A stretch of 64,000 nt of DNA from Geopsychrobacter electrodiphilus DSM 16401 (GTDB taxonomy: Bacteria > Desulfobacterota > Desulfuromonadia > Desulfuromonadales > Geopsychrobacteraceae): assembly GCF_000384395.1 (NCBI RefSeq), contig NZ_ARWE01000001.1, positions 930,001-994,000 of the forward strand, written 5' to 3'. Below are positions 1-64,000 of this stretch, piece after piece (position 1 is the stretch's first letter; every line of letters begins with the position of its first letter). The notes under the pieces are model-generated. The model searched no databases. It was not told the DNA's origin and saw only the letters and a program-made list of their open reading frames with translations. The translations under genes and the position numbers were made by a program.

Positions 1-578
1 TGCCCCTGAAAGCGCGCAATGGCCAGTTCATTTTCACTCGGCATGCGTGAACCGTCGGCGCCGGCGAGAGTGGTGGCGCCGTAGGGCGAGCCACCCGAAA
101 CTTCGTCCAGGGTCAGGAGACGCTGTTCGCTGTAGGGAACTCCGACGATGATCATGCCGTGGTGCAGCAATGTGGTGTGAAAGCTGGTGATGGTGGTCTC
201 CTGACCACCGTGCTGGGTCCCGGTTGAGGCGAAGACACTGCTGACTTTACCAATCAGGCCGCCTGTCATCCACAGTCCGCCGGTCTGATCGAGAAAGTTG
301 CGCATTTGAGCTGTCATGTTGCCGAAACGGGTCGGGGTGCCGAAGATGATGCCGTCGGCCTCGGCCAGGTGGTCGGGGGTGGCCATCGGAATATGAGCAA
401 AACTGTCACGGGCGGCTTTAGCGCCGCTCTTCTCCAGCGCCTCCTCCGACATGAGTTCGGGGACCTGGAGCAGGCTGACTTCAACCCCCGCGACCTGGCG
501 AGCCCCCGCGCTGATAGCTTCAGCCAACTGATAAACATGCGAATACATGCTGTAAAAAACTACCTGGATTTTTGTCAT
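1..578 (-). CDS. wrbA: NAD(P)H:quinone oxidoreductase WrbA, 3' end cut by window edge
   Basis: Flavodoxin-fold FMN enzyme that reduces quinones by two electrons, avoiding semiquinone radicals; acts in the cytoplasm. The 192 residues present read [20 protein letters not shown] at the start, with the FMN-binding TPTRFGN at 81-87 and a [11 protein letters not shown] stretch near 163-173, both typical of WrbA. About ten C-terminal residues should lie beyond base 1. The start is an ATG with AAGGAG seven bases upstream. It is the last gene of a minus-strand run MarR-DoxX-WrbA, which suggests a redox or quinone-stress unit. Confidence 0.93.
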
Positions 579-641
579 GATGTGTCTCCTTATGCGTTCT
601 GCGTCTGATGTTGGTTTTGGATACTTTTGCCTGTTGAACGC

Positions 642-1085
642 TTACTTGTCGGTCAGCATTTTGTCGACCGATAAGGCCCCGCCCCCCTTGATCAGCAGCA
701 CGACGGCAATGCCGATCGCCAGAAGATGAAACTCGAAACCTTCACCGCCCTGGTTGCCGGTCCAGTTCATAAAAAAGCCATTCTGCCAGTGGACCATGGC
801 GATGGCGCCAATCATATTCGCTGCAACTCCAAGGGCCCCGAGGCGGGTCAGAAAACCAGTGATCAGACCGAGAGCACCTAATGATTCGGCAAGTATTACC
901 AGCAGGGCTAATGCTCCCGGAACCCCCATCTGACCGGTCAAAAAGCCGTAGGTACCGGAGAATCCGTAGCCGCCAAACAGACCGATGGTCTTCTGCAGGC
1001 CATGGGGCAGGATGACGACGCCCAGGGTTAAACGGAGCAGCAGCAGCGACAGATCATTGTTGGTAGTGAGAAATTTTTTAAACAT
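642..1085 (-). CDS. DoxX family membrane protein
   Basis: 147-residue membrane protein of the DoxX/YphA family with about four hydrophobic helices and the family's Gly-rich pattern (VILPHGLQKTIGLFGG at about 24-39, ESLGALGLITGFLTRLGALG in the middle). DoxX proteins are linked to thiol or redox stress, and their biochemical role is not fixed. An upstream in-frame extension exists, but the ATG at 1085 is chosen because AAGGGA precedes it and homology begins there. It lies between the MarR regulator and wrbA on the same strand. Confidence 0.9.
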   Translation of the reverse strand: MFKKFLTTNNDLSLLLLRLTLGVVILPHGLQKTIGLFGGYGFSGTYGFLTGQMGVPGALALLVILAESLGALGLITGFLTRLGALGVAANMIGAIAMVHWQNGFFMNWTGNQGGEGFEFHLLAIGIAVVLLIKGGGALSVDKMLTDK

Positions 1086-1137
1086 GATTGTTCCCTTTCG
1101 GCTGAATGAATCTGGTTTGAACGTTTGACCGAAAAAA

Positions 1138-1584
1138 TCAGACCCCAAGGCCAAGTTTACGGCACAGGCGGCGCAGTTCAACCTGCTCAGGAGCGGTAAG
1201 CACCGCCAGACGGCGGGTAATATTTCCAATCTGGCACGGCATAATTTCTGCGATCAATTTGCGGCCGGCTTCGGTCAGCGCGACGCTATAGTAACGGCGG
1301 TCTTCAGGCAGTCTGTGCCTCTTGACCAGGCCGCGTTTTTCAAGGTTGTCGACCACTGTCGTTATGTTGCCACCAGTTTTGAGCAGCTTTTTACCGATAT
1401 CCCGCTGACAGAGCGGGCCAAGGTGATAGAGGGCCTCAAGTGTTCCGAACTGCCCGACGCTCAAATTGATGGAGGCCAGATTTCGGGTGGTATCGCTCGT
1501 GACGGTCTCGGCACAACGTAATAAGCTGATGTAGGTGTTAAGGGCCAGGTCTTCCTGAGGGCTGCCCTGATGATGGGTCGGCAA
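1138..1584 (-). CDS. MarR family transcriptional regulator
   Basis: 148 residues with a winged helix-turn-helix of MarR type: the LSVGQFGTLEALYHLGPLCQ region, then a recognition helix and a wing containing the DRRYYSVALTEAGR signature. The start is a TTG with AAGGAG seven bases upstream; no ATG fits as well. MarR proteins usually repress their own operon and respond to phenolics, quinones or oxidants. The downstream colinear genes (DoxX, WrbA) fit such a role. An imperfect AT-rich palindrome sits directly in front of the gene. Confidence 0.92.
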   Translation of the reverse strand: MPTHHQGSPQEDLALNTYISLLRCAETVTSDTTRNLASINLSVGQFGTLEALYHLGPLCQRDIGKKLLKTGGNITTVVDNLEKRGLVKRHRLPEDRRYYSVALTEAGRKLIAEIMPCQIGNITRRLAVLTAPEQVELRRLCRKLGLGV

Positions 1585-1596
1585 TTATGACTCCTT

Positions 1597-1620
1597 TAGT
1601 TATAATTTAAAGTTAAACTA
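1597..1620. promoter_or_regulatory. Candidate MarR operator (imperfect palindrome)
   Basis: A 24-bp AT-rich imperfect inverted repeat, about 9 of 12 positions pairing with outer arms TAGTT/AACTA, starts 13 bases upstream of the TTG start. Its size and place are usual for a MarR autoregulatory site. That it is the operator is inference. Confidence 0.35.
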
Positions 1621-1707
1621 TCAAACGTCGAAGAAGTCTGTCAAGGGGGGCCGGGGACTTTTCCCAGTAGGAAGAGGCGTGATCTGTATGACTCGATTTT
1701 TGGAATT

Positions 1708-2193
1708 TTAGCTGCGTTGTTCGAGCGGCAGTTCAGTTTTTCGCACCACAGTTTTTAGGGCAAATGAGGATTGGACACGCAGCACGCCGGACAGGCTGGT
1801 GAGAAGGTTGTGGATGCGCAGGTAATCTGTATTGTCACGAACAATAACGCGCAGCAGATAATCACTGGCACCCGACATCAGATAGCATTCCAGGACTTCG
1901 CTGACCTTGATGATCTCTTTTTCGAACAGCTGCATCTTCTCTTGCTGCTGACCTTCCAGAGTCACCTGGACAAAGACGTTTCCCGGTTTGCCGATCGCCG
2001 CCTGATTAATCAGCATCACGTAACGGTCGATGATCCCGCTCTGCTCCAGGAGGCGCACCCGGCGCAGGCAGGCCGACTCTGACAGACCGGCCGCCTGTGC
2101 CAGTTGCACGTTACTCAGGCGACCATCTGTCTGCAGGGCGCTTAAAATACGGCGATCAATCGCATCAATGCTTATCTGTAGCTGATTATCCAT
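1708..2193 (-). CDS. Lrp/AsnC family transcriptional regulator
   Basis: 161 residues. An N-terminal helix-turn-helix (IDRRILSALQTDGRLSNVQL, then AGLSESACLRRVRLLEQSG) is followed by a RAM ligand-binding domain at about 75-150 (VLECYLMSGASDYLLRV is the typical core). Such proteins form octamers that sense amino acids. The gene is divergent from alanine dehydrogenase with about 140 bp between them, the usual arrangement when an Lrp-type protein controls ald, so alanine or a related amino acid is the likely effector (inference). Confidence 0.94.
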   Translation of the reverse strand: MDNQLQISIDAIDRRILSALQTDGRLSNVQLAQAAGLSESACLRRVRLLEQSGIIDRYVMLINQAAIGKPGNVFVQVTLEGQQQEKMQLFEKEIIKVSEVLECYLMSGASDYLLRVIVRDNTDYLRIHNLLTSLSGVLRVQSSFALKTVVRKTELPLEQRS

Positions 2194-2336
2194 GTTTTCC
2201 CTTGTTTAACGAAAGAATCTGCGACAAATATAGCAAATTAAAGCGCAGTTCGCAAGGACATGGCTAATGCTCTCTGATAGGCTTAAAAGTCAGGATGAGA
2301 CAACCTACTAGTCGCTGCGAATAAAGGAGAAAGCTG

Positions 2337-3461
2337 ATGATCGTTGGTATTTTGAAAGAGATCAAAACCGAGGAGAACCGGGTCTGTATGACACCGGCCG
2401 GGGCTGAAGTGATGTGTAATAACGGTCATCAGGTGCTGGTCGAAACCGGCGCCGGTATTGGCAGCGGCTTTAGTGACGCCGATTATCTGGCGGCTGGCGC
2501 CAGCATTGCTGCGGACAATAAAGAGGTTTTCGCCAAAGCCGAGATGCTGATGCATGTCAAGGAACCGCAGCCGAGTGAATACCCTCTGATTCGTCCCGGT
2601 CAGATCTTCTTCACCTATTTTCATTTTGCCGCCAGCGCAGAGTTGACCCGCGCGATGCTGAAGAGCAAGGCGGTCTGTATCGCCTATGAAACCATCACCC
2701 AGCCGGATGGCAGCCTGCCGCTTCTGACCCCGATGAGTGAGGTCGCCGGACGGATGGCGGCGCAGGAAGGTGCCAAATATCTCGAACGGTCGCAGGGCGG
2801 CCGCGGCATCCTGATGGGCGGTGTACCGGGGGTGGCCCCTGCGACCGTACTGGTTTTGGGCGGCGGGGTAGTCGGAACCCACGCGGCGCAGATGGCTTGC
2901 GGACTCGGGGCCAAGGTCTACTTGCTCGATATGAACCTTGATCGCCTGCGGCATCTTGCGGTCGTGATGCCGAAGAACTGTTTTCCGATGATGTCCTCGC
3001 CAGCCACGGTCCGTGACCTGGTGCAGGAGGCTGACGTCGTGATCGGCGCGGTCCTGCTGCATGGCGCCAAGGCACCGAAGCTGGTGACGCGCGAGATGTT
3101 GAAGACTATGAAGAAGGGGGCGGTGCTGGTCGATGTCGCCATTGATCAGGGGGGCTGCTTTGAAACCTCGAAGGCCACCACTCACAAGGATCCGATCTAT
3201 GAGGTTGACGGGATCGTCCACTACTGTGTCGCCAATATGCCGGGCGCGGTGCCGCTGACCTCGACCATGGCGTTGACCAACGCGACGCTCCCCTATGCGC
3301 TGAGCATCGCGAGCAGGGGGTGGAAGGCGGTCGCCAAGAGTCACGTCGGCATCCGGGCCGGTTTCAACGTGGTCGAAGGGACTGTCTGCTATAAAGGGGT
3401 GGCCGAAGCGTTTGATATGGACTACGTTCCGGTCGAAGAGTTGGTGAAGGTTGAACCCTGA
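2337..3461 (+). CDS. ald: Alanine dehydrogenase
   Basis: NAD-dependent, reversible oxidative deamination of L-alanine to pyruvate and ammonia in the cytoplasm. The 374-residue length is normal. Residues that match the known active site are Arg15, Lys75 (in MHVKEPQ) and His96 (in YFHFA). The NAD-binding glycine-rich GGGVVG lies near 175-180 and the conserved VDVAIDQGG near 265-273. AAGGAG lies seven bases before the ATG. A divergent Lrp-type regulator precedes it, and a bidirectional terminator follows. Confidence 0.97.
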
Positions 3462-3481
3462 CCCGTCTCGCGAGCTTCAAT

Positions 3482-3521
3482 AAAAAGCCCCGGTGCAGAA
3501 TTTCTGCGCCGGGGCTTTTTA
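3482..3521. terminator. Bidirectional rho-independent terminator
   Basis: GC-rich hairpin AAAAAGCCCCGGYGCAGAA pairing with its complement, flanked by A and T tracts on both sides. It lies between the convergent ald and acyl-CoA ligase genes and can serve both. Confidence 0.9.
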
Positions 3522-5162
3522 TCAGGTTGCCAGGTGTTTCTCGCGCAGCAGGCGCTTGTTGATTTTGCCGACGCTGGTCTTGTCAATCGCCTCGACGAAC
3601 TGCACCTTCAAGAGCAGCGCCTGCTTGGAAACAATCCCCTTGTCGATGAAGCTGCGCAGGTTTTGCAACAGCTCCTTTTCGTTCAGCCCCGACTCGGCCT
3701 TTTTGACCACCAGGGCCAGGGGACGTTCCCCCCATTTCTCGTCAGGCAGCCCGATCACCGCGACCTCCGTAACCTGGGGATGGGTGCAGATCAGATCTTC
3801 GAGTTCGAGGGATGAAAGCCACTCGCCGCCGATCTTGATGACATCCTTAATCCGGTCGGTAATCTTCAGGTAATTCTGCTGATTGCGCTGGGCGACGTCA
3901 CCGGTGTGCAGATATCCGCCCCGCCACAGGGTTTCAGAGTTCCGTTGATCCTTGAGATATCCCTGGGTCAGCCAGGGGGCGCGCACGACAATTTCGCCGA
4001 CACTTTCGCCATCGCGCGGGATTTCGGCAAGGCTCTCATCGGCAATCCGCAGTTCGACCAGCGGCATCGGGCGGCCGGTTTTACAGCGCACCTCAACTTC
4101 TTCCTCTTCGCTCAGATCCTCTTCACCGATATGGGCGATAGTCAGCACCGGGCAGGTTTCGGACATACCGTAGCCGCTGAAGATATCGATCCCTTTTTTA
4201 AGCGCCGTCAGGCACATCGCCTTCGGCAGGGCCGCGCCACCGATCAGGACTTTCCAGTGGGAGAGGTCAATCTCGGCCCAGCGAGGATGGGTTATCAGCA
4301 GGTGCAGGATCGTCGGTACGCAATGGGAGAGGGTGACCCCCTCCTTTTCGAGGAGATTCAACAGCATCTCCGGCGCATACTTGCCGGGGTAGACCTGCTT
4401 AATGCCGAGCGCGGTCGCCACATAGGGGAAGCCCCAGGCGTGGACATGGAACATCGGCGTGATCGGCATATAGACATCTTTTTGATGAAAACGCCCCTGT
4501 CCGGCAGGCGTGCCCATTGCCGCTAAAACGCCAAGGGTGTGGAGGACCAGCTGACGGTGACTGAAGTAGACCCCCTTCGGCAGGCCGGTGGTGCCGGTGG
4601 TATAGAAGGTTGTGGCGCGGGTGTTTTCATCGAAATCGACAAAGGCGAAATGATCGTCGGCGCCATCGAGCAGTGCCTCGTACTCCCCCTCGAAACTGAG
4701 TGAGGTTTGGGGCTGCTGCTGCCCGTCCTGTAGCAGAATGTAGCTCTTGACCGTGTCGATCCGGCCCTTGATCTGTTCCAGGATCGGCAGGAACTCTTCG
4801 TTGACCAGGATGTAATCATCTTCGGCGTGGTCGATGGTATAGAGGATCTGTTCAGGCGACAGGCGGATATTGACCGTGTGCAGCACCGCCCCCAACATCG
4901 GCACCGCGTAGAAACACTCAAGATAACGGTGGCTGTCCCAGTCCATGACCGCGACCGTGTCTCCGGGTTTGACACCGATTTCGCTCAGGACATTGGCCAG
5001 TCGACAGACGCGCTGGCGAAACTCAGCGTAGGAAAAGCGCATCTGGTCGCGATAGACGATCTGCTGCTGCGGGTCGTCAACCACCGGCGCGTTCAGCAGA
5101 TTTTTGATCAGCAGGGGATAGGAGTAGGCGCTCAGTGTGCGCTGGATCAGATTTGCGGACAT
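3522..5162 (-). CDS. AMP-forming acyl-CoA ligase (FadD-like)
   Basis: 546-residue member of the ANL adenylate-forming superfamily that activates a carboxylic acid with ATP and CoA. The phosphate-binding loop TTGTTGLPKG is at 188-197, a GYGMSET motif lies near 335, a YLHTGD motif marks the hinge region, and the C-terminal catalytic Lys is in GKINKR at about 533. The overall pattern resembles the medium/long-chain fatty-acid and DMSP-ligase-like group; the exact substrate cannot be read from sequence. The ATG has AGGAG eight bases upstream. It is monocistronic and convergent with ald. Confidence 0.92.
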   Translation of the reverse strand: MSANLIQRTLSAYSYPLLIKNLLNAPVVDDPQQQIVYRDQMRFSYAEFRQRVCRLANVLSEIGVKPGDTVAVMDWDSHRYLECFYAVPMLGAVLHTVNIRLSPEQILYTIDHAEDDYILVNEEFLPILEQIKGRIDTVKSYILLQDGQQQPQTSLSFEGEYEALLDGADDHFAFVDFDENTRATTFYTTGTTGLPKGVYFSHRQLVLHTLGVLAAMGTPAGQGRFHQKDVYMPITPMFHVHAWGFPYVATALGIKQVYPGKYAPEMLLNLLEKEGVTLSHCVPTILHLLITHPRWAEIDLSHWKVLIGGAALPKAMCLTALKKGIDIFSGYGMSETCPVLTIAHIGEEDLSEEEEVEVRCKTGRPMPLVELRIADESLAEIPRDGESVGEIVVRAPWLTQGYLKDQRNSETLWRGGYLHTGDVAQRNQQNYLKITDRIKDVIKIGGEWLSSLELEDLICTHPQVTEVAVIGLPDEKWGERPLALVVKKAESGLNEKELLQNLRSFIDKGIVSKQALLLKVQFVEAIDKTSVGKINKRLLREKHLAT

Positions 5163-5290
5163 CTTAAATGCTCCTGGCTCATCGCCGTTAGAGGATTCTG
5201 TGGGGAATATTCTTATACAATCTCACGCGGGGTCTGGTATGATCAAACTAAATTTATCCTTGTAATTAGCTCGGAAATGGAGGCTTGTCG

Positions 5291-6385
5291 ATGTCAAAAC
5301 CTTATCCATCGTTTACCCCACCTGATTTTTCTACCCCGGCATTGAGTGCTGCGCCAGCAGTTAAAGTTCAGGCGGCCAGTGCTGATGGTGTTGTGCCGGA
5401 TAATTTTCATGGCACCTCCAATCATCCCGAATATATTCATTTAGGTGCAGGCCGCTGGGTGCTGGCTCCCGAAAGTCGGATGGATTCGGTGCTGGTCCTT
5501 AAGGGGGATGAACTCGATGTTATTGAGGCCCGTCGGGTTAAAAAGGGCGATCAGGTCGTGGTCGGCCGCACCGAAAACGGTGAAGAGGGGATTTTTGTCC
5601 ACATTGATGGCTTTATTCCCCTCAGCGATGTTGCCGCGGACAAGTTCAGTTTTCGTACCCGAGGCACCCGGGAAACCCCTTTTTCACGCAGCTATGATGA
5701 TCTCTATAAGGTGCTGCGCCATGATCGAGAGCATGGTCATATCGTCTGGGTGCTCGGTCCGGCGGTGGCTTTTGACAAGGATAGCCGTGATGCCATGCAG
5801 GGGTTGATCGAAAATGGCTACTGTCATGGCCTCCTGGCTGGCAACGCCCTGGCGACCCACGATCTCGAAGCAGCCCTTTTTCGCACCGGGCTCGGGCAGG
5901 ATATTTATTCTCAACAGCTGCAGCCGCTGGGGCATTATAATCATCTCGATCTGATAAACAAGGTGAGGCGGGCGGGCTCGATCCGTCAGGCGATTGAGGA
6001 TCTGGACCTGAAGGACGGCATCATTTACGCCTGTGAAAAGAAGAAGATCCCTTATGTCCTGGCGGGTTCGATCCGTGATGACGGCCCGCTGCCGGAAGTC
6101 ATTCACAACGTCTATGATTCGCAGGATGCGATGCGCGTGCATGCGCGCAAGGCGACGACCGTGATCGCGTTGGCCACCCAGTTACATTCGATTGCTTTCG
6201 GTAATATGGTGCCCAGTTATCAGAGGATGGCTGACGGTGAGGTGCGGCCGGTCTATTTTTACATTGTTGACATGTCGGAATTTTCGGCCGATAAGCTTGC
6301 CAACCGTGGTTCAGCGCAAGCGGTCGCGATCCTCACCAACGCCCAGGATTTTATGATGAACCTGTGGAATAATCTCAAGGAGTGA
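5291..6385 (+). CDS. TIGR00300-type protein, probable ornithine cyclodeaminase (LOR/SDH-like)
   Basis: 364 residues resembling the TIGR00300/LOR-SDH family, whose members include the C-terminal half of the cyanobacterial arginine-guanidine-removing enzyme and archaeal ornithine cyclodeaminase (family knowledge from memory). Visible features are an N-terminal beta-rich part (DSVLVLKGDELDVIEARRVK), a GNALATHD motif near 195 and a GSIRDDGPLPEV motif near 260, both expected to bind the nucleotide. An ATG at 5291 is chosen over a TTG at 5285 because TGGAGG is correctly spaced only for the ATG. The arginase gene overlaps its stop codon, so arginine to ornithine to proline is the likely pathway. Confidence 0.75.
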   Translation: MSKPYPSFTPPDFSTPALSAAPAVKVQAASADGVVPDNFHGTSNHPEYIHLGAGRWVLAPESRMDSVLVLKGDELDVIEARRVKKGDQVVVGRTENGEEGIFVHIDGFIPLSDVAADKFSFRTRGTRETPFSRSYDDLYKVLRHDREHGHIVWVLGPAVAFDKDSRDAMQGLIENGYCHGLLAGNALATHDLEAALFRTGLGQDIYSQQLQPLGHYNHLDLINKVRRAGSIRQAIEDLDLKDGIIYACEKKKIPYVLAGSIRDDGPLPEVIHNVYDSQDAMRVHARKATTVIALATQLHSIAFGNMVPSYQRMADGEVRPVYFYIVDMSEFSADKLANRGSAQAVAILTNAQDFMMNLWNNLKE

Positions 6386-7311
6386 AACCGATTTTGTCTA
6401 AACCAGATGACAAAGCCATGAAACAAAAAATTGTACGCATTATCGGGATCCCCATGGATCTGGGACAAAACAAGCGCGGCGTTGATATGGGTCCTGCGGC
6501 GCTGCGTTATGCGGGGTTGGCGGAGCGTTTGAAGCGGATCGGGCTGGTGGTGCAGGATGCCGGCAATATTATGGTGCCGGTGCGCGATGCGATCGATTCG
6601 CGCCAAAAGGGTTTTGTGCCGGCGATCGCTCAGGTGTGCAATGCGGCTTACCTTGCCGGAAGCCAGGCGGTCAGCGAGGGGATCATTCCCATCTTCATGG
6701 GGGGAGATCATTCCATTGCCATCGGCACCATCGGCGGTGTGACTGCCGATGGTGCCGAGACCGGAGTCATCTGGGTCGATGCTCATGCAGACTACAATAC
6801 TCCTGAAAGTTCCCCTTCGGGCAATGTCCATGGCATGCCGCTGGCGGCACTTTTGGGGGATGGCCCAGATGAGCTGATCAGCGTCGGGCGCAGCGGCTTG
6901 AAGCTCAAACCCGAAAATGTGGTTTTAATCGGACTGCGTGATCTGGATGCTTCCGAAAAGGAACGCTTGAAAAAGAGCGGGATGCTGCTCTTCAGCATGC
7001 GCGAAATCGACGAGCAGGGGATGGGGAAGGTCGCCGCGGAAGCCATTCAGAAATTGGCCAACTGTACGCGAATTCACGTCAGCCTGGATGTCGACGCTCT
7101 TGATCCCAATGAGGCCCCCGGCGTCGGAACTCCGGTGCCCGGTGGTTTGAGTTATCGCGAAGCCCAGCTGCTGATGGAAATCATCGCAGACAGCCGTAAA
7201 CTCACTTCTCTCGATATCGTCGAGATCAACCCGATCCTTGATCAACGCAACCGCACTGCTGAGGTTGCGGTTGAGCTGGTGGCTTCTCTGCTGGGCAAGA
7301 GCATTCTTTAG
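6382..7311 (+). CDS. rocF: Arginase
   Basis: Mn-dependent ureohydrolase that converts arginine to ornithine and urea. Counting from the GTG, metal ligands are in GGDHS (107-111), DAHAD (133-137) and SLDVDALDP (234-242). SGNVHGMPL (146-154) is the arginase rather than the agmatinase form. The GTG overlaps the previous stop (GTGA). AAGGAG at 6378-6383 overlaps this GTG, so a TTG at 6394 (ten bases on) or the ATG at 6418, where homology starts, may be the true start. Translational coupling with the TIGR00300 gene is likely. Confidence 0.93.
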   Translation: MKPILSKPDDKAMKQKIVRIIGIPMDLGQNKRGVDMGPAALRYAGLAERLKRIGLVVQDAGNIMVPVRDAIDSRQKGFVPAIAQVCNAAYLAGSQAVSEGIIPIFMGGDHSIAIGTIGGVTADGAETGVIWVDAHADYNTPESSPSGNVHGMPLAALLGDGPDELISVGRSGLKLKPENVVLIGLRDLDASEKERLKKSGMLLFSMREIDEQGMGKVAAEAIQKLANCTRIHVSLDVDALDPNEAPGVGTPVPGGLSYREAQLLMEIIADSRKLTSLDIVEINPILDQRNRTAEVAVELVASLLGKSIL

Positions 7312-7429
7312 TTTCAACTCCTTAAAAGGTCACTCCGCAATTACGGTGAATATGCCGCAACTTGTGTTGCCCTCTCCGGCGGGCTGGGATGGAATCCTTG
7401 TCTGCCACCTGTTCATGGAATCCATTGTC

Positions 7430-8122
7430 ATGCAGCTTCCCACCCCTCTTTTTGCCGGTCGTTTGCTCAGGCGCTATAAGCGTTTTTTGGCCGATGTTGA
7501 ATTGGCAGACGGTACAATTGTGACCGCGCATACCCCCAACACCGGAAGTATGATGCAATGCGCCGTACCCGGCTTTGAGGTGCTGCTCTCGGCCAAAGAT
7601 GATCCCAAACGTAAGCTGAAATTCACCCTTGAACTGATCCGAGTTAATGGCTACTGGGTCGATACCCACACTCAGCGCAGCAACCGGATCGTCGAGGAAG
7701 CTCTGCGCCAAGGCGCGATTTCTGAATTTCGCGACTACCATGTCAGCCGCGAATATTGCTTCGGTGCCAGTCGCATCGATTTTTATCTCGAGAAGGGCGA
7801 AGAGCGGGTGTTGCTCGAAGTCAAGAATGTCACCCTCTGTGATGACGCCGTCGCGCGTTTTCCGGATGCCGTGACGAAGCGCGGGCAGAAACATCTGCAG
7901 GAACTGAAAATGGCGGTTCAACAAGGCTGGCGCGGGGTCATTTTTTATCTGGTCCAACGTGGCGAGGCCACAAGTTTCAGCCCCGCCGACGAGATTGATG
8001 GCGAATATGGTCGCCTGTTACGTGAAGTGGTGAGCGCCGGGGTCGAAGCGGTCGCTTATAGAACCCTGACCAGTGACACGGAGAATCGCGTGGCGATGCG
8101 AATTCCGGTGATCCTGGATTAA
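7430..8122 (+). CDS. sfsA: SfsA family DNA/sugar-fermentation stimulation protein
   Basis: SfsA family protein of 230 residues from the ATG at 7430; the usual length is about 235. Characteristic parts are GRLLRRYKRFLADVEL near the N-terminus, AHTPNTGSM, the nuclease-like core DFYLE...EVKNVTL, and a C-terminal FYLVQR. The family has a PD-(D/E)XK-like fold and its physiological role is unsettled. An alternative ATG at 7415 would add five residues; neither start has a strong ribosome site. tmcAL follows after nine bases. Confidence 0.93.
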   Translation: MQLPTPLFAGRLLRRYKRFLADVELADGTIVTAHTPNTGSMMQCAVPGFEVLLSAKDDPKRKLKFTLELIRVNGYWVDTHTQRSNRIVEEALRQGAISEFRDYHVSREYCFGASRIDFYLEKGEERVLLEVKNVTLCDDAVARFPDAVTKRGQKHLQELKMAVQQGWRGVIFYLVQRGEATSFSPADEIDGEYGRLLREVVSAGVEAVAYRTLTSDTENRVAMRIPVILD

Positions 8123-8131
8123 AGGTCAAAA

Positions 8132-9394
8132 ATGCGCGCAGTCGGTCTGATCACTGAATATAACCCTTTTCACAATGGGCATCTGCATCATCTGGAGCAG
8201 AGCAAAGTGCTGGCCGATGCCGAGGTTGCGGTGGCTGTCATGAGCGGGAATTTTTTACAGCGCGGTGAAGCGGCGCTGTGTGACAAGTGGCGGCGCACCG
8301 AGATGGCGTTGGCGGCCGGGGTTGATCTGGTGGTCGAAATTCCCTACCTCTTCGCCTGCAACAGTGCGCCATATTTTGCGCGCGGGGCGGTTCTGGCGCT
8401 GGAGGGGATCGGTGGGATCAATGCACTCTGTTTTGGCAGCGAAGCCGGAACTCTGGCGCCCTTGCAGCGTTGTGCCAGTCTGCTGATTGAAATGTGGACC
8501 AAGGTAGAGCGGGGGACGCAGCGCCTGCTCCGGCAGGGAATGAATTATCCGGCCGCGCGTGCGGAGATTATGCGCGCACTGCTCGACCCGGAAGACGGAG
8601 AGATCCTCAATTCGCCCAACAACATCCTGGGGATTGAATATCTTAAGGCGTTGACCGAGGTCGGCTCTGCGCTGACACCCTTGACTATTGAACGGCGTGG
8701 CGTCGGGTATCATGATCAGCAGGGAGTTGGATCGATCGCCAGCGCGACCGGCATCCGTCGCATGTTGCTTGAGGGGGAGGATGTGAGTCATTTTCTGCCA
8801 GTGCAGACGACGACTGCGCTACTGAACGCGGCTAATTCGGGGGAAACCCCTGATCCTGAGCTGTTCTTACGTCTGCTGCTCGCGCGGATTCTGCGCGGGG
8901 CCGAGAGTCTGTCGGGCCTATATCAGCTTGAAAACGGTTTGGAAAATCGTCTGTTTGAGGCGGCCCTTGCGGCCAGGACGCTCGATGAATTGATTGACGG
9001 TGTCAAGGCGCGTCAGCTGACGCGCACCCGGGTGCAGCGGCTCCTCTGTCATCTCTTGAATGAGGTGGAAGCGCGGCCAACTCAGGCGTTGCTGAGACAG
9101 GGACCTCTCTATCTGCATCTGCTCGGATGTTCGCCGACAGGTGAGCGATTTTTGGCGGCCAGTCGCAAGGCGCGAAAATTGCCGTTGATCAGTAATTATT
9201 CACGGATCCATAATCAGTTGCAGCGATTTTACGGAAACAAGACGAAGTCCTATCAATTGGCGCTTGAACAGTTACGGCTCGAACTGCTGGCCAGTGATAA
9301 TTATGCACTGCTTCAGCCAGGATTTTCAGCCCGCCGTCAGCGTGATTACTATGAGCCGGTGAGACGGGTAGAAGGCCTTGAGCGTGAGGTGTGA
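8132..9394 (+). CDS. tmcAL: tRNA(Met) cytidine acetate ligase TmcAL
   Basis: 420-residue YlbM/TmcAL protein, which uses ATP and acetate to make N4-acetylcytidine at the elongator tRNA(Met) wobble base. The nucleotidyltransferase motif NPFHNGH is at 11-17, preceded by GLITEY, and AVMSGNFLQRGE follows near 35-46; all are family signatures. The last codons (REV) and the stop lie inside a GTGAGG heptad repeat, so the C-terminus may have been reshaped by that repeat. Confidence 0.93.
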   Translation: MRAVGLITEYNPFHNGHLHHLEQSKVLADAEVAVAVMSGNFLQRGEAALCDKWRRTEMALAAGVDLVVEIPYLFACNSAPYFARGAVLALEGIGGINALCFGSEAGTLAPLQRCASLLIEMWTKVERGTQRLLRQGMNYPAARAEIMRALLDPEDGEILNSPNNILGIEYLKALTEVGSALTPLTIERRGVGYHDQQGVGSIASATGIRRMLLEGEDVSHFLPVQTTTALLNAANSGETPDPELFLRLLLARILRGAESLSGLYQLENGLENRLFEAALAARTLDELIDGVKARQLTRTRVQRLLCHLLNEVEARPTQALLRQGPLYLHLLGCSPTGERFLAASRKARKLPLISNYSRIHNQLQRFYGNKTKSYQLALEQLRLELLASDNYALLQPGFSARRQRDYYEPVRRVEGLEREV

Positions 9395-9453
9395 GGTGTG
9401 AAGGGTGAGGTGTACGTCTGGTTCCGAGCTTAAGGTCTTCCTCACTCCTCACG
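9384..9453. repeat. GTGAGG-type heptad repeat with inverted arm (copy A)
   Basis: Tandem GTGAGGT-like units at 9384-9411 are followed, after about 28 bases, by the inverted form CCTCACTCCTCAC at 9440-9452, so the element can fold into a hairpin. It overlaps the stop codon of tmcAL. Related copies lie at 22429 and 36747. Confidence 0.7.
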
Positions 9454-9466
9454 GCCTTTCAGTTCT

Positions 9467-10786
9467 TCATTCATCAGAGTCCATCTGCGGTGGTTGTTGC
9501 GGGCTGATTTCGATCAGTTCCGGGTTGTCAATTTCGCGCTCGCCAGCAACTCCCATCTCCTTGAAGCGCCGTGCGCTTACCAAAACCCGATGATCGAGCG
9601 AGGTCATGGCCCGGTTATAGCTGCCGACCGCTTTCTCCAGCCCTTTCCCCATGGCGTGAAAATGCTCCTCCAGGATCGCAATCCGGCCGTAGAGTTCTTT
9701 GCCCAGCAAACTGATCGCCTGCGCATTTTCGGTCAGCTGCTCCTGTCGCCAACCGTAGGCGACTGAGCGCAAGAGGGCGATCAGGGTGGTGGGGGTGGCG
9801 AGCAGCACCTTCTGGTCGACGCCGGTCTCAATCAGTGAGGGATCCTGTTCAAGCGCCGCTGAGAAGAAGGTTTCTCCAGGCAGGAAGAGCACGACAAATT
9901 CAGGGGTCGGCTGAAATTGCTCCCAGTAGTTTTTGGCCGACAATTTACCCAGATGGTCACGCACCTGACGCGCATGATCCACCAGGTAGCGCCGGCGTGT
10001 CTCTTCGTCACTCGCCTCCAGCGACTCAAGGTACGCGGCTAGGGGGGCCTTGGCGTCAACCACAATGTTGCGTCCGTTCGGCAGGCGAATAATCATGTCG
10101 GGGCGCAGGCGCCCCCCTTCGCTATTGGCCGACTGCTGTTCTTCGAAATCGCAGTGTTTGAGCATGCCGGCCATTTCGACCACGCGGCGCAGCTGTATTT
10201 CGCCCCAGCGTCCGCGTACCGTTGGTGCGCGTAACGCCTTGACCAGGTTGCCGGTTTCACGGTCGAGGTTGCGTTGGCTTTCCATCAGGGTTTTCAACTG
10301 CTCATCGAGCCGCGCGTAAGCACCGGTGCGAACCTGTTCGAGCTGGCCGATCCTTTGATCGACCTTGGTCAACGCCTCGTGCAGTGGCTTGACCAATTGA
10401 TCGATCGCTTGCTGGCGGGTGGCCAGATCGCCCTTCGCTTCACTCTGAAATTTTTCCAGCCGGGTCTGGGCCAGATCCAGAAAACTGCGATTATTGGCAC
10501 TGAGAGCTTCGGCCGAAAGGGCGCTGAAGGCCTGTTGCAGCTGTTGCTGGTTCTGTTTAAGCAGGGTCATTTTTTCTATCGAGGACTGTCGTTCCGCATC
10601 GAGACGTGCGCGATATTCAATGGCCAGTCTTTCGTGCCGGCTGGCGCGCTTGCGACCGAGGAGCAGTCCAAGGCCCAGTCCCAGCAGGCCACAGAGTAAT
10701 GACGCGCCAATCACGAGGAGTAATGGGGAGATTTCATTCACGGGGATGTCCTGTCCTGGCTCGGGGTTCAGAAGGCATTGCGACAA
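9467..10786 (-). CDS. rmuC: RmuC-type DNA recombination protein
   Basis: 439 residues. A single N-terminal transmembrane helix ([20 protein letters not shown]) is followed by a long coiled coil (about 45-165) and the RmuC nuclease-like domain, recognised by [18 protein letters not shown] and by [15 protein letters not shown]. RmuC limits inversions and recombination at short repeats in E. coli; the mechanism is not settled. It is transcribed alone and lies next to the heptad repeat. Confidence 0.93.
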
Positions 10787-10881
10787 GGTAGCAGAGACCC
10801 TCGCGCATCAGCAAGTCGGGGTTTGCGAGTCGAGAATTGCGCGATAAAATGGAAAGGACCGGACGAATCCAGGAGTTTTGC

Positions 10882-11550
10882 ATGAGTCATACTTTCAGTT
10901 TCTCAGACGTCACCCGGTATTGCCGCAGCAGTTTTCTGGCAGATAGTGCTCCGCAGCAGCAGCGTCTCGACTCTCTGCGTTGCTATTGTCTGGCGCAGCT
11001 GGATCAGTATCACCCGGCGCGTGCCAGCATGCTCGACTGCAGGGCCGGGTGCGGCACCTGCTGTAGTGTGAATGTTTCAGTTCTGCTCCCGGAAGCTTTG
11101 GCGATCGTCGATTACCTTGAAAGTCAGCCTGGAACAATCCAGGGAATCAAGGTTAAGCTTGATTCTCTATGGATCCGTATTCGCGGTATCGATGACGAGG
11201 ATCGGGTCTGCATGCGACAGCCCTGCGCTTTTCTTGATGATGTCGGGGCTTGTTCCATTTATCCGGTGCGGCCGTTGTTGTGCCGCGGGGTGACGTCAAC
11301 GGATGTGGAAAGCTGCCGCCAATCTTTCAACGCATTTCTTTTCAATCAAACCCTTGGGGTGCAGATGAATCTGTTTCAACGGGATCTATATGCCGCAGCT
11401 TATTTGGGCCTGAGTGAAGCTCTGGTCACACTGAAGTGTGATGCTCGGGGGTTTGAACTGACCGGGATCGTCCGTTATCTGCTGCATAATCCCCAGCAGC
11501 GTAGTGCATTGCACTCCGGGCTATGTCTTACCTGGAATGATCTGGCGTGA
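10882..11550 (+). CDS. YkgJ-type cysteine-cluster protein
   Basis: 222 residues with a zinc- or iron-chelating Cys-cluster pattern (CRAGCGTCC near 54-62, later CMRQPCAFLDDVGACSIYPVRP and LLCRG), typical of the YkgJ/CxxCxxCC family. The function is unknown. The ATG at 10882 is chosen because AGGAG lies six bases upstream; the in-frame upstream extension has no such site. It is transcribed divergently from rmuC. Confidence 0.85.
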   Translation: MSHTFSFSDVTRYCRSSFLADSAPQQQRLDSLRCYCLAQLDQYHPARASMLDCRAGCGTCCSVNVSVLLPEALAIVDYLESQPGTIQGIKVKLDSLWIRIRGIDDEDRVCMRQPCAFLDDVGACSIYPVRPLLCRGVTSTDVESCRQSFNAFLFNQTLGVQMNLFQRDLYAAAYLGLSEALVTLKCDARGFELTGIVRYLLHNPQQRSALHSGLCLTWNDLA

Positions 11551-11563
11551 TGACGGAGGCTCT

Positions 11564-11935
11564 TTAACCCTGGTGACTGATTAAGATAGAATACGCGAGC
11601 AGGCCGAAGACTGAGACACACGACATGAAAATCAGTGATGACCAGATGTGATCGGCCTTGCGTCGCTTGCGGCGACTGTTGATGAGCAAACCGCCGAGGC
11701 TGCTGAAGAGACAGATCAACAACAGGTAGCAAATGTACTCCATCAGTTCCAGATCCCAGGATTTTTGCAGCCTGAGATCGTAGAAGCGATCGAAGAAGGT
11801 TTCGACTTCAGGTTTTGCACGTGCCGTTACAAAGAGAGCGGCTACCAGGCTGACACCACTGAGGAGTCCTGATCCGGTCAGGAGTTTTATCCAGAGATCA
11901 GGGCCTTCTCGACGATCGGTGTTCCGGTGGGTCAT
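11564..11935 (-). CDS. Small membrane protein of unknown function
   Basis: 123 residues with three predicted hydrophobic helices (about 17-37, 66-85, 96-116) and a basic loop NSRRKRRK between the second and third. No family is recognised. AAGGAG lies seven bases before the ATG, which supports a real gene. It is convergent with the Cys-cluster gene and divergent from clpS. Confidence 0.7.
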   Translation of the reverse strand: MTHRNTDRREGPDLWIKLLTGSGLLSGVSLVAALFVTARAKPEVETFFDRFYDLRLQKSWDLELMEYICYLLLICLFSSLGGLLINSRRKRRKADHIWSSLIFMSCVSVFGLLAYSILISHQG

Positions 11936-12017
11936 CGGTCTCTCCTTGGTCCCTGTTCGGTCGATTACGGTTGTGCTAGGATAATGTTTCTAACAGATAC
12001 GGGAGCATGCTACGAAA

Positions 12018-12326
12018 ATGGGTCAGGGACAGCAACTGCCATCAGCCTCAAGCAAAGAGCGGGAGAAGACCAGCACTCCGCCGCTGTTTAAGGTTTTGAT
12101 GCACAACGACGACTATACCACGATGGAGTTTGTCGTCGAGGTTCTCCAGGCGGTTTTTCATCTGAGTGACTCCGCGGCGGAACGGATCATGCTGGCAATT
12201 CACTTTCAGGGGCTGGGCCACTGTGGCACCTATCCCTATGCGATTGCAGAAACCAAGGTGCAAGAGGTTTGTACGCGGGCGCGCAAGGCGGGTTTTCCGC
12301 TGCGCTGTAGTATCGAAAAGGAATAA
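12018..12326 (+). CDS. clpS: ATP-dependent Clp protease adaptor ClpS
   Basis: 102 residues. ClpS binds N-degron substrates (N-terminal Leu, Phe, Trp or Tyr) and delivers them to ClpA. The core LFKVLMHNDDYTTMEFVVEV includes the Asn-Asp-Asp that contacts the substrate N-terminus, and later residues (MLAIHFQGLGHCGTYPYAIA) complete the binding pocket. clpA starts 11 bases after its stop, and aat follows, giving a full N-degron set. Confidence 0.96.
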   Translation: MGQGQQLPSASSKEREKTSTPPLFKVLMHNDDYTTMEFVVEVLQAVFHLSDSAAERIMLAIHFQGLGHCGTYPYAIAETKVQEVCTRARKAGFPLRCSIEKE

Positions 12327-12337
12327 AACGAGGCTCT

Positions 12338-14584
12338 ATGTTTAATCATGATGTTCAAATTGCATTTACTCTGGCGGTTCGTGAGGCGCAACGCCGGCGT
12401 CACGAATATCTGACCACCGAACACATCCTCTACGCCCTGCTCTTTGAGGGGAGCGGCCAGCAGATTATCAGTGTCTGCGGCGGGGATGTTGAAGATCTGA
12501 AGCGCCAGTTGGAAGAATTTTTTGACCAGCATCTTGTTTCATTGCCGGTCGAAGTTGAGGATGACGAAATCCCGCGTCAGACCCTGGCGCTGCAGAGGAT
12601 GCTGCAACGCACGGTGCTGCATATGCAGTCGTCGAATCAGGCAGAGGTCGGAGTCGGTGACCTGCTGGCGGCGATCCTTGAAGAGGAGAACAGTCACGCC
12701 TGTTTCTTTCTGGTCGAACAGGGAATTGAGCGGGTCGATCTGCTTGATTATATCTCGCACGGCGGCGGAGATAACCTGACGGCGGAGCCCACTCCGGAAC
12801 AACCGGGGGAACCTCAGCCGGATGAACGGAACAAGCCCAAACGGACGGCCACCGACCCCTTAAAGGCGTTTACTCATGATCTGGTGGCCAGGGCCAAGGC
12901 GGGGAAGATCGACCCCCTTATCGGTCGGGTGCCAGAGCTCGAACGTACCCTCCTGGTCCTCTGCCGGAGACGCAAGAATAACCCGATTTTTGTCGGTGAA
13001 CCGGGAGTGGGGAAAACCGCGATGGCCGAAGGGCTGGCCTTGCGCGTGGCGAGCGGGGACGTGCCTGATCTGTTGCAGAACAGTGAGATCTTCGCGTTGG
13101 ATATGGGGGCGTTGCTCGCGGGGACCAAGTTTCGCGGTGACTTCGAAGAACGACTGAAGGCTGTAATCAAGGCTTTGCAGAAGCGCGAAAAGGCGATCCT
13201 GTTTATCGATGAAATCCATACTATTGTCGGCGCCGGAGCGACCAGTGGCGGTAGCCTGGATGCGTCCAATATCCTCAAACCGGTTCTTGGCTCAGGCGAA
13301 TTGCGCTGCATCGGCTCGACCACTTACGAAGAGTATCGCAACCTGTTCGATAAGGACCGTGCGCTCTCCCGGCGGTTTCAAAAAATCGATCTGGCCGAAC
13401 CTTCGAGCGAAGAGAGCCGGGATATCCTTGAAGGTCTCAAAGATAAGTACGAAGAGCATCATCAGGTTCGGTACACTCCTGGAGCCCTTGATGCAGCGGT
13501 GCAGCTGGCGGTCAAGCATCTGCCGCAGCGACATCTGCCCGACAAGGCGATTGATGTCATCGACGAGGCTGGTGCCCAGCAGCGGTTGGCCCAGAAAAAT
13601 AAATATCCGATCAGGGTCGATGATATTGAAAAGGTGGTGGCGCTGATGGCGCGTGTGCCGGTGCGGGCGGTCAGCGGTTCCGATCGTCTGCAGCTGCGTC
13701 ATCTTGAACGTGATCTGAAGCGTGTGGTCTTCGGCCAGGATGGCGCGATTGAAAATCTGGTGCGCAGTATTCACCGCTCACGTGCCGGCCTGGGGCATCC
13801 CGATAAACCCGTTGGTTCCTTGCTCTTTACCGGTCCGACCGGAGTCGGCAAGACCGAAGTCGCCAAACAGTTGGCGCTGACCCTGGGGGTCAAGTTTCTG
13901 CGCTTTGACATGAGCGAATATATGGAGAAGCACTCGGTGTCGCGTCTGATCGGAGCCCCGCCCGGCTATGTCGGTTTTGATCAGGGTGGTCTCTTGACCG
14001 AGTCGGTACGCAAACACCCCTGGTCGGTCCTGCTGCTTGATGAAATTGAAAAGGCGCACCCCGATCTGTTTAATATCCTGCTGCAGGTCATGGACCACGG
14101 TACCCTGACAGATAACAACGGCGCCGAAACCGATTTTCGCAACGTCATCCTGATTATGACCAGCAATGTCGGTGGGCGTGAAATGAATATCACGCCGATC
14201 GGGTTTGGCGAGCGGAATGCACCAGCGTCCAAACTGGCGGTCGAGAAGACCTTTTCGCCTGAATTCCGCAACCGCCTGGACGCGACCCTGACCTTTTCCG
14301 CGCTCGGGCCGAAAGTGATGCTGCAGGTGGTGGATAAATTTGTCGCTGAACTCTCGGCGCAACTCGCCGAGCGTAAGGTGCTGATCAAATTGAGTGCGGC
14401 GGCACGGCGCCAGTTGGCCGAGCGGGGCTATGATCCGCTGTTCGGCGCGCGTCCGCTGGGACGTCTGTTGCAGCAGGAGATCAGTGATCCCCTGGCGAGC
14501 GAAATTCTCTTTGGCCAGCTTAAACATGGGGGCGAAGTGAAGGTTGGGTATCGGAACGACAGGTTCAGCTTCAGCTATTCCTGA
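12338..14584 (+). CDS. clpA: ATP-dependent Clp protease ATPase subunit ClpA
   Basis: 748-residue Hsp100 unfoldase that feeds substrates to ClpP. An N domain (about 1-145) is followed by an acidic/proline-rich linker and two AAA+ modules: Walker A GEPGVGKT near 219 with Walker B LFIDEIHT, then Walker A GPTGVGKT near 498 with [12 protein letters not shown]. The pore loop [10 protein letters not shown] and a ClpP-docking tripeptide IGF (in PIGFGERN) are visible. No clpP gene is in the window. The gene sits between clpS and aat. Confidence 0.97.
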
Positions 14585-14591
14585 GCTGCCT

Positions 14592-15278
14592 GTGTCCTGC
14601 CTCTACCTCTCGGATAAACTCTGGTTTCCGCCGGTCGAAGAAGCCGATGAAATTGGTCTGCTCGCGATCGGCGGTGATCTTTCCCCCGAGCGGCTGCTTC
14701 TTGCTTATAGCCTCGGGATCTTCCCCTGGTACAATCCGGGAGAGCCGATTCTCTGGTGGTCACCCGATCCGCGTTGTGTCCTCTTTCCCGAGCAGGTCCA
14801 TATTTCAAAATCGTTACGGAAGGTGCTGCGTCGCGCCGAATTTCTGGTGACCTTCGACCGTGATTTTAGCGGTGTCATTGACGCCTGCCGTGCAATGCGC
14901 CGCGAGACGGGGACCTGGATTACTCCCGAGATGCAGCGCGCTTATATCCTTCTTCATCGACTCGGGTTTGCCCATTCAGTTGAGTGTTGGCAGGGCGAAG
15001 AGTTGGTTGGAGGACTATATGGGCTCGGTCTCGGCGGGTGTTTTTTTGGCGAGTCAATGTTCAGCCGAGTGGCCAATGGGTCAAAGGTTGCGATGGTTAC
15101 CCTTTGTCGTCATCTCAGCCAGCTTGGAGTGCGGCTCATCGATTGTCAGCAGACGAGCCATCATCTGTTGAGCCTGGGGGCGTGTGAAATCTCACGCGCA
15201 GAGTTCTGTCAGGTGGTGAACGAAGAGCTGCTGGATGAGCGTCAGCATTTACGCTCCATCTTTCCAAAGGCGGTTTGA
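14592..15278 (+). CDS. aat: Leucyl/phenylalanyl-tRNA--protein transferase
   Basis: Transfers Leu or Phe from aminoacyl-tRNA to N-terminal Arg or Lys, producing degrons read by ClpS. From the GTG at 14592 the product is 228 residues, close to the usual length of about 234. Signatures are [40 protein letters not shown] and the catalytic region [18 protein letters not shown] at 14544 inside clpA would add 16 residues; homology favours the GTG. It is translationally close to clpA and ends at a strong terminator. Confidence 0.95.
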
Positions 15279-15280
15279 AG

Positions 15281-15323
15281 CGACACAGGCTCCGCCCCTT
15301 CAGAGGGGGCGGAGCCTGTGTCG
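15281..15323. terminator. Perfect 18-bp hairpin terminator
   Basis: A perfect 18-bp stem (CGACACAGGCTCCGCCCC and its complement) with a seven-base loop lies between the convergent aat and rdgC-like genes. The T tract on the plus side is short. Confidence 0.8.
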
Positions 15324-15344
15324 TTATTAAGTCATCCGTTCACT

Positions 15345-16517
15345 TTAAGCCTGTTCCTTAAACCAGGCGATTATCTTCGCCGCTTCGGTGTCCCAGCCGG
15401 AATTCAGACGGCGCTCAAAAAATGTCTTAATCAGGCTGGCGAAGAGCTGCTCCCCCTCTTCGATACTGACCATTTTTGAGTAGAAGGCGGCTTCGACTTC
15501 AAGTTTTGGGTCATCAACCGGATCCTTATCCGGTTTGATCATCGGAGTGCGAAATCCTCCGAAGCTGAAACGCTCCCCTTTGAGGGTCAACTTCCAGCTC
15601 TGCTCTTCGCCGAGGCTCAGGTGCAGGGTCGCCTCGGCGATCCTTTTGCCACTGCGCAGGGCGGCACAAACTTCGGAAAAACGGTCCTGCGGCCCGGCGA
15701 CCGAGATTTTTTGCTCTCCTTCAGTGCCGCTGCCGACCAGCAGCAGGCGGTTGTCAAGCCAGGCGTTGAACGGCTGGTTCATCAGTAATGGCCCTGGGGT
15801 GCAGACCGCATAGCCCGAATCCGAATTGAGGCTGCGGTAGAGCAGCCACTGCAGCAACTCTTCCCCCATCCAGCTGTTGGCCTCGATCTCCTCGAGGGCG
15901 GTATCGCTGTTGGCCTGATTCAACTCAGCCAGCTGTTCTTTCTGCTCAGCATTGGCGACGGCATTTGCGCGTGCCAGTGGCGTCAGCAGGCGCAGACGCA
16001 GTTCGGGGAAACTCTGGTGAAAGAGCCCCTGGAAACTATCGATCCGATTCTGGCTGAGGGAGGTAAAACGCAGGAGTCCGGAGTCAATCTTCCAGACGAT
16101 GTCCGAAACCGCCGGCACCGGCAGGGTGCGACTGAAGAGCTGGCTGCTGGCGAGATCACGGATCGCCTCCCGTTCACTTTTTGGCACCCGATTAAATGTG
16201 GGGTGAGCTTCGAGGTACTCGGCGCTGATTCGCGTTATCTCACGTTTGAGCAGCGCCGCCGGGATTTTGCGGCGATCTTCGCGCAGGGCAAAACAGAGGG
16301 TACGTTCGCGCAGCAGCTGACGTTCTTCAGCGAACTCCGCTGCGTCATGGTCATCCATTTCAACCCAGCCGCAGCTGTATTCATCTATCGATTTTTCGAT
16401 CGAGCGGAAGCGCTCGTTGTGCAGACGTTCAGAGACGAATTGGAATATTTGATCGGAGGGCAGGTCGCCGATAACTTCAAAATGACAAAGACTCGCAGCA
16501 GGCGCAAGAAGTCCCAT
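15345..16517 (-). CDS. rdgC: RdgC-like recombination-associated protein
   Basis: 390 residues. The region AALLKREITRISAEYLEAHP, then RVPKSEREAIRDLASSQLFSR, then WKIDSGLLRFTSLS resembles RdgC, a DNA-binding ring protein that modulates RecA. Sequence similarity is moderate and the protein is longer than E. coli RdgC (about 300 residues), with an acidic/Gln-rich middle. A GAGAGGA site lies about nine bases upstream of the ATG. It is monocistronic. Confidence 0.7.
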   Translation of the reverse strand: MGLLAPAASLCHFEVIGDLPSDQIFQFVSERLHNERFRSIEKSIDEYSCGWVEMDDHDAAEFAEERQLLRERTLCFALREDRRKIPAALLKREITRISAEYLEAHPTFNRVPKSEREAIRDLASSQLFSRTLPVPAVSDIVWKIDSGLLRFTSLSQNRIDSFQGLFHQSFPELRLRLLTPLARANAVANAEQKEQLAELNQANSDTALEEIEANSWMGEELLQWLLYRSLNSDSGYAVCTPGPLLMNQPFNAWLDNRLLLVGSGTEGEQKISVAGPQDRFSEVCAALRSGKRIAEATLHLSLGEEQSWKLTLKGERFSFGGFRTPMIKPDKDPVDDPKLEVEAAFYSKMVSIEEGEQLFASLIKTFFERRLNSGWDTEAAKIIAWFKEQA

Positions 16518-16737
16518 GGTGTTTAATCCTCTCAGTTGGATGAGTGTGGCTGGGGGTTAACTATGGTCGTAAAAACGGCGGAGGTTCCAATATTGCAGAT
16601 TGCGGTCCGCTACGCTGTTCAGCAGGGCGCTGAATGCCCCGCCTTATACCCCGAATTGATCCTGGGTGACAAGCAGATTAGGCGCCGCCTTTTTGCGAGC
16701 GGCTGCGGTTGGCTGTGGGCGGCGGGTTGCGTGATAT

Positions 16738-17436
16738 TCAGGAATGATCCTTTATGAAACGCTCAATCCGTTTCTGATCCTGGTCCATAATGTTGATGAA
16801 CTGCATGCCGGCGGTGAGGGTGCCATCGGCTTGTGGTTCTGTGACCCAGACGATTTCAGCGAGGGCACAGATCGGGGGGTTGCCGTCGTTGAGGTTGATC
16901 AGCATCAGGCAGATATCGGTTGGGTCGGCCGGCGGGTGGAGTGAAAAGCGGATGCCGGAAGAACTGATATTGAGTTGGCAGGCGGTGAACCCGTGCAGGG
17001 TCGGGAGGGTTTTGGCATTGACCAGAATTGAGGCGTTTTTTTCCCAGGTTGTACGCAGCTTTTGAAATGAGTTTTTCCCGAGGGTGAAGCGGGTGTCAAG
17101 AGTACAGTCGATCCGGGGTTGAGCCCGGCGTTGGAACATCTGCAGGTCTGGCAACACCAGGACTCTGATTAGGTTTCCCTCGAGTTTGGTGAGAAAATTC
17201 ACCGAAACCCTGACCCCCAGTCCCATCGCATCGGCACTCAATTCAAACTGCATGTCTTCATGAAAGGCATATTGTTTGACGGCGTTGGGACCGTAAGGGA
17301 GACTTAAATCAAAGTAGTTTGTATCGCCACTTTCGATTTTGGCGCTCAGGAGTTCATTCCGTCCTTCAGTGGGGAGTGGTTGTTTGGCGCGGAGCTGCAC
17401 CCTTTGCCCGGTTTTAAAGTAGCGTTGATAGATCAT
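16738..17436 (-). CDS. PilZ domain c-di-GMP-binding protein
   Basis: 232 residues with an N-terminal YcgR-like beta domain (about 1-100) and a C-terminal PilZ domain. Both c-di-GMP contacts are present: RxxxR as RAQPR near 103-107 and the D/NxSxxG box as NISSSG near 155-160. It is probably a c-di-GMP receptor for motility or surface functions. It lies downstream of the hexaheme cytochrome on the same strand. The ~220 bp beyond it, before the rdgC-like start, show no gene. Confidence 0.88.
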   Translation of the reverse strand: MIYQRYFKTGQRVQLRAKQPLPTEGRNELLSAKIESGDTNYFDLSLPYGPNAVKQYAFHEDMQFELSADAMGLGVRVSVNFLTKLEGNLIRVLVLPDLQMFQRRAQPRIDCTLDTRFTLGKNSFQKLRTTWEKNASILVNAKTLPTLHGFTACQLNISSSGIRFSLHPPADPTDICLMLINLNDGNPPICALAEIVWVTEPQADGTLTAGMQFINIMDQDQKRIERFIKDHS

Positions 17437-17517
17437 TTTTGGCCCGTTACAAAAAAAAGGGCACTATATTAGTGCCCCCCAGCAGAAAAACGCCTGATAG
17501 TCACAAAAATCAGAGGC

Positions 17518-18063
17518 TTACATGTCGTGGCATTTACTGCAATTATCCTCAACGGTAAACGCGGTTTCGCCGTCGTGGCAGGCGCCACAAGCCTCCCCCT
17601 TGCCCATCTGCTCCATGGTATAGTGCTTGTTCTTTTTTTGGTCGGGGATAAAAATACCGGGGTGACAATCGCTGCAGCCATACATGGCGGTATGGGTAGC
17701 GTGGGGGAATTTCGCGTCGCCGTCATCTACTTTAAAAGTAATGTCATGGGTCGGATGGCAGGAGTTACAGTCATCATCCACCGCAAACGCCCGTGTGCCG
17801 TTATGGCAGGCGCCGCATGCCTTCCCTTTACGCATATCATCCATGGTGAAAACCGGGTTTTTGCTCCGCACAACATTAAAGATCTTGTTGTGGCAGAGGG
17901 TGCATTTTTTCCCCAGAGCTTCGAGATGATTGGAATGGCTGAAGGTGACCGGACCAGTCGCTTCGACGTCAATTTTGACCGTATCTTTGATCCAGCGGGC
18001 CGAAGCCAGCCCAGGGAGAATGAGAACCAGGGTCAGAGCTAAAAGCAGTAGTGTACGCGACAT
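17518..18063 (-). CDS. Hexaheme c7/c3-type cytochrome, duplicated triheme module
   Basis: 181 residues with a signal peptide (MSRTLLLLALTLVLILPGLASA) and six CXXCH sites: CTLCH, CGACH, CNSCH, CSDCH, CGACH, CSKCH. The first and second halves align with each other (F-H-x-x-H, then C..CH, then GKACGACHNG / GEACGACHDG, then AF.V.D.C..CH). This is an internal duplication of the triheme c7 module (PF14522-like). It is probably a periplasmic electron carrier. AGGAG lies nine bases before the ATG. Confidence 0.92.
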   Translation of the reverse strand: MSRTLLLLALTLVLILPGLASARWIKDTVKIDVEATGPVTFSHSNHLEALGKKCTLCHNKIFNVVRSKNPVFTMDDMRKGKACGACHNGTRAFAVDDDCNSCHPTHDITFKVDDGDAKFPHATHTAMYGCSDCHPGIFIPDQKKNKHYTMEQMGKGEACGACHDGETAFTVEDNCSKCHDM

Positions 18064-18208
18064 GTATGTTGTCTCCTGTCAGGGGGATGAAGCGGGCATT
18101 ATACAGAAAAACCAACAAAGGGCAAAATGGTTATTTACTTCTGCCCCTGATCGAATCTGGTGAGCCTGCCATAAGGCATGCTATGGTTCTGCCGCAGGAG
18201 GAATAAGT

Positions 18209-19339
18209 ATGGCTCAGCCAAAATTTAATTGTTTTGCCGTGACCCCGCCCGGGGCCGAAGAGATCTGCGGACAGGAGTTGAGAGCGCTTGGGCTTGACCC
18301 GCAAGTGCAGAGGGGCGGTGTTGATTTTACGGTGATTGCGCGTGATCTGTATCGCGCAAATCTCTGGAGTCGTGTCGCCTCGCGTGTGCTGGTGCGCATG
18401 GGCCAATTCAAGTGCCGGGACTTCCCCGAGCTTTATAAGCAGTTACTTAAATTACCATGGGGGCGCTTTGTGCGTCCGGGGGTGCGCTGTTCCGTTCGCG
18501 TCAGTTGTCAGACTTCGCGGCTGACCCACACCGGGAGAATCAGCGAGACTGTTCTGACTGTGGTTGAAAAGGCGTTGGGGGGCGCCTCCGAGACGAGCGC
18601 GTTCGAGCAGCTGATCTTTGTCAGGTTTGAGAATGATCAGTGTCAGATTTCGATCGACAGTTCCGGTGAGCTGCTTCATCGGCGCGGCTACCGCAAGGCG
18701 ATGGTGGCGGCACCTTTGAGAGAGAATCTGGCGGCCGCGATTCTGCTGAAACTCGGCTATGATGGTCGACAACCTCTGGTCGACGCAATGACCGGTTCGG
18801 GGACTTTCGCCATTGAAGCGGCTCTGATCGCCGGCGGGATAGCACCGGGGCGTCTGCGTGCCTTCGCCTTTATGGAGTGGCCACATTTTCGTCAAAAGGC
18901 CTGGGACGTCTGTCTTCAGGAGCAAGGGATTCAGGTCGAACCTGCCGGACTGATTCTGGCCCTGGACTCTGATCCGCTGGCGGTAGCTGCCGCCAGGGTG
19001 AACGCTCAGGCTGTACAGGTCGAACCCCGGATTGAGTTCAGGCAGGGGACGATGCAGGATTTGCATGCGCCCACAGCCAGGGGAATTCTGGTGATGAATC
19101 CCCCCTATGGTGAGCGACTGGGGGATGTCGCTCAGTTGCGGCCGCTTTATGCCGCCTTTGGTCAGCTGTGTCGTGATGTGTTCAAGGGCTGGACCATCGG
19201 CTGGATTTCGGCTGATCGGCGCTTTGAGCGGGAAGCGCAGCTTAAGTGCCAGCGACTCTGGACATTTTCGAATGGCGGGATCAAAGTCGACCTGCGTTTG
19301 CGGGCTGTCAGGGCGTCAGAAAAACCAGAAACAACTTGA
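18209..19339 (+). CDS. 23S rRNA (guanine-N2)-methyltransferase, THUMP class (RlmL/YpsC-like)
   Basis: 376 residues. An N-terminal ferredoxin-like/THUMP domain (about 1-160) is followed by a Rossmann SAM domain with LVDAMTGSGTFAIEAALIA near 190 and the catalytic NPPYGERLGD near 296. These motifs place it with RlmL/RlmKL N-terminal-type N2-guanine methyltransferases. AGGAGG lies six bases before the ATG. Its 3' end overlaps the rpsU promoter. Confidence 0.92.
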   Translation: MAQPKFNCFAVTPPGAEEICGQELRALGLDPQVQRGGVDFTVIARDLYRANLWSRVASRVLVRMGQFKCRDFPELYKQLLKLPWGRFVRPGVRCSVRVSCQTSRLTHTGRISETVLTVVEKALGGASETSAFEQLIFVRFENDQCQISIDSSGELLHRRGYRKAMVAAPLRENLAAAILLKLGYDGRQPLVDAMTGSGTFAIEAALIAGGIAPGRLRAFAFMEWPHFRQKAWDVCLQEQGIQVEPAGLILALDSDPLAVAAARVNAQAVQVEPRIEFRQGTMQDLHAPTARGILVMNPPYGERLGDVAQLRPLYAAFGQLCRDVFKGWTIGWISADRRFEREAQLKCQRLWTFSNGGIKVDLRLRAVRASEKPETT

Positions 19340-19366
19340 CTTGAATCGGGTGAATCGATATATATT
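19336..19366 (+). promoter_or_regulatory. Sigma-70 promoter of rpsU
   Basis: TTGACT at 19336-19341 and TATATA at 19359-19364 are 17 bases apart. The -35 box overlaps the stop codon of the upstream methyltransferase gene. Transcription would start about 45 bases before rpsU. Confidence 0.7.
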
Positions 19367-19418
19367 GCGCCCTTATGGTTCACGCCATAAAAAATGAATG
19401 GAAGAGAGGTGATTGTTA

Positions 19419-19616
19419 GTGGAAATTACCGTCATCGATGGCAACGTCGAAAAGGCGCTTAAAGTTTTCAAACGCAAGCTTCAGCAAGAAGGGCTTTTCC
19501 GCGAAATGAAACAGCGGAAGTTCTATGAGAAGCCGAGTATCAAACGGAAGCGTAAAGAGAAGGAAGCCCAGCGTCGTCTGCGTAAGAAGCAGCGTGCCAT
19601 GCGTCGTTTCACTTAA
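19419..19616 (+). CDS. rpsU: 30S ribosomal protein S21
   Basis: 65-residue basic protein beginning (M)EITVIDGNVEKALKVFKR and ending in a Lys/Arg-rich helix, as S21 does. A GTG at 19419 is preferred over the TTG two codons earlier because homology starts at MEITV and GAGAGGTG is well spaced. It has its own promoter and terminator. Confidence 0.96.
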   Translation: MEITVIDGNVEKALKVFKRKLQQEGLFREMKQRKFYEKPSIKRKRKEKEAQRRLRKKQRAMRRFT

Positions 19617-19636
19617 GAAGCTGCCACAGGTTCAAT

Positions 19637-19676
19637 AAAAAAGGCGATTCCCATAACGGGGATCGCCTTTTTTATT
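19637..19676. terminator. Rho-independent terminator after rpsU
   Basis: Stem AAAAGGCGATTCCC/GGGGATCGCCTTTT with a short loop and flanking A and T tracts. It also faces the end of the convergent gap gene. Confidence 0.9.
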
Positions 19677-19725
19677 GGTTTATTTTTGACCCCGTGACTT
19701 TATGTCGAAGGTGTCAAAAATGTGA

Positions 19726-21168
19726 TTACCTGGGGAATTTCTTCCACTTCAGCCCGGAAATCTCTTCGACAAAACGCACGACCTGGTGGCTGTAGCCATA
19801 CTCATTGTCATACCAGACATACAGGACGCAACGGTTCCCTTCAACGATTGTTGCCAGTGAATCGACAATCCCGGCGTGGCGTGAACCGACCATATCGCTG
19901 GATACGGCATCCGGCGAATTGGTGTAATCGATCTGTTCCTGCAGCTGGGAATTGAGCGAAATATCGCGCAGGTAGGTGTTGAGCTCCTCGACGCTGGTCC
20001 CTTTTTCGAGGGTCAGGTTGAGAATCGCCAGCGACACGTTGGGGGTCGGGACGCGGATGGCGTTTCCGGTCAGTTTTCCCGCCAGTTCCGGTAGCGCCTT
20101 GGCTACGGCTTTGGCTGCACCGGTTTCGGTAATCACCATATTCAGCGCGGCGGCCCGGCCGCGACGATTCTTGTTGTGATAGTTATCGATCAGGTTCTGG
20201 TCGTTGGTGTAGCTGTGACAGGTTTCGACGTGACCCGAGACAACGCCGAACTGATCATTGACCGCTTTCAATACCGGGACAATTGCGTTAGTTGTGCAGC
20301 TGGCCGCGGAGAAGATTGTTTCTCCGGCCTTAATGTCCCCGTTGTTGACGCCGTAAACGACATTCGGGATATCCCCTTTGCCCGGCGCGGTCAGCATGAC
20401 CTGGGACACCCCTTTGGACTGCAGGTGCCGGCCGAGCCCTTCACGATCACGCCACTTGCCGGTGTTGTCGATAACAATCGCGTTCTTGATCCCGTATTGG
20501 GTGTAGTCGATCTTGTCCGGTGCGTCAGCGTAGATGATGCGGATCATGTTGCCGTTGGCAATGATCGCGTTCTCCTCTTCGTCGATTCTGATCGTCCCCT
20601 CAAAGTGGCCGTGAACCGAGTCACGACGCAACAGGCTGGCGCGGCGGGCGAGATCATCATCGCTCCCTTTGCGCACCACCGCAGCACGTACGCGCAGTTT
20701 GTTGCCACCTCCGGTCTGGTTGATCAGGATGCGCGCGACCAGGCGACCGATGCGGCCGAATCCGTAGAGGACCACGTCGCGTGCTTCGCTCAATTGATGG
20801 GCGCGGCCGGTATTGATTTCTGCGAGCTGTTCGGCAATGAAGGTGTCGATATCAGTGATCTTTTGTTCCTGGACCATGATTGCCAGTTTGGCGAGGTCGA
20901 TCCGGCTTGGCGCCAGGTCGAGTTTGGCGACTGCTTTCAGAATCGGGGCAGTGTCGCTGACCCAGAGTTCTTTGTCGATGATCTGGCGGGCAAAACGATG
21001 TGCGCGCAGGATATCGATAGTTGATTTCTGAACCAGGGAGCGATCGAAGACTGTGCAGATCACTTCGCGGTCGCGGTAGAGGCGACCGAGCAGGGGGATC
21101 ATTGCCTCAGCGATCTCTTCACGTTGTTTCCAGTCTTTGAAATAATTGTCGTCTTTACCAGTGGTCAT
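19726..21168 (-). CDS. gap: Glyceraldehyde-3-phosphate dehydrogenase, long form
   Basis: 480 residues: about 130 residues of helical N-terminal extension precede the usual Rossmann domain (YGFGRIGR at 135-142). The catalytic Cys291 is in SCTTN. The motif after it reads ETCHSYTNDQN instead of the common VHAYTNDQ, as in the long GAPDH group of gamma- and deltaproteobacteria (from memory). It is probably an NAD(P) enzyme used in gluconeogenesis. A divergent aldolase gene 276 bp away fits the same pathway. Confidence 0.93.
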   Translation of the reverse strand: MTTGKDDNYFKDWKQREEIAEAMIPLLGRLYRDREVICTVFDRSLVQKSTIDILRAHRFARQIIDKELWVSDTAPILKAVAKLDLAPSRIDLAKLAIMVQEQKITDIDTFIAEQLAEINTGRAHQLSEARDVVLYGFGRIGRLVARILINQTGGGNKLRVRAAVVRKGSDDDLARRASLLRRDSVHGHFEGTIRIDEEENAIIANGNMIRIIYADAPDKIDYTQYGIKNAIVIDNTGKWRDREGLGRHLQSKGVSQVMLTAPGKGDIPNVVYGVNNGDIKAGETIFSAASCTTNAIVPVLKAVNDQFGVVSGHVETCHSYTNDQNLIDNYHNKNRRGRAAALNMVITETGAAKAVAKALPELAGKLTGNAIRVPTPNVSLAILNLTLEKGTSVEELNTYLRDISLNSQLQEQIDYTNSPDAVSSDMVGSRHAGIVDSLATIVEGNRCVLYVWYDNEYGYSHQVVRFVEEISGLKWKKFPR

Positions 21169-21444
21169 TGGTCGAAGCCCTTTCCTGTGACAGTGCCCCT
21201 ATAGGCACAGGTGGAGGTGTGGAAATCTATTGCGTTTTGGGGTGCCTGTCCGGCGCGGTGGATGGAAATCGCCGGTATACTAATCGAAATTTATTGGGGA
21301 TGCAACAGCGGGCCGGGTGGGGGCTTGAAAGCCCGGTTGACGGTCTGATATTTCCCCCTGAAAACTGGACAACCCTGGTTTCTGCTGATATGAATATCTG
21401 ATGACTGTAATCAATACGATATCGTCCTAAAAGGAGTATTTTCT

Positions 21445-22425
21445 ATGAGTAAAACTGTCAGTTATAAGGATTTGGGGTTAGTCAATTCGCGTGAGCTGTT
21501 CCGTAAGGCGGTCTCCGGCGGTTATGCAATCCCTGCATATAACTTTAATAATCTTGAGCAGTTGCAGGCGATTATTCTGGCTTGTGTCGCGACCCGGTCG
21601 CCAGTGATTCTGCAGGTCAGCAAGGGCGCACGGAGTTACGCCAACGAAACCATGCTGCGCTACATGGCGTTGGGTTCGGTCGAGATGGCGCGCGAAATGG
21701 GAGCCGAGTTGCCGATCGTGTTGCATCTTGACCATGGCGACTCTTTCGAACTGTGCAAGTCCTGTGTTGATTCCGGGTTCTCCTCCGTGATGATTGATGG
21801 CTCCCATCTTCCTTACGCCGAGAATGTTGCTCTTACTCGGCAGGTGGTTGAATATGCCCATCAGTTTGACGTGAGTGTCGAAGGTGAATTGGGTGTTCTC
21901 GCGGGGATTGAAGACGAGGTTGTGGCCGAGAAGTCGACATATACCCAGCCGGATGAGGTGGAAGATTTTGTAGAGAAGACGGGGGTGGATTCTCTGGCGA
22001 TCTCTATCGGCACCAGCCATGGTGCTTTCAAGTTTAAACTCAAAGCAGGTGAGTCTGTCCCTCCGTTGCGGTTCGATATCCTGGAAGAGATCGAAAAACG
22101 GATCCCCGGTTTTCCGATCGTGTTGCATGGCGCCAGCAGCGTGGTGCCGGCCTATGTCGCCCTGATTAATCAGTATGGTGGCAAGATGGAAGGGGCGATC
22201 GGCGTGTCGGAGGATCAACTGCGCCGCGCCGCCAAGAGCGCGGTGTGTAAAATCAATATCGATTCTGATGGCCGGCTGGCGGTGACGGCGAAGATTCGCG
22301 AATTCCTCGCCAATAACCCCGGCGAATTTGATCCGCGTAAATATCTGGGGGTCGCACGCAGTGAACTGGTTGAACTGATAAAACACAAGAATGAGGCCGT
22401 GGTCGGCAGTGCCGGCAAGGCTTAA
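21445..22425 (+). CDS. fba: Fructose-bisphosphate aldolase, class II
   Basis: 326-residue zinc-dependent aldolase that splits fructose-1,6-bisphosphate or forms it in gluconeogenesis. The metal site HLDHGDS is at 94-100, followed by GFSSVMIDGS, a VEGELG motif and IVLHGASSV. AAGGAG lies nine bases before the ATG. The 276-bp gap from gap shows no gene. A hairpin terminator follows. Confidence 0.97.
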   Translation: MSKTVSYKDLGLVNSRELFRKAVSGGYAIPAYNFNNLEQLQAIILACVATRSPVILQVSKGARSYANETMLRYMALGSVEMAREMGAELPIVLHLDHGDSFELCKSCVDSGFSSVMIDGSHLPYAENVALTRQVVEYAHQFDVSVEGELGVLAGIEDEVVAEKSTYTQPDEVEDFVEKTGVDSLAISIGTSHGAFKFKLKAGESVPPLRFDILEEIEKRIPGFPIVLHGASSVVPAYVALINQYGGKMEGAIGVSEDQLRRAAKSAVCKINIDSDGRLAVTAKIREFLANNPGEFDPRKYLGVARSELVELIKHKNEAVVGSAGKA

Positions 22426-22428
22426 TCG

Positions 22429-22453
22429 GTGAGGTGTGAAGAGTGAGTTGAGG
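22429..22453. repeat. GTGAGG-type heptad repeat (copy B, short)
   Basis: GTGAGGTGTGAAGAGTGAG directly follows the fba stop codon and matches the left arm of copy A (9384). It merges with the terminator stem that follows. Confidence 0.55.
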
Positions 22454-22485
22454 CGGGTCAGAAATGACCCGCCTCTGTTTTTTTG
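22450..22485. terminator. Rho-independent terminator after fba
   Basis: Perfect 11-bp stem GAGGCGGGTCA/TGACCCGCCTC with a GAAA loop, followed by a run of seven T. Confidence 0.9.
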
Positions 22486-22500
22486 ATTTTGTGCCGCTGG

Positions 22501-23709
22501 CTAAAACTCTGCCGTGAGAAGCAAATGTTCCTCGCCCCGTTGAATCTTCAGTTGCAGACTTTCCCCCTTCTGCATATTCATCAGCAGATAGAGCAGGTCA
22601 AAGCGTTCTTTCAGCTCAGTCGTCTGCGCTTGCAGTAGAATATCCCCTTTCAGGAGCCCGGCCTTCGCGGCGCTTGAGTCTGGCAGCACCATGGTGACCA
22701 GAATTCCCCGAGGATCTTCCTCAATTCCAACCCCGAGTTTGACCCCGGTTTTAACTTTTTCATAGCGTGTCAGCTTCAGATAATCCCAGGCCCGCATCGG
22801 GAACCCTGGCATCTTGACATCCATCAGTTCAGCTTCGCGCTCCTTGGGGATCTCGATCTCCTGCGATCCGATCAGCAGATAAGAGACCGGCAGGCGGCGA
22901 TGCACGCGCCGCGGGATGCCGAAGCCGTAGCGCACGTGATTGCCGCCGGCTACGACCACGACCTGACGATCTTCACCGAGGGGGCTCCGCAGGTAGGTTA
23001 CCAGATTCTGGGCCATGGTCTCGTCCCACAGAGTCTGAACGCGGATGAAACCATCGCGCATCGCTTTTCCCATGCTGTGGCCGCTATAGATACTCTCAGT
23101 CATCGAACGCTGATAGATATCAGTAAAATCGAGTTCCGGGAGTTGGGCGCGCAGCTCTTTCGGTAATTCCGTCAAGGGGGTTCTTCCGACCTTGTGCACC
23201 AATGATTTGGGTGCGTTCAGCGCGATCACCGGGATGTGTTTGTCGCGGCAGAAGTCAAGCAGTGGACGATAGAGTGCGAAGTTCATCTGCCAGTTTTCGA
23301 ACCACTTGACCTGGCGTAAAAACTCAGCCTCCGTCAGTTCGCCAGCCGTCCAGCGGTCAAGGAGCGGCTGTTGTTCGGGAGTAAACATCTCCATCGCGAG
23401 GGTTACCCCCCCCGGATTTTTCTGAAAAAGACCGGCAAGAACATCAACCTGCAGTTGGTGTGAGGCCGGATTGTCATGGGTTTCTCCCACATAAACGACG
23501 CGGGTGTCGCCGATCGCGGCCAGCATCTCCTGCTCGGAAACCCTATGCCCTGTCGCGACGTGAAACAGATCACCTACTCTGGGGTTATTGAACGGGTAGG
23601 GCATTTCCGGGTTGCCGAGCAGTCGAGGGTTCGTGGTGCAGGCGGTCAGTGACAGCAGGATAAGGCCAATAGCCGCGGTGGTTAGTCTGGAGACCAGCGT
23701 CTGTTTCAT
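22501..23709 (-). CDS. ChaN-family lipoprotein with PDZ domain
   Basis: 402 residues from the ATG at 23709, chosen because AGGAAAG lies six bases upstream; a further ATG at 23727 lacks a site. A lipoprotein signal ends at the lipobox LTAC. The ChaN domain (about 60-280) carries VVYVGETHDNPASH, a family signature, and AGGNHVRYG. A PDZ-like domain follows at about 310-400 (LPDSSAAKAGLLKGDILLQA). ChaN proteins bind heme or iron at the membrane, so a role near heme traffic is possible (inference). Confidence 0.87.
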   Translation of the reverse strand: MKQTLVSRLTTAAIGLILLSLTACTTNPRLLGNPEMPYPFNNPRVGDLFHVATGHRVSEQEMLAAIGDTRVVYVGETHDNPASHQLQVDVLAGLFQKNPGGVTLAMEMFTPEQQPLLDRWTAGELTEAEFLRQVKWFENWQMNFALYRPLLDFCRDKHIPVIALNAPKSLVHKVGRTPLTELPKELRAQLPELDFTDIYQRSMTESIYSGHSMGKAMRDGFIRVQTLWDETMAQNLVTYLRSPLGEDRQVVVVAGGNHVRYGFGIPRRVHRRLPVSYLLIGSQEIEIPKEREAELMDVKMPGFPMRAWDYLKLTRYEKVKTGVKLGVGIEEDPRGILVTMVLPDSSAAKAGLLKGDILLQAQTTELKERFDLLYLLMNMQKGESLQLKIQRGEEHLLLTAEF

Positions 23710-23842
23710 CTGTTTCTTTCCTGGCATTGAAGGCTGTTATATTGAGGGGAATATCTTCTTTGTCGCTGATTAAAGCATGAGGTGACAATCTCCTTCAAGG
23801 GCCAAGCGATCGGTAAGACTTTTGAACCCCAATGTTTTTTTA

Positions 23843-23869
23843 TTGACATCAAAGCGCCGATCGTATTAT
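23843..23869 (+). promoter_or_regulatory. Candidate sigma-70 promoter of the polyamine locus
   Basis: TTGACA at 23843-23848 is followed by TATTAT 15 bases on (or TTATTC at 17). It lies about 45-70 bases before the XRE-cupin gene. Confidence 0.5.
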
Positions 23870-23887
23870 TCGTTCCTGACTTTTTGA

Positions 23888-23900
23888 TTAGTATAACTAA
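23888..23900. promoter_or_regulatory. Candidate operator TTAGTATAACTAA
   Basis: A 13-bp inverted repeat (TTAGT-ATA-ACTAA) lies between the promoter and the ribosome site of the XRE-cupin gene. It is well placed for autoregulation; this assignment is inference. Confidence 0.4.
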
Positions 23901-23913
23901 ACTAGAGGAGGGT

Positions 23914-24468
23914 ATGGTGAACATCGGAGCTCGGCTGAAACGGCTCAGAATGCTGGATGCGCTGACCCAGGAAGAGCTCGCCAGCCGTACGGATCTGACC
24001 AAAGGCTATATCTCCCAGCTGGAGAACGACACCACCTGTCCGTCGATTGCGACCCTTAAGGATATCCTTGACGTGTTCGGTGTCAGCATGCAGGAGTTCT
24101 TTAGTGAACCGGTAGAGACCGAGGTTGTGTTTGGTAGCAGTGCACGGGTACAGTCGAGTGTCGCTGGCGGGGCGATCAAGGTTGAATTGCTGGTTCCGGG
24201 TGCGCAGAATCGTGACATGGATCCTGCGCTGGTGACGCTTGCGCCCGGAGCAGAGATGGCGCTGCAGGATGTGCACGAAGGGGAAGAGTTTGGCTATCTG
24301 CTCCTCGGCCGGGTCGAGATTGAGCTTGATGACCGGCAATATGTCGTGAAGAAGGATGAATGTTTCCTCTTCGCTTCGGATCGAAAGCACCGAGTTCGCA
24401 ATGTGGGTAAGGGGCCGGCGAAAATCCTGTGGGTGGTGACGCCGCCGACCTTTGATTACACAGGCTAA
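23914..24468 (+). CDS. XRE-cupin transcriptional regulator
   Basis: About 185 residues. The N-terminal XRE helix-turn-helix (LKRLRMLDALTQEELASRTD, then LTKGYISQLEND) is joined to a C-terminal cupin domain (EGEEFGYLLLGRVEIELD). This is the PuuR-like layout, whose members often sense polyamines or amino acids. An ATG at 23914 and a GTG at 23917 are both near GAGGAG; the GTG is better spaced. The upstream frame is open but looks non-coding. It starts the carboxynorspermidine/speA gene run, which it likely controls. Confidence 0.9.
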   Translation: MVNIGARLKRLRMLDALTQEELASRTDLTKGYISQLENDTTCPSIATLKDILDVFGVSMQEFFSEPVETEVVFGSSARVQSSVAGGAIKVELLVPGAQNRDMDPALVTLAPGAEMALQDVHEGEEFGYLLLGRVEIELDDRQYVVKKDECFLFASDRKHRVRNVGKGPAKILWVVTPPTFDYTG

Positions 24469-24527
24469 CGAAATAGATATTTTACTCCTGCTGCCCACGG
24501 GTGGCATGACAAAAAAAGGAGATGCTG

Positions 24528-25724
24528 ATGAGTAAGGTACTGATTATTGGGGCTGGTGGTGTGAGTCGGGTGGTGGTGCACAAGTGCGCCCAGCGCCCCG
24601 ATATCTTCTCTGCGATAACCCTGGCTTCGCGGACCCTGTCCCGCTGCGAGTCGATCGCCGCCGAAATCACAAATATCAAGGTGGCGACGGCCCGGGTCGA
24701 CGCGGACGACGTTCCCCAACTAGTGGCACTGATCAAGCAGGAGCAGCCGCAGCTGGTGATCAACGTCGCTCTCCCCTATCAGGATCTTACGATCATGGAC
24801 GCCTGTCTTGAGACCGGCGTTGATTATCTCGATACCGCCAACTATGAGCCCCTCGACACCGCACACTTTGAGTACAGCTGGCAGTGGGCCTATGAGGAGC
24901 GCTTTAAACAGAAGGGGATCATGGCCCTGTTAGGGAGCGGTTTCGATCCGGGGATGACCAACGTCTACACCGCGCTGGCGGCCAAAAATTATCTCGATGA
25001 AATTGAAGAGCTTGATATCATCGATGCCAATGCCGGCAACCACGGGCTCCCCTTTGCGACCAATTTCAACCCGGAGATCAATATCCGCGAGATCACCGCC
25101 GCCTGCCGCCACTGGGAAGACGGTTCTTTCGTTGAAACCCCGGCGTTGTCGACCAAGCGCAGATTCGACTTCCCCGAGGGGATCGGACCGATGAATATCT
25201 ATCGTCTCTATCACGAGGAGATGGAGTCGCTGGTCAAGCACTTCCCGACGATCAAGAAGGCGCAGTTCTGGATGACCTTCTCTGACAACTATCTCAAGCA
25301 CCTTGAGGTGCTGCAGAACGTGGGCATGACCCGCATTGATGAGGTCGAATTTCAGGGGCAGAAGATCGTGCCGATCCATTTTTTGAAGGCGCTGCTCCCC
25401 GATCCCGCGACCCTCGGACCTCTGACCAAAGGGAAGACCTGCATCGGTGTCATTGCGCGCGGCAAGAAGGATGGCGTGCGCAAGCAGGTCTACATCTACA
25501 ATATCTGTGACCACGAAGCCTGCTACGCCGAGACCAACTCCCAGGCGATCAGCTACACCACCGGCGTGCCGGCGGTCACTGGCGCGATCATGATGCTGAA
25601 TAAATCCTGGCATGCACCGGGGGTGTGGAACATGGAGCAGTTTGATCCCGAACCCTTCATGGCTGAAGTCGGGCCGATGGGATTGCCGTATGTAATAGTC
25701 GAAGGAGAATGGCCTCAGCTGTAG
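24528..25724 (+). CDS. Carboxynorspermidine dehydrogenase (saccharopine dehydrogenase family)
   Basis: 398 residues from the ATG at 24528, which has AAGGAG six bases upstream. The N-terminal dinucleotide motif VLIIGAGGVSRVV and the Lys9/saccharopine-reductase fold are clear. This family condenses putrescine (or diaminopropane) with aspartate semialdehyde and NADPH to give carboxyspermidine (or carboxynorspermidine). The role is supported by nspC and speA downstream on the same strand. Confidence 0.92.
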   Translation: MSKVLIIGAGGVSRVVVHKCAQRPDIFSAITLASRTLSRCESIAAEITNIKVATARVDADDVPQLVALIKQEQPQLVINVALPYQDLTIMDACLETGVDYLDTANYEPLDTAHFEYSWQWAYEERFKQKGIMALLGSGFDPGMTNVYTALAAKNYLDEIEELDIIDANAGNHGLPFATNFNPEINIREITAACRHWEDGSFVETPALSTKRRFDFPEGIGPMNIYRLYHEEMESLVKHFPTIKKAQFWMTFSDNYLKHLEVLQNVGMTRIDEVEFQGQKIVPIHFLKALLPDPATLGPLTKGKTCIGVIARGKKDGVRKQVYIYNICDHEACYAETNSQAISYTTGVPAVTGAIMMLNKSWHAPGVWNMEQFDPEPFMAEVGPMGLPYVIVEGEWPQL

Positions 25725-25727
25725 TAG

Positions 25728-25850
25728 GAATCCGGATTTTTCGCCAACTCGGCGTTGCCGGCGTCAGTCGCTTGTGCGACCTAGCCTCTGCTAGGCCTCC
25801 GCGCTCTTCCTTGGCGCCTTGATTTGACGAAAAATCCGAATCCCGGATAA
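25728..25850. repeat. Dispersed ~120-bp palindromic intergenic element, copy 1
   Basis: Outer arms GGATTTTTCGYCAA and TTGACGAAAAATCC pair. The interior contains CTTGTGCGACCTAGC and GCTAGGCCTCCG forming a small hairpin, then TTGGCGCCTTGA; the element ends in TCCCGGAT. The interior matches copy 2 at 35322 while the outer arms differ in sequence but still pair. Confidence 0.8.
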
Positions 25851-25880
25851 TGCAGCAATAATTTGAAGGATTGATATTAC

Positions 25881-27035
25881 TTGATCGGTATTGATGTAGA
25901 AAAAATTCTTGAGCTTGCTCCCTCACCGGCCTATGTGGTCGATCTGGGACGTTTGCGGCATAATCTGGCGATTCTTGAGGATGTTCAGCAGCGCAGCGGG
26001 GCGAAGATCCTCATGGCTCTTAAGGCGTTTTCGATGTGGTCGACTTTTCCGCTGATGCGCAAGAGTCTGCAGGGGGTCTGTGCTTCATCTCCCTGGGAGG
26101 CGCGGCTGGGGCGTGAAGAGTTTGGCGGCGAGGTTCATTCGTTCTCGGCGGCTTTCAAACAGAGTGACGTTGTTGAACTGCTGAAGATCTCCGATCATCT
26201 GGTGTTTAATTCGTTCAACCAGTTTGAGCGCTTCCGTCCGCTCTGGGAGCAGGCGACAGGTCGGGTCTCCATCGGATTGCGGGTTAACCCGGAGCATTCC
26301 GAAGGGACGACCGAGATCTACGATCCCTGTGCCCTTAACTCGCGTCTGGGGATTCCTCGGCGCGAATTTGACGGGCGTTCACTGGCCGGGGTCGAGGGGC
26401 TGCACTTTCACACCCTGTGCGAGCAGCTGTTTGAACCACTGGCAAGGACTGCTGCCGTCTTCGAAGAGAAGTTCGGCGAGTATCTGCCGGGGTTGAAGTG
26501 GATCAATTTTGGCGGCGGACATCATATCACCCGCGCGGGGTACGATATCGATGGCCTGATTGCGCTGATCAAGTACTTTCGTGAAAAATATGGCGTCGAA
26601 GTCTATCTCGAGCCTGGCGAGGCTGTAGTGATCGGCACCGGACTGCTGGTTGGCGAGGTGCTCGATCTGGTTGACAACACAATCCCGACCGCGATTCTTG
26701 ATGTTTCGGCGACCTGCCATATGCCGGATGTGCTCGAAATGCCCTACCGCCCCGAAATCCTGGGTGGTGCAGAGCCCGGCGCCCAGGCCTACACCTGTCG
26801 TCTGGGCGGGCCATCCTGTCTCGCCGGCGACATCATCGGCGACTGGTCGTTTCCTCAGCCGCTACAGGTCGGAGAGCGGCTGGCGTTTCTCGATATGGCA
26901 CATTACACCATGGTGAAAACCAGCACCTTTAACGGCATTCAGCATCCGCATCTCTGTACCTATGAGCCGCAGACGGGGGAGTTGAGGGTGGTACGCAGCT
27001 TTACCTATGAAGATTTTCGCAGCAAATTGTCTTAA
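25881..27035 (+). CDS. nspC: Carboxynorspermidine decarboxylase
   Basis: 384-residue PLP enzyme of the alanine-racemase-fold decarboxylase group that removes CO2 from carboxy(nor)spermidine to give spermidine or norspermidine. The PLP Lys is Lys48 in LMALKAFSMW. The NFGGGHHITRAGYD motif binds phosphate, and later CHMPDVLEMPYRPE and GPSCLAGD carry the active-site Cys and Asp. The start is a TTG with GAAGGA ten bases upstream. It follows the dehydrogenase after the palindromic element. Confidence 0.94.
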   Translation: MIGIDVEKILELAPSPAYVVDLGRLRHNLAILEDVQQRSGAKILMALKAFSMWSTFPLMRKSLQGVCASSPWEARLGREEFGGEVHSFSAAFKQSDVVELLKISDHLVFNSFNQFERFRPLWEQATGRVSIGLRVNPEHSEGTTEIYDPCALNSRLGIPRREFDGRSLAGVEGLHFHTLCEQLFEPLARTAAVFEEKFGEYLPGLKWINFGGGHHITRAGYDIDGLIALIKYFREKYGVEVYLEPGEAVVIGTGLLVGEVLDLVDNTIPTAILDVSATCHMPDVLEMPYRPEILGGAEPGAQAYTCRLGGPSCLAGDIIGDWSFPQPLQVGERLAFLDMAHYTMVKTSTFNGIQHPHLCTYEPQTGELRVVRSFTYEDFRSKLS

Positions 27036-27088
27036 GGCTTGCCCTGCAAAAAAAAGGGCATTAACACAGATATCAAGACAGGGACACT

Positions 27089-28993
27089 ATGGAAAAGTGG
27101 TCAATCAAGGACTCTGCCCGGGTTTATAACTTAGACAACTGGGGTGATGGTTTCTTCTCGATTAACAAGAAGGGGCATGTTTGTGTGCACCCCTCACCGA
27201 ATTCGAAGTATGCCATCGATCTGCGTGGCCTGGTTGACGACCTGATCAAGCGTAAAATCAAACCGCCGATCCTGCTGCGTTTTATGGATGTCCTGCAGGG
27301 GCGGGTCTCCGCGATCAACCGCGCCTTTAAAAATGCCATCGTCGAGTATGATTATCCGGCCGGCTACCAGACCTTCTATCCGATCAAGGTCAACCAGCAG
27401 CGTCAGGTGGTCGAGGCGATCACCGAGTTCGGCAGCAAGTACAACATGGGCATCGAGGTCGGTTCCAAGCCAGAGCTGGTCGCGGCGATCTCCTTTGCCA
27501 CCGGGAAGAAACTGCCGATTATCTGCAATGGCTACAAAGATAACGACTTTATTGAAACCGTGCTCTACGCTAATCGTATCGGCTACGATATCACCATCGT
27601 CGTCGAGAAGCTCTTTGAGCTGGAAAAGATCATCGCTCTGTCGAAGAAGCTCGGTATTACACCGAAGCTCGGCATCCGGGTCAAGCTGTCAGCGCGCGGC
27701 ACCGGTAAGTGGGCCACCTCGGGCGGCAGCGATGCCAAATTCGGGCTGAAAATCTCAGAGCTTTTAGCGGCGGTTGAATTGCTTGAGGAGAACAACCTGC
27801 TCGGCAATGTCAAGCTGCTTCATTTTCATATCGGCAGCCAGATCACCAAGATCGATAAAATCAAGAATGCCCTCAATGAAGGGGCACGGATTTACGCAGA
27901 GCTGGTCAAGATGGGGGTCGGCCTGGAGTATCTCGATGTCGGCGGCGGTCTGGGAGTCGACTATGACGGCTCTAAGTCGAGCTATTTTTCGAGCGTCAAC
28001 TACTCTGTGGAAGAGTATGCCAGCGACGTGATTTACCAGATCAAGAACGTTTGCGTCGAAGCGCAGGTCCCTTGCCCGAATATCATTTCAGAGTCTGGGC
28101 GGGCTCTGGTTGCGCACTATTCGGTGCTGGTAACCAATATCCTCAACACCAATACCCAGAACGCGCTGCCTGATTATGAAGAGTACCTGGAGGATGCCGA
28201 GGATCTGTCGCCGACGGTGCGCAAGCTGCGTGATATCTATCGCAGCATCGATCGTCATTCATTGCGTGAGGATTACCACGATACCCTGCAGCTGATTCAG
28301 GAGGCGGTCAGCCTCTTTACCCTTGGCTATCTGACCCTGAATGATCGCGCCCTGGCCGAGTGGCTGTGTAGCAAGATCTTCCTCAAGATCAACAACATCG
28401 TCGAGCGCATGCGTCCAGTACCGGAGGAGTTGCAGTCCTTTCAGCTGGCTCTGCGTCAACCCTACTTCGCCAACTTCTCGCTGTTTCAGTCGGTTCCCGA
28501 CTCCTGGGCGATCGACCAGCTTTTTCCAATCATGCCGCTGCAGTGGCTCGGGCAGAAACCTGAGGTCATGGCGACCATAGCCGATATCACTTGTGACTCC
28601 GACGGTGAAATCAGCAGTTTTGTCGGCGAGAATGGGCGTACCAAGTATCTGCCGCTGCACAAGGTCGGGGAGGAAGAATATTACGTTGGTTTCTTTATGA
28701 TCGGGGCTTATCAGGAGATTCTGGGGGACATGCACAACCTGTTCGGCGATACCAATGCCGTGCATATCACCTTCAACCGCAAGACCGGTTACCAGATTGA
28801 TACGGTGATCAATGGCGACTCGACCGCGGAGAGCCTGAAGTACGTCCAGTACAAGGGACCGGAAATGCTCAAGCAGGTGCGCGACAGCCTGGAGAAGAAT
28901 GTGGCCTTACGTCAGGTATCCTTTGAGGAAACCAGTCATTTCGTCGAACTGCTCGACAAGATGCTGACCTCCTACACCTATCTCTCCGAGTAG
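27089..28993 (+). CDS. speA: Biosynthetic arginine decarboxylase
   Basis: 634-residue PLP decarboxylase that forms agmatine from arginine, the first step to putrescine. The PLP Lys100 is in FYPIKVNQQ. KLLHFHIGSQ and YLDVGGGLGVDYDG are standard fold-III motifs, and SESGRALVAHYSVLV follows. It ends at a strong terminator. No agmatine deiminase/ureohydrolase gene is adjacent; the remaining step to putrescine must lie elsewhere or use the arginase-family protein at 6.4 kb (less likely, see there). Confidence 0.97.
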   Translation: MEKWSIKDSARVYNLDNWGDGFFSINKKGHVCVHPSPNSKYAIDLRGLVDDLIKRKIKPPILLRFMDVLQGRVSAINRAFKNAIVEYDYPAGYQTFYPIKVNQQRQVVEAITEFGSKYNMGIEVGSKPELVAAISFATGKKLPIICNGYKDNDFIETVLYANRIGYDITIVVEKLFELEKIIALSKKLGITPKLGIRVKLSARGTGKWATSGGSDAKFGLKISELLAAVELLEENNLLGNVKLLHFHIGSQITKIDKIKNALNEGARIYAELVKMGVGLEYLDVGGGLGVDYDGSKSSYFSSVNYSVEEYASDVIYQIKNVCVEAQVPCPNIISESGRALVAHYSVLVTNILNTNTQNALPDYEEYLEDAEDLSPTVRKLRDIYRSIDRHSLREDYHDTLQLIQEAVSLFTLGYLTLNDRALAEWLCSKIFLKINNIVERMRPVPEELQSFQLALRQPYFANFSLFQSVPDSWAIDQLFPIMPLQWLGQKPEVMATIADITCDSDGEISSFVGENGRTKYLPLHKVGEEEYYVGFFMIGAYQEILGDMHNLFGDTNAVHITFNRKTGYQIDTVINGDSTAESLKYVQYKGPEMLKQVRDSLEKNVALRQVSFEETSHFVELLDKMLTSYTYLSE

Positions 28994-29014
28994 TCTGATT
29001 AAGTTCAAGAAAAA

Positions 29015-29058
29015 CAAAAAAACCGGGGCCACTTTAAAAGTGACCCCGGTTTTTTTTG
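29015..29058. terminator. Bidirectional rho-independent terminator
   Basis: Stem ACCGGGGCCACT/AGTGACCCCGGT with one mismatch, flanked by A and T runs, between convergent speA and thiC. Confidence 0.92.
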
Positions 29059-29081
29059 TGGAAATTGTGTGGCTGATTAAA

Positions 29082-30383
29082 TCAGGCGCCTTTTTGAACC
29101 GTTTTACGTTCGTTCATAACCTTGTAGGCGCAGAGTGAACCGCACATGGTGCAGGCGCCATGTTCTTCGTCAACTCCCGACTCGGCCCGTAGGCGGCGAG
29201 CTTTTTCCGGGTCGATGGCCAGCTCGAATTGGGTTTTCCAATCCAGCTCTTTACGGGCCTTGGCCATGGCATGGTCTTTTTCAATGGCGCCGGGGAGTCC
29301 CTTAACGATGTCTGCGGCATGGGCGGCGATGCGGGCGGCCATCACCCCTTCGTGGACATCTTCAACCGTCGGCAGACGCAGGTGTTCACTCGGTGTGACA
29401 TAGCAGAGAAAATCGGCACCGGCGGCACCGGCGATCGCGCCCCCGATGGCCGAGGTGATATGGTCGTAGCCGGGTGCAATGTCAGTCACCAGTGGGCCAA
29501 GGACATAGAACGGAGCGCCATGACAGAGGCGCTTTTGCAATTTAATATTCGCCTCTACCTGATTTAAAGGCACATGCCCTGGTCCTTCGATCATGACCTG
29601 AATGCCGGCATTTTGCGCGCGCTGGGTCAACTCGCCGAGGATAAGCAGTTCCTGAATCTGGGCGCGGTCGGTCGCATCGGCCAGACAGCCGGGTCGGAAA
29701 CCGTCACCAAGGGAAAGCACCGCATCGTAGGGGCGCACCAGCTCGAGTAAACGATCAAAGTATTCATACAGCGGGTTTTCAGCATTGTTGTGGAGCATCC
29801 AGCCGACGGTAAAGGAACCGCCGCGCGAGACCACTTCCATGATCCGTCCCTCATTCTCCATGCGCGCTACGGTCTCACGGGTGACGCCGCAGTGAACGGT
29901 AATGAAGTCGACGCCGTCATCCAGATGCTTTTTGACCCCGGCGAAGATATCCTCAACCGTCATATCAACGATCGGTTTCCCCTGATGGAGGATGGCGTCA
30001 CAGGCGGCCTGATACAGCGGCACGCTGCCGATACACAGATCGGTCTCGGCGATGACCGCGGCACGGATTTCGTCGATCGGGCCACCGGTCGACAGGTCCA
30101 TCAGGGCATCGGCACCGGCCGCCTGGGCGACCTTGGCCTTTTCAAGTTCCTTGTCGATGCTGGTGTCGTCCTGGCTGGTGCCGATATTGGCGTTGGTTTT
30201 TGTGCGCAGCCCTTCACCAACGGCGAGGGGTTTCCCCCCCTTATGTCGTTTGTTCAGACAGATAACTACGGTGCCTGCGGCGAGTCTTTGACGCAGAATT
30301 TCCGGGTCAATATTTTCAATTTGCGCCGCCTGGCGCATCAAGTCGCTAATCTGCCCGTTACGGGCCATTTCCAGTTGAGTCAT
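29082..30383 (-). CDS. thiC: Phosphomethylpyrimidine synthase
   Basis: 433-residue radical SAM enzyme converting AIR to the HMP-P pyrimidine of thiamine. The C-terminal Fe-S cluster motif here is CTMCGSLC (CX2CX3C), the spacing of the shorter ThiC form rather than CX2CX4C (from memory). Other signatures are DLSTGG, TVHCGVTRE and MIEGPGHVPLNQ. GAGGAG precedes the ATG, directly after a hairpin with a T run. Confidence 0.96.
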   Translation of the reverse strand: MTQLEMARNGQISDLMRQAAQIENIDPEILRQRLAAGTVVICLNKRHKGGKPLAVGEGLRTKTNANIGTSQDDTSIDKELEKAKVAQAAGADALMDLSTGGPIDEIRAAVIAETDLCIGSVPLYQAACDAILHQGKPIVDMTVEDIFAGVKKHLDDGVDFITVHCGVTRETVARMENEGRIMEVVSRGGSFTVGWMLHNNAENPLYEYFDRLLELVRPYDAVLSLGDGFRPGCLADATDRAQIQELLILGELTQRAQNAGIQVMIEGPGHVPLNQVEANIKLQKRLCHGAPFYVLGPLVTDIAPGYDHITSAIGGAIAGAAGADFLCYVTPSEHLRLPTVEDVHEGVMAARIAAHAADIVKGLPGAIEKDHAMAKARKELDWKTQFELAIDPEKARRLRAESGVDEEHGACTMCGSLCAYKVMNERKTVQKGA

Positions 30384-30391
30384 GATCTCCT

Positions 30392-30434
30392 CGAAAAAAA
30401 CAGCAGCGCCACAGTCATTGGGGTGCTGCTGCTA
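30392..30434 (-). terminator. Leader terminator/attenuator hairpin just before thiC
   Basis: On the minus strand, CAGCAGCACC pairs with GGCGCTGCTG and is followed by seven T, then immediately by the thiC ribosome site. Its position between a leader and the start codon suggests attenuation, or termination of thiED transcripts. Confidence 0.7.
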
Positions 30435-30453
30435 TGAAATGGATTGTGGTTTT

Positions 30454-30499
30454 CGACACCGGATCAGGCGAAGCCGTTTGGCCTGTGCCTGCGATGTCG
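30454..30499 (-). ncRNA. Structured RNA leader of thiC
   Basis: On the minus strand CGACATCG pairs with CGGTGTCG (8 bp), then CAGGC with GCCTG (5 bp), then a GGCC/GGCT apex: a long stacked hairpin 70-115 bases before thiC. A TPP riboswitch would be expected here, but I cannot find its CUGAGA core, so the identity stays open. Confidence 0.35.
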
Positions 30500-30529
30500 G
30501 TTCAGCATAAAGGGGGAGAGACTTTCAGG

Positions 30530-31957
30530 TCAACTCCGATGCTCATGAAAATAGCGAAAGGCGGCCTCGACGTGATTGACCGAACCATGCCCCTTGCCAG
30601 ATTCAACCGCCGTGATAATTGACAGGTCGATAAACTTTTTAGCCTCTTCAACGGCCTTGAGCAAGGGGAGTCCCTGGGCAAGAAATGTTGCAATTGCGGA
30701 TGAATAGGTACAGCCAGTACCGTGGGTATTTTTGGTTTCGATTCGCGGAGAACGCAGTTCATGTTTTGCGTCACCAATCAGGAGCAGATCAACCGCATCA
30801 TCATTGATAAGATGGCCACCCTTCATCAGCACATTACGTGCTCCAAGATCCTGCAGTAAGCGCCCTGCTTCTTCCATTTCGGCCAGATTCCGCACCTTGG
30901 TACCGGTGATCTTCTCGGCCTCAGGCAGGTTGGGAGTGAGCAGATAGGCTTGCGGGAGCATTTGTGAGAGCAGGCTGTCCAGGGCTTCCTTGTCCAGCAG
31001 GGGGGCTCCGCCCTTAGCGATCATGACGGGATCGACCACTGCCAGCAAACAGTGCCTGCGGATTGCCTGTGCCACCCGGGTGACGGTTCCGCCCCAGCTC
31101 AGCATGCCGGTCTTGATCGTATCCGTGCCGATATCATCAAGCACCGCGTTAAGCTGTTCGGTTACAAAATTTGAGTCGATGGGGAAGACCCCCTTGACCC
31201 CCAGGGTGTTCTGCGCGGTCAAGGCGGTGATGACGCAACTGCCATAACTGCCGAGCAGACTGATGGTTTTTAGATCCGCCTGGATGCCAGCCCCGCCCCC
31301 GCAATCGGAACCGGCAATCGTCAGTACGCGTCCGCGCGGACGGCCGAGTTTACGATTAAACAGGAGTGAAATTTCACGCGCGGCGATTCCTGGCGATCTG
31401 TCCTGCATGACCGAAGAGATAACGGCCACGGCGTCGGCACCCGCGTCAATGGCCAGATCCGCACCAGTGATATCGATGCCGCCGATGGCGACCAGGGGCA
31501 CCCGGATGGCGCGCCGCACTTTACGCAGGGCGTCGATTCCGACCAGTTCAGGAGCGTCTTTACTTGACGTCGGAAAGATGCTGCCGAGGGCGATATAGTC
31601 GGCGCCGTGGGATTCGGCCTTTAAGGCTTGATCGACGCTGTGGGTGGAGACCCCGATAATTTTATCGCGGCCCAGCATTTGTCGCGCCTGGGAAACGGAC
31701 ATGTCATCCTGTCCCAGGTGAACGCCATCGGCATCGATCTCTTTGGCCAGTTCAGGAAAATCGTTGATGATCAGCTTTGCGCCCGCGGCATGGCAGGCCT
31801 TCCGAAGTTTTTGCGCCATGCCGAAGCGTTCGTCGGCCGTGGCCTCCTTAGCGCGATACTGGACGGTGCGGACACCGCCCTTCAGTGCACTCTCGACCCG
31901 TTTGAAAAGGCTTCCATCGCTATTATCATCGGTGATCAGGTAGAGTCCGGAAGGCAT
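30530..31957 (-). CDS. thiED: Bifunctional ThiE-ThiD: thiamine-phosphate synthase / HMP(-P) kinase fusion
   Basis: 475 residues from the ATG at 31957 (AGGAG seven bases upstream; the in-frame GTG at 31963 is too close). Residues 1 to about 205 are ThiE, which joins HMP-PP and THZ-P (GLYLITDD, VQYRAKEA, DGVHLGQDDM, VAIGGID). Residues from about 215 are ThiD, which phosphorylates HMP and HMP-P (LTIAGSDCGGGAGIQADLK, DPVMIAKGG, KNTHGTGCTYSSAIA). It works with thiC downstream in the pyrimidine branch of thiamine synthesis. Confidence 0.95.
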   Translation of the reverse strand: MPSGLYLITDDNSDGSLFKRVESALKGGVRTVQYRAKEATADERFGMAQKLRKACHAAGAKLIINDFPELAKEIDADGVHLGQDDMSVSQARQMLGRDKIIGVSTHSVDQALKAESHGADYIALGSIFPTSSKDAPELVGIDALRKVRRAIRVPLVAIGGIDITGADLAIDAGADAVAVISSVMQDRSPGIAAREISLLFNRKLGRPRGRVLTIAGSDCGGGAGIQADLKTISLLGSYGSCVITALTAQNTLGVKGVFPIDSNFVTEQLNAVLDDIGTDTIKTGMLSWGGTVTRVAQAIRRHCLLAVVDPVMIAKGGAPLLDKEALDSLLSQMLPQAYLLTPNLPEAEKITGTKVRNLAEMEEAGRLLQDLGARNVLMKGGHLINDDAVDLLLIGDAKHELRSPRIETKNTHGTGCTYSSAIATFLAQGLPLLKAVEEAKKFIDLSIITAVESGKGHGSVNHVEAAFRYFHEHRS

Positions 31958-32052
31958 CAGCACGCTCCTGTCGAATGGGTTGAGGCGGCTAAAGAGCTCC
32001 GCATTGGCTGTTTAAAACGTTTTAGAAAATCGCGAGCAGCTGTCGATTTGGA

Positions 32053-32238
32053 TCAGGCGAGCACAATGCGCTGGTTGAGCAGGTCGATTTCGCTGATAGT
32101 ACCTGTAATCAGCCGGGTCTTGCCGAAGTTGTCGATCAGTTTCAGGCCATCGGCCAGCACCAGGATAGTTGAAATCTCTTCGAGGCTGGTTTCGTCGTCG
32201 CCAGAGATCAGTTTGTAGGGACCGTAATCAAGACACAT
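32053..32238 (-). CDS. CooT-like small nickel-binding protein
   Basis: 61 residues starting Met-Cys, with a conserved LIDNFGKTRLITGTISEIDL core and a final NQRIVLA, matching the CooT/PF10133 family, whose founder binds Ni through the N-terminal Cys2 and helps mature CO dehydrogenase. No CO dehydrogenase or other Ni enzyme is in the window, so a general nickel-handling role is all that can be said. It lies about 95 bp upstream of thiED on the same strand; a functional tie is not evident. Confidence 0.75.
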   Translation of the reverse strand: MCLDYGPYKLISGDDETSLEEISTILVLADGLKLIDNFGKTRLITGTISEIDLLNQRIVLA

Positions 32239-32425
32239 GGATGGACCTCCAAGGGTAAAAAACTTAAGCTTGAAGATTAGCAGAGTGTGATAAATACTGT
32301 CAATTGGAAACCTCTGAGAGAGGCAGGATGGATTGTTCTCCCGGGCCCTTTACAGCTTGGTCGACAATCATTAAAATGCATCGACTTCATCCCTTTTAGC
32401 TCCGTTCGCGGTCAAAGGACAGGTA

Positions 32426-33568
32426 TTGATAGCGCATAGTTTACGACCGACTCGGGCAGATATTGACCTCTCGGCTCTTGCTCATAACCTGCAGCAGGTC
32501 CGTTCCTGCTGTCATGCCGGGCAGGGTGTGATGGCAGTTGTTAAGGCCGACGCCTATGGCCACGGAGCGGTCACGATCAGCAGAGCCCTGGAAGCTGAGG
32601 GGGTCGAGCAGTTTGCGGTCGCTACACTGGAGGAAGGGCAGGAGCTGCGTGGAGCCGGGATCAAACGACCGATTCTGGTCTTTGGCGGCTGTTACCCGGG
32701 GCAAGAAGCGGCATTTGTTGAATACGCCCTGACCGCCGCGCTTCTCAGTCTGGCCGACGTGAAACGTCTGGAGGCGTTCGGCAGCGCACAGGAAAAACCT
32801 TTCCTGGTGCATATTAAATGTGACACCGGCATGGGTCGAGTCGGCCTGCTCCCAGAAGAAATTCCGCAGTTGATTACCCTGTTGTCTCAGTCCTGCGGGC
32901 TTGAGGTGAGAGGGCTGATGTCCCATCTGGCCTCTGCGGACGATCTGGCGTCCCCGGTGACATCCGATCAGGTACGGGTTTTTCGTGAGATTCTTGATCA
33001 ATTTAAACTTGCCAATATCACCATCGCCGAGATTCATCTGGGCAGCAGTGCCGGGCTCTGCGCCTGGCCTCTACCTGAGGCTACGCTGGTGCGGCCGGGG
33101 ATCATGCTTTATGGCGGCTACCCTTCAGCTGCATTCACCGAGCGTCTCGATCTGCGCCCAGTCATGACCTTTTCTACGCAGATCGCTCAGTTGCGCACCC
33201 TGGCAGCTGGTCAGGGGATATCTTATGGCCACACCCATCAAACCAGGGGGCCGACGCGTCTGGCAGCTCTGCCGGTCGGTTATGCCGATGGCTATAATCG
33301 TCTGTTTTCAAACTGTGGAGAGGTTCTGGTGCACGGTCAGCGGGTTTCGGTGGTCGGCCGGGTCTGTATGGACTGGATTCTGGTTGATGTCACCGAGGTC
33401 GCCGATGTCGCGGTGGGTGATCGGGTGGTGTTGCTCGGGAGCGATGGAGAAGAGACAATCAGTGCCGAGGACTGGGCCGAAAAACTCGATACAATCAATT
33501 ATGAGGTTTTCTGCCGCATCAGTCAGCGCGTGCCAAGGTATCCGCATTCGGGACCGTTTGTGGGTTGA
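32426..33568 (+). CDS. alr: Alanine racemase
   Basis: 380-residue PLP enzyme interconverting L- and D-alanine for peptidoglycan. The PLP Lys40 is in MAVVKADAYGHG, the catalytic Tyr is in ISYGHTH, and LPVGYADGYNR and RVCMDWILVDVT are family signatures. The start is a TTG with AAAGGA six bases before it. Divergent from the CooT-like gene. Confidence 0.96.
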   Translation: MIAHSLRPTRADIDLSALAHNLQQVRSCCHAGQGVMAVVKADAYGHGAVTISRALEAEGVEQFAVATLEEGQELRGAGIKRPILVFGGCYPGQEAAFVEYALTAALLSLADVKRLEAFGSAQEKPFLVHIKCDTGMGRVGLLPEEIPQLITLLSQSCGLEVRGLMSHLASADDLASPVTSDQVRVFREILDQFKLANITIAEIHLGSSAGLCAWPLPEATLVRPGIMLYGGYPSAAFTERLDLRPVMTFSTQIAQLRTLAAGQGISYGHTHQTRGPTRLAALPVGYADGYNRLFSNCGEVLVHGQRVSVVGRVCMDWILVDVTEVADVAVGDRVVLLGSDGEETISAEDWAEKLDTINYEVFCRISQRVPRYPHSGPFVG

Positions 33569-33754
33569 AAAGCCTTGCCCGTGGTCGATCTTTATGCTAG
33601 AAAAAAGCCCTTCTTCCGACATTTTTAACGCGTCGGGTCCCCCTATATATATTAATTGTTGATGGACAGCTGTTTGGCTGTCCATTCTTGTTTCGATTTT
33701 TCGGGGCCAGTTTGTTTCAGCAGCTGACCCGTTACGGAAAGGACAACTGTTTCT

Positions 33755-35320
33755 ATGGCGACAATCAAGCGTGCCCTGGTGTCGGTCTCTGACAAGGCCG
33801 GAATTATCGATCTGGTTCGTGAACTCTGTGGTTTCGGAGTCGAAATCCTCTCGACGGGCGGGACTGCCAAAATGATCCGCGAAGCGGGTCTGCCGGTGAT
33901 GGATGTCTCGGAATTTACCGGATTTCCAGAAATGCTCGACGGCCGGGTCAAGACCCTGCACCCCAAGGTTCATGGCGGGCTGCTCGGCCTGCGCGACAAC
34001 CCGGCGCATGTCGCCACTATGGCCGCGCATGGCATTGAAAATATCGATATGGTGGTGGTGAATCTCTATCCGTTTGAGGCGACGGTTGCCAAGCCCGACT
34101 GCGCGCTTGAGGACGCGATTGAAAATATCGATATTGGTGGCCCGACCATGTTGCGCAGCGCCGCCAAGAATAATCGTTCGGTGACCGTGCTGGTCGATCC
34201 GAGCGATTACGCTCCGGTGCTGGCGGAAATGAAAGCCAGCGAAGGTGCGGTGTCGGCAGAAACCAACTTTGGTCTCGCGGTAAAGGTCTATCAGCATACT
34301 GCCTCCTACGATGGCGCCATCTCCAACTGGCTCGGCAAGAAGATGAGTTCAGACGATGCCGAATTTCCACCTGTGTTGAGTCTGCAATACAAAAAAGCCC
34401 AGTCGATGCGCTACGGTGAAAACCCGCATCAGCAGGCCGCTTTCTATGTCGAAAAACAGGTTGCCGAGGCATCCATCGCCACCGCGCGTCAGTTGCAGGG
34501 CAAAGAGCTCTCTTATAACAATATCGGCGACACCGACGCCGCGCTGGAGTGTGTCAAGCAGTTCAGCGAGGGTCCGGCCTGTGTCATCGTCAAGCATGCC
34601 AACCCCTGCGGTGTTGCCGTTGGTGAGACCCTGCTCGACGCCTATCTGCGTGCGTTTTCGACCGATCCTGAATCTTCTTTTGGCGGGATTATCGCAGTCA
34701 ACCGAGAACTGGATTGTGCGACCGCCCAGGCGATTGTCGACAAGCAGTTTGTTGAGGTGATCATCGCCCCGGCTGTGGCCGAGGGCGTTTCAGAGATTAT
34801 CGCGGCCAAGAAGAATGTGCGTCTCTTGGTGTGCGGCTACTGGTCCGAAATTCCGGCCGCACGATTTGATTTCAAGCGTGTTAATGGCGGGCTGCTGGTG
34901 CAGGATGCAGATCTGCTCTTGAATGGCGATCTTGAAGTGGTCAGCAAGCGTGTGCCGAGCGCCAAGGAACGTGAAGATCTGATGTTCGCCTGGCGGGTGG
35001 CCAAATTTGTCAAGAGCAACGCCATCGTCTATGGCCGTGATGGTATGACCATCGGCGTTGGTGCCGGGCAGATGAGTCGGGTCAATTCAGCGCGCATCGC
35101 GGTCATCAAGGCTGAGCACGCCGGTCTCGAAGTTCAGGGCTCGGCGATGGCTTCGGATGCTTTCTTCCCCTTCCGCGACGGAATCGACAACGCTGCCGCT
35201 GCCGGGGTCACAGCAGTCATTCAGCCGGGTGGATCGATCCGCGATGAAGAGGTTATTGCCGCAGCGGATGAGCATGGGATTGCCATGATTTTCACTAACA
35301 TGCGCCACTTTCGGCATTAA
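33755..35320 (+). CDS. purH: Bifunctional AICAR formyltransferase / IMP cyclohydrolase
   Basis: 521 residues catalysing the last two steps of IMP synthesis. The N-terminal cyclohydrolase domain begins [20 protein letters not shown] and carries [13 protein letters not shown]; the C-terminal AICARFT domain has [25 protein letters not shown] and a final NMRHFRH. AAAGGA lies 11 bases before the ATG. It heads the run purH-purD-purE. Confidence 0.98.
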
Positions 35321-35321
35321 G

Positions 35322-35447
35322 AGCGCGCCTTTTGCGCAATCTCGGCGTTACCCGGCGAAAAGACTTGTGCGACGTAGCTTGCGCTACGCCTCCGTGCCTT
35401 TTCTTGGGCGCCTTGACCTTGCACAAAAATCGCACTCCCGGATGAGG
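35322..35447. repeat. Dispersed ~120-bp palindromic intergenic element, copy 2
   Basis: The interior ACTTGTGCGACGTAGC...GCTACGCCTCCGTGCC followed by TTGGGCGCCTTGA matches copy 1 at 25728. The outer arms (AGCGCGCCTTTTGCGCAA and TTGCACAAAAATCGCACT) have a different sequence but keep partial complementarity. It ends in the shared TCCCGGATRA and then the ribosome site of purD. Confidence 0.8.
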
Positions 35448-35468
35448 GGTGCTTGAAGGAGAGTCCTG

Positions 35469-36740
35469 ATGAAAATTCTCGTAGTTGGCGGTGGCGGCCG
35501 TGAGCATGCGCTCTGCTGGAAGATTGGCCAGTCACCGCTTGTGGATACGCTCTACTGTGCGCCGGGAAACCCGGGCATCGCGGAGCTTGCCGAGTGTGTG
35601 CACATCGGCGCCGACGAGATTGATGCCCTGCTCGATTTTGCGCTGGCTGAAAAGATCGATCTGACCGTGGTTGGTCCCGAAGTTCCTCTGACCATGGGGA
35701 TTGTCGACCGTTTTCAGGCGGCCGGGCTTGATATCTTCGGACCGAATCAGGCAGCGGCCCAGATCGAGGGGAGCAAAGGCTTCTCCAAAGATCTGATGGC
35801 GCGGCACCATATTCCGACCGCGGCTTATCAGAGCTTTACCGATCGTGATCAGGCGGTTGCATATATCAAGCAACAGGGTGCGCCGATTGTGGTCAAGGCC
35901 GATGGTCTGGCTGCCGGCAAAGGAGTCATCGTGGCGATGACCAAGTCTGAGGCGATCGCCGGAATCGATGACATCATGCTTGATAAGGTTTTCGGTACTG
36001 CCGGGTCGAGTGTGGTGATTGAAGAATTTATGGAAGGGGAGGAGGCGTCGTTCTTCGCCTTTACCGATGGCAAAAATATTCTGCCTCTTGCCTCATCTCA
36101 GGATCACAAGCGGGTATTTGATGAGGATGAAGGTCCCAATACTGGCGGTATGGGAGCCTATTCTCCGGCGCCGGTCGTCACGCCGCAACTCCATGACGAA
36201 ATTGTCGCAACCATCGTAAAGCCGACCATCGATGGTATGGCTGATGATGGTCACCCCTATGTCGGTATCCTCTATGTCGGGCTGATGATTAAGGATGGCA
36301 AGCCGCGGGTCGTTGAGTACAATGCGCGCTTTGGTGACCCCGAGGCTCAGCCATTGCTGATGCGAATGAAGTCGGATATTGTACCGGTGCTGCAGGCCTG
36401 CGCACGTGGGAATTTGGCCGCAAGCTCTATCGAGTGGCACGACAAGGCGGCGGTCTGTGTGGTGATGGCGTCCGGCGGGTACCCCGCTGGTTTTGAGAAG
36501 GGGTTACCGATCTCCGGACTTGAGGATGCGGCACAAATTAACGGGCTGATGGTTTTTCATGCCGGCACGACATTGAAAGATGGTGCGGTAGTCAATAACG
36601 GTGGGCGTGTGCTGGGGGTGACCGGTTTGGGGGACACTGTGGCCAGTGCCATCAACAGGGCTTATCAAGGGGTAGCGAAAATTAGTTGGAAGAATGTTCA
36701 CTTCCGCAAGGATATCGGGCAGAAAGCCCTTAATCGCTGA
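35469..36740 (+). CDS. purD: Phosphoribosylamine--glycine ligase
   Basis: 423-residue ATP-grasp enzyme making GAR from PRA and glycine. The N-terminus MKILVVGGGGREHALCWKI, the KADGLAAGKGV nucleotide loop, and GGMGAYSPAPV and NARFGDPEAQ motifs are diagnostic. GAAGGAGAG precedes the ATG. A heptad repeat lies between it and purE. Confidence 0.98.
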   Translation: MKILVVGGGGREHALCWKIGQSPLVDTLYCAPGNPGIAELAECVHIGADEIDALLDFALAEKIDLTVVGPEVPLTMGIVDRFQAAGLDIFGPNQAAAQIEGSKGFSKDLMARHHIPTAAYQSFTDRDQAVAYIKQQGAPIVVKADGLAAGKGVIVAMTKSEAIAGIDDIMLDKVFGTAGSSVVIEEFMEGEEASFFAFTDGKNILPLASSQDHKRVFDEDEGPNTGGMGAYSPAPVVTPQLHDEIVATIVKPTIDGMADDGHPYVGILYVGLMIKDGKPRVVEYNARFGDPEAQPLLMRMKSDIVPVLQACARGNLAASSIEWHDKAAVCVVMASGGYPAGFEKGLPISGLEDAAQINGLMVFHAGTTLKDGAVVNNGGRVLGVTGLGDTVASAINRAYQGVAKISWKNVHFRKDIGQKALNR

Positions 36741-36746
36741 TAGTCT

Positions 36747-36814
36747 GTGAGGCATGAGGAGTAAGGCATGAGGTAGGGGGCGTACTCTTCACTCCTGACG
36801 CCTCACTCCTCACC
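36747..36814. repeat. GTGAGG-type heptad repeat with inverted arm (copy C)
   Basis: GTGAGGCATGAGGAGTAAGG units on the left and GCCTCACTCCTCACC on the right, separated by about 30 bases, form a potential hairpin between purD and purE. Confidence 0.7.
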
Positions 36815-36838
36815 GTTTTTAACAGAATGGAGACAGCT

Positions 36839-37360
36839 ATGAAGAAGAAGCCGTTGGTCGGGATCTTGATGGGCAGCGATAACGACTACGACATTATGGT
36901 CGAGACCGGCCGTGCGCTCAAGCAGTTTGATATCCCGTTTGAGATGATCGTATCGAGTGCTCACCGCACTCCGGAGAGGACCACGACCTTTGTCCGTCAG
37001 GCGAAGACAAACGGGATTAAAGTGCTGATCGCCGGAGCTGGCGCTGCAGCCCATCTGGCCGGTGCTATAGCTGCCGAAACAACTCTGCCGGTGGTTGCGG
37101 TGCCGATTGATGCGACCGCGATGCGGGGGCTTGATGCCTTACTGGCAATGGTGCAGATGCCCGCCGGGATTCCAGTTGCGACCATGGCGATCGGTAAGGC
37201 CGGGGCTCGCAATGCCGGGATTTTTGCCGCCCAGATAATCGCCACAAGCGATGAAACTCTGGCCTTGAAGCTTGAAGCGTACAAACAGGAGATGGTTGCC
37301 GGAGTGATCAAAAAGGCCGATGCGCTGCAACAAAGATTGAAGGATGATGGGTTGGATTGA
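36839..37360 (+). CDS. purE: 5-(carboxyamino)imidazole ribonucleotide mutase
   Basis: 173-residue class I PurE that converts N5-CAIR to CAIR. GILMGSDNDYD, SAHRTPER (catalytic His) and a Gly/Ala-rich GAGAAAHLAG region are present. The ATG at 36839 is preferred because GGAG lies six bases upstream; an ATG at 36827 would add four residues. Confidence 0.97.
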   Translation: MKKKPLVGILMGSDNDYDIMVETGRALKQFDIPFEMIVSSAHRTPERTTTFVRQAKTNGIKVLIAGAGAAAHLAGAIAAETTLPVVAVPIDATAMRGLDALLAMVQMPAGIPVATMAIGKAGARNAGIFAAQIIATSDETLALKLEAYKQEMVAGVIKKADALQQRLKDDGLD

Positions 37361-37374
37361 CGCATCTGCAATGC

Positions 37375-37470
37375 ATGATTACGTGGAAGACAAAACTGTT
37401 TAAACACGATCCTGTCGGTGCCCCTGTCGCCAGGGAAGTTATGCACACCAAGTGTAAAGACTGTCATTAA
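37375..37470 (+). pseudogene. 31-codon ORF ending in a heme site: cytochrome remnant or heme micropeptide
   Basis: An ORF 14 bases after purE reads MITWKTKLFKHDPVGAPVAR... and ends MHTKCKDCH followed by TAA. The final CKDCH is a complete heme c motif, and the upstream FKHDP and MHTK His residues are placed as in c7/c3-type cytochromes. There is no signal peptide, so it cannot reach the periplasm as it stands. The frame is open upstream into the purE region. It is best read as the C-terminal remnant of a small cytochrome; a real micropeptide is possible. Confidence 0.4.
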
Positions 37471-37542
37471 CCTCAAAATGACCCAACCCAGGGTAAGAGT
37501 TCTGTAAGAAATAAATCGTAGTTCTTCTCTTAAGTTGTATCA

Positions 37543-37574
37543 GAAGGGCCGATCTGACCTCAGATCGGCCCTTC
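37543..37574. terminator. Perfect 15-bp hairpin terminator
   Basis: GAAGGGCCGATCTGA followed directly by its exact complement with two bases between, then TTCTATATTT. It separates the purine genes from the cytochrome cluster. Confidence 0.85.
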
Positions 37575-37583
37575 TTCTATATT

Positions 37584-37598
37584 TGGCGCCAGCTTTGC
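37584..37598 (+). promoter_or_regulatory. Sigma-54 (RpoN) promoter of the 25-heme cytochrome operon
   Basis: TGGCGCCAGCTTTGC matches the -24/-12 consensus TGGCAC-N5-TTGC with exact spacing and one change in the -24 element. The predicted transcript would start near 37610, about 85 bases before the cytochrome ATG. Confidence 0.7.
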
Positions 37599-37664
37599 AT
37601 GCTTAATACCCCACTTTTCACTGGAGTCAGTAAATTGAATCCTGTACCCTACCGGAGTTTTTTA

Positions 37665-37697
37665 ATGTTCCAGCTCAAAGATAGGTGTTGGTTATGA
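37665..37697 (+). CDS. Ten-codon leader ORF overlapping the cytochrome start
   Basis: ATG at 37665 with GGAG seven bases upstream encodes MFQLKDRCWL, and its stop TGA overlaps the cytochrome ATG (ATGA). The cytochrome itself has only a weak AGGT site, so translation may be coupled through this leader. It is too short for homology; coding status is inferred from spacing only. Confidence 0.3.
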   Translation: MFQLKDRCWL

Positions 37698-39658
37698 TTG
37701 TTTTTATCAGGGGTCTGTTGGTCCTGGCTCTGTTAGTCGGCACTGCGGCTAATGTGCTCGCGACCGAAAGCTGTGTGACAGCGAATTGCCATGCGATTCT
37801 TGGCAAGGCCAAGTTTGTGCACGGTCCGGTTGCCGCGCAGGAATGCACGGTATGTCATGAAGAGACCGGTAAAAAACACCCCGGCAGCAAGGGTTCGTTC
37901 AAATTTCCTGAAAAGGGTGCGGCGCTCTGCTACCTTTGTCACGATAGCAAGACGGAAGGCTTTGCCTCGGTCCACCCGGCTCTCGAAGATGGTTGTGTCG
38001 GTTGCCACTCTCCGCATCAGTCCAACTATAAGCTCTTTCTTTACAAAGAAGGAGCCGACCTCTGTTACATGTGCCATGACAGTAAAACAGAAGGGAAGTC
38101 TTCGGTCCATCCAGCCCTCCAGGATGGCTGCATCTCATGCCATTCTCCGCATGCAGGGCCCGCGGCCAAGATGCTGCCGGCCGAGGGCGCAAAGCTCTGC
38201 GTGACTTGTCATGATGATCCTCGGGCAGGGAAGAAGGTCCTCCACGCCCCGGTGGCTGAGGGTAAGTGTACCAGTTGCCATAACCCGCACGCGGGAGACG
38301 CACCCAACATGCTGCCGGCTGCCGGGAAGGCGCTCTGCTTTACCTGCCATGATGACTTTACGGTAGGGATGACCTCGATACACCCGGCCCTGGAGGATGG
38401 CTGTACCTCCTGTCATGATCCGCATGGTAGCAATAATCGCAAGATGCTGGTGGAGACCGGCAGTAAGCTTTGTTATCGGTGCCATGATCAGAAGGCCGGG
38501 AATAAAGGAATGTTCGGCCACCCTCCGGTGGTCGAGGGGGACTGTCTTGCCTGTCATAATCCTCATGCCAGCAAGCAGAAATCTTTGCTGGTCGAAGCGA
38601 TTCCGGCGCTCTGTTATCAGTGTCATGAAAGTAAAACGGAAGGAAAATCGCACGTTCATTCACCGGTCGCAGCTGGTGATTGTACTGATTGCCACAACCC
38701 CCACGAAGGCAAAGCCAAGGGGATGCTTCCGGCTGTTGGGCAAAAGCTCTGTTACCAGTGCCACGACAACAAAGCCGACAAGAAGGTGGTGCATGGTCCT
38801 GTTGCGGCCGGGGAATGTGAAAGTTGTCATGATGTCCATGCTTCGGATGCCAAATTTCAGTTAGCCGCTGAGGGCAACCAGCTCTGTTTTATGTGTCATG
38901 ACGATAAGGAGGCCCTGGCGAAGATGGAGAATGTCCATCCGGCAGTGAAAGTTGGCTGCATTTCTTGTCATAATCCGCATAGCGGGCCACAAAAGTTCAT
39001 GCTGCCCGAAAAGGGGGATGCGCTCTGTCTGCAGTGTCACGAGGATATTGGAGAAAAAGCCAAAAATTCCCCGGTCAAGCATGCCGCGCTTGAAGAAGGC
39101 TGTGAAACCTGTCATGACCCGCACGGCAACGGCAATTTACGGATGCTCCAGGGTGATCCGAAGGTATTTTGTGTGAGTTGTCATGATGACATGGGAGAGA
39201 AAATTGCTGCGGCCTCGTCCCAGCATAAACCTGTTGCGGAAGGTACCTGCTGGGCTTGTCATGATCCGCATGGCTCCAAGAATCGGGTGCTGCTGCGCCA
39301 ATATTATCCTGAAGAGCTGTATGTCCCTTTTTCAGAAGAGAACTACGCGCTCTGCTTTCAATGTCATGATAGCCGTGCATTTATTTATCCCCGCACCAGT
39401 GAACTGACCAATTTTCGTAATGGCGACAAAAACCTGCATTTTGTCCATGTCAACAAGTCAACCAAGGGCAGGGCCTGCAAGGCCTGTCATGGGGTGCATG
39501 GCGCGGACCAGGACAAGCTGATTCTCAGTAAAATTACTGGCTTTGGCAAATGGGAAATTCCGATTAAATACACCCCGCAAAAATTCGGCGGCACCTGTAC
39601 GGTCGGTTGCCATAAGCCCAAAACCTACAATCGTTCTCGAGCTGTGCAGAATGATTGA
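37694..39658 (+). CDS. 25-heme secreted c-type cytochrome (doubled CXXCH family)
   Basis: 654 residues from the ATG at 37694, with a signal peptide (cleavage after about NVLA). I count 23 CXXCH motifs, plus a CX4CH (CVTANCH) right after the signal and a CX3CH (CTVGCH) near the C-terminus: 25 possible hemes. The protein is built of about 12 units of 45-50 residues with the pattern HPALxDGCxxCHxPH then LCYxCHD, as in doubled-CXXCH (PF09699-like) cytochromes. It has no lipobox. It is probably periplasmic or extracellular and moves electrons with its cluster neighbours. The NHL lipoprotein gene follows after 24 bases. Confidence 0.93.
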   Translation: MIVFIRGLLVLALLVGTAANVLATESCVTANCHAILGKAKFVHGPVAAQECTVCHEETGKKHPGSKGSFKFPEKGAALCYLCHDSKTEGFASVHPALEDGCVGCHSPHQSNYKLFLYKEGADLCYMCHDSKTEGKSSVHPALQDGCISCHSPHAGPAAKMLPAEGAKLCVTCHDDPRAGKKVLHAPVAEGKCTSCHNPHAGDAPNMLPAAGKALCFTCHDDFTVGMTSIHPALEDGCTSCHDPHGSNNRKMLVETGSKLCYRCHDQKAGNKGMFGHPPVVEGDCLACHNPHASKQKSLLVEAIPALCYQCHESKTEGKSHVHSPVAAGDCTDCHNPHEGKAKGMLPAVGQKLCYQCHDNKADKKVVHGPVAAGECESCHDVHASDAKFQLAAEGNQLCFMCHDDKEALAKMENVHPAVKVGCISCHNPHSGPQKFMLPEKGDALCLQCHEDIGEKAKNSPVKHAALEEGCETCHDPHGNGNLRMLQGDPKVFCVSCHDDMGEKIAAASSQHKPVAEGTCWACHDPHGSKNRVLLRQYYPEELYVPFSEENYALCFQCHDSRAFIYPRTSELTNFRNGDKNLHFVHVNKSTKGRACKACHGVHGADQDKLILSKITGFGKWEIPIKYTPQKFGGTCTVGCHKPKTYNRSRAVQND

Positions 39659-39682
39659 AAGTTATAGGCAGGGGAGAGATTC

Positions 39683-40774
39683 ATGCCATATCTGAAGAGA
39701 TTTTATATCTTCCTGAGCGTTCTGGTGCTTTCAGGTTGTGCGATCCAGGGCGGACCGAAACCACGCTATTTCTGGCCGATCGGTGGACTTGAACCTAAAA
39801 TAGAATATGTCGACTTCTACGAATCGGACCGTGATGTCAAACATCCGGAGAGCGCGCTCTCTCAAGCAGTGCTCGGGACGGAGTTGGGAAAGCCGCTCTT
39901 CACCTCACCTCATGGTATCGGCAGTCGCGGCGATGAGGTCTTTGCCGTAACCGACCCCGGCGTCGGAAGGGTATTCGTGCTCGACCTGCCGAAAGGGGAG
40001 TTTCGCAAACTGAAAAACCCTGCAGGAGAAGATTTTGTATTTCCCATGCCGATGGCGGTGACTTATCGGCCTAATGGCGGCGGCTACGTCAGTGACACCA
40101 AACTCGGAGCGATCTACCGCTTTACCCCCAATGAGGTTGTTGTTCAGAAAATTGGTGAGGGCGCCGGTCTCAATCGACCCAATGGTCTGGCATATGACCC
40201 CCGTCAAAAGCTACTCTACGTAGCAGACACCTTAAATCACCAAATTGCCGTCTTTGCCGAAGACGGTACCCTCCTGCGGCGGATTGGCAAGCGTGGGAGT
40301 GGCCAGGTTGAATTTAATTTTCCGCTTGATATCGCCATTGCGCCGGATGGTGATCTGGTGGTACTCGACTCATTGAATGCACGCGTACAGGTGCTGCATC
40401 CTGATGGACGTTTTGTCCGGATGTTTGGCGAGCGGGGTACCGCCGCCGGTTCCTTTAAATTACCCAAGGGGATCGCAGTCGACGGGTTTGGGCATGTTTA
40501 TGTCAGTGACGGGCAGGCGCATCGTTTTGTTATTTTTGACCTGAAGGGCGATTATTTGATGAGTGTCGGAAGCCAGGCTGTTGTGGTCAATGGTGAAATA
40601 CACCCGGGAGGACTTGACTTGCCCAAGGGGATCGCCGCCGATCCCGATGGCAAGATATACATTGTTGATAGCCTCAACCGCATGGTGCATCGCTATCAAT
40701 TCGTCAGTGATGCTTACCTCAGGCAGCATCCGATTCTTAAAGGGGAGCAGTATGTCCCCGAAAAATTGCGTTAG
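39683..40774 (+). CDS. NHL-repeat (beta-propeller) lipoprotein
   Basis: 363 residues with lipobox LSGC at the end of the signal. Six-bladed NHL propeller: repeats such as LNRPNGLAYDPRQKLLYVAD, FPLDIAIAPDGDLVVLDS, LPKGIAVDGFGHVYVSD and LPKGIAADPDGKIYIVDS are visible. NHL proteins serve as scaffolds; relatives beside secreted cytochromes are known in Geobacter (from memory). GGGGAG precedes the ATG, and it is co-transcribed with the 25-heme gene. Confidence 0.93.
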   Translation: MPYLKRFYIFLSVLVLSGCAIQGGPKPRYFWPIGGLEPKIEYVDFYESDRDVKHPESALSQAVLGTELGKPLFTSPHGIGSRGDEVFAVTDPGVGRVFVLDLPKGEFRKLKNPAGEDFVFPMPMAVTYRPNGGGYVSDTKLGAIYRFTPNEVVVQKIGEGAGLNRPNGLAYDPRQKLLYVADTLNHQIAVFAEDGTLLRRIGKRGSGQVEFNFPLDIAIAPDGDLVVLDSLNARVQVLHPDGRFVRMFGERGTAAGSFKLPKGIAVDGFGHVYVSDGQAHRFVIFDLKGDYLMSVGSQAVVVNGEIHPGGLDLPKGIAADPDGKIYIVDSLNRMVHRYQFVSDAYLRQHPILKGEQYVPEKLR

Positions 40775-40930
40775 GGCGGTCAGCCTTAACTCAGTCCGGG
40801 CGACAAACGTTTGAAAAGAGAATGTTTCTTTTTGGCAAGGCTCTCTGACCGCATTGCCGCCTGGGGCAGAGATCTCTGATTCATTTTGACGTTGTTAAGG
40901 CTAAGACCAATATCTCAGGAGCTATTTCAT

Positions 40931-41902
40931 ATGGTTAAAAGATTGTTCATCGTTCCCCTCCTTTTATTGATGCTGGTCTCTTCGTCTTATGCCCTGGATA
41001 TCGTCTACCCGGGGGATGGTACTTATGTGATCCACTCTGATTTTCTTATTATTCAGGCGGGTCCGAATGTTGATGGCTTAACCCTTGATATTGCTGGGGA
41101 AAAGAGTGATCTTTTCGACATTTCAGGTGCCGAATATAAAGCCGCTTTTGGTGATTTTCTGATTGTTCAACCGAGCTGGGCGCCAGGTAAAAATACGGTC
41201 AAGGTTGAAGCCTACAAGGCCGGCAAGAAAGTCTCCGACAAAACAACAAGTTTCTTCTTTCAGAATAATCCGCTCGAGCCACCACCCCAGGGGTTTAAGC
41301 GTTTTGTGATGCACACCCCTGAGCAAGAGGCTTTTTGCGTGGGTTGCCACAATATGAACCCGACCCCTGATCAGCTTGAAATGGTTGGAGAGAAAAATCC
41401 CTGTGCCAGTTGTCATAAGCGCATGCTCAATCATAAGTATGTTCATGGTCCGGCCGGGGCCTGGCAGTGTGCCTACTGTCATGACAGCAAGAGTAGACCG
41501 GCCAAATATCAGCCAAGGTCGCTAAATGGCGATCTCTGTGCTGAATGCCATGAAGATATTATTGAAAAATTTAAGGCATCGAAACTCTTGCACGGGCCAG
41601 TGGCCGTTTCGATGTGTGGTATTTGTCACGATTCGCACGCATCTGACTATCCCGCACAAGTGGTGTTACCTGTCAATAAATTATGCCTTGGCTGCCACGA
41701 AGGGGTCGATAAGGGGCCTCATGTAATCACTGGTTTTACCGGGAAACAGCATCCACTTGAGGGGGTGCCCGATCCTAGTCGACCACAGCGCGATTTGGCC
41801 TGTTCCGGTTGCCACGATCCACATTCCGGGTCTGCACGGTATTATTTTCAAGGGGGTGTCACTTCCCGCATGATGCTCTGCCAGAGGTGTCATCAGAAAT
41901 AG
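40931..41902 (+). CDS. Octaheme c-type cytochrome with N-terminal beta-sandwich domain
   Basis: 323 residues from the ATG at 40931 (AGGAG nine bases upstream); the upstream in-frame extension is ignored. The signal peptide ends near SSYA. Residues about 22-115 form a beta-rich domain with no Cys (IVYPGDGTYVIHSDFLIIQA...), which looks like an Ig/Fn3-type fold. Eight CXXCH sites follow: CVGCH, CASCH, CAYCH, CAECH, CGICH, CLGCH, CSGCH, CQRCH. A periplasmic or surface partner for the barrel downstream is likely. Confidence 0.92.
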   Translation: MVKRLFIVPLLLLMLVSSSYALDIVYPGDGTYVIHSDFLIIQAGPNVDGLTLDIAGEKSDLFDISGAEYKAAFGDFLIVQPSWAPGKNTVKVEAYKAGKKVSDKTTSFFFQNNPLEPPPQGFKRFVMHTPEQEAFCVGCHNMNPTPDQLEMVGEKNPCASCHKRMLNHKYVHGPAGAWQCAYCHDSKSRPAKYQPRSLNGDLCAECHEDIIEKFKASKLLHGPVAVSMCGICHDSHASDYPAQVVLPVNKLCLGCHEGVDKGPHVITGFTGKQHPLEGVPDPSRPQRDLACSGCHDPHSGSARYYFQGGVTSRMMLCQRCHQK

Positions 41903-41917
41903 CCTTCTCCGTCTTTG

Positions 41918-41953
41918 AAAACGGGGTCCTTTTACGCAGGGACCCCGTTTTTG
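41918..41953. terminator. Rho-independent terminator after the octaheme gene
   Basis: AAACGGGGTCC and GGACCCCGTTT pair around a ten-base loop, followed by T residues. It separates the operon from the barrel gene. Confidence 0.85.
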
Positions 41954-42078
41954 TCAATCGCCTTAACTGTGTAAACGCACAGTAGATATTTATAAAAATA
42001 ATCCCATGAATTTCATTAAATTATTACATTTTCTGTCAGCCTGAGCTGGTCATTCAACCCGTTTTTTAGTGATATGGC

Positions 42079-42165
42079 GTGAGCGCGGACAGGGTGCTCT
42101 CGAAGAGGGCCGTAAATGCAGGCCTGGTAAGGGTTTTCGCCTAGGTATACATATTGCTAGACGTC
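42079..42165 (+). promoter_or_regulatory. Possible structured leader of the outer-membrane barrel gene
   Basis: The 324-base gap 41903-42226 holds the terminator, an AT-rich tract (41985-42035) and then a GC-richer segment with ACAGGG, CTCTCGAAGAGGGC (small hairpin) and GTAAATGC. The order of these elements faintly recalls a GEMM (cyclic dinucleotide) aptamer, but the AAACC and GACGCAAAGCC core is not intact. No gene was seen here. Confidence 0.2.
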
Positions 42166-42226
42166 AAGGAGATATTCTAAAAATTGTTATTTTGAGTAAG
42201 TTAATGCCCCGAGTTGAAAGTTCCAG

Positions 42227-44455
42227 ATGACCTCAAGAATATTCATGGCTGTTGCAGTTATCATCATCACCCTTTCTGGGTCGGTGGCCGTTGCAGTTGC
42301 CTCTCCCGGGCATTTGTCCGGGCTTCTCGAGTGGCGCTATGGTCAGCATACCGCGACGGAAAACGGGACACAGGTTCTAGATGCCGGCCATTTTACCCAG
42401 AAATATTCCTTGCTTTGGGATAAAGAAGGTCAGCTCATGCACGGTCGGATGGGCAAGTATAATGTCTCTCTTGGCTATGAGTGGTCCTGGATCGATTCGC
42501 GGCGCGATAACGACGTTAAAGTCTCAATAGACAATCCGCTCGACAAAATTCTCTATCGAGGTGATGTCAGTATCACTCCCGGTGGTCTTCCGTTTAATTT
42601 GCATCTTTATTCTTACGATATGCAGTCGACCCGTTTCAATTATGAAGAACTCGGGCAACTGTTCAATGTCCCCAATCAAGGATACAAGGGCGGGACAATT
42701 ACCAGCATGAACAACGGTACGACCAAGATTTCCGGTGCAACCCTCACTGCTGGCGTTGTGAATGGTCAATATGGTGGTAAATATCGTGATGTTCTGACGA
42801 CTCTGCCTCGCCTTTTGATCGATTACCGACAGGCTGAGGTGCATGATGTCAGGGGCCCCTTCAAGCGCGACTATGTCGACCGAGATCTCGCCTTTATCTC
42901 CCTGAACCAAAAGAATAACTGGCTGCATTATCGGGTTTATAGTCACACCGACAACCTCGATTCCAGCCAGAATTATCGTGAAAAGACCTACTTGCTCGGT
43001 AATGTCGATCATCGTAATCAACGCCAATGGGTCAACCTGACTAACTGGATACAGGTCTCATCCGATATCAGCTATGGAGAACACGTCACCAGCCCGGGTG
43101 TTAACCAGAACCTTCAGAAGCGATACGATCTTAACCTGTTTACGAAGGCGTCCAGAACAAAGTGGGAGGGGTCAAACTTCACGACATTTAACCGGACGAG
43201 AGATGAGAATTCTCTCGATAGGCAAATATATGTCCCTTTCTATTTTAATGGCGAACTGAACAGAGATACCAACTGGCGATTTCAATTGGTCGGTGATCGC
43301 CTCGAGCAAGATTATTATGCCGGGGGTCGGCAGAATACAGAAAATCTTTTCGCTTCCGGAAAGGTCGAGACCTTCCGACAGTCGCGTTTTATTTTTTCGC
43401 CAATTATTGAGGCGGCGAGAAAAGCCGGGACCCTAGGCCATGGCGTAGCCGGTCATGTGGGAGCGGATTTTTATTCGAATCCGATATATCGTTCCCCTTA
43501 TGATTTTTTGGGGCAACTTGATCTGCTCTATTTTAATGGGACGGCCGATGCGGGGACTGATGTTGACTATGCCGAATTGACGGCCCATATGCGGATTGAA
43601 AAAGATCTCAACGCTCAGTTTCGTGGCGGGGTTGAACAAAAATTTATCTTTGGGAATGGTGTTTACAGTAATACCGTCAGTGACAAGATTTTTTCCATCG
43701 CAAATATCGTCTCGACTACTCAGCGGGACTCCGCTCTGCGCAGTACTACCGGGGTTTTTCTTGAGCACCATTCGCCATCCAGGTTGCGCAACCGGGTTGG
43801 AGCCAGCGTCGATTACCTGATCGGTGGCGTATCAGAGGGTGTGCAGCTGCATTTTGACCATGCCCTGGAGTATGACGGCAGGTCCTGGTCGGTCACGGCC
43901 AAGACCTCTTACCTGACCGGCGATGGCCTGCCTGCTGTGTCGGGGGTGACTCAGCAACCGACTAAAAATCAGCTCGATCACGTCTCGCGGATCAGCTATG
44001 CTCCCGGACGCACTGTCCATGCCAACGTCCAGTTTGATTACAACTATTACGATTATGGCAATAGTGTGACCCAAGAGCGCTATGGGGTGCGGCAGCTGGC
44101 GGAGTATGCTATCTGGAATCAGGCTGGGGTTATCCGTAAGTTGGCTGTCTTTGGTCAAGAATTTGAAATTGAAAACAATTATGCCACGGCGAGCGCTGTC
44201 GGAAATGATTTTACCGCCTTTACCTTGTATACAAATTATTATCCGACCAAAGCGACCCTTCTGGGCGCACGGCTACGCTATGACATTGACGGTACCCTTG
44301 GGACTGATTTGATCACCTGCTATTTGACTGCGGGTGTCGACTTTCGTCAGTTCAAGGTGAGTCTGGATTATTCATACGGCGACCGTACCCCTGGAGATGC
44401 AGTGTTGCGGCGTACTGAACAGCGGTGGGAACTCAACGTGCTGAAGACATTCTGA
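42227..44455 (+). CDS. Outer-membrane beta-barrel protein of a porin-cytochrome-like conduit
   Basis: 742 residues: a signal peptide ending near VAVAVAS, then many alternating aromatic/hydrophobic strands (for example YNVSLGYEWSWIDS, HYRVYSHTDNL, FKVSLDYSYGDRT) and a C-terminal Phe, all typical of outer-membrane barrels. It has no heme motif. The size and the place beside multiheme cytochromes fit the porin role in electron conduits (as MtrB, PioB, OmbB or ExtB), though sequence similarity to those is not visible by eye. Confidence 0.85.
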   Translation: MTSRIFMAVAVIIITLSGSVAVAVASPGHLSGLLEWRYGQHTATENGTQVLDAGHFTQKYSLLWDKEGQLMHGRMGKYNVSLGYEWSWIDSRRDNDVKVSIDNPLDKILYRGDVSITPGGLPFNLHLYSYDMQSTRFNYEELGQLFNVPNQGYKGGTITSMNNGTTKISGATLTAGVVNGQYGGKYRDVLTTLPRLLIDYRQAEVHDVRGPFKRDYVDRDLAFISLNQKNNWLHYRVYSHTDNLDSSQNYREKTYLLGNVDHRNQRQWVNLTNWIQVSSDISYGEHVTSPGVNQNLQKRYDLNLFTKASRTKWEGSNFTTFNRTRDENSLDRQIYVPFYFNGELNRDTNWRFQLVGDRLEQDYYAGGRQNTENLFASGKVETFRQSRFIFSPIIEAARKAGTLGHGVAGHVGADFYSNPIYRSPYDFLGQLDLLYFNGTADAGTDVDYAELTAHMRIEKDLNAQFRGGVEQKFIFGNGVYSNTVSDKIFSIANIVSTTQRDSALRSTTGVFLEHHSPSRLRNRVGASVDYLIGGVSEGVQLHFDHALEYDGRSWSVTAKTSYLTGDGLPAVSGVTQQPTKNQLDHVSRISYAPGRTVHANVQFDYNYYDYGNSVTQERYGVRQLAEYAIWNQAGVIRKLAVFGQEFEIENNYATASAVGNDFTAFTLYTNYYPTKATLLGARLRYDIDGTLGTDLITCYLTAGVDFRQFKVSLDYSYGDRTPGDAVLRRTEQRWELNVLKTF

Positions 44456-44586
44456 CCCACTGGTTCCCTGTGATCTGGCTGCTTGCCAGAGAGTCGTTTG
44501 CACAGATTATCTTCTGCGCGGCATTGTCGTCAGGGTTGAGCTGGACCGGTGTCAGACTGTGCTGTAGAGCCTAATCAACCACTAAG

Positions 44587-44630
44587 AAAAATGCCCGCAA
44601 GGTCTTTACCTTGCGGGCATTTTTTTTTGG
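44587..44630. terminator. Bidirectional rho-independent terminator
   Basis: Perfect 13-bp stem ATGCCCGCAAGGT/ACCTTGCGGGCAT with A and T runs. It lies between the convergent barrel and NHL genes; the rest of the 268-bp gap shows nothing. Confidence 0.93.
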
Positions 44631-44723
44631 CAGTGCAACTCAAGTTGTCACCCGCTCAGGGTTTTGCTGGATTTTATCTCACCGCCCGTTTCTTCACGGA
44701 GGAGGCTTTTTTGTGCGTCCTGA

Positions 44724-45788
44724 TCATTCAGGGTATTTACTATAGTCAACGCCAGCCATGTGGCCAAAGCCATAGAGATTGATTTTGCTGGGTCCGTATT
44801 GATTGCTGACGATAATTACATACTCAATTTTGAATCCAGGTGCCGCAAAGCGCTGCAGAAATGGAGCCGCTTCATAGCTGATGCTCACGCTGGACGGCAG
44901 CATCAGATCTTGTGGTTCAACGCCACCCTTGGCAAGAGCCATGTAAAGTTTGCCCTGAGGATTAAAAAGTTGCAGGTTTTCAAAGGCGGCGTCGAGGACG
45001 TAAATACGTCCATCATGATCGATAGCCATCCCTTTGGGCCGTGAAAAGGTGCCGCGGGTATCACCAAGTTGGCCGAATTCAGAGAGTTTTTGTCCCTCCG
45101 GTGAAAACTTGATTAACTTGAAGGTCAGCATATTGAGTACGGCGATATTTCCGTCAGGTGTTATTGCGACAGAGTCGGGCCAGGCAAGACCCGATTCTTT
45201 GTCGAAGGTTTTGACTACTGCGCCGCTTTTTTTATCAATAATATGCAGCAGGTTCTTGCTGACTTCGACCACGTAAAGGTAGTTGTCGTCAACCGCGATA
45301 TCGTTCGGAAGCATACCTTCAGGTTGTTTATATTCCTTAAGGGGCTTGTTGTCTGGTCCGATCGCGAGGATCTGTTTTTTCCCAATATCGGCGACGTATT
45401 TGATCCCGCTCTTGTCAATCGCAATGCCCATGGGTTTGACAATGGACGGGTTGGCATACTCGAGCAGACTGGCTTTTTCGGTCTGCATGTTGAAACGCAC
45501 CAGACCAGCGTAACCGATATCGGCTATATAGAAAGAGTCGCCATAAAATGCCGCGTCGCGTGCCCGCATCAGGGCCAGCCCTTTGTCGCCCACCTGTTCG
45601 GAGAGCATGCGTGAGAACCCGCCTTGCTTCAGGTCGTATTCGCTGCTGAAAGAGGTCAGAAACTGAATACGCGGGGGCGCCGGTTTGGCCGGATAGAAGA
45701 CCTTCGGCAGCTGCGGAGTTGCACAGCCGGTTAATAAAAATAGGAGGCCGGTGATGAGCAGCAGAGGGAATTTTGCAAACTTAGTCAT
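44724..45788 (-). CDS. Second NHL-repeat lipoprotein
   Basis: 354 residues with lipobox LTGC. Propeller repeats are visible as PMGIAIDKSGIKYVADIGKK, LPNDIAVDDNYLYVVEVSKN, WPDSVAITPDGNIAVLN and RPKGMAIDHDGRIYVLDA. It is a paralogue in architecture, not a close copy, of the gene at 39683. It lies downstream of the tetraheme cytochrome, on the same strand but after a terminator, so it may be read through or have its own promoter. Confidence 0.92.
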   Translation of the reverse strand: MTKFAKFPLLLITGLLFLLTGCATPQLPKVFYPAKPAPPRIQFLTSFSSEYDLKQGGFSRMLSEQVGDKGLALMRARDAAFYGDSFYIADIGYAGLVRFNMQTEKASLLEYANPSIVKPMGIAIDKSGIKYVADIGKKQILAIGPDNKPLKEYKQPEGMLPNDIAVDDNYLYVVEVSKNLLHIIDKKSGAVVKTFDKESGLAWPDSVAITPDGNIAVLNMLTFKLIKFSPEGQKLSEFGQLGDTRGTFSRPKGMAIDHDGRIYVLDAAFENLQLFNPQGKLYMALAKGGVEPQDLMLPSSVSISYEAAPFLQRFAAPGFKIEYVIIVSNQYGPSKINLYGFGHMAGVDYSKYPE

Positions 45789-45881
45789 TGGAAAAACCCT
45801 TGTATTTTAAAGTGTTGGATCGGTGAGTCAGAGTGCCATTTCGGGCGGGGTTGGTCAATCGAAATAGTTGCCCTTAAACGC

Positions 45882-45911
45882 AAAAAGCCCGCCCTTGCGG
45901 GCGGGCTTTTT
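45882..45911. terminator. Rho-independent terminator after the tetraheme cytochrome
   Basis: AAAAAGCCCGCCC, TTGC loop, then GGGCGGGCTTTTT: a 13-bp perfect stem. It probably limits read-through from the tetraheme gene into the NHL gene. Confidence 0.92.
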
Positions 45912-45933
45912 GTGCACTTGGTCTGGCGACTAA

Positions 45934-46545
45934 TTACTTGGCGTGGCAGGTTAGACAGAGGGCCGAACCAGCGTTGTCGACGCGCAACAAGGCAGAGGCC
46001 GTTGCCGGGCCATTGTTGTGAACGTCGTGGCAGGAGGCGCACTCCATCTGGCCAGCGAAAAGCAGGTCTGAAACTGCTGTGGTCGTACCTGGGTCGTTCA
46101 GACCGCCATCAGCGCTAGCCAGGGCTGAGTCATAGAGGAATCCGACCGGGTGGTCGTCACCCAGGTTGGTGCCGAGGTTGGCGGTCGTTCCAGGTACTGC
46201 AACAGATATGGTGCTGGCCCCGGCGTTAACGCCGAAGCTGTCAACGGCAACAGTGTTGTCGTGGCAGGAGAGACAGAGCTTGCTGATGCCCGATGGCTGC
46301 GCCATGGTCGCATTCAGGGTGGCGCTGCTGTAGAGGGTGTACGAAGCGGTGGTGGTCGTGTGGTCCCACAGCGGTGCGTTGGTAACGGTGGTGTCAGCGT
46401 TGTGCGGGGTGTGGCAATAAACGCAGATCTCGGTGGTGACGGTTGGCAGCATACCGCTGAAGTCGTGGGCTGAGCCGGTGATGACGGCGAAGGCCGGGCT
46501 GGCCATCAGGATCGCAACAATTGCGCTTAACAGAACTTTTTTCAT
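45934..46545 (-). CDS. Small Thr-rich tetraheme c-type cytochrome, possible filament subunit
   Basis: 203 residues with a signal peptide (cleavage after SPAFA). Four heme sites: CVYCH, CLSCH, CASCH, CLTCH; the last is followed only by AK. Likely axial His residues are in ITGSAHDFS, HTPHNAD, DDHPVGF and HDVHNN. Long Thr/Ser-rich stretches lie between hemes (DHTTTTASYTLYSSATLNAT, DPGTTTAVSD). Size, heme number and the C-terminal CxxCHAK recall the Geobacter nanowire cytochromes OmcE/OmcS, but this comparison is from memory. AGGAGG precedes the ATG, and a sigma-54 promoter and leader hairpin lie upstream. Confidence 0.9.
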   Translation of the reverse strand: MKKVLLSAIVAILMASPAFAVITGSAHDFSGMLPTVTTEICVYCHTPHNADTTVTNAPLWDHTTTTASYTLYSSATLNATMAQPSGISKLCLSCHDNTVAVDSFGVNAGASTISVAVPGTTANLGTNLGDDHPVGFLYDSALASADGGLNDPGTTTAVSDLLFAGQMECASCHDVHNNGPATASALLRVDNAGSALCLTCHAK

Positions 46546-46566
46546 TTTACTACCTCCTGGAATTTT

Positions 46567-46583
46567 CCCGATTCTCTATCGGG
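46567..46583 (-). promoter_or_regulatory. Leader hairpin before the tetraheme cytochrome ribosome site
   Basis: CCCGAT-AGAGA-ATCGGG on the minus strand, 6-bp perfect stem, about ten bases upstream of AGGAGG. It could stabilise the mRNA or tune translation. Confidence 0.4.
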
Positions 46584-46686
46584 ACAGTGACTACAGCTTC
46601 GCCGGGATACATAGGTCATCACGGCAGGATTTAATTCGAGACCCCGAAGTGGGCGCCGATTCTAAGTAAGTTGATATCATGGATTA

Positions 46687-46701
46687 GCAACCACTATGCC
46701 A
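46687..46701 (-). promoter_or_regulatory. Sigma-54 (RpoN) promoter of the tetraheme cytochrome
   Basis: On the minus strand TGGCATAGTGGTTGC, followed by T, matches TGGCAC-N5-TTGCW with exact -24/-12 spacing and one change. Transcription would start near 46675, giving a leader of about 130 bases. Confidence 0.72.
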
Positions 46702-47044
46702 ATTTCATTTTGGGGTACAATGCGGCTGTCTGGTGGCCTCTTTGCTGATCTTGGGGCCTGTATTACGGGATGCATGCGGAAGGCACTGGGCCCTTTTGGC
46801 GAAAACACCCGGTCATATAGCGAGCATTTTACGGGGTGTCACTGAGGCCAAAACCTGGGGCCAGATATCCCCGCTTGATGTTGACCCCAAGGCAAGCTGA
46901 ATTTATGCTGGCTGCGAATATGGCCGTAGGTTGATTGCTCCTTCAGCGGCCTGACCGGTGTTTGATAATTCTTAAGGTTTCTGCTTGAATCCTTCCGGGC
47001 GTAGACCCTGCTGCAAAGATTGAATCCGCTGGAGAAGCTTGTTT

Positions 47045-48958
47045 ATGTCTTATTTAAAAACCTGGGGAAGTGGACTGCTTCTGGGACTGGCTTGTCTTGC
47101 TGTTTACGGGCAGACCCTTGATATCCCCTGGTATCTTGATGACCTCCCTGGAATCGTCGAGAACCCACTTGTCAAGAGCGTGTCTGCCAGCCTTGCACAA
47201 GTCTTTCAACCCCGTGGTTTGTCAACGCTGAGCTTTTCCCTTAACCACTATTTTGGTCTGTTCGAGCCTGCGGGTTATCACCTTGTCAATGTTCTGTTGC
47301 ATCTTCTGGTTTCCTGGCTGGTTTTTTTGCTCCTCGCAAGAGTCTGTAATTTCAAGCGCTGGGTTTCACTTTGCGGAGCTTTGTTGTTTCTAGTTCATCC
47401 GGTGCAGACCCAGGCCGTAAATTATGTGGTACAGCGGAGCACTCTGCTGGCTGCTTTTTTCGTTCTGTTGAGTATTCTCAGCTTCTTTGCCGCAGAGCAG
47501 ACCCTGTCGCCGGGGAGCGGAGCAACCAGCAAGCGGCGATACTGGTTTTTGTACCTGCTAGCATTGCTCAGCGGAGCCTGCGCCGTCCTGACCAAGCAGA
47601 ATACTGCGACCTTGCCACTGCTGCTGTTTCTTCTGGGGTGCTATCGTCAAACGCATTCCTCGCGTTGGCTTGCCCTACGGATTGCGCCATTTTTCGTAGC
47701 TCCTGTCATGGTTTTAGTTTACATGGTGCTGCTTCCGGTGTTGTCGGGGGAAGGCCTGGCGCGAGTCGCTTCGACCCATCTGCTGGCTAACCTGGAAGGG
47801 ACGTCACCGCTGCATTATTTTGCAACCGAGCTCTCGGTCCTGCCACTCTATATCAAGTTAATTCTGTATCCGGTCAATTTGAGGCTCGATTACGCTTATC
47901 CGATTGTTACCCAGATTTTCACTGTTAAAAATATATCGTTGTTCGCCGGGCATGCTGCTGTGCTCGGGTCTGCCTTCTGGGCCCAAAAACGTCAGCGTGC
48001 ATTATCTTTTGCCATTCTCTGGTTTTATGCGGCGCTTCTGGTTGAATCTTCGTTTATCCCACTGGATCCTGTTTTTGAGCATCGTCTCTATCTGCCGATC
48101 ATCGGGCCGATCGTGCTTTTTTGTGCCCTTCTTGACTGGGGGCGGAGTAGGACAAGATGGATCGTGGCAGGGGCGGGTGCGTTGATACTGGTTTGCGGGG
48201 TGTTGAGTTGGAACCGCAATGAACTCTGGCGTCATCCGATTGCGTTTGCTGAACACGATGCCAGCAAGAGCCCCTATTCAGAAGGCCCCTGGGTTGCATT
48301 GTCCGGTCAGTATATGAAGGTTGGGCGGTTAGCCGAGGCGCGCAAGGCACTGGAACGTGCGCTTGAAATCAATCCGCAGTATCCCCTTATTTATGTCAAT
48401 CTGTCCTCCATCAGTCTGCGTCAGGGCAATCCAGTCTCAGCACAAAATGAAGCTCTTGCTGGATTGAGGCATAATCCCGGCAATGAAAAACTGCAGAGGA
48501 ATCTGGCTATTGCCTTTCTTCAGAGCGGTGAGCTGTCACGTGGCGTCGCCCTGCTTGACGGTCTAGCTCGCCGTCACCCCGAGGATTACAGTCTGCGCGT
48601 GTTGATAGGTCAGGCTTATATCGACCAGAAGCAATGGGGGCAGGCTGAAAAATGGTTAAAAAATGCAGTTGACATTGGGACCGACGGTGACCCTCTGCCC
48701 TACTATCTGCTGGGGGTTATTTCTTACCAACAGAAAAACTTGAAAGCGGCTGCTGATTATCTGCGGCGCGCCTTGCAGTTAAAGGGGCAGGATGTCGCAA
48801 TGCTGAAAGGACTGGGGCTGGTCTTGCTGGAATCCGGAGATTTTGCCGGGGCGCGCGAACAGGTGAAACAACTGGAGGGCCTGGACAAAAGAGCGGCAGA
48901 GTCATTGCGGACTGTAATCCAATCCGTAAGGACCCCTTCTGTCGGGGCGAAACCTTAA
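47045..48958 (+). CDS. TMTC/PMT-like membrane GT-C glycosyltransferase with TPR tail (1)
   Basis: 637 residues. About ten transmembrane helices (1-390) form a GT-C fold: an acidic first loop WYLDDLPGIVENP (the DD is the usual catalytic/metal pair), HPVQTQAVNYVVQRST, LDYAYPIVTQ, and SSFIPLDPVFEHRLYLP. TPR repeats occupy about 420-630. This layout matches the TMTC/DUF1736 O-mannosyltransferase-like family, which transfers sugar from a polyprenyl-phosphate donor to proteins on the outer face of the membrane. The acceptor is unknown. It faces a paralogue tail to tail and is divergent from the tetraheme cytochrome. Confidence 0.85.
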   Translation: MSYLKTWGSGLLLGLACLAVYGQTLDIPWYLDDLPGIVENPLVKSVSASLAQVFQPRGLSTLSFSLNHYFGLFEPAGYHLVNVLLHLLVSWLVFLLLARVCNFKRWVSLCGALLFLVHPVQTQAVNYVVQRSTLLAAFFVLLSILSFFAAEQTLSPGSGATSKRRYWFLYLLALLSGACAVLTKQNTATLPLLLFLLGCYRQTHSSRWLALRIAPFFVAPVMVLVYMVLLPVLSGEGLARVASTHLLANLEGTSPLHYFATELSVLPLYIKLILYPVNLRLDYAYPIVTQIFTVKNISLFAGHAAVLGSAFWAQKRQRALSFAILWFYAALLVESSFIPLDPVFEHRLYLPIIGPIVLFCALLDWGRSRTRWIVAGAGALILVCGVLSWNRNELWRHPIAFAEHDASKSPYSEGPWVALSGQYMKVGRLAEARKALERALEINPQYPLIYVNLSSISLRQGNPVSAQNEALAGLRHNPGNEKLQRNLAIAFLQSGELSRGVALLDGLARRHPEDYSLRVLIGQAYIDQKQWGQAEKWLKNAVDIGTDGDPLPYYLLGVISYQQKNLKAAADYLRRALQLKGQDVAMLKGLGLVLLESGDFAGAREQVKQLEGLDKRAAESLRTVIQSVRTPSVGAKP

Positions 48959-48971
48959 TTTCTGAAGCTAT

Positions 48972-50717
48972 TCAAAAAGAAGACATGGGTAATTTAGGTT
49001 TCAAGGTGTCGGCGAGGGCCTGGTCACGTTGGGACAGTTCTTTGAGCAGGCCTGAATAATCAATATTTTTCTGCAGTGCTGCGGATATCAGGAGATAGTA
49101 AAACAGGGCATGCATGTTTCCGGGCTGCAGTTCACGGGTGATGGTGAAATGCCTTAGGGCTTCAACTTGCCGGTTCTGAAGATAGAGGGCGATCCCCAGA
49201 TTGTAGTGTGCCTCGGGAGAGCGAGCATTCTTCTTTAAGGCCAGACGCAACAGAGCCTCCGCCTTGGGAAAATCATTGAACCGGCCATAACTGATGGCAA
49301 GATTCACCAGCATTTTATCATTGGCTTGCCCCAGCCCTCCTTTATCGATGCTGGCGGCGACCTGGTCGTAATTTTCTTTGGCGTTCTGGAGATCTCCCCG
49401 CTTGAACAGGGTGTCGGCTAACATGATCTGTGAACGATAGCTGCCATAGCCGTATGCGACATCATTTGTATAAAGTTGGAGCGGGTCAGCCCACATTGAG
49501 TTGCGGTTGTAGGACAGGAGTAAAAAGCCAAGCACCATTGCCAGGGCCGTGGCTGCCGCAAGCTGCGACTTGGTCGGAGATATTTTTGTCAGCAGGTCGA
49601 CTACCAGAATGGCGAAGCCGAAGAGCGGTACATAGAGTCGGTGTTCGAAGATCGGGTCGAGGGGAATGATTGACGACTCAACCGCAAGAGCCACCGTCAT
49701 CCACAGCAGGAAAAATAACAGAGTTGGCCATTTTCGGCGGATTGCGACGGCGATGCCGAACAGAGCGATGATGCCCGCCAGCGAGGCGAGAGTTGTCAGG
49801 TTAAAGATGGAATGAACCAGAGGGTATGCATAATCCAGGACCTGGTGAACTGGGATGCAGAGTAGTCGCAGGTAAAGCCAGAACACCGACAATTCGGTCG
49901 CAAAGTAGTTCAGCGGAGTCGCCGCGACTCCAGAGCGGAGCTGTTCGAAGTTGCCGATGGTTTGCCAGTTGCTCCCGGCCAGCATGGGTATGAGAACCAT
50001 GCTGGCTCCGATGAGAATCGGTACGATCAGCAGGGGCGAGACATAGGCGAGATTTTTCCTGAAGTTGAAGTTCTTGGGCCGTAAAAAAAAATAATCGAAG
50101 ATAAGAAACAAAAACGGAATGGTCGCAGCATTCTGTTTGGTGATCACTGCCAGAGCACCGCTGATGAGGTAGCCGGCATAAGGGAGCAAGTGCTGTTTCG
50201 CGAGAAAATTATCACCTTTTCCTTCAACTGCCTTTATGTAGCAGTAGAGCGCCATGAAGAGGAAGAGACCACTGAGGCAGGTGGATCTCTGGACGATGTA
50301 GGTGACTGCCTGAGTCTGAAGCGGGTGCAGGGCAAAGATGCCCGCCGCGACCCAGGGCCACAGAAGTGAGGCTCTGAAAACGCGAGTCAGGCAGAGGAAA
50401 ACAAACAGGGTCGTCAGGACATGGATTGTCAGGTTGACAAGGTGGAAAGGAAAGACGTCCATACCCCAGAAACGAATGTTGAGGGCTATGGAGAGCAGTG
50501 CTGGGCCGCGTTGTGTGAAAAAGGAGGCAATTGCCTGGGAAATGTCTTGTGCCTGAATGTTGTTAACGATGCCCGGATAATCATCGAAATACCAGGGTGC
50601 GTGTAATGATGGAAGATAAGTGATGACGGTCAGGATTGTGAGCGCAACGCATGGGAGTACAAAACAAATGAGACGGCTTGGGGCTGTGGGTTCCTGCGCG
50701 TTATATTTTTTAAGCAT
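48972..50717 (-). CDS. TMTC/PMT-like membrane GT-C glycosyltransferase with TPR tail (2)
   Basis: 581 residues, clearly paralogous to the plus-strand neighbour: WYFDDYPGIVNN, HPLQTQAVTYIVQRSTC, VLDYAYPLVHS and SSIIPLDPIFEHRLYVP recur in the same order. The TPR part (about 420-570) is shorter. It starts 14 bases after the GtrA gene and ends the GT2-GT4-Gfo-FkbM-GtrA operon, so it is the likely terminal transferase of that pathway. Confidence 0.86.
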   Translation of the reverse strand: MLKKYNAQEPTAPSRLICFVLPCVALTILTVITYLPSLHAPWYFDDYPGIVNNIQAQDISQAIASFFTQRGPALLSIALNIRFWGMDVFPFHLVNLTIHVLTTLFVFLCLTRVFRASLLWPWVAAGIFALHPLQTQAVTYIVQRSTCLSGLFLFMALYCYIKAVEGKGDNFLAKQHLLPYAGYLISGALAVITKQNAATIPFLFLIFDYFFLRPKNFNFRKNLAYVSPLLIVPILIGASMVLIPMLAGSNWQTIGNFEQLRSGVAATPLNYFATELSVFWLYLRLLCIPVHQVLDYAYPLVHSIFNLTTLASLAGIIALFGIAVAIRRKWPTLLFFLLWMTVALAVESSIIPLDPIFEHRLYVPLFGFAILVVDLLTKISPTKSQLAAATALAMVLGFLLLSYNRNSMWADPLQLYTNDVAYGYGSYRSQIMLADTLFKRGDLQNAKENYDQVAASIDKGGLGQANDKMLVNLAISYGRFNDFPKAEALLRLALKKNARSPEAHYNLGIALYLQNRQVEALRHFTITRELQPGNMHALFYYLLISAALQKNIDYSGLLKELSQRDQALADTLKPKLPMSSF

Positions 50718-50731
50718 AGTGATATTTCAGT

Positions 50732-51139
50732 TCAATCGATATTCTGAAAGGCATGGGTACGAAAAGCAAAATATTTTAAACCAAAGAAACTCACAACTGT
50801 GACAAAAACAATATTGATGGCATAGGAGACATAATAACCAAAGCCGTAAATATCTATTAAAATGATTAGACCAGACCATGACAATAACAACTGCAGGACG
50901 TAGACACAGAGGTGCCGAGAAAATTCTTTTCCCATGGGGGATTTGCTTTTAAAGGTAAAGTGCTTGTTTACAAAATAACTATTCACAACCCCGAACGACC
51001 ACCCAATCCCGGAAGATAACAGATAGTGAAAACCTAGATAGGTCAGGGAACAATAGGCCGTAATATTGATAAGAAAGTTAAGGACTCCGGAAAATAGAAA
51101 GAATATAATCTGGTGGCCAAGTTTGGTCCTGGATTTCAT
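50732..51139 (-). CDS. GtrA family polyprenyl-phosphate-sugar flippase
   Basis: 135 residues with four transmembrane helices and GtrA signatures (FFLFSGVLNFLINITAYCSL, SFGVVNSYFVNKHFTF). GtrA proteins move polyprenyl-phosphate-linked sugars across the inner membrane. Its ATG overlaps the FkbM stop (ATGA), and the GT-C gene follows 14 bases later. Confidence 0.9.
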   Translation of the reverse strand: MKSRTKLGHQIIFFLFSGVLNFLINITAYCSLTYLGFHYLLSSGIGWSFGVVNSYFVNKHFTFKSKSPMGKEFSRHLCVYVLQLLLSWSGLIILIDIYGFGYYVSYAINIVFVTVVSFFGLKYFAFRTHAFQNID

Positions 51140-51867
51140 GGAGTTTGAGTATCCAGAAAGAGGGTATTCGAAAAAGTCTGAAAGAGGGGAGCGTACCCAC
51201 GCTGGAGCATCAATTTTTCAAAAAGTTCATCTCTGATATATTCTCCGCGGGTAAGAATCCCGGTCTCTATGCAAAGGATTGATGGCCGCCACCTGTCGAA
51301 ATCCCAGGATTCCAGTACCTCAAAATCCATCCCCTCAATATCAATCGAGACGAAGTCTGGAGCCTGCCGAGGGAAATATTCCGCCAGAAGATCATTGATT
51401 CCAACAATCTTTACTTTTTGAATCGCCACCTCTGAACTCATCCCCTGCGAAAGGAGATGTTCTTGCCATTTTGGGTTTAAGGTCGAGAGCCCCTCAATAT
51501 CCATCACGCTGAGGTCCATATCTTCTCCCCCTACCGCGGCAACGCCAACATTTATGACCTTGTCACGTTTTCTCGCCCGGCGAAGTTTCTTGCACATCTC
51601 GGAATTTGCATCGACTAGAACGCCTGAGGACCCGTTTCGGGAAAGGAGGTGCGTATTCGAATGGAGTTTCGGGTGGTTTGCCCCAATATCCAGATAGGTA
51701 ATTACAGGCTTTCCCATGGTTAGAAAATATTCAAATACGCTCAGGTCTTCACCAAACTGAGAGCCAGATACGCGTCCTAACAGATAATCAAAAAGTTTAT
51801 TTCTGTAAGCCGCGCGATTTTGCTTCGGCATGGATCGGTACCTTCTTAGTAGAGCTTTTAATTTCAC
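51136..51867 (-). CDS. FkbM family methyltransferase
   Basis: 243 residues. The SAM-binding start VITYLDIGANHPKLHSN and VDANSEMCKKLR, and the later PDFVSIDIEGMDFEVLESWD, are FkbM signatures. Such enzymes often O-methylate glycans. Four-base overlaps join it to both neighbours, so it is translated as part of the glycan operon. Confidence 0.92.
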   Translation of the reverse strand: MKLKALLRRYRSMPKQNRAAYRNKLFDYLLGRVSGSQFGEDLSVFEYFLTMGKPVITYLDIGANHPKLHSNTHLLSRNGSSGVLVDANSEMCKKLRRARKRDKVINVGVAAVGGEDMDLSVMDIEGLSTLNPKWQEHLLSQGMSSEVAIQKVKIVGINDLLAEYFPRQAPDFVSIDIEGMDFEVLESWDFDRWRPSILCIETGILTRGEYIRDELFEKLMLQRGYAPLFQTFSNTLFLDTQTP

Positions 51868-52943
51868 GGGAGACCTCTTTTAGCGTTTCTGGCGTCAGAT
51901 ATTTTTTCCACAACTTGGCACATGGCGGTTACGGTATCGAGACCACGTTTTCCGTCGATGTGAGGCGCTGATTTATTGCTTAAGACTGAGTCAATAAAAC
52001 TCTGGAGAACAATATCGACGCCGTAATGAAGTTGACCGGTAACCAAGCGGATGCCACTGCTTAAAAATCCTTTCCAGTGTTGAATGGTCGCCGTGCCGGA
52101 TGTGCGTAAGATATTGAAGGCCAAATGTTGTTGATCGTTTGGCAGTACGATTAAGATATCCCTGAAAAAATCATAAATCGCCAAACGTTTATCACCAACC
52201 ACCGTGAACAACCATTCACAGACCGGTGATTGAAAATTAATCGCAAGATGGGTTGGGATACCCCCTGCGCTCATTTCGACGCTCATGAGTTGTGGCGTTT
52301 TATCGCTGACATCGTCGTTGAAATGACCATAGGCATTCAAAATTTGAAGGGAGCCACCAAGCCGCTGAAGCAAGTAGAAGAAGTGGGATGCCTCGTCGAA
52401 GAATAAACCAAGAGGGAGATCTTTGTACCATGATGGCAATCGGCGGTTGCGACTGGTCAGTTGCGATTGCTGGAAAGAGACAATTTCCCCCAACTGCTTC
52501 GATTCAACCAGTTCAATCAGGCGCTGCATTCCTCTGGAAAACTGGAAATTATGCATCACATTCAAGGTTAGATTTTTTTCGGCGGCCAGGGATATGAGCT
52601 CTTTCGCCTCCGCGGGGTTCATGGTCATGGGTTTTTCAACCAGGACATGTTTGCCCAGGTCAAGACAGGTCTTCGCAAGGAGGAAATGTGTCTGTGGCGG
52701 TGTGCCTATCAGGACGGCATCTGTTGTGGTGAACCAGGCGAGAGACTCAAGTTGATTGCGGATATCCTTCCCGTCATTTATGAGGTAGGTGTTTTTCAAG
52801 TTGTAGCGTGCTGCTGTTGATGTCAGATCCTGGTTTTTTTTCCCAATAAGGCCGATAGCTTCCACGTGTTTCGTCTTGCGAATGGCAGGCAGGTGCCTCA
52901 GGTTGGTGATGTTCCCGCCACCAAATAAGCAGAGTCGTATCAT
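51864..52943 (-). CDS. Gfo/Idh/MocA family sugar oxidoreductase
   Basis: 359 residues with an N-terminal Rossmann domain (LCLFGGGNI...) and the family EKP motif in HVLVEKPMT near 95, followed by the C-terminal alpha/beta domain. Members oxidise or reduce (nucleotide) sugars. Here it probably makes a modified sugar for the pathway. It overlaps both neighbours by four bases. Confidence 0.9.
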   Translation of the reverse strand: MIRLCLFGGGNITNLRHLPAIRKTKHVEAIGLIGKKNQDLTSTAARYNLKNTYLINDGKDIRNQLESLAWFTTTDAVLIGTPPQTHFLLAKTCLDLGKHVLVEKPMTMNPAEAKELISLAAEKNLTLNVMHNFQFSRGMQRLIELVESKQLGEIVSFQQSQLTSRNRRLPSWYKDLPLGLFFDEASHFFYLLQRLGGSLQILNAYGHFNDDVSDKTPQLMSVEMSAGGIPTHLAINFQSPVCEWLFTVVGDKRLAIYDFFRDILIVLPNDQQHLAFNILRTSGTATIQHWKGFLSSGIRLVTGQLHYGVDIVLQSFIDSVLSNKSAPHIDGKRGLDTVTAMCQVVEKISDARNAKRGLP

Positions 52944-54127
52944 GACTTGAGGTTCCTTTTATCGATTGAAGAAATCATCTGCACTTCGAGCTCTTCAGAG
53001 ATTCGATCCCAATTAAAGTATGCAATAACCCGCGCCCTTAATTTTTTGGCCAGTTTTTTCCTCAGGCTTTCGTTTTCCAACAGGGTGCAAAGCGTCTCTT
53101 GTAGTTGTAATTCACTTTCAATGATCATGCCGTGGTCCGAGTCGATCAGGATTTCTTTAACTCCTCCTGCAGGAGTCGCAACCACCGCACAATTCATGAG
53201 CCCAGCCTCAAGAATGCAAGTCGGTAGTCCTTCAGGGTAGCGCGAGGGATAGGCGAAAATGTCCGCGGCATCTAACAACGATAAAACCGTTGAGTGATCA
53301 ACCTCACCCAGAAAAACAATGCGGGGATGACCTGCTGCCAGGGTAATTAGCGAATTGGCTGCGGGGCCATCCCCGGCAATGAAGAGATAAAGGTCAGGAT
53401 AGCGGGTTTCAATCGCGTTAAAAGCATTAATGACTGTATCCGCGCCCTTGTCGGGGAGTAAGCGTGCCGCAAAGGCAACAATTTTGGTCTGCTCGCTTAG
53501 CCCGTATCCCGGAAGAAAATCTGTTTTTTTGGCGGGAGTATCTTTTAGGTCTACCCCATTGTGGATTGTCCCCGACGATTTTATCCCAAAATGGGACCAC
53601 CAGACTTCTGCCTGGTGGGAAACCGCGAAATAACTTTCTGAAAAAAGGTTGAGGGTTTTCGCCATGAGGTGTTCATATATGTGGAGGCAGCTATCAAGCC
53701 ATGATTTGCCCGTTCTTATATGTCCCGTGCCGTGGCCAATGACCAATGCCGGGTTGGATTTGGACCAGCCCATCGCCGCACCGATAAGGCTCAAGGGGAA
53801 CAGGTGGGTATGGATTACATAGACATCTGGTTTGGAATTCAATAAATCGCGGAGGCTTTTGCGGACAGCGCGCTGCCAGATTTTTGGTATAGGCATCCTA
53901 CCTGAAGCCAGGCTGACCGATGGAATCCTTACAATTCTGAGTCCGTAATATTTTTCAGTTAACGCCGTATTGTGAAGCTGTGTCGTCAGGATTGTTACTT
54001 TCCAGCCCCTCAGATTCAGGTGTTTGGAAATACTAAAGACATAGCGCTCGATTCCGCCAATATGTGGCGGGAAAAAAGCGGCGCACATGACGACATGTCT
54101 CTGTATTTTTTCTGGTTGAGCAAGCAT
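52940..54127 (-). CDS. Glycosyltransferase family 4
   Basis: 395 residues from the ATG at 54127 (AAGG about eight bases upstream). The N-terminal FFPPHIGGIERYVFSISKHL and the C-terminal donor domain with FAARLLPDKGADTVI, FAYPSRYPEGLPTCILEAGL and TPAGGVKEI are GT4 (GT-B fold) signatures. A much longer in-frame N-terminal extension overlaps the GT2 gene and looks non-coding. It is a cytoplasmic glycosyltransferase of the glycan operon. Confidence 0.93.
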   Translation of the reverse strand: MLAQPEKIQRHVVMCAAFFPPHIGGIERYVFSISKHLNLRGWKVTILTTQLHNTALTEKYYGLRIVRIPSVSLASGRMPIPKIWQRAVRKSLRDLLNSKPDVYVIHTHLFPLSLIGAAMGWSKSNPALVIGHGTGHIRTGKSWLDSCLHIYEHLMAKTLNLFSESYFAVSHQAEVWWSHFGIKSSGTIHNGVDLKDTPAKKTDFLPGYGLSEQTKIVAFAARLLPDKGADTVINAFNAIETRYPDLYLFIAGDGPAANSLITLAAGHPRIVFLGEVDHSTVLSLLDAADIFAYPSRYPEGLPTCILEAGLMNCAVVATPAGGVKEILIDSDHGMIIESELQLQETLCTLLENESLRKKLAKKLRARVIAYFNWDRISEELEVQMISSIDKRNLKS

Positions 54128-54201
54128 TGCAGGTGCCTTAAACAGCAATTGTTGGATATGGGGTGTCCGGGTTGATGCATCGTGTTCGAGCCGATGACTA
54201 T

Positions 54202-55167
54202 TCAGCCGCTGCTGCGGGGCAGGGGGATGCGCGGGACACTCTGGACATCGAAATTGAGAAAGGCCAGCAGCATCTGGGTGCCGAGGATGATCGGCAGGGC
54301 AGAGAGCATGACGGTTCCGCTTGATACTGTGATCCCACTGGTTGCACTTTCGACCCACTTGATGGCCCCGAAGATTGAGCCGAACATGATACCTGCGCAA
54401 CCCAGCAGGATTTCGAGAGAAGCGACGGTAAAATCGCGGAGGTAATAATTGTAGGCCAGTCGCTTGAGGAAGTTTCGGCTGTTTTTCAGTAGAAACTCAG
54501 GGATGGTTTTAAGGACTTTCAGATTACTCTTTTCTTCCCCGTATAGGGCACTCATCGGCAGATCCGTGACCACCGCCCTGATGGTGTTGAGGCGGAAGAG
54601 CATGTCCGACTCAAAAAAGAATCGTTTATCGATTTTATCAAGAGGTAAGTATCTAAGAACATCTGCGTGGATGGCAGTAAAGCCGTTGGTTGGATCAAAA
54701 ATATTCCAGTAGCCGCTTGCCAGTTTCGTGAGAAATGAAAGACAGGCATTACCAAAAATTCGAACCGCAGGCATTTGGGCCAGATCGTCAGGGTTATGAA
54801 AACGGTTTCCCTTAGAATAATCAGCCTGCCCATTCTGGATAGGTTTGATCAATGCCGGGATAAGTTTCGGATCCATTTGACCATCACCATCGAGTTTGAC
54901 GACTATATCGCAACCTTCCTCCAGGGCCTGTTTGTAGCCGGTGAGCATTGCTCCTCCCACGCCCAGGTTTTCCGTATGCCGCAGCACCTTAAGGCGGGAA
55001 TCGGTAACTCCCTGTTGTGCCTGCCCTCCGGAATTTTCAGGGCATGCGTCGTCAACGAGGTAAATCATATTGACCTCAGGTCCGATACTGGAGAGGACTG
55101 ATCGGACCTGCCCCCCGACCTTGTAGCAGGGGATGATTACGGCGATTCGCCACTTCTGCTGGCTCAT
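54202..55167 (-). CDS. GtrB/DPM-like polyprenyl-phosphate glycosyltransferase (GT2)
   Basis: About 321 residues from the ATG at 55167. The GT2 domain starts WRIAVIIPCYKVGGQVRSVL and contains VKLDGDGQMDP (metal-binding Asp residues) and FDPTNGFTAI. Two C-terminal transmembrane helices follow (about 240-310). This is the GtrB/dolichyl-phosphate-mannose-synthase layout, which charges a polyprenyl phosphate with a sugar. It heads the minus-strand glycan operon. The upstream 72 in-frame codons run into the divergent promoter region and are not included. Confidence 0.88.
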   Translation of the reverse strand: MSQQKWRIAVIIPCYKVGGQVRSVLSSIGPEVNMIYLVDDACPENSGGQAQQGVTDSRLKVLRHTENLGVGGAMLTGYKQALEEGCDIVVKLDGDGQMDPKLIPALIKPIQNGQADYSKGNRFHNPDDLAQMPAVRIFGNACLSFLTKLASGYWNIFDPTNGFTAIHADVLRYLPLDKIDKRFFFESDMLFRLNTIRAVVTDLPMSALYGEEKSNLKVLKTIPEFLLKNSRNFLKRLAYNYYLRDFTVASLEILLGCAGIMFGSIFGAIKWVESATSGITVSSGTVMLSALPIILGTQMLLAFLNFDVQSVPRIPLPRSSG

Positions 55168-55348
55168 GCGCTGGGCGCCATTGATGATGTCATCAGGACT
55201 CCGTGGGCGTTCTTGGAGATATGGGTTATGGATAATAACAAGAGATAATCCTCTATTTTCACATAGAATGAGAATCTTCGGAAGGGTAGATTTTTTGGTC
55301 GGACGTTTATATAGCGAATACTTGTTTGATCGATTATAATCCCACGCC

Positions 55349-56074
55349 ATGGAAACTGTAGATATTTTGTATAGAGAAACCATTAAATTAATTCAGGCTA
55401 AAGACGGCTATCGATTTAGCCTCGACCCGGTGTTATTGGCTGATTTTATCACCGTGAATGGTGCAGCGCGTGCCCTTGATTTAGGTGCTGGTTGTGGAGT
55501 TCTGGCAGTGTTGCTTGCCCGAAGATCGATAGATTTGAAAGTTTTTGGTTGGGAACGGCAAGGACAAATGGTGACGCGGGCAATGGAGAGCGTCCGGTTG
55601 AGTGGGCTGGCAGAGCAGGTTTCGATTTGTGAGGCTGATCTGCGGTGTTTCCGCGAATTGGCTATTGCAGGAACATTTGATCTGGTTGTAACGAATCCAC
55701 CCTATCGAAAAATTAATTCCGGCCGGATTGCTCCTGTCGATGAGCGTGCGGCTGCTCGACATGAACTGGCGGGCGGGCTGGAGGATTTTCTTGCTGCTGC
55801 AAGTTGGTGTTTGAAGCATGGAGGTTGCTTTGGGATTGTCTTTCTTGCCGAGCGACTGAGTGAACTACTGGTGGGCATGACCGCTGTCGGCTTAGAGCCG
55901 AAGCGCTTGCGCATGGTACACTCACGCCGGGGAGAGCCTGGCAAGATAGTTCTCGTTGAGGGGCGTAAAAAGGGTGCTGTCGGATTGAAAGTGGAGCCAC
56001 CACTATTTATCTATAAGAGTTCAGGCGTTAACGAATATACCGAAGAAGTTAAACGAATTTATGAGAAAGAATAA
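55349..56074 (+). CDS. trmN6: tRNA1(Val) (adenine-N6)-methyltransferase-like protein
   Basis: 241-residue SAM methyltransferase of the TrmN6/YfiC group: IQAKDGYRFSLDPVLLADF, DLGAGCGVLAVLLA and the catalytic VVTNPPYRK are present. A TATAAT box ends nine bases before the ATG and there is no ribosome site, so the mRNA may be leaderless. It is transcribed divergently from the glycan operon. Confidence 0.88.
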   Translation: METVDILYRETIKLIQAKDGYRFSLDPVLLADFITVNGAARALDLGAGCGVLAVLLARRSIDLKVFGWERQGQMVTRAMESVRLSGLAEQVSICEADLRCFRELAIAGTFDLVVTNPPYRKINSGRIAPVDERAAARHELAGGLEDFLAAASWCLKHGGCFGIVFLAERLSELLVGMTAVGLEPKRLRMVHSRRGEPGKIVLVEGRKKGAVGLKVEPPLFIYKSSGVNEYTEEVKRIYEKE

Positions 56075-56078
56075 GCAT

Positions 56079-56579
56079 TTAAGTTCTTGATTTTGCTTTG
56101 GTTAGTTTTTTTTGCCGAATAAATAACCTGCGCATTTCATTTTTTAAGTCGTTTTCTGGCAATCCTGTCAGACTTTCCTCGATCTCGATTTGTTCGGATT
56201 CGGACAGTTTCTCTGTTTGCCACTTAATAGTGGGTTCTGATGCAGTCGTTGTCTCGGGTTGCAGGTCCCCGCGGCGCAGGTAGATGTCATCGATATCACA
56301 ATTGGGCAGTTCGGCGTGGAGCTTTTTAATAATCTGTGGTTTAAGCATTTGGAGTTGCTGCATCCAGACTGGGTTGTCAACGCGAACTTCAAGGATCTTT
56401 TCTCGAATTCTGAGAGGTCGTGCGTGGCGGGCAATCTGCTCGCCAACCACCTTGTCCCAGACGAGCCAGGCCTGGTACCGTGGTAAGCGATCATCCAGCC
56501 CTGTGTCACCGAGCAGTTTTTTGAGGAGTCCGGCAACGGCCTCAGCTTTTTTGAGTTTCGGGCGTTCGCTGCGCTTCAT
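56079..56579 (-). CDS. DUF721 (DciA-like) protein
   Basis: 166 residues. The DUF721 core is visible (VWDKVVGEQIARHARPLRI, LEVRVDNPVWMQQLQMLKPQ). DciA, a DUF721 protein, loads the replicative helicase in bacteria without DnaC. The C-terminal tail is Lys/Glu-rich. Its start overlaps the stop of the upstream membrane-protein gene. Confidence 0.85.
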   Translation of the reverse strand: MKRSERPKLKKAEAVAGLLKKLLGDTGLDDRLPRYQAWLVWDKVVGEQIARHARPLRIREKILEVRVDNPVWMQQLQMLKPQIIKKLHAELPNCDIDDIYLRRGDLQPETTTASEPTIKWQTEKLSESEQIEIEESLTGLPENDLKNEMRRLFIRQKKLTKAKSRT

Positions 56580-56830
56580 AGTTGACGGCGACGGATGCGT
56601 GAGCCGGCTATCTGGCCTATCACGGCGCAGGCAAGGGTGAATGGGATAACGGTCCAGCCGAAATCGAGGGTAAGTCGCAGAACGATAATGAAGGGAATTG
56701 AGAGGTGGATCAGCAGGAACCAGCGAAAGGAGAATTTACGACTGGTTTCACGCAGGTAGCCGAGGGGGAGGTTACTGCCAAGAGCAAAAAGCAGTAACCC
56801 GGTCAGTTGCAGGGCACGATCTGGAGTCAC
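56576..56830 (-). CDS. Small membrane protein of unknown function
   Basis: 84 residues with two to three hydrophobic helices and a basic C-terminus (RIRRRQL). No family is recognised. A four-base overlap with the DUF721 gene indicates a shared transcript. Confidence 0.7.
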   Translation of the reverse strand: MTPDRALQLTGLLLFALGSNLPLGYLRETSRKFSFRWFLLIHLSIPFIIVLRLTLDFGWTVIPFTLACAVIGQIAGSRIRRRQL

Positions 56831-57010
56831 AATGAATATTTATCCTCTGTAATGTTTTAAATTAAAGGTCAATCTTATCATGAGAATCGTTGTGGATGAA
56901 AGTGGTGCAGCGTCGATTTTGGGGCGAGATCTGCAGGGGTTTTGTCGGTCAACTGTTGAAGCTTTTGGTTAAGGACATTCCGCTTGCATCTGCAGGGGAG
57001 ACGTGGCACT

Positions 57011-57319
57011 ATGCCCGGCCGGACTGCTCTTGGGGTCCGTAGTTTGTTTGGGAGAGCGGCATTGGTTAAAGATGGTGATCTGGTCGCGATTTTTCACTCA
57101 ATCCATCGGGTGATGAAGGCCGAAAAAATATTGAAGCAGGCGGGCAAGCAGGTGTTGTTGATTCCGGTGCCACGGCAATTGACGAGTGACTGCGGCTTGG
57201 CGATTCGATTTACGCAAGATTTACGGGTTGAAATTGAAGAGGTTTTGGCGGCTTCCGGCTTGGAAATTCAGGAGCTGTACCTGCGGAAATATAAGGATTT
57301 TGTCCGTCTTGATGGTTGA
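57011..57319 (+). CDS. DUF3343 (putative Se/S carrier-like) protein
   Basis: About 102 residues from an ATG at 57011 (AGGGGAG ten bases upstream). The core AIFHSIHRVMKAEKILKQAG, then VLLIPVPRQLTSDCGLAI with the conserved Cys, matches DUF3343, a small domain often found with TusA/YedF-type sulfur or selenium carriers. The N-terminal 20 residues look unconserved; a TTG at 57062 is an alternative start. Confidence 0.8.
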   Translation: MPGRTALGVRSLFGRAALVKDGDLVAIFHSIHRVMKAEKILKQAGKQVLLIPVPRQLTSDCGLAIRFTQDLRVEIEEVLAASGLEIQELYLRKYKDFVRLDG

Positions 57320-57337
57320 TCTGGTGCCCGTTTTTGC

Positions 57338-57367
57338 TTGACAGGGTTGCCCGACCCTTCATATATT
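57338..57367 (+). promoter_or_regulatory. Sigma-70 promoter of the ffh operon
   Basis: TTGACA at 57338-57343 and TATATT at 57362-57367, 18 bases apart, 32 bases before the ffh start. Confidence 0.75.
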
Positions 57368-57399
57368 TACTCTTTCGTCTTTTAGGGTATTCTTAAAAC

Positions 57400-58752
57400 G
57401 TGTTTGATGGCCTGTCCGACAAGTTGGATGCTGTTTTTAAGAAGTTGCGCGGACACGGGCGACTGACGGAACAGCATATCAAGGAGACCATGCGGGAGAT
57501 CCGCCTGGTGCTGCTTGAGGCCGATGTTAATTTTCGGGTGGTGAAAGATTTCGTCGCTCGCGTTGGTGAGCGGGCCGCAGGTCAGGATGTCCTGCAGAGC
57601 TTAACCCCCGCCCAGCAGGTGATCAAGGTTGTTCGCGAAGAGCTCGCGACCCTGATGGGTGAAGGTGAAGAGAATGGTCTTAACCTGGCGGCACGTCCGC
57701 CGGTTCCGATCATGCTCTGTGGTTTGCAAGGTGCAGGCAAGACCACCACCTGCGGCAAGTTGGCGTTGAAGCTCCGCCGTGAAAAACGTAATCCGCTGCT
57801 GGTCCCGGCCGATGTCTACCGTCCGGCGGCGATAGAACAGCTTAAAACCCTCGGTCGGCAGCTCGGTATCGAAGTCTTCGATTCTGCGGCTGATCAGGAT
57901 CCGGTCGATATCTGTCGTCGGGCCCTTGCTTATGGCCAGTTGAACGGTTTTGATACGCTGATTCTCGATACCGCCGGTCGGCTGCACATCGACACTGAGT
58001 TGATGGACGAGCTGCGGCGGATCGTTGATGCGGTGTCACCATCCGAGATATTGTTTGTTGCTGACGCGATGACCGGGCAGGATGCCGTTAACGTTGCGGC
58101 CAGCTTTAATGAACAGCTATCGTTGACTGGTGTGATTCTGACCAAACTGGACGGTGACGCTCGCGGGGGGGCGGCGCTCTCTATCCGTGCCGTGACTGGT
58201 AAGCCGATCAAGCTGATCGGCATGGGGGAAAAACTCGAAGCACTTGAGGTTTTTCATCCTGATCGCATGGCGCAGCGTATTCTCGGGATGGGCGATGTTC
58301 TCAGCCTGATCGAAAAGGCGCAGGCTGCGGTTAACGCAGATGAAGCTGCGGCGATGGACGCGAGTCTGCGCAAGCAGGGTTTCACTCTGGAAACCTTTCT
58401 CGAGCAGATGCAGATGGTTAAGAAGATGGGCTCGATGGAGTCTATTCTTAAGCTGATTCCGGGCGCGGGTAAAGCCTTGAAAAAGGCTGGAGACATGCAA
58501 CTCCCCGAGAAGGAGTTGTCACGGATAGAAGCGATCATCCGGAGTATGACTCCTGGCGAACGGTTTGACCCCCGGATTTTGAATGGTTCCCGGCGGTTGC
58601 GTATCGCCAAGGGGAGCGGGACGCGCGTGCAGGATGTTAATCAACTGCTCAAACGTTTTGTTGAAGCTCAAAAAATGATGAAAAAAATGCAGAAAATGGG
58701 TCCCAAGGGGCTCAAGGGAATGCTCGGCCGTGGTGGTCAGCTTCCGTTTTAA
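57400..58752 (+). CDS. ffh: Signal recognition particle protein Ffh
   Basis: 450-residue SRP54 GTPase that with 4.5S RNA targets nascent membrane proteins. N domain about 1-90, G domain with GLQGAGKTTT near 107-116, DTAGRLH and TKLDGDARGG, and a Met-rich M domain ending in KMMKKMQKMGPKGLKGMLG. The start is GTG. It opens the run ffh-rpsP-khpA-rimM-trmD-rplS. Confidence 0.98.
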   Translation: MFDGLSDKLDAVFKKLRGHGRLTEQHIKETMREIRLVLLEADVNFRVVKDFVARVGERAAGQDVLQSLTPAQQVIKVVREELATLMGEGEENGLNLAARPPVPIMLCGLQGAGKTTTCGKLALKLRREKRNPLLVPADVYRPAAIEQLKTLGRQLGIEVFDSAADQDPVDICRRALAYGQLNGFDTLILDTAGRLHIDTELMDELRRIVDAVSPSEILFVADAMTGQDAVNVAASFNEQLSLTGVILTKLDGDARGGAALSIRAVTGKPIKLIGMGEKLEALEVFHPDRMAQRILGMGDVLSLIEKAQAAVNADEAAAMDASLRKQGFTLETFLEQMQMVKKMGSMESILKLIPGAGKALKKAGDMQLPEKELSRIEAIIRSMTPGERFDPRILNGSRRLRIAKGSGTRVQDVNQLLKRFVEAQKMMKKMQKMGPKGLKGMLGRGGQLPF

Positions 58753-58827
58753 ATATGACGCCGAAATAATCTTGAACATTTAAGTTGTTCAGATAGCAAA
58801 GACAGATATTTCAGGAGGAACAACAGC

Positions 58828-59103
58828 ATGGCAGTAAAAATCAGGCTCGCACGTGGTGGCGCAAAGAAGAAACCTTTCTATCAGATTGTCGTAGCTGATG
58901 AGCGTTGTCCACGGGATGGCCGGTTCATTGAAACTTTGGGTCAATATGACCCTCGTCAGGAGCAGTCTCTGCTCAATCTGAAAGAAGACCGTGCTCTGGC
59001 CTGGTTGGGCGAGGGCGCACAACCAACTGACACCGTTCGTCGCCTGTTACGTGATGCCGGCGTCTGGGCCAAGTTCAAGGGCGGAGATAAAGTAGAAGCC
59101 TGA
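58828..59103 (+). CDS. rpsP: 30S ribosomal protein S16
   Basis: 91 residues beginning [20 protein letters not shown], an S16 signature, with [15 protein letters not shown] following. AGGAGG lies upstream. Standard position between ffh and the KH-domain gene. Confidence 0.98.
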
Positions 59104-59153
59104 AAACTGGTCCGAATCCGGGGCCACGGCCCCATCCACCCGGAGGATGACCT

Positions 59154-59387
59154 ATGAAAGATCTGATCGAGTACATCGCCAAATCGTTGGTCGAAAAACC
59201 TGATGAGATCGAAATAACAGAGGAAGTTGCCGAAGATGGCTCGATTCTGGTCAAGCTGGCCGCTGCCCAGGAAGATATGGGCCGAATCATCGGCAAGCAG
59301 GGTCGCAATGCCAAGGCGATGCGTACCCTCCTCAATGCCAAGGCGACTCGCGAAAATAAACGGGCCGCACTGCAGATCATGGAGTAA
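59154..59387 (+). CDS. khpA: KH-domain RNA-binding protein KhpA
   Basis: 77 residues with a single KH domain: the GXXG loop appears as IIGKQGRNAKAMRTLLNA. KhpA proteins bind RNA and in Firmicutes pair with KhpB. Genes rpsP and rimM flank it, as usual. Confidence 0.95.
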   Translation: MKDLIEYIAKSLVEKPDEIEITEEVAEDGSILVKLAAAQEDMGRIIGKQGRNAKAMRTLLNAKATRENKRAALQIME

Positions 59388-59429
59388 GCTGTTTCATACG
59401 GCGATAGATCCGGGACAGGGTTGTTTTTA

Positions 59430-59960
59430 ATGTCGATATCCGAAGACTCGCTGATTGAAACCGGACAGATAATCGGGACCCACGGATTGCGTGGTGACCT
59501 GAAGGTGCGGCCACTTTCGGGTGACCCCGGACCCTTGCTTCAGGCTGAGGAGTTTGTTCTGCGTTTGCCGGGTGGGCAGTTGCAGAAAGTAACCCCGCAG
59601 CGTCAGGCCCTGCACAAAGGGATTGTTCTTTTACGACTGAGTGGTTTTGAATCGCTGACGGACGTTGAAGGTTTAAAAGGGTGCCGCATTCTGCTAGACA
59701 AGACTCTGTTTCCCGTGTTGGAGAATGATGAGTTTTACTGGCACCAGATTCAAGGCTCACTGGTGGTGGACCGTCAACTTGGTGATATCGGCCGACTGGC
59801 TTCAATGTTTACCACTGCGGCACATGATACCTGGGTGGTTGAAGGTTCTGCCGGTGAGATTATGATTCCGGTGGTCGCTGAGTTTGTTGTCTCAATTGAC
59901 ACGGAGAAAAAAGTGATTCAAGTTGACCTGCCAGAAGGTCTGGTTGAGGTCGATTTGTGA
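59430..59960 (+). CDS. rimM: 16S rRNA processing protein RimM
   Basis: 176 residues from the ATG at 59430 (an in-frame TTG at 59421 is less likely). [19 protein letters not shown] is the N-terminal signature; the C-terminal PRC-barrel domain holds [12 protein letters not shown] and [10 protein letters not shown]. It assists 30S maturation by binding S19. Confidence 0.95.
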
Positions 59961-60697
59961 TATTTGAAGTTTTAACCCTCTTCCCGGCGATGTTCGCTTC
60001 TCCGATGGAAGAGAGTATCATCGGCCGTGCCATCCGTCAGCAGTTGCTTGATCTGCGGGTGCACAATCTGCGTGACTGGGCCGAGGGCAAGCATCTTCAA
60101 ACCGACGATATGCCTTATGGCGGTGGCGACGGCATGGTGATGAAGCCTGAACCCGTCGGGCGCGCGCTGGCTGCGCTTAAAGAGAATTCTCCGCGGAGTC
60201 GAGTGCTGCTGATGACCCCGCAGGGTCAACCGTTCAAACAGCATCATGCCCTGCAACTTGCGCAAGAGGAGGGTTTGATCTTTCTCTGCGGACGCTATGA
60301 AGGGTTTGATGAGCGCATCCGCCAGTCGATGGTAGATGCAGAGTTTTCCCTCGGGGATTTTGTCCTGACTGGTGGGGAACTTCCGGCGATGGTAATAATC
60401 GATGCGATTGCGCGCCACTTGCCCGGGGTGCTCGGCAACGCCGGTAGTGCGGTAACGGATTCTTTTTCCGATGGTCTGCTTGAGTACCCGCAGTATACGC
60501 GACCAGCAGATTATGCCGGGATGAAAGTTCCTGAAGTGCTGGTGTCGGGTGACCATGCCCGAATTGCCCGCTGGCGTCGCGAACAGCAATTGCGCCGAAC
60601 CTTTGAACGCCGTCCTGAACTTTTAGCCGCGGCGAACCTGAGTGATGCGGAACGTAAATTTATCAACGAGCTGCGTAACGAAGCGCAGAAAATATAA
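59957..60697 (+). CDS. trmD: tRNA (guanine-N1)-methyltransferase TrmD
   Basis: 246-residue knotted SPOUT enzyme forming m1G37. [47 protein letters not shown] and [14 protein letters not shown] are signatures. GTG start overlapping the rimM stop (GTGA). Confidence 0.98.
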
Positions 60698-60783
60698 GAA
60701 GGCGGCCGGGTGGTCGCTCACCCCAAAGACCCAAACGTCTGAAAATCAGATTTACACAGAATAGGTAACAGGGAGGAAGCAGC

Positions 60784-61131
60784 ATGAACATTATCGATCA
60801 ACTTGAATTGGAACAAATGAAAAAAGATATCCCCAGCTTTAGAGCAGGGGACACTCTGAAGATCCATGTCAAGATTACTGAAGGTGACAAACAGCGGATT
60901 CAGCTCTATCAAGGGCTCTGCATTCGTCGCCGTAATCGCGGACTCGGTTCATCCTACACGGTACGTAAGATCTCGGGCAACGTTGGGGTTGAGCGGGTCT
61001 TTCCGTTGTACTCTCCCAGTGTCGCCGAGATTGAAGTTGTGCGCTGTGGTCGTGTGCGTCGTGCCAAGCTCTACTACCTGCGCAATCTGCGCGGTAAGGC
61101 TGCACGTATTACCGAGAAGCGCATGGTCTGA
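60784..61131 (+). CDS. rplS: 50S ribosomal protein L19
   Basis: 115 residues: [40 protein letters not shown] and [15 protein letters not shown] are L19 signatures. GGGAGGAAGC precedes the ATG. Confidence 0.98.
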
Positions 61132-61152
61132 TTTCGCTACATCCGCTACAAT

Positions 61153-61182
61153 GAGCCCCGGCATTTTGTCGGGGCTTTTTTG
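61153..61182 (+). terminator. Rho-independent terminator after rplS
   Basis: AGCCCCG-GCATTTTGT-CGGGGCT followed by six T. rnhB begins 33 bases later, so some read-through is likely. Confidence 0.85.
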
Positions 61183-61214
61183 TAGGTACTTTTTCATAAG
61201 GGGGGCCTTCAGTT

Positions 61215-61859
61215 GTGATCAACTTAGAACTCTTCCCTCAGCCTGAAATTTCGACGCTCTTCTTTGAGAAACAGGCTCGAGATAAGGGTTTTTGCGGGGT
61301 TGCAGGGATAGATGAGGCCGGTCGCGGTCCTTTAGCCGGACCGGTCGTAGCTGCCGCTGTCATCTTGCCAGAGCATTTTGTTCTCGCCGGTCTGGACGAT
61401 TCCAAAAAGTTGAGTGAAAAAAAGCGTGAAGAGCTTTTTCCTCTGATCCGCATGCAGGTTCAGGCCTACGGCATTGGACTTGCCACCTCTGGAGAGATCG
61501 ATCAGCTTAATATTCTGCAAGCGACCCTGCTGGCAATGCGGCGTGCCCTGAAGAGAATCCAGTCACAGGTTGATTATCTGCTGATTGATGGTATCACGGC
61601 ATTGCCGGTCAATTTACCCCAGCAGACCCTTATCAAGGGGGATAGCCGTTCCTTGTCAATTGCGGCGGCATCTGTTCTGGCCAAGGTCGCGCGTGATCGC
61701 TTGATGGTTGAACTTGACCGCCAATATCCGGGTTACGGTTTTGCCCGGCACAAGGGCTATGGTACCCTTGTCCATCGTCAGGCCATTGCCGAGAATGGTC
61801 CCGCTGCGCCACATCGTCTGACCTTTGCCGGGGTCAGAGAATTTGTGCAGTCCCCATGA
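61215..61859 (+). CDS. rnhB: Ribonuclease HII
   Basis: 214 residues; removes ribonucleotides from DNA. The catalytic DEDD set begins with GIDEAGRGPLAGPV, followed by DDSKKLSEKKRE and LLIDG; GDSRSLSIAAASVLAKV is also typical. Start is GTG or TTG near 61215. Overlaps yraN by four bases. Confidence 0.97.
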   Translation: MINLELFPQPEISTLFFEKQARDKGFCGVAGIDEAGRGPLAGPVVAAAVILPEHFVLAGLDDSKKLSEKKREELFPLIRMQVQAYGIGLATSGEIDQLNILQATLLAMRRALKRIQSQVDYLLIDGITALPVNLPQQTLIKGDSRSLSIAAASVLAKVARDRLMVELDRQYPGYGFARHKGYGTLVHRQAIAENGPAAPHRLTFAGVREFVQSP

Positions 61860-62221
61860 CGCAGGCACGACTTAGTCTGGGGGCATGGGGCGAGGACCAG
61901 GCGGCGGATTATCTGCGACGACTGGGGCTGAAGATTGTGGCACGAAATTTTTCGACCCCGGTCGGTGAAGTCGATATTATCGCCCGCAGTAAAAAAGAAT
62001 TAATCTTCATTGAAGTCAAGACGCGTCGAAGTAATGCCTACGGCACTCCGGCTGAAGCTGTTGGTCCGCGTAAGCAGCGACAAATTATCCGCACCGCCCA
62101 GTGGTATCTCACCGCGGAGAAGAGCCGCCTGCAACCCCGTTTTGATGTTGTTGGCGTCATGCCTGACGGGGAAGGCGGGGCGCGGATCGAACATTTACCC
62201 GCTGCGTTTGAAATGGAATAA
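61856..62221 (+). CDS. yraN: UPF0102 protein YraN
   Basis: 121-residue predicted PD-(D/E)XK nuclease-fold protein: LGAWGEDQAADYLRRLGLKI, then VGEVDIIARSKKELIFIEVKTRR. Function unproven. Start ATG overlaps the rnhB stop (ATGA). Confidence 0.95.
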   Translation: MTQARLSLGAWGEDQAADYLRRLGLKIVARNFSTPVGEVDIIARSKKELIFIEVKTRRSNAYGTPAEAVGPRKQRQIIRTAQWYLTAEKSRLQPRFDVVGVMPDGEGGARIEHLPAAFEME

Positions 62222-62317
62222 GTCAGCGCAAACCGGAGTGGGCGTCTTCGGGTGGCGTCATAAAATAAAAATTTCTGAAACTGTGCAATAATCCTGAGAA
62301 AAGATCGGGAGAGACTG

Positions 62318-64000
62318 ATGTCAATTGATTTGAAGCAACTGGGGATGTTCAGGGTCGCGGTGGTTACGCCGGAGTTGCGCGTGGCGGATGTCACATTTAA
62401 CCTCGCCGCTATCAAAAAGACCGCCCTTGACGCTGGTCAGCTGGGGGCCTCGCTTTGTCTTTATCCCGAACTTGGGCTTAGTGGCTATACCTGTGCCGAT
62501 CTCTTTTTTCAGCCGCTCCTGCAACAACAGGTTGTCCTGGCCTTATGTGAATTGGCGCGGTTCAGCGCTGCAGATTGTCCTGTGTTGGTGGTCGGCGCTC
62601 CTTTGGCGCAGGGTGGACGTCTGTTTAATTGTGCGGTGTTGATTGCGCATGGCGTCATCTGTGGTGCGGTTCCCAAAACATTTTTGCCGAATCGGGGCGA
62701 GTTCTACGAGCAGCGCTGGTTCGCCTCGGCGCGGGAACGCAATACCGATCACCTTCTGCTGGCCGGTGACCTGATCCCCTTTGGTGAGGACCTGCTTTTT
62801 CAGGCGGATCAGTACCCTGAACTGCGGGTCGGAATTGAGCTTTGCGAGGATCTCTGGGCGGTCGAGCCTCCCAGTGGTTCACAGGCCCTGGCCGGTGCAA
62901 CCTTATTACTGAATCTGTCGGCCAGCCCTGAAGTTCTCGGAAAACGTGACTACCGTCAGCAACTGGTGGCATCGCAATCGGCGCGTTGTCTGGCCGCCTA
63001 CGCCTACGCTTCAGCCGGGCCGAACGAGTCGAGCACCGACCTGGTTTTTTCCGGGCATAGCCTCATCGCCGAATATGGTCAGCTTCTCGCTGAAACCGAG
63101 CGTTTCCGTTTCGACAATCAGCTGGTCCTGGCCGATGTTGATCTGCAGCGACTGGTGGGAGAACGCCAGCGCAACAGCAGCTATGCCAACGCCAGTCCGC
63201 AACGTCAATACCGGGTCCTGAGTTTTTCTCCCCCGGCACCTATTGTCGCAAAACTGTTACGGCCGGTGAATCGGACCCCTTTTGTTCCCGATTCGGGGTC
63301 GGAACGTTCCGAGCGTTGTCAGGAAATTTTTGCCCTGCAGACTAGCGGGCTCGCCAAACGGTTGAAACATACCCAAAGCAAAAATCTTGTTATCGGCCTG
63401 TCGGGTGGGCTTGACTCGACTCTGGCACTTCTGGTCTGCATTCGTGCTTTTGATCTCCTGGGCTTAGAGAGGCAGGGGATTCATGCCCTGACCATGCCCG
63501 GCTTCGGTACGACCAAGCGCACCCGCTCTAACGCAGAAAAACTAGCTGAACTGCTCGGTTGCACCTTACGCATTGTTTCGATCGATGCCGCGGTGCGCCA
63601 GCATTTTGCTGATATCGGTCATGCTGAAACCCAGCGGGATCTGACCTATGAGAATTCACAGGCCCGCGAACGGACCCAGATTCTGATGGATGTCGCGAAC
63701 CAGGTTGAAGGTCTGGTGATCGGTACCGGAGATCTCTCGGAACTGGCCCTCGGTTGGTGTACCTACAACGGTGATCATATGTCGATGTATGCGGTGAATA
63801 CCGGAGTGCCGAAGACCCTGGTCCGCTATCTGGTCGACTGGTGTGCCGGGCATGAGTTTGAAGGGGAGATTTCGCAGGTGCTGGCCGATGTCTGTGCGAC
63901 CCCGGTGAGCCCGGAGCTCTTGCCACCCGATGCGAATGGGGAGATTGATCAGATTACCGAAGACCTGGTCGGTCCCTATCTGCTGCATGATTTTTTCCTC
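62318..64000 (+). CDS. nadE: Glutamine-dependent NAD+ synthetase, 3' end cut by window edge
   Basis: 561 codons are in the window. The N-terminal nitrilase-type glutaminase (about 1-290) has the Glu-Lys-Cys set in [18 protein letters not shown] and GIELCEDLW. The C-terminal synthetase has the P-loop SGGLDST near 362-368, [14 protein letters not shown], and [20 protein letters not shown]. It amidates NaAD to NAD+. The length so far and the motifs fit the long (about 640-680 residue) form. GGGAG lies about ten bases before the ATG. Confidence 0.97.

Follow-up and report, generated by a model that had tools for sequence, protein, structure and literature searches.

The glycosyltransferase module and its neighbours

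The window, a stretch of 64,000 nucleotides from Geopsychrobacter electrodiphilus DSM 16401, contains seven genes with predicted roles in sugar transfer. They occupy the junction between a cytochrome cluster with OmcE-family, NHL and porin-like genes and a gene presumed to encode a trmN-type methyltransferase (Table 1). An earlier note on this DNA had assigned five of the minus-strand genes to the GtrB/DPM-like GT2, GT4, Gfo/Idh/MocA, FkbM and GtrA families, and Pfam bears out every one. The note also described a run joined by four-base overlaps. These are present at three of the five minus-strand junctions (GT4/Gfo, Gfo/FkbM and FkbM/GtrA), but GT2 and GT4 are separated by a 74-bp gap and GtrA and GTC_minus by a 14-bp gap. 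The second GT-C/TPR gene, GTC_plus, faces the run as described, it is convergent with GTC_minus with 13 bp between them. The tetraheme cytochrome gene is divergent from GTC_plus at about 500 bp, the distance originally given. No Rfam family matches the window at the gathering score, nor positions 46450-47150 at E<=5, and a scan for promoters and terminators gave a signal at chance level.

Table 1. Genes of the module, the adjacent cytochrome cluster and the far end of the junction
Feature	Position	Strand	Evidence or remarks
Remaining cytochrome cluster: 23-heme cytochrome, NHL lipoprotein, 8-heme cytochrome	37685..41902	+	
'OMP742', large porin-like protein of cytochrome cluster	42227..44455	+	lacks a Pfam match; position suggests a barrel
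NHL-repeat lipoprotein, OmcE-cluster partner	44724..45788	-	PF01436
OmcE-family tetraheme cytochrome, 203 aa, candidate acceptor	45934..46545	-	PDB 7tfs_A 2.6e-23 (residues 7-203), 9yuq_N 9.3e-29 (1-203); 4 CXXCH
GTC_plus, TMTC-like GT-C/TPR protein, 637 aa from ATG at 47045	47045..48958	+	Pfam TPR matches
GTC_minus, TMTC-like GT-C/TPR protein, 581 aa	48972..50717	-	Pfam TPR matches; conserved TMTC-pattern residues
GtrA-type flippase of polyprenyl-phosphate sugars (predicted)	50732..51139	-	PF04138 8.9e-19; GC 0.377
FkbM-family methyltransferase, putative sugar O-methylation	51136..51867	-	PF05050 1e-14
Gfo/Idh/MocA oxidoreductase, putative sugar tailoring	51864..52943	-	PF01408 5.7e-20; 4-bp overlap with GT4
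GT4 glycosyltransferase, putative cytosolic second-sugar or nucleotide-sugar step	52940..54127	-	PF00534 4.1e-28; ATG at 54127
GT2, GtrB/dolichol-phosphate-mannose-synthase-like, predicted polyprenyl-phosphate sugar synthase	54202..55167	-	PF00535 3.4e-17; PDB 5mlz (DPM synthase) 7.7e-15
trmN-type methyltransferase (presumed), backbone gene, far end of junction	55349..56074	+	

By sequence, the neighbouring cytochrome is homologous over its full length to OmcE, the filament cytochrome of Geobacter sulfurreducens (PDB 7TFS), and it has four CXXCH motifs. In 72 of 76 OmcE loci a related NHL-type gene lies at most 7 kb away (one representative was confirmed by Pfam). The OmcE filaments of G. sulfurreducens are described as extensively glycosylated, and the glycans borne by OmcE and OmcS filaments have been proposed to insulate the wire (PMC9473688). 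Among the titles and abstract openings listed from the open-licence literature, none assigns an enzyme to these glycans, nor is one named in the available portion of PMC9473688.

The cytochrome had been called Thr-rich. Threonine does make up 13.5% of the stretch measured, but this is no different from relatives without the module. Ser+Thr content is equally uninformative as a marker of glycosylation, being equal in genomes with and without the module (16 vs 8, p 0.98), where the 16 include G038 and G047, in which the evidence for a module is weaker; G055, G072 and G092 yielded no sequence and G065, G074, G113 and G027 were omitted. The source genome has four OmcE-like places, of which only the one in the window has a GT-C place or a Wzy_C place 20 kb or less away. 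Wzy_C occurs in this genome only at 1.33 and 2.09 Mb, the window lying at 0.93-0.99 Mb.

The GT-C/TPR proteins

In both GTC_plus and GTC_minus Pfam detects TPR or TPR-like families only. The TPR matches cover residues 412-625 and 430-534 respectively and are preceded by a polytopic N-terminal membrane region, a crude count gives 6 and 10 hydrophobic segments in the two proteins. The GT-C/TPR label of the earlier note holds for the repeats and for a TMTC motif pattern, but Pfam finds no GT-C family in the membrane half. We call this half GT-C because the TMTC pattern fits, rather than from a Pfam match or a structure model.

The pattern was scored with the motifs M1-M7 as set out in PMC7801869. 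M1, the DD of the first periplasmic loop, is present as D45-D46 in 34/34 family sequences, and R144, K194 and Y362 are likewise kept in all 34 aligned members. M6 (PxxP) is present as P..P in both window proteins. Partial versions of M4 (KE(T/Q)xxT, here K-Q-N..T), M5 (DW, here D-Y) and M7 (ERxxY, here E-H-R-L-Y, the R shifted by one) are also found in both. M2 (SHKSYRP) is reduced to a single Arg, R70, kept in 32/34, and M3 (RxD) is replaced by RST in both window proteins, the third-position D occurring in 14/34. DUF1736 has no Pfam match in either window protein, and it is absent from the families listed (25 of 70) for 24 aligned members. An AlphaFold2 model of GTC_minus, made from an alignment of the two window sequences, has a pLDDT of 51 with an unusable membrane half. 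The PDB matches listed for the GT-C protein or profile (in one of these searches the best 60 of 547) are TPR proteins, proteins with other repeats, or designs that include such repeats.

A FastTree phylogeny, with many open forks, was built from 108 of 113 GT-C rows, five of fewer than 450 aa being dropped. The nearest row to GTC_plus has 53% identity and adjoins trmN in another genome (G096). A scan of viral contigs for more GT-C sequences gave three loci, which were left out of the analysis.

Comparison with known systems

The TMTC1-4 O-mannosyltransferases belong to the GT-C/PMT clan. The window proteins resemble them in combining a multi-TM N-terminus with TPRs, in being encoded with a DPM-synthase-like enzyme, and in the DD, the conserved K, DY for DW, PxxP and E...Y. 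They differ in the missing DUF1736 and in the altered M2, M3 and M7 (motifs as given in PMC7801869), and their system is bacterial, with GtrA and tailoring genes.

The operon is also like the three-component GtrA/GtrB/GT-C systems in grouping a GtrB-like GT2, a GtrA and a membrane transferase. Unlike in those systems, the membrane transferase is doubled and bears TPRs, GT4, Gfo/Idh and FkbM genes are added, and the acceptor is no known O-antigen. Another point of comparison is the GT39 enzyme of Caldicellulosiruptor bescii, which is not known to carry TPRs. It is a single O-glycosyltransferase gene near secreted acceptors, the cellulases, and its deletion abolishes protein glycosylation according to the available portion of PMC6151902. 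The window similarly has transferase genes near a putative secreted acceptor, although the family is a different one and the acceptors of the C. bescii enzyme are not cytochromes (PMC6151902).

Wzy_C proteins of the PglL/WaaL type occupy the place next to the OmcE homologue in four genomes of the same genus, each time with the gene 268-329 bp upstream of that homologue and on its strand. Their Pfam family is different from anything found in the window GT-C proteins. Enzymes of this type would use a lipid-linked oligosaccharide.

The porin-trmN junction across the order

Genes of oligosaccharyltransferase (OTase) class recur at this junction. In 21 genomes, the window included, the porin and trmN are on one contig; the junction holds GT-C/TPR genes in six, PglL/WaaL-type Wzy_C in three and neither in 12; of these last, 11 have a short gap and one has a long gap with its content unread. 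Ten of the 11 short-gap genomes have an OmcE homologue within about 2 kb of the porin (in G027 a fragment only, at a contig end), and the other, G113, has its nearest one at 35 kb. In G041, G070 and G110 the glycosylation genes and the cytochrome cluster share a strand.

Co-occurrence with cytochrome genes, on whose absence the earlier note would have given up its proposal, was found. A GT-C gene lies within 20 kb of trmN in 12/29 genomes with the porin, the window included, vs 0/62 without it (p 1.6e-7; since the genomes are related, Fisher values in these comparisons come out too small). Restricted to genomes having any GT-C, the counts are 12/17 vs 0/18 (window included). The cut-offs were E<=1e-30 for GT-C (with up to 12 candidates scored per genome), 1e-20 for the porin and 1e-25 for trmN, and 16 of the 107 genomes yielded no trmN. 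Outside the window, gene starts and TM numbers are approximate, as they come from a codon-score gene caller of our own and a rough count of hydrophobic stretches.

OmcE loci and GT-C/TPR relatives elsewhere

We also searched 80 named OmcE loci, mostly from other phyla. The GT-C profile and a four-protein Wzy_C profile match nothing in the flanks available (of the 76 loci in which an OmcE gene was called, 47 have at least 5 kb on both sides), and both profiles recover their own positive controls. A general link between GT-C and OmcE across the named loci is therefore rejected.

A gene with at least three CXXCH motifs lies within 3 kb of 15/84 GT-C/TPR loci, the window being one, vs 5/117 control genes (p 0.003), and within 600 bp of 6/84 vs 2/117 (p 0.07). 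The control is thin, with three such genes in two of 30 random 20-kb regions, and ten further random picks on contigs shorter than 290 kb were dropped, since GT-C genes were the reason why those contigs had been selected. Adjacency of GT-C and multiheme genes is therefore not our main argument. Cytochromes accompany 7/14 rows of clade A vs 7/92 other rows (window rows excluded), a clade that was picked after seeing the tree.

Proposed function and alternatives

We propose, with about even confidence, that the genes form a three-component periplasmic O-glycosylation module whose most likely acceptor is the adjacent surface-cytochrome system, foremost the OmcE-family filament cytochrome. The GT2 would load a sugar onto polyprenyl phosphate, the GT4, Gfo/Idh and FkbM enzymes would extend and tailor the lipid-linked sugar, GtrA would flip it, and the two TMTC-like GT-C/TPR enzymes would move it onto an exported protein. 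This predicted polyprenyl-phosphate-sugar/GtrA/GT-C logic, already put forward in the earlier note, is supported by homology; the donor chemistry, O-linkage, direction of transfer and acceptor are inferred. The link to the cytochrome, also suggested earlier, is favoured by OmcE homology and the junction but not by the 80 named loci or the Ser/Thr content. It has better support than adjacency, through the OmcE homology, the glycosylated OmcE filaments and the alternation of GT-C, Wzy_C or neither at the junction in relatives.

The module might instead decorate LPS, or make or modify an extracellular polysaccharide (gtr-type or xap-type), with the TPRs binding assembly partners rather than protein acceptors; we regard this as rather unlikely. 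Three-component GtrA/GtrB/GT-C sets modify the LPS O-antigen in phage gtr loci, and some GT-C/TPR relatives (L072, L073) are in glycan operons where the stretch read shows no cytochromes. For 20/84 GT-C/TPR loci vs 0/118 control genes, a gene whose N-terminus has a pilin-like motif lies within 3.5 kb, and the pilin genes of Geobacter presumably adjoin GSU1498-1508. The pilin-adjacent position would thus resemble that cluster, which is described as an 'extracellular anchoring polysaccharide' cluster in the available portion of PMC3495685. Against a polysaccharide role, Pfam finds no Wzx flippase, Wzy polymerase, WaaL ligase or ABC exporter among the seven genes, and such a role predicts neither the junction link to the OmcE/porin cluster nor the swap for a different OTase class within the same genus.

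That the genes serve general protein glycosylation, the junction being a convenient insertion site and the cytochrome no special acceptor, seems to us improbable. This would suit the junction GT-C genes, which come from at least two distant clades and alternate with Wzy_C, and the GT-C genes that lie in between purH, purD and purE or close to alr/thi genes. It would also suit the FkbM gene, for which none of the other 106 genomes of the order (107 searched) gives a match at E<=1e-12, as for acquired cargo. However, the counts of 0/62 genomes and 0/18 GT-C carriers without the porin indicate that trmN alone does not attract GT-C genes.

Returning to cytochrome glycosylation, we suggest more tentatively that the porin-trmN junction may be a dedicated, exchangeable slot for it, which lineages would fill by exchange with TMTC-like GT-C sets from one clade or another, or with an enzyme of PglL/WaaL type, or would leave empty.

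Significance

Sugar-attachment genes beside an OmcE relative, at a junction where relatives have none or another enzyme, make the module a testable candidate for the machinery that glycosylates filament cytochromes. The module turns up in several genomes at the junction of the OmcE cluster, where others have a different OTase class, and its small size would allow deletion, so that it provides named genes for the filament-glycan question. If the proposal is true, bacterial TMTC-like proteins would gain a function, and the surface chemistry of nanowires would be tied to gene gain and loss. Should the junction also prove an exchangeable slot, the sugar coat of the nanowire would evolve quickly while the wire itself is conserved, and so would the nanowire's insulation, its stickiness and how far it is exposed to phages or grazers.

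Organisation of the module

Gene calling and Pfam located all seven genes that an earlier note had assigned by family: on the minus strand a GT2, a GT4, a Gfo/Idh/MocA oxidoreductase, an FkbM methyltransferase, a GtrA flippase and a GT-C/TPR protein (TMTC-like membrane protein with TPRs), and on the plus strand a second GT-C/TPR protein. The two GT-C/TPR genes do converge, and the plus-strand gene and the cytochrome gene diverge across about 500 bp, the spacing originally described. The four-base overlaps ascribed to the minus-strand run are present at three of its five junctions, but at the remaining two the genes are separated by 74 and 14 bp. The module is bounded in the window by the cytochrome cluster on one side and by trmN-dciA-ffh on the other. 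No match to the FkbM gene was found at E<=1e-12 among the other 106 genomes searched.

The donor used by TMTC enzymes is made by an enzyme of the DPM synthase type, and the window GT2 is similar to DPM synthase (5mlz, 7.7e-15). Pfam returned no family beyond TPR or TPR-like for the window GT-C proteins, and their NCBIfam matches were all far below the cut-offs and confined to the TPR half. D45-D46, R144, K194 and Y362 (numbering of the minus-strand protein) are invariant in all 34 aligned GT-C/TPR members; these residues coincide with M1, the Arg of M3, the Lys of M4 and the Tyr of M7 among the TMTC motifs M1-M7 of PMC7801869. Both window proteins also keep the Asp of M5 (17/34 members) and the prolines of M6 (26/34 and 17/34), whereas M2 is reduced to a single Arg and the Asp of M3 is replaced by Thr. 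Because the motif pattern is kept in part, these proteins would be expected to work like TMTC/PMT-type transferases; they appear TMTC/PMT-type by motif, yet are not assigned as TMTC members.

The porin-trmN junction

The places of the porin (the 742-aa porin-like protein of the cytochrome cluster), trmN, GT-C and Wzy_C (PglL/WaaL-type) genes were located in 107 genomes of the Desulfuromonadales. In 21 genomes, the window included, one contig carries both porin and trmN. The gap between them holds GT-C/TPR genes in six (G000, G041, G070, G071, G072 and G110; gap 10.9-40 kb) and a Wzy_C gene in three (G003, G006 and G007), neither class was recorded in 12, counting G065 with its 28.8-kb gap of unread content. 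Ten of these 12 gaps measure 72-631 bp, and the 2-kb gap of G013 (locus L097) has nothing in it but the OmcE homologue and the accompanying NHL gene; a short gap without the module is thus seen in 11 genomes of the order. Of the 21 genomes, 20 carry an OmcE homologue close to the porin (in G027 just a fragment, at the end of a contig); in G113 the nearest homologue is 35 kb from the porin.

A GT-C gene is directly upstream of trmN, with the porin across a contig break, in G040, G076, G077 and G096, and a GT2-like gene immediately follows the porin in G038 and G040. The Wzy_C gene adjoins the OmcE homologue in G005, and a Wzy_C gene lies between trmN and porin in G031. G041, G070 and G110 share an order on one strand: cytochromes, NHL, OmcE, porin, GT2-like and further membrane proteins, then GT4-like (in G110 a label from position, not a match), a 314-338-aa multi-TM protein and GT-C.

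GT-C genes occur within 20 kb of trmN in 12 of 29 genomes with the porin versus 0 of 62 without it (p 1.6e-7), and in 12 of 17 versus 0 of 18 when only genomes having any GT-C are compared (p 7.4e-6), both p-values ignoring the kinship of these related genomes. The 12 include the window genome and span four family codes (f1, f5, f6 and f12); two of them, G047 and G065, have the GT-C on the side of trmN away from the junction.

In four genomes of the same genus (G003, G005, G006 and G007) a Wzy_C protein of 715-727 aa (E 5.3e-18 to 2.8e-20) is encoded 268-329 bp upstream of the OmcE homologue and co-oriented with it. Two of these proteins have clear TPR matches, a third has weak ones and the fourth none. 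When one of them was searched against nine genus genomes, these four matched at E<=1e-20 and the window genome gave no match at that threshold; a 711-aa relative (33%) is found in G031, of the same family. In the GT-C tree the window plus-strand protein has as its neighbour the protein encoded beside trmN in G096 (53% identity), with most other junction GT-Cs in another clade. The Wzy_C swap and the distant GT-C clades indicate that transferases of at least three kinds have come to occupy the slot. Such variety speaks for selection of a glycosyltransfer function there, though an insertion hotspot at the junction could produce the same picture.

The OmcE-type neighbour

The match to OmcE (7tfs_A, E 2.6e-23), a Geobacter filament cytochrome, spans the whole 203-aa tetraheme protein of the window, which also aligns over its whole length with 9yuq (9.3e-29). 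The cluster further comprises NHL lipoproteins, 8-heme and 23-heme cytochromes and the porin-like protein. At least 80 OmcE-like loci from named genomes were collected (L111-L190), with a callable OmcE gene in 76. Within 7 kb of OmcE there is an NHL-type gene in 72 of these, another multiheme gene in 66, and a member of a single large non-heme family (median 664 aa) in 59. The NHL representative is NHL by Pfam; for the representative of the 664-aa family, which matched no Pfam entry, the label porin-like comes only from position. By the titles of their records, clusters of OmcE with NHL proteins are widespread, occurring in Bacteroidetes, Ignavibacteria, Calditrichota, Gammaproteobacteria, Acidobacteriota, Verrucomicrobia and others.

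Profiles of GT-C and Wzy_C found no gene even at E<=10 in the 80 named loci (1005 genes called in flanks of up to 10 kb, at least 5 kb on both sides in 47/76), while both profiles recovered their positive controls. The proposed co-occurrence with cytochrome genes is seen for the porin cluster within the order but was not seen in these flanks of the named OmcE loci. Also counting against a link, Ser+Thr content did not differ with and without the module (16 vs 8 genomes), and neither a GT-C nor a Wzy_C place lies within 20 kb of the other three OmcE-like places of the window genome; the 11 short porin-trmN gaps without the module and the lack of FkbM matches in the order belong on the same side. 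No experiment tying any module gene to a cytochrome was found in the open-licence literature searched.

Other settings of GT-C/TPR genes

The contexts of 113 GT-C/TPR genes in 84 loci were surveyed. In 20/84 loci, including L071 of this genome at 2.14 Mb, a gene whose N-terminus has a pilin-like motif is present within 3.5 kb, versus 0/118 control genes. For genes with at least three CXXCH, presence within 3 kb was recorded in 15/84 loci, one being the window, versus 5/117 control genes. A decaheme protein is encoded 255-548 bp from a facing GT-C gene at L082, L083 and L195; the MtrC/MtrF domain PF22113 is present in the two scanned, L082 and L083. The pilin-linked GT-Cs fall mostly in one clade of the tree.

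Further loci, with coordinates within each locus
Locus	Coordinates	Source	Observation
L104	10059-18179	This genome, about 0.535-0.543 Mb	OmcE-like tetraheme gene, then 2706-aa giant open frame with 57 CXXCH
L089	7604-15988	Relative	Similar arrangement; giant frame of 2794 aa with 58 CXXCH
L071	8552-15381	This genome, about 2.133-2.140 Mb	Two more GT-C/TPR genes, ABC-transporter-like genes between them, downstream of 75-aa PilA-like pilin; position resembles Geobacter xap cluster
L100	11272-19964		Same-strand ABC-transporter gene (type I secretion-like) and very large open frame precede Wzy_C gene
L101	12241-19879		As L100
L082	6558-11436	L082, L083 and L195: three different families of the order	Wzx-like gene close by
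L083	6966-11395		As L082
L195			As L082
L076	6048-19305	G047:C50	Seven head-to-tail GT-C/TPR genes, 605-807 aa as called; GT2-like genes flanking
L095, L207, L234, L237			purH, purD, purE or alr/thi housekeeping genes flank or adjoin GT-C/TPR genes

Proposed function

Judged from their families, the GT2 would make a polyprenyl-phosphate sugar and GtrA would flip the sugar carrier, GT4, Gfo/Idh and FkbM perhaps extending, oxidising or methylating the sugar. By analogy with TMTC, the GT-C/TPR pair would transfer the sugar to protein in the periplasm and the TPRs may touch the acceptor or a partner. The candidate acceptor that linkage supports is the OmcE homologue or a different surface protein from its cluster. 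At L100 and L101 the very large frame before the Wzy_C gene may be a secreted protein and another possible acceptor. A precedent for a glycosyltransferase encoded near its acceptors is GT39 of C. bescii (PMC6151902). Protein O-glycosylation is already known on its own, and so are TMTC-like enzymes and the glycosylation of OmcE; no locus joining the three was seen among the matches listed from titles and abstract openings of the open-licence literature. From its pilin-motif and CXXCH neighbourhoods, the GT-C/TPR family seems to serve several loci for surface appendages or electron transfer, as well as ordinary glycan operons.
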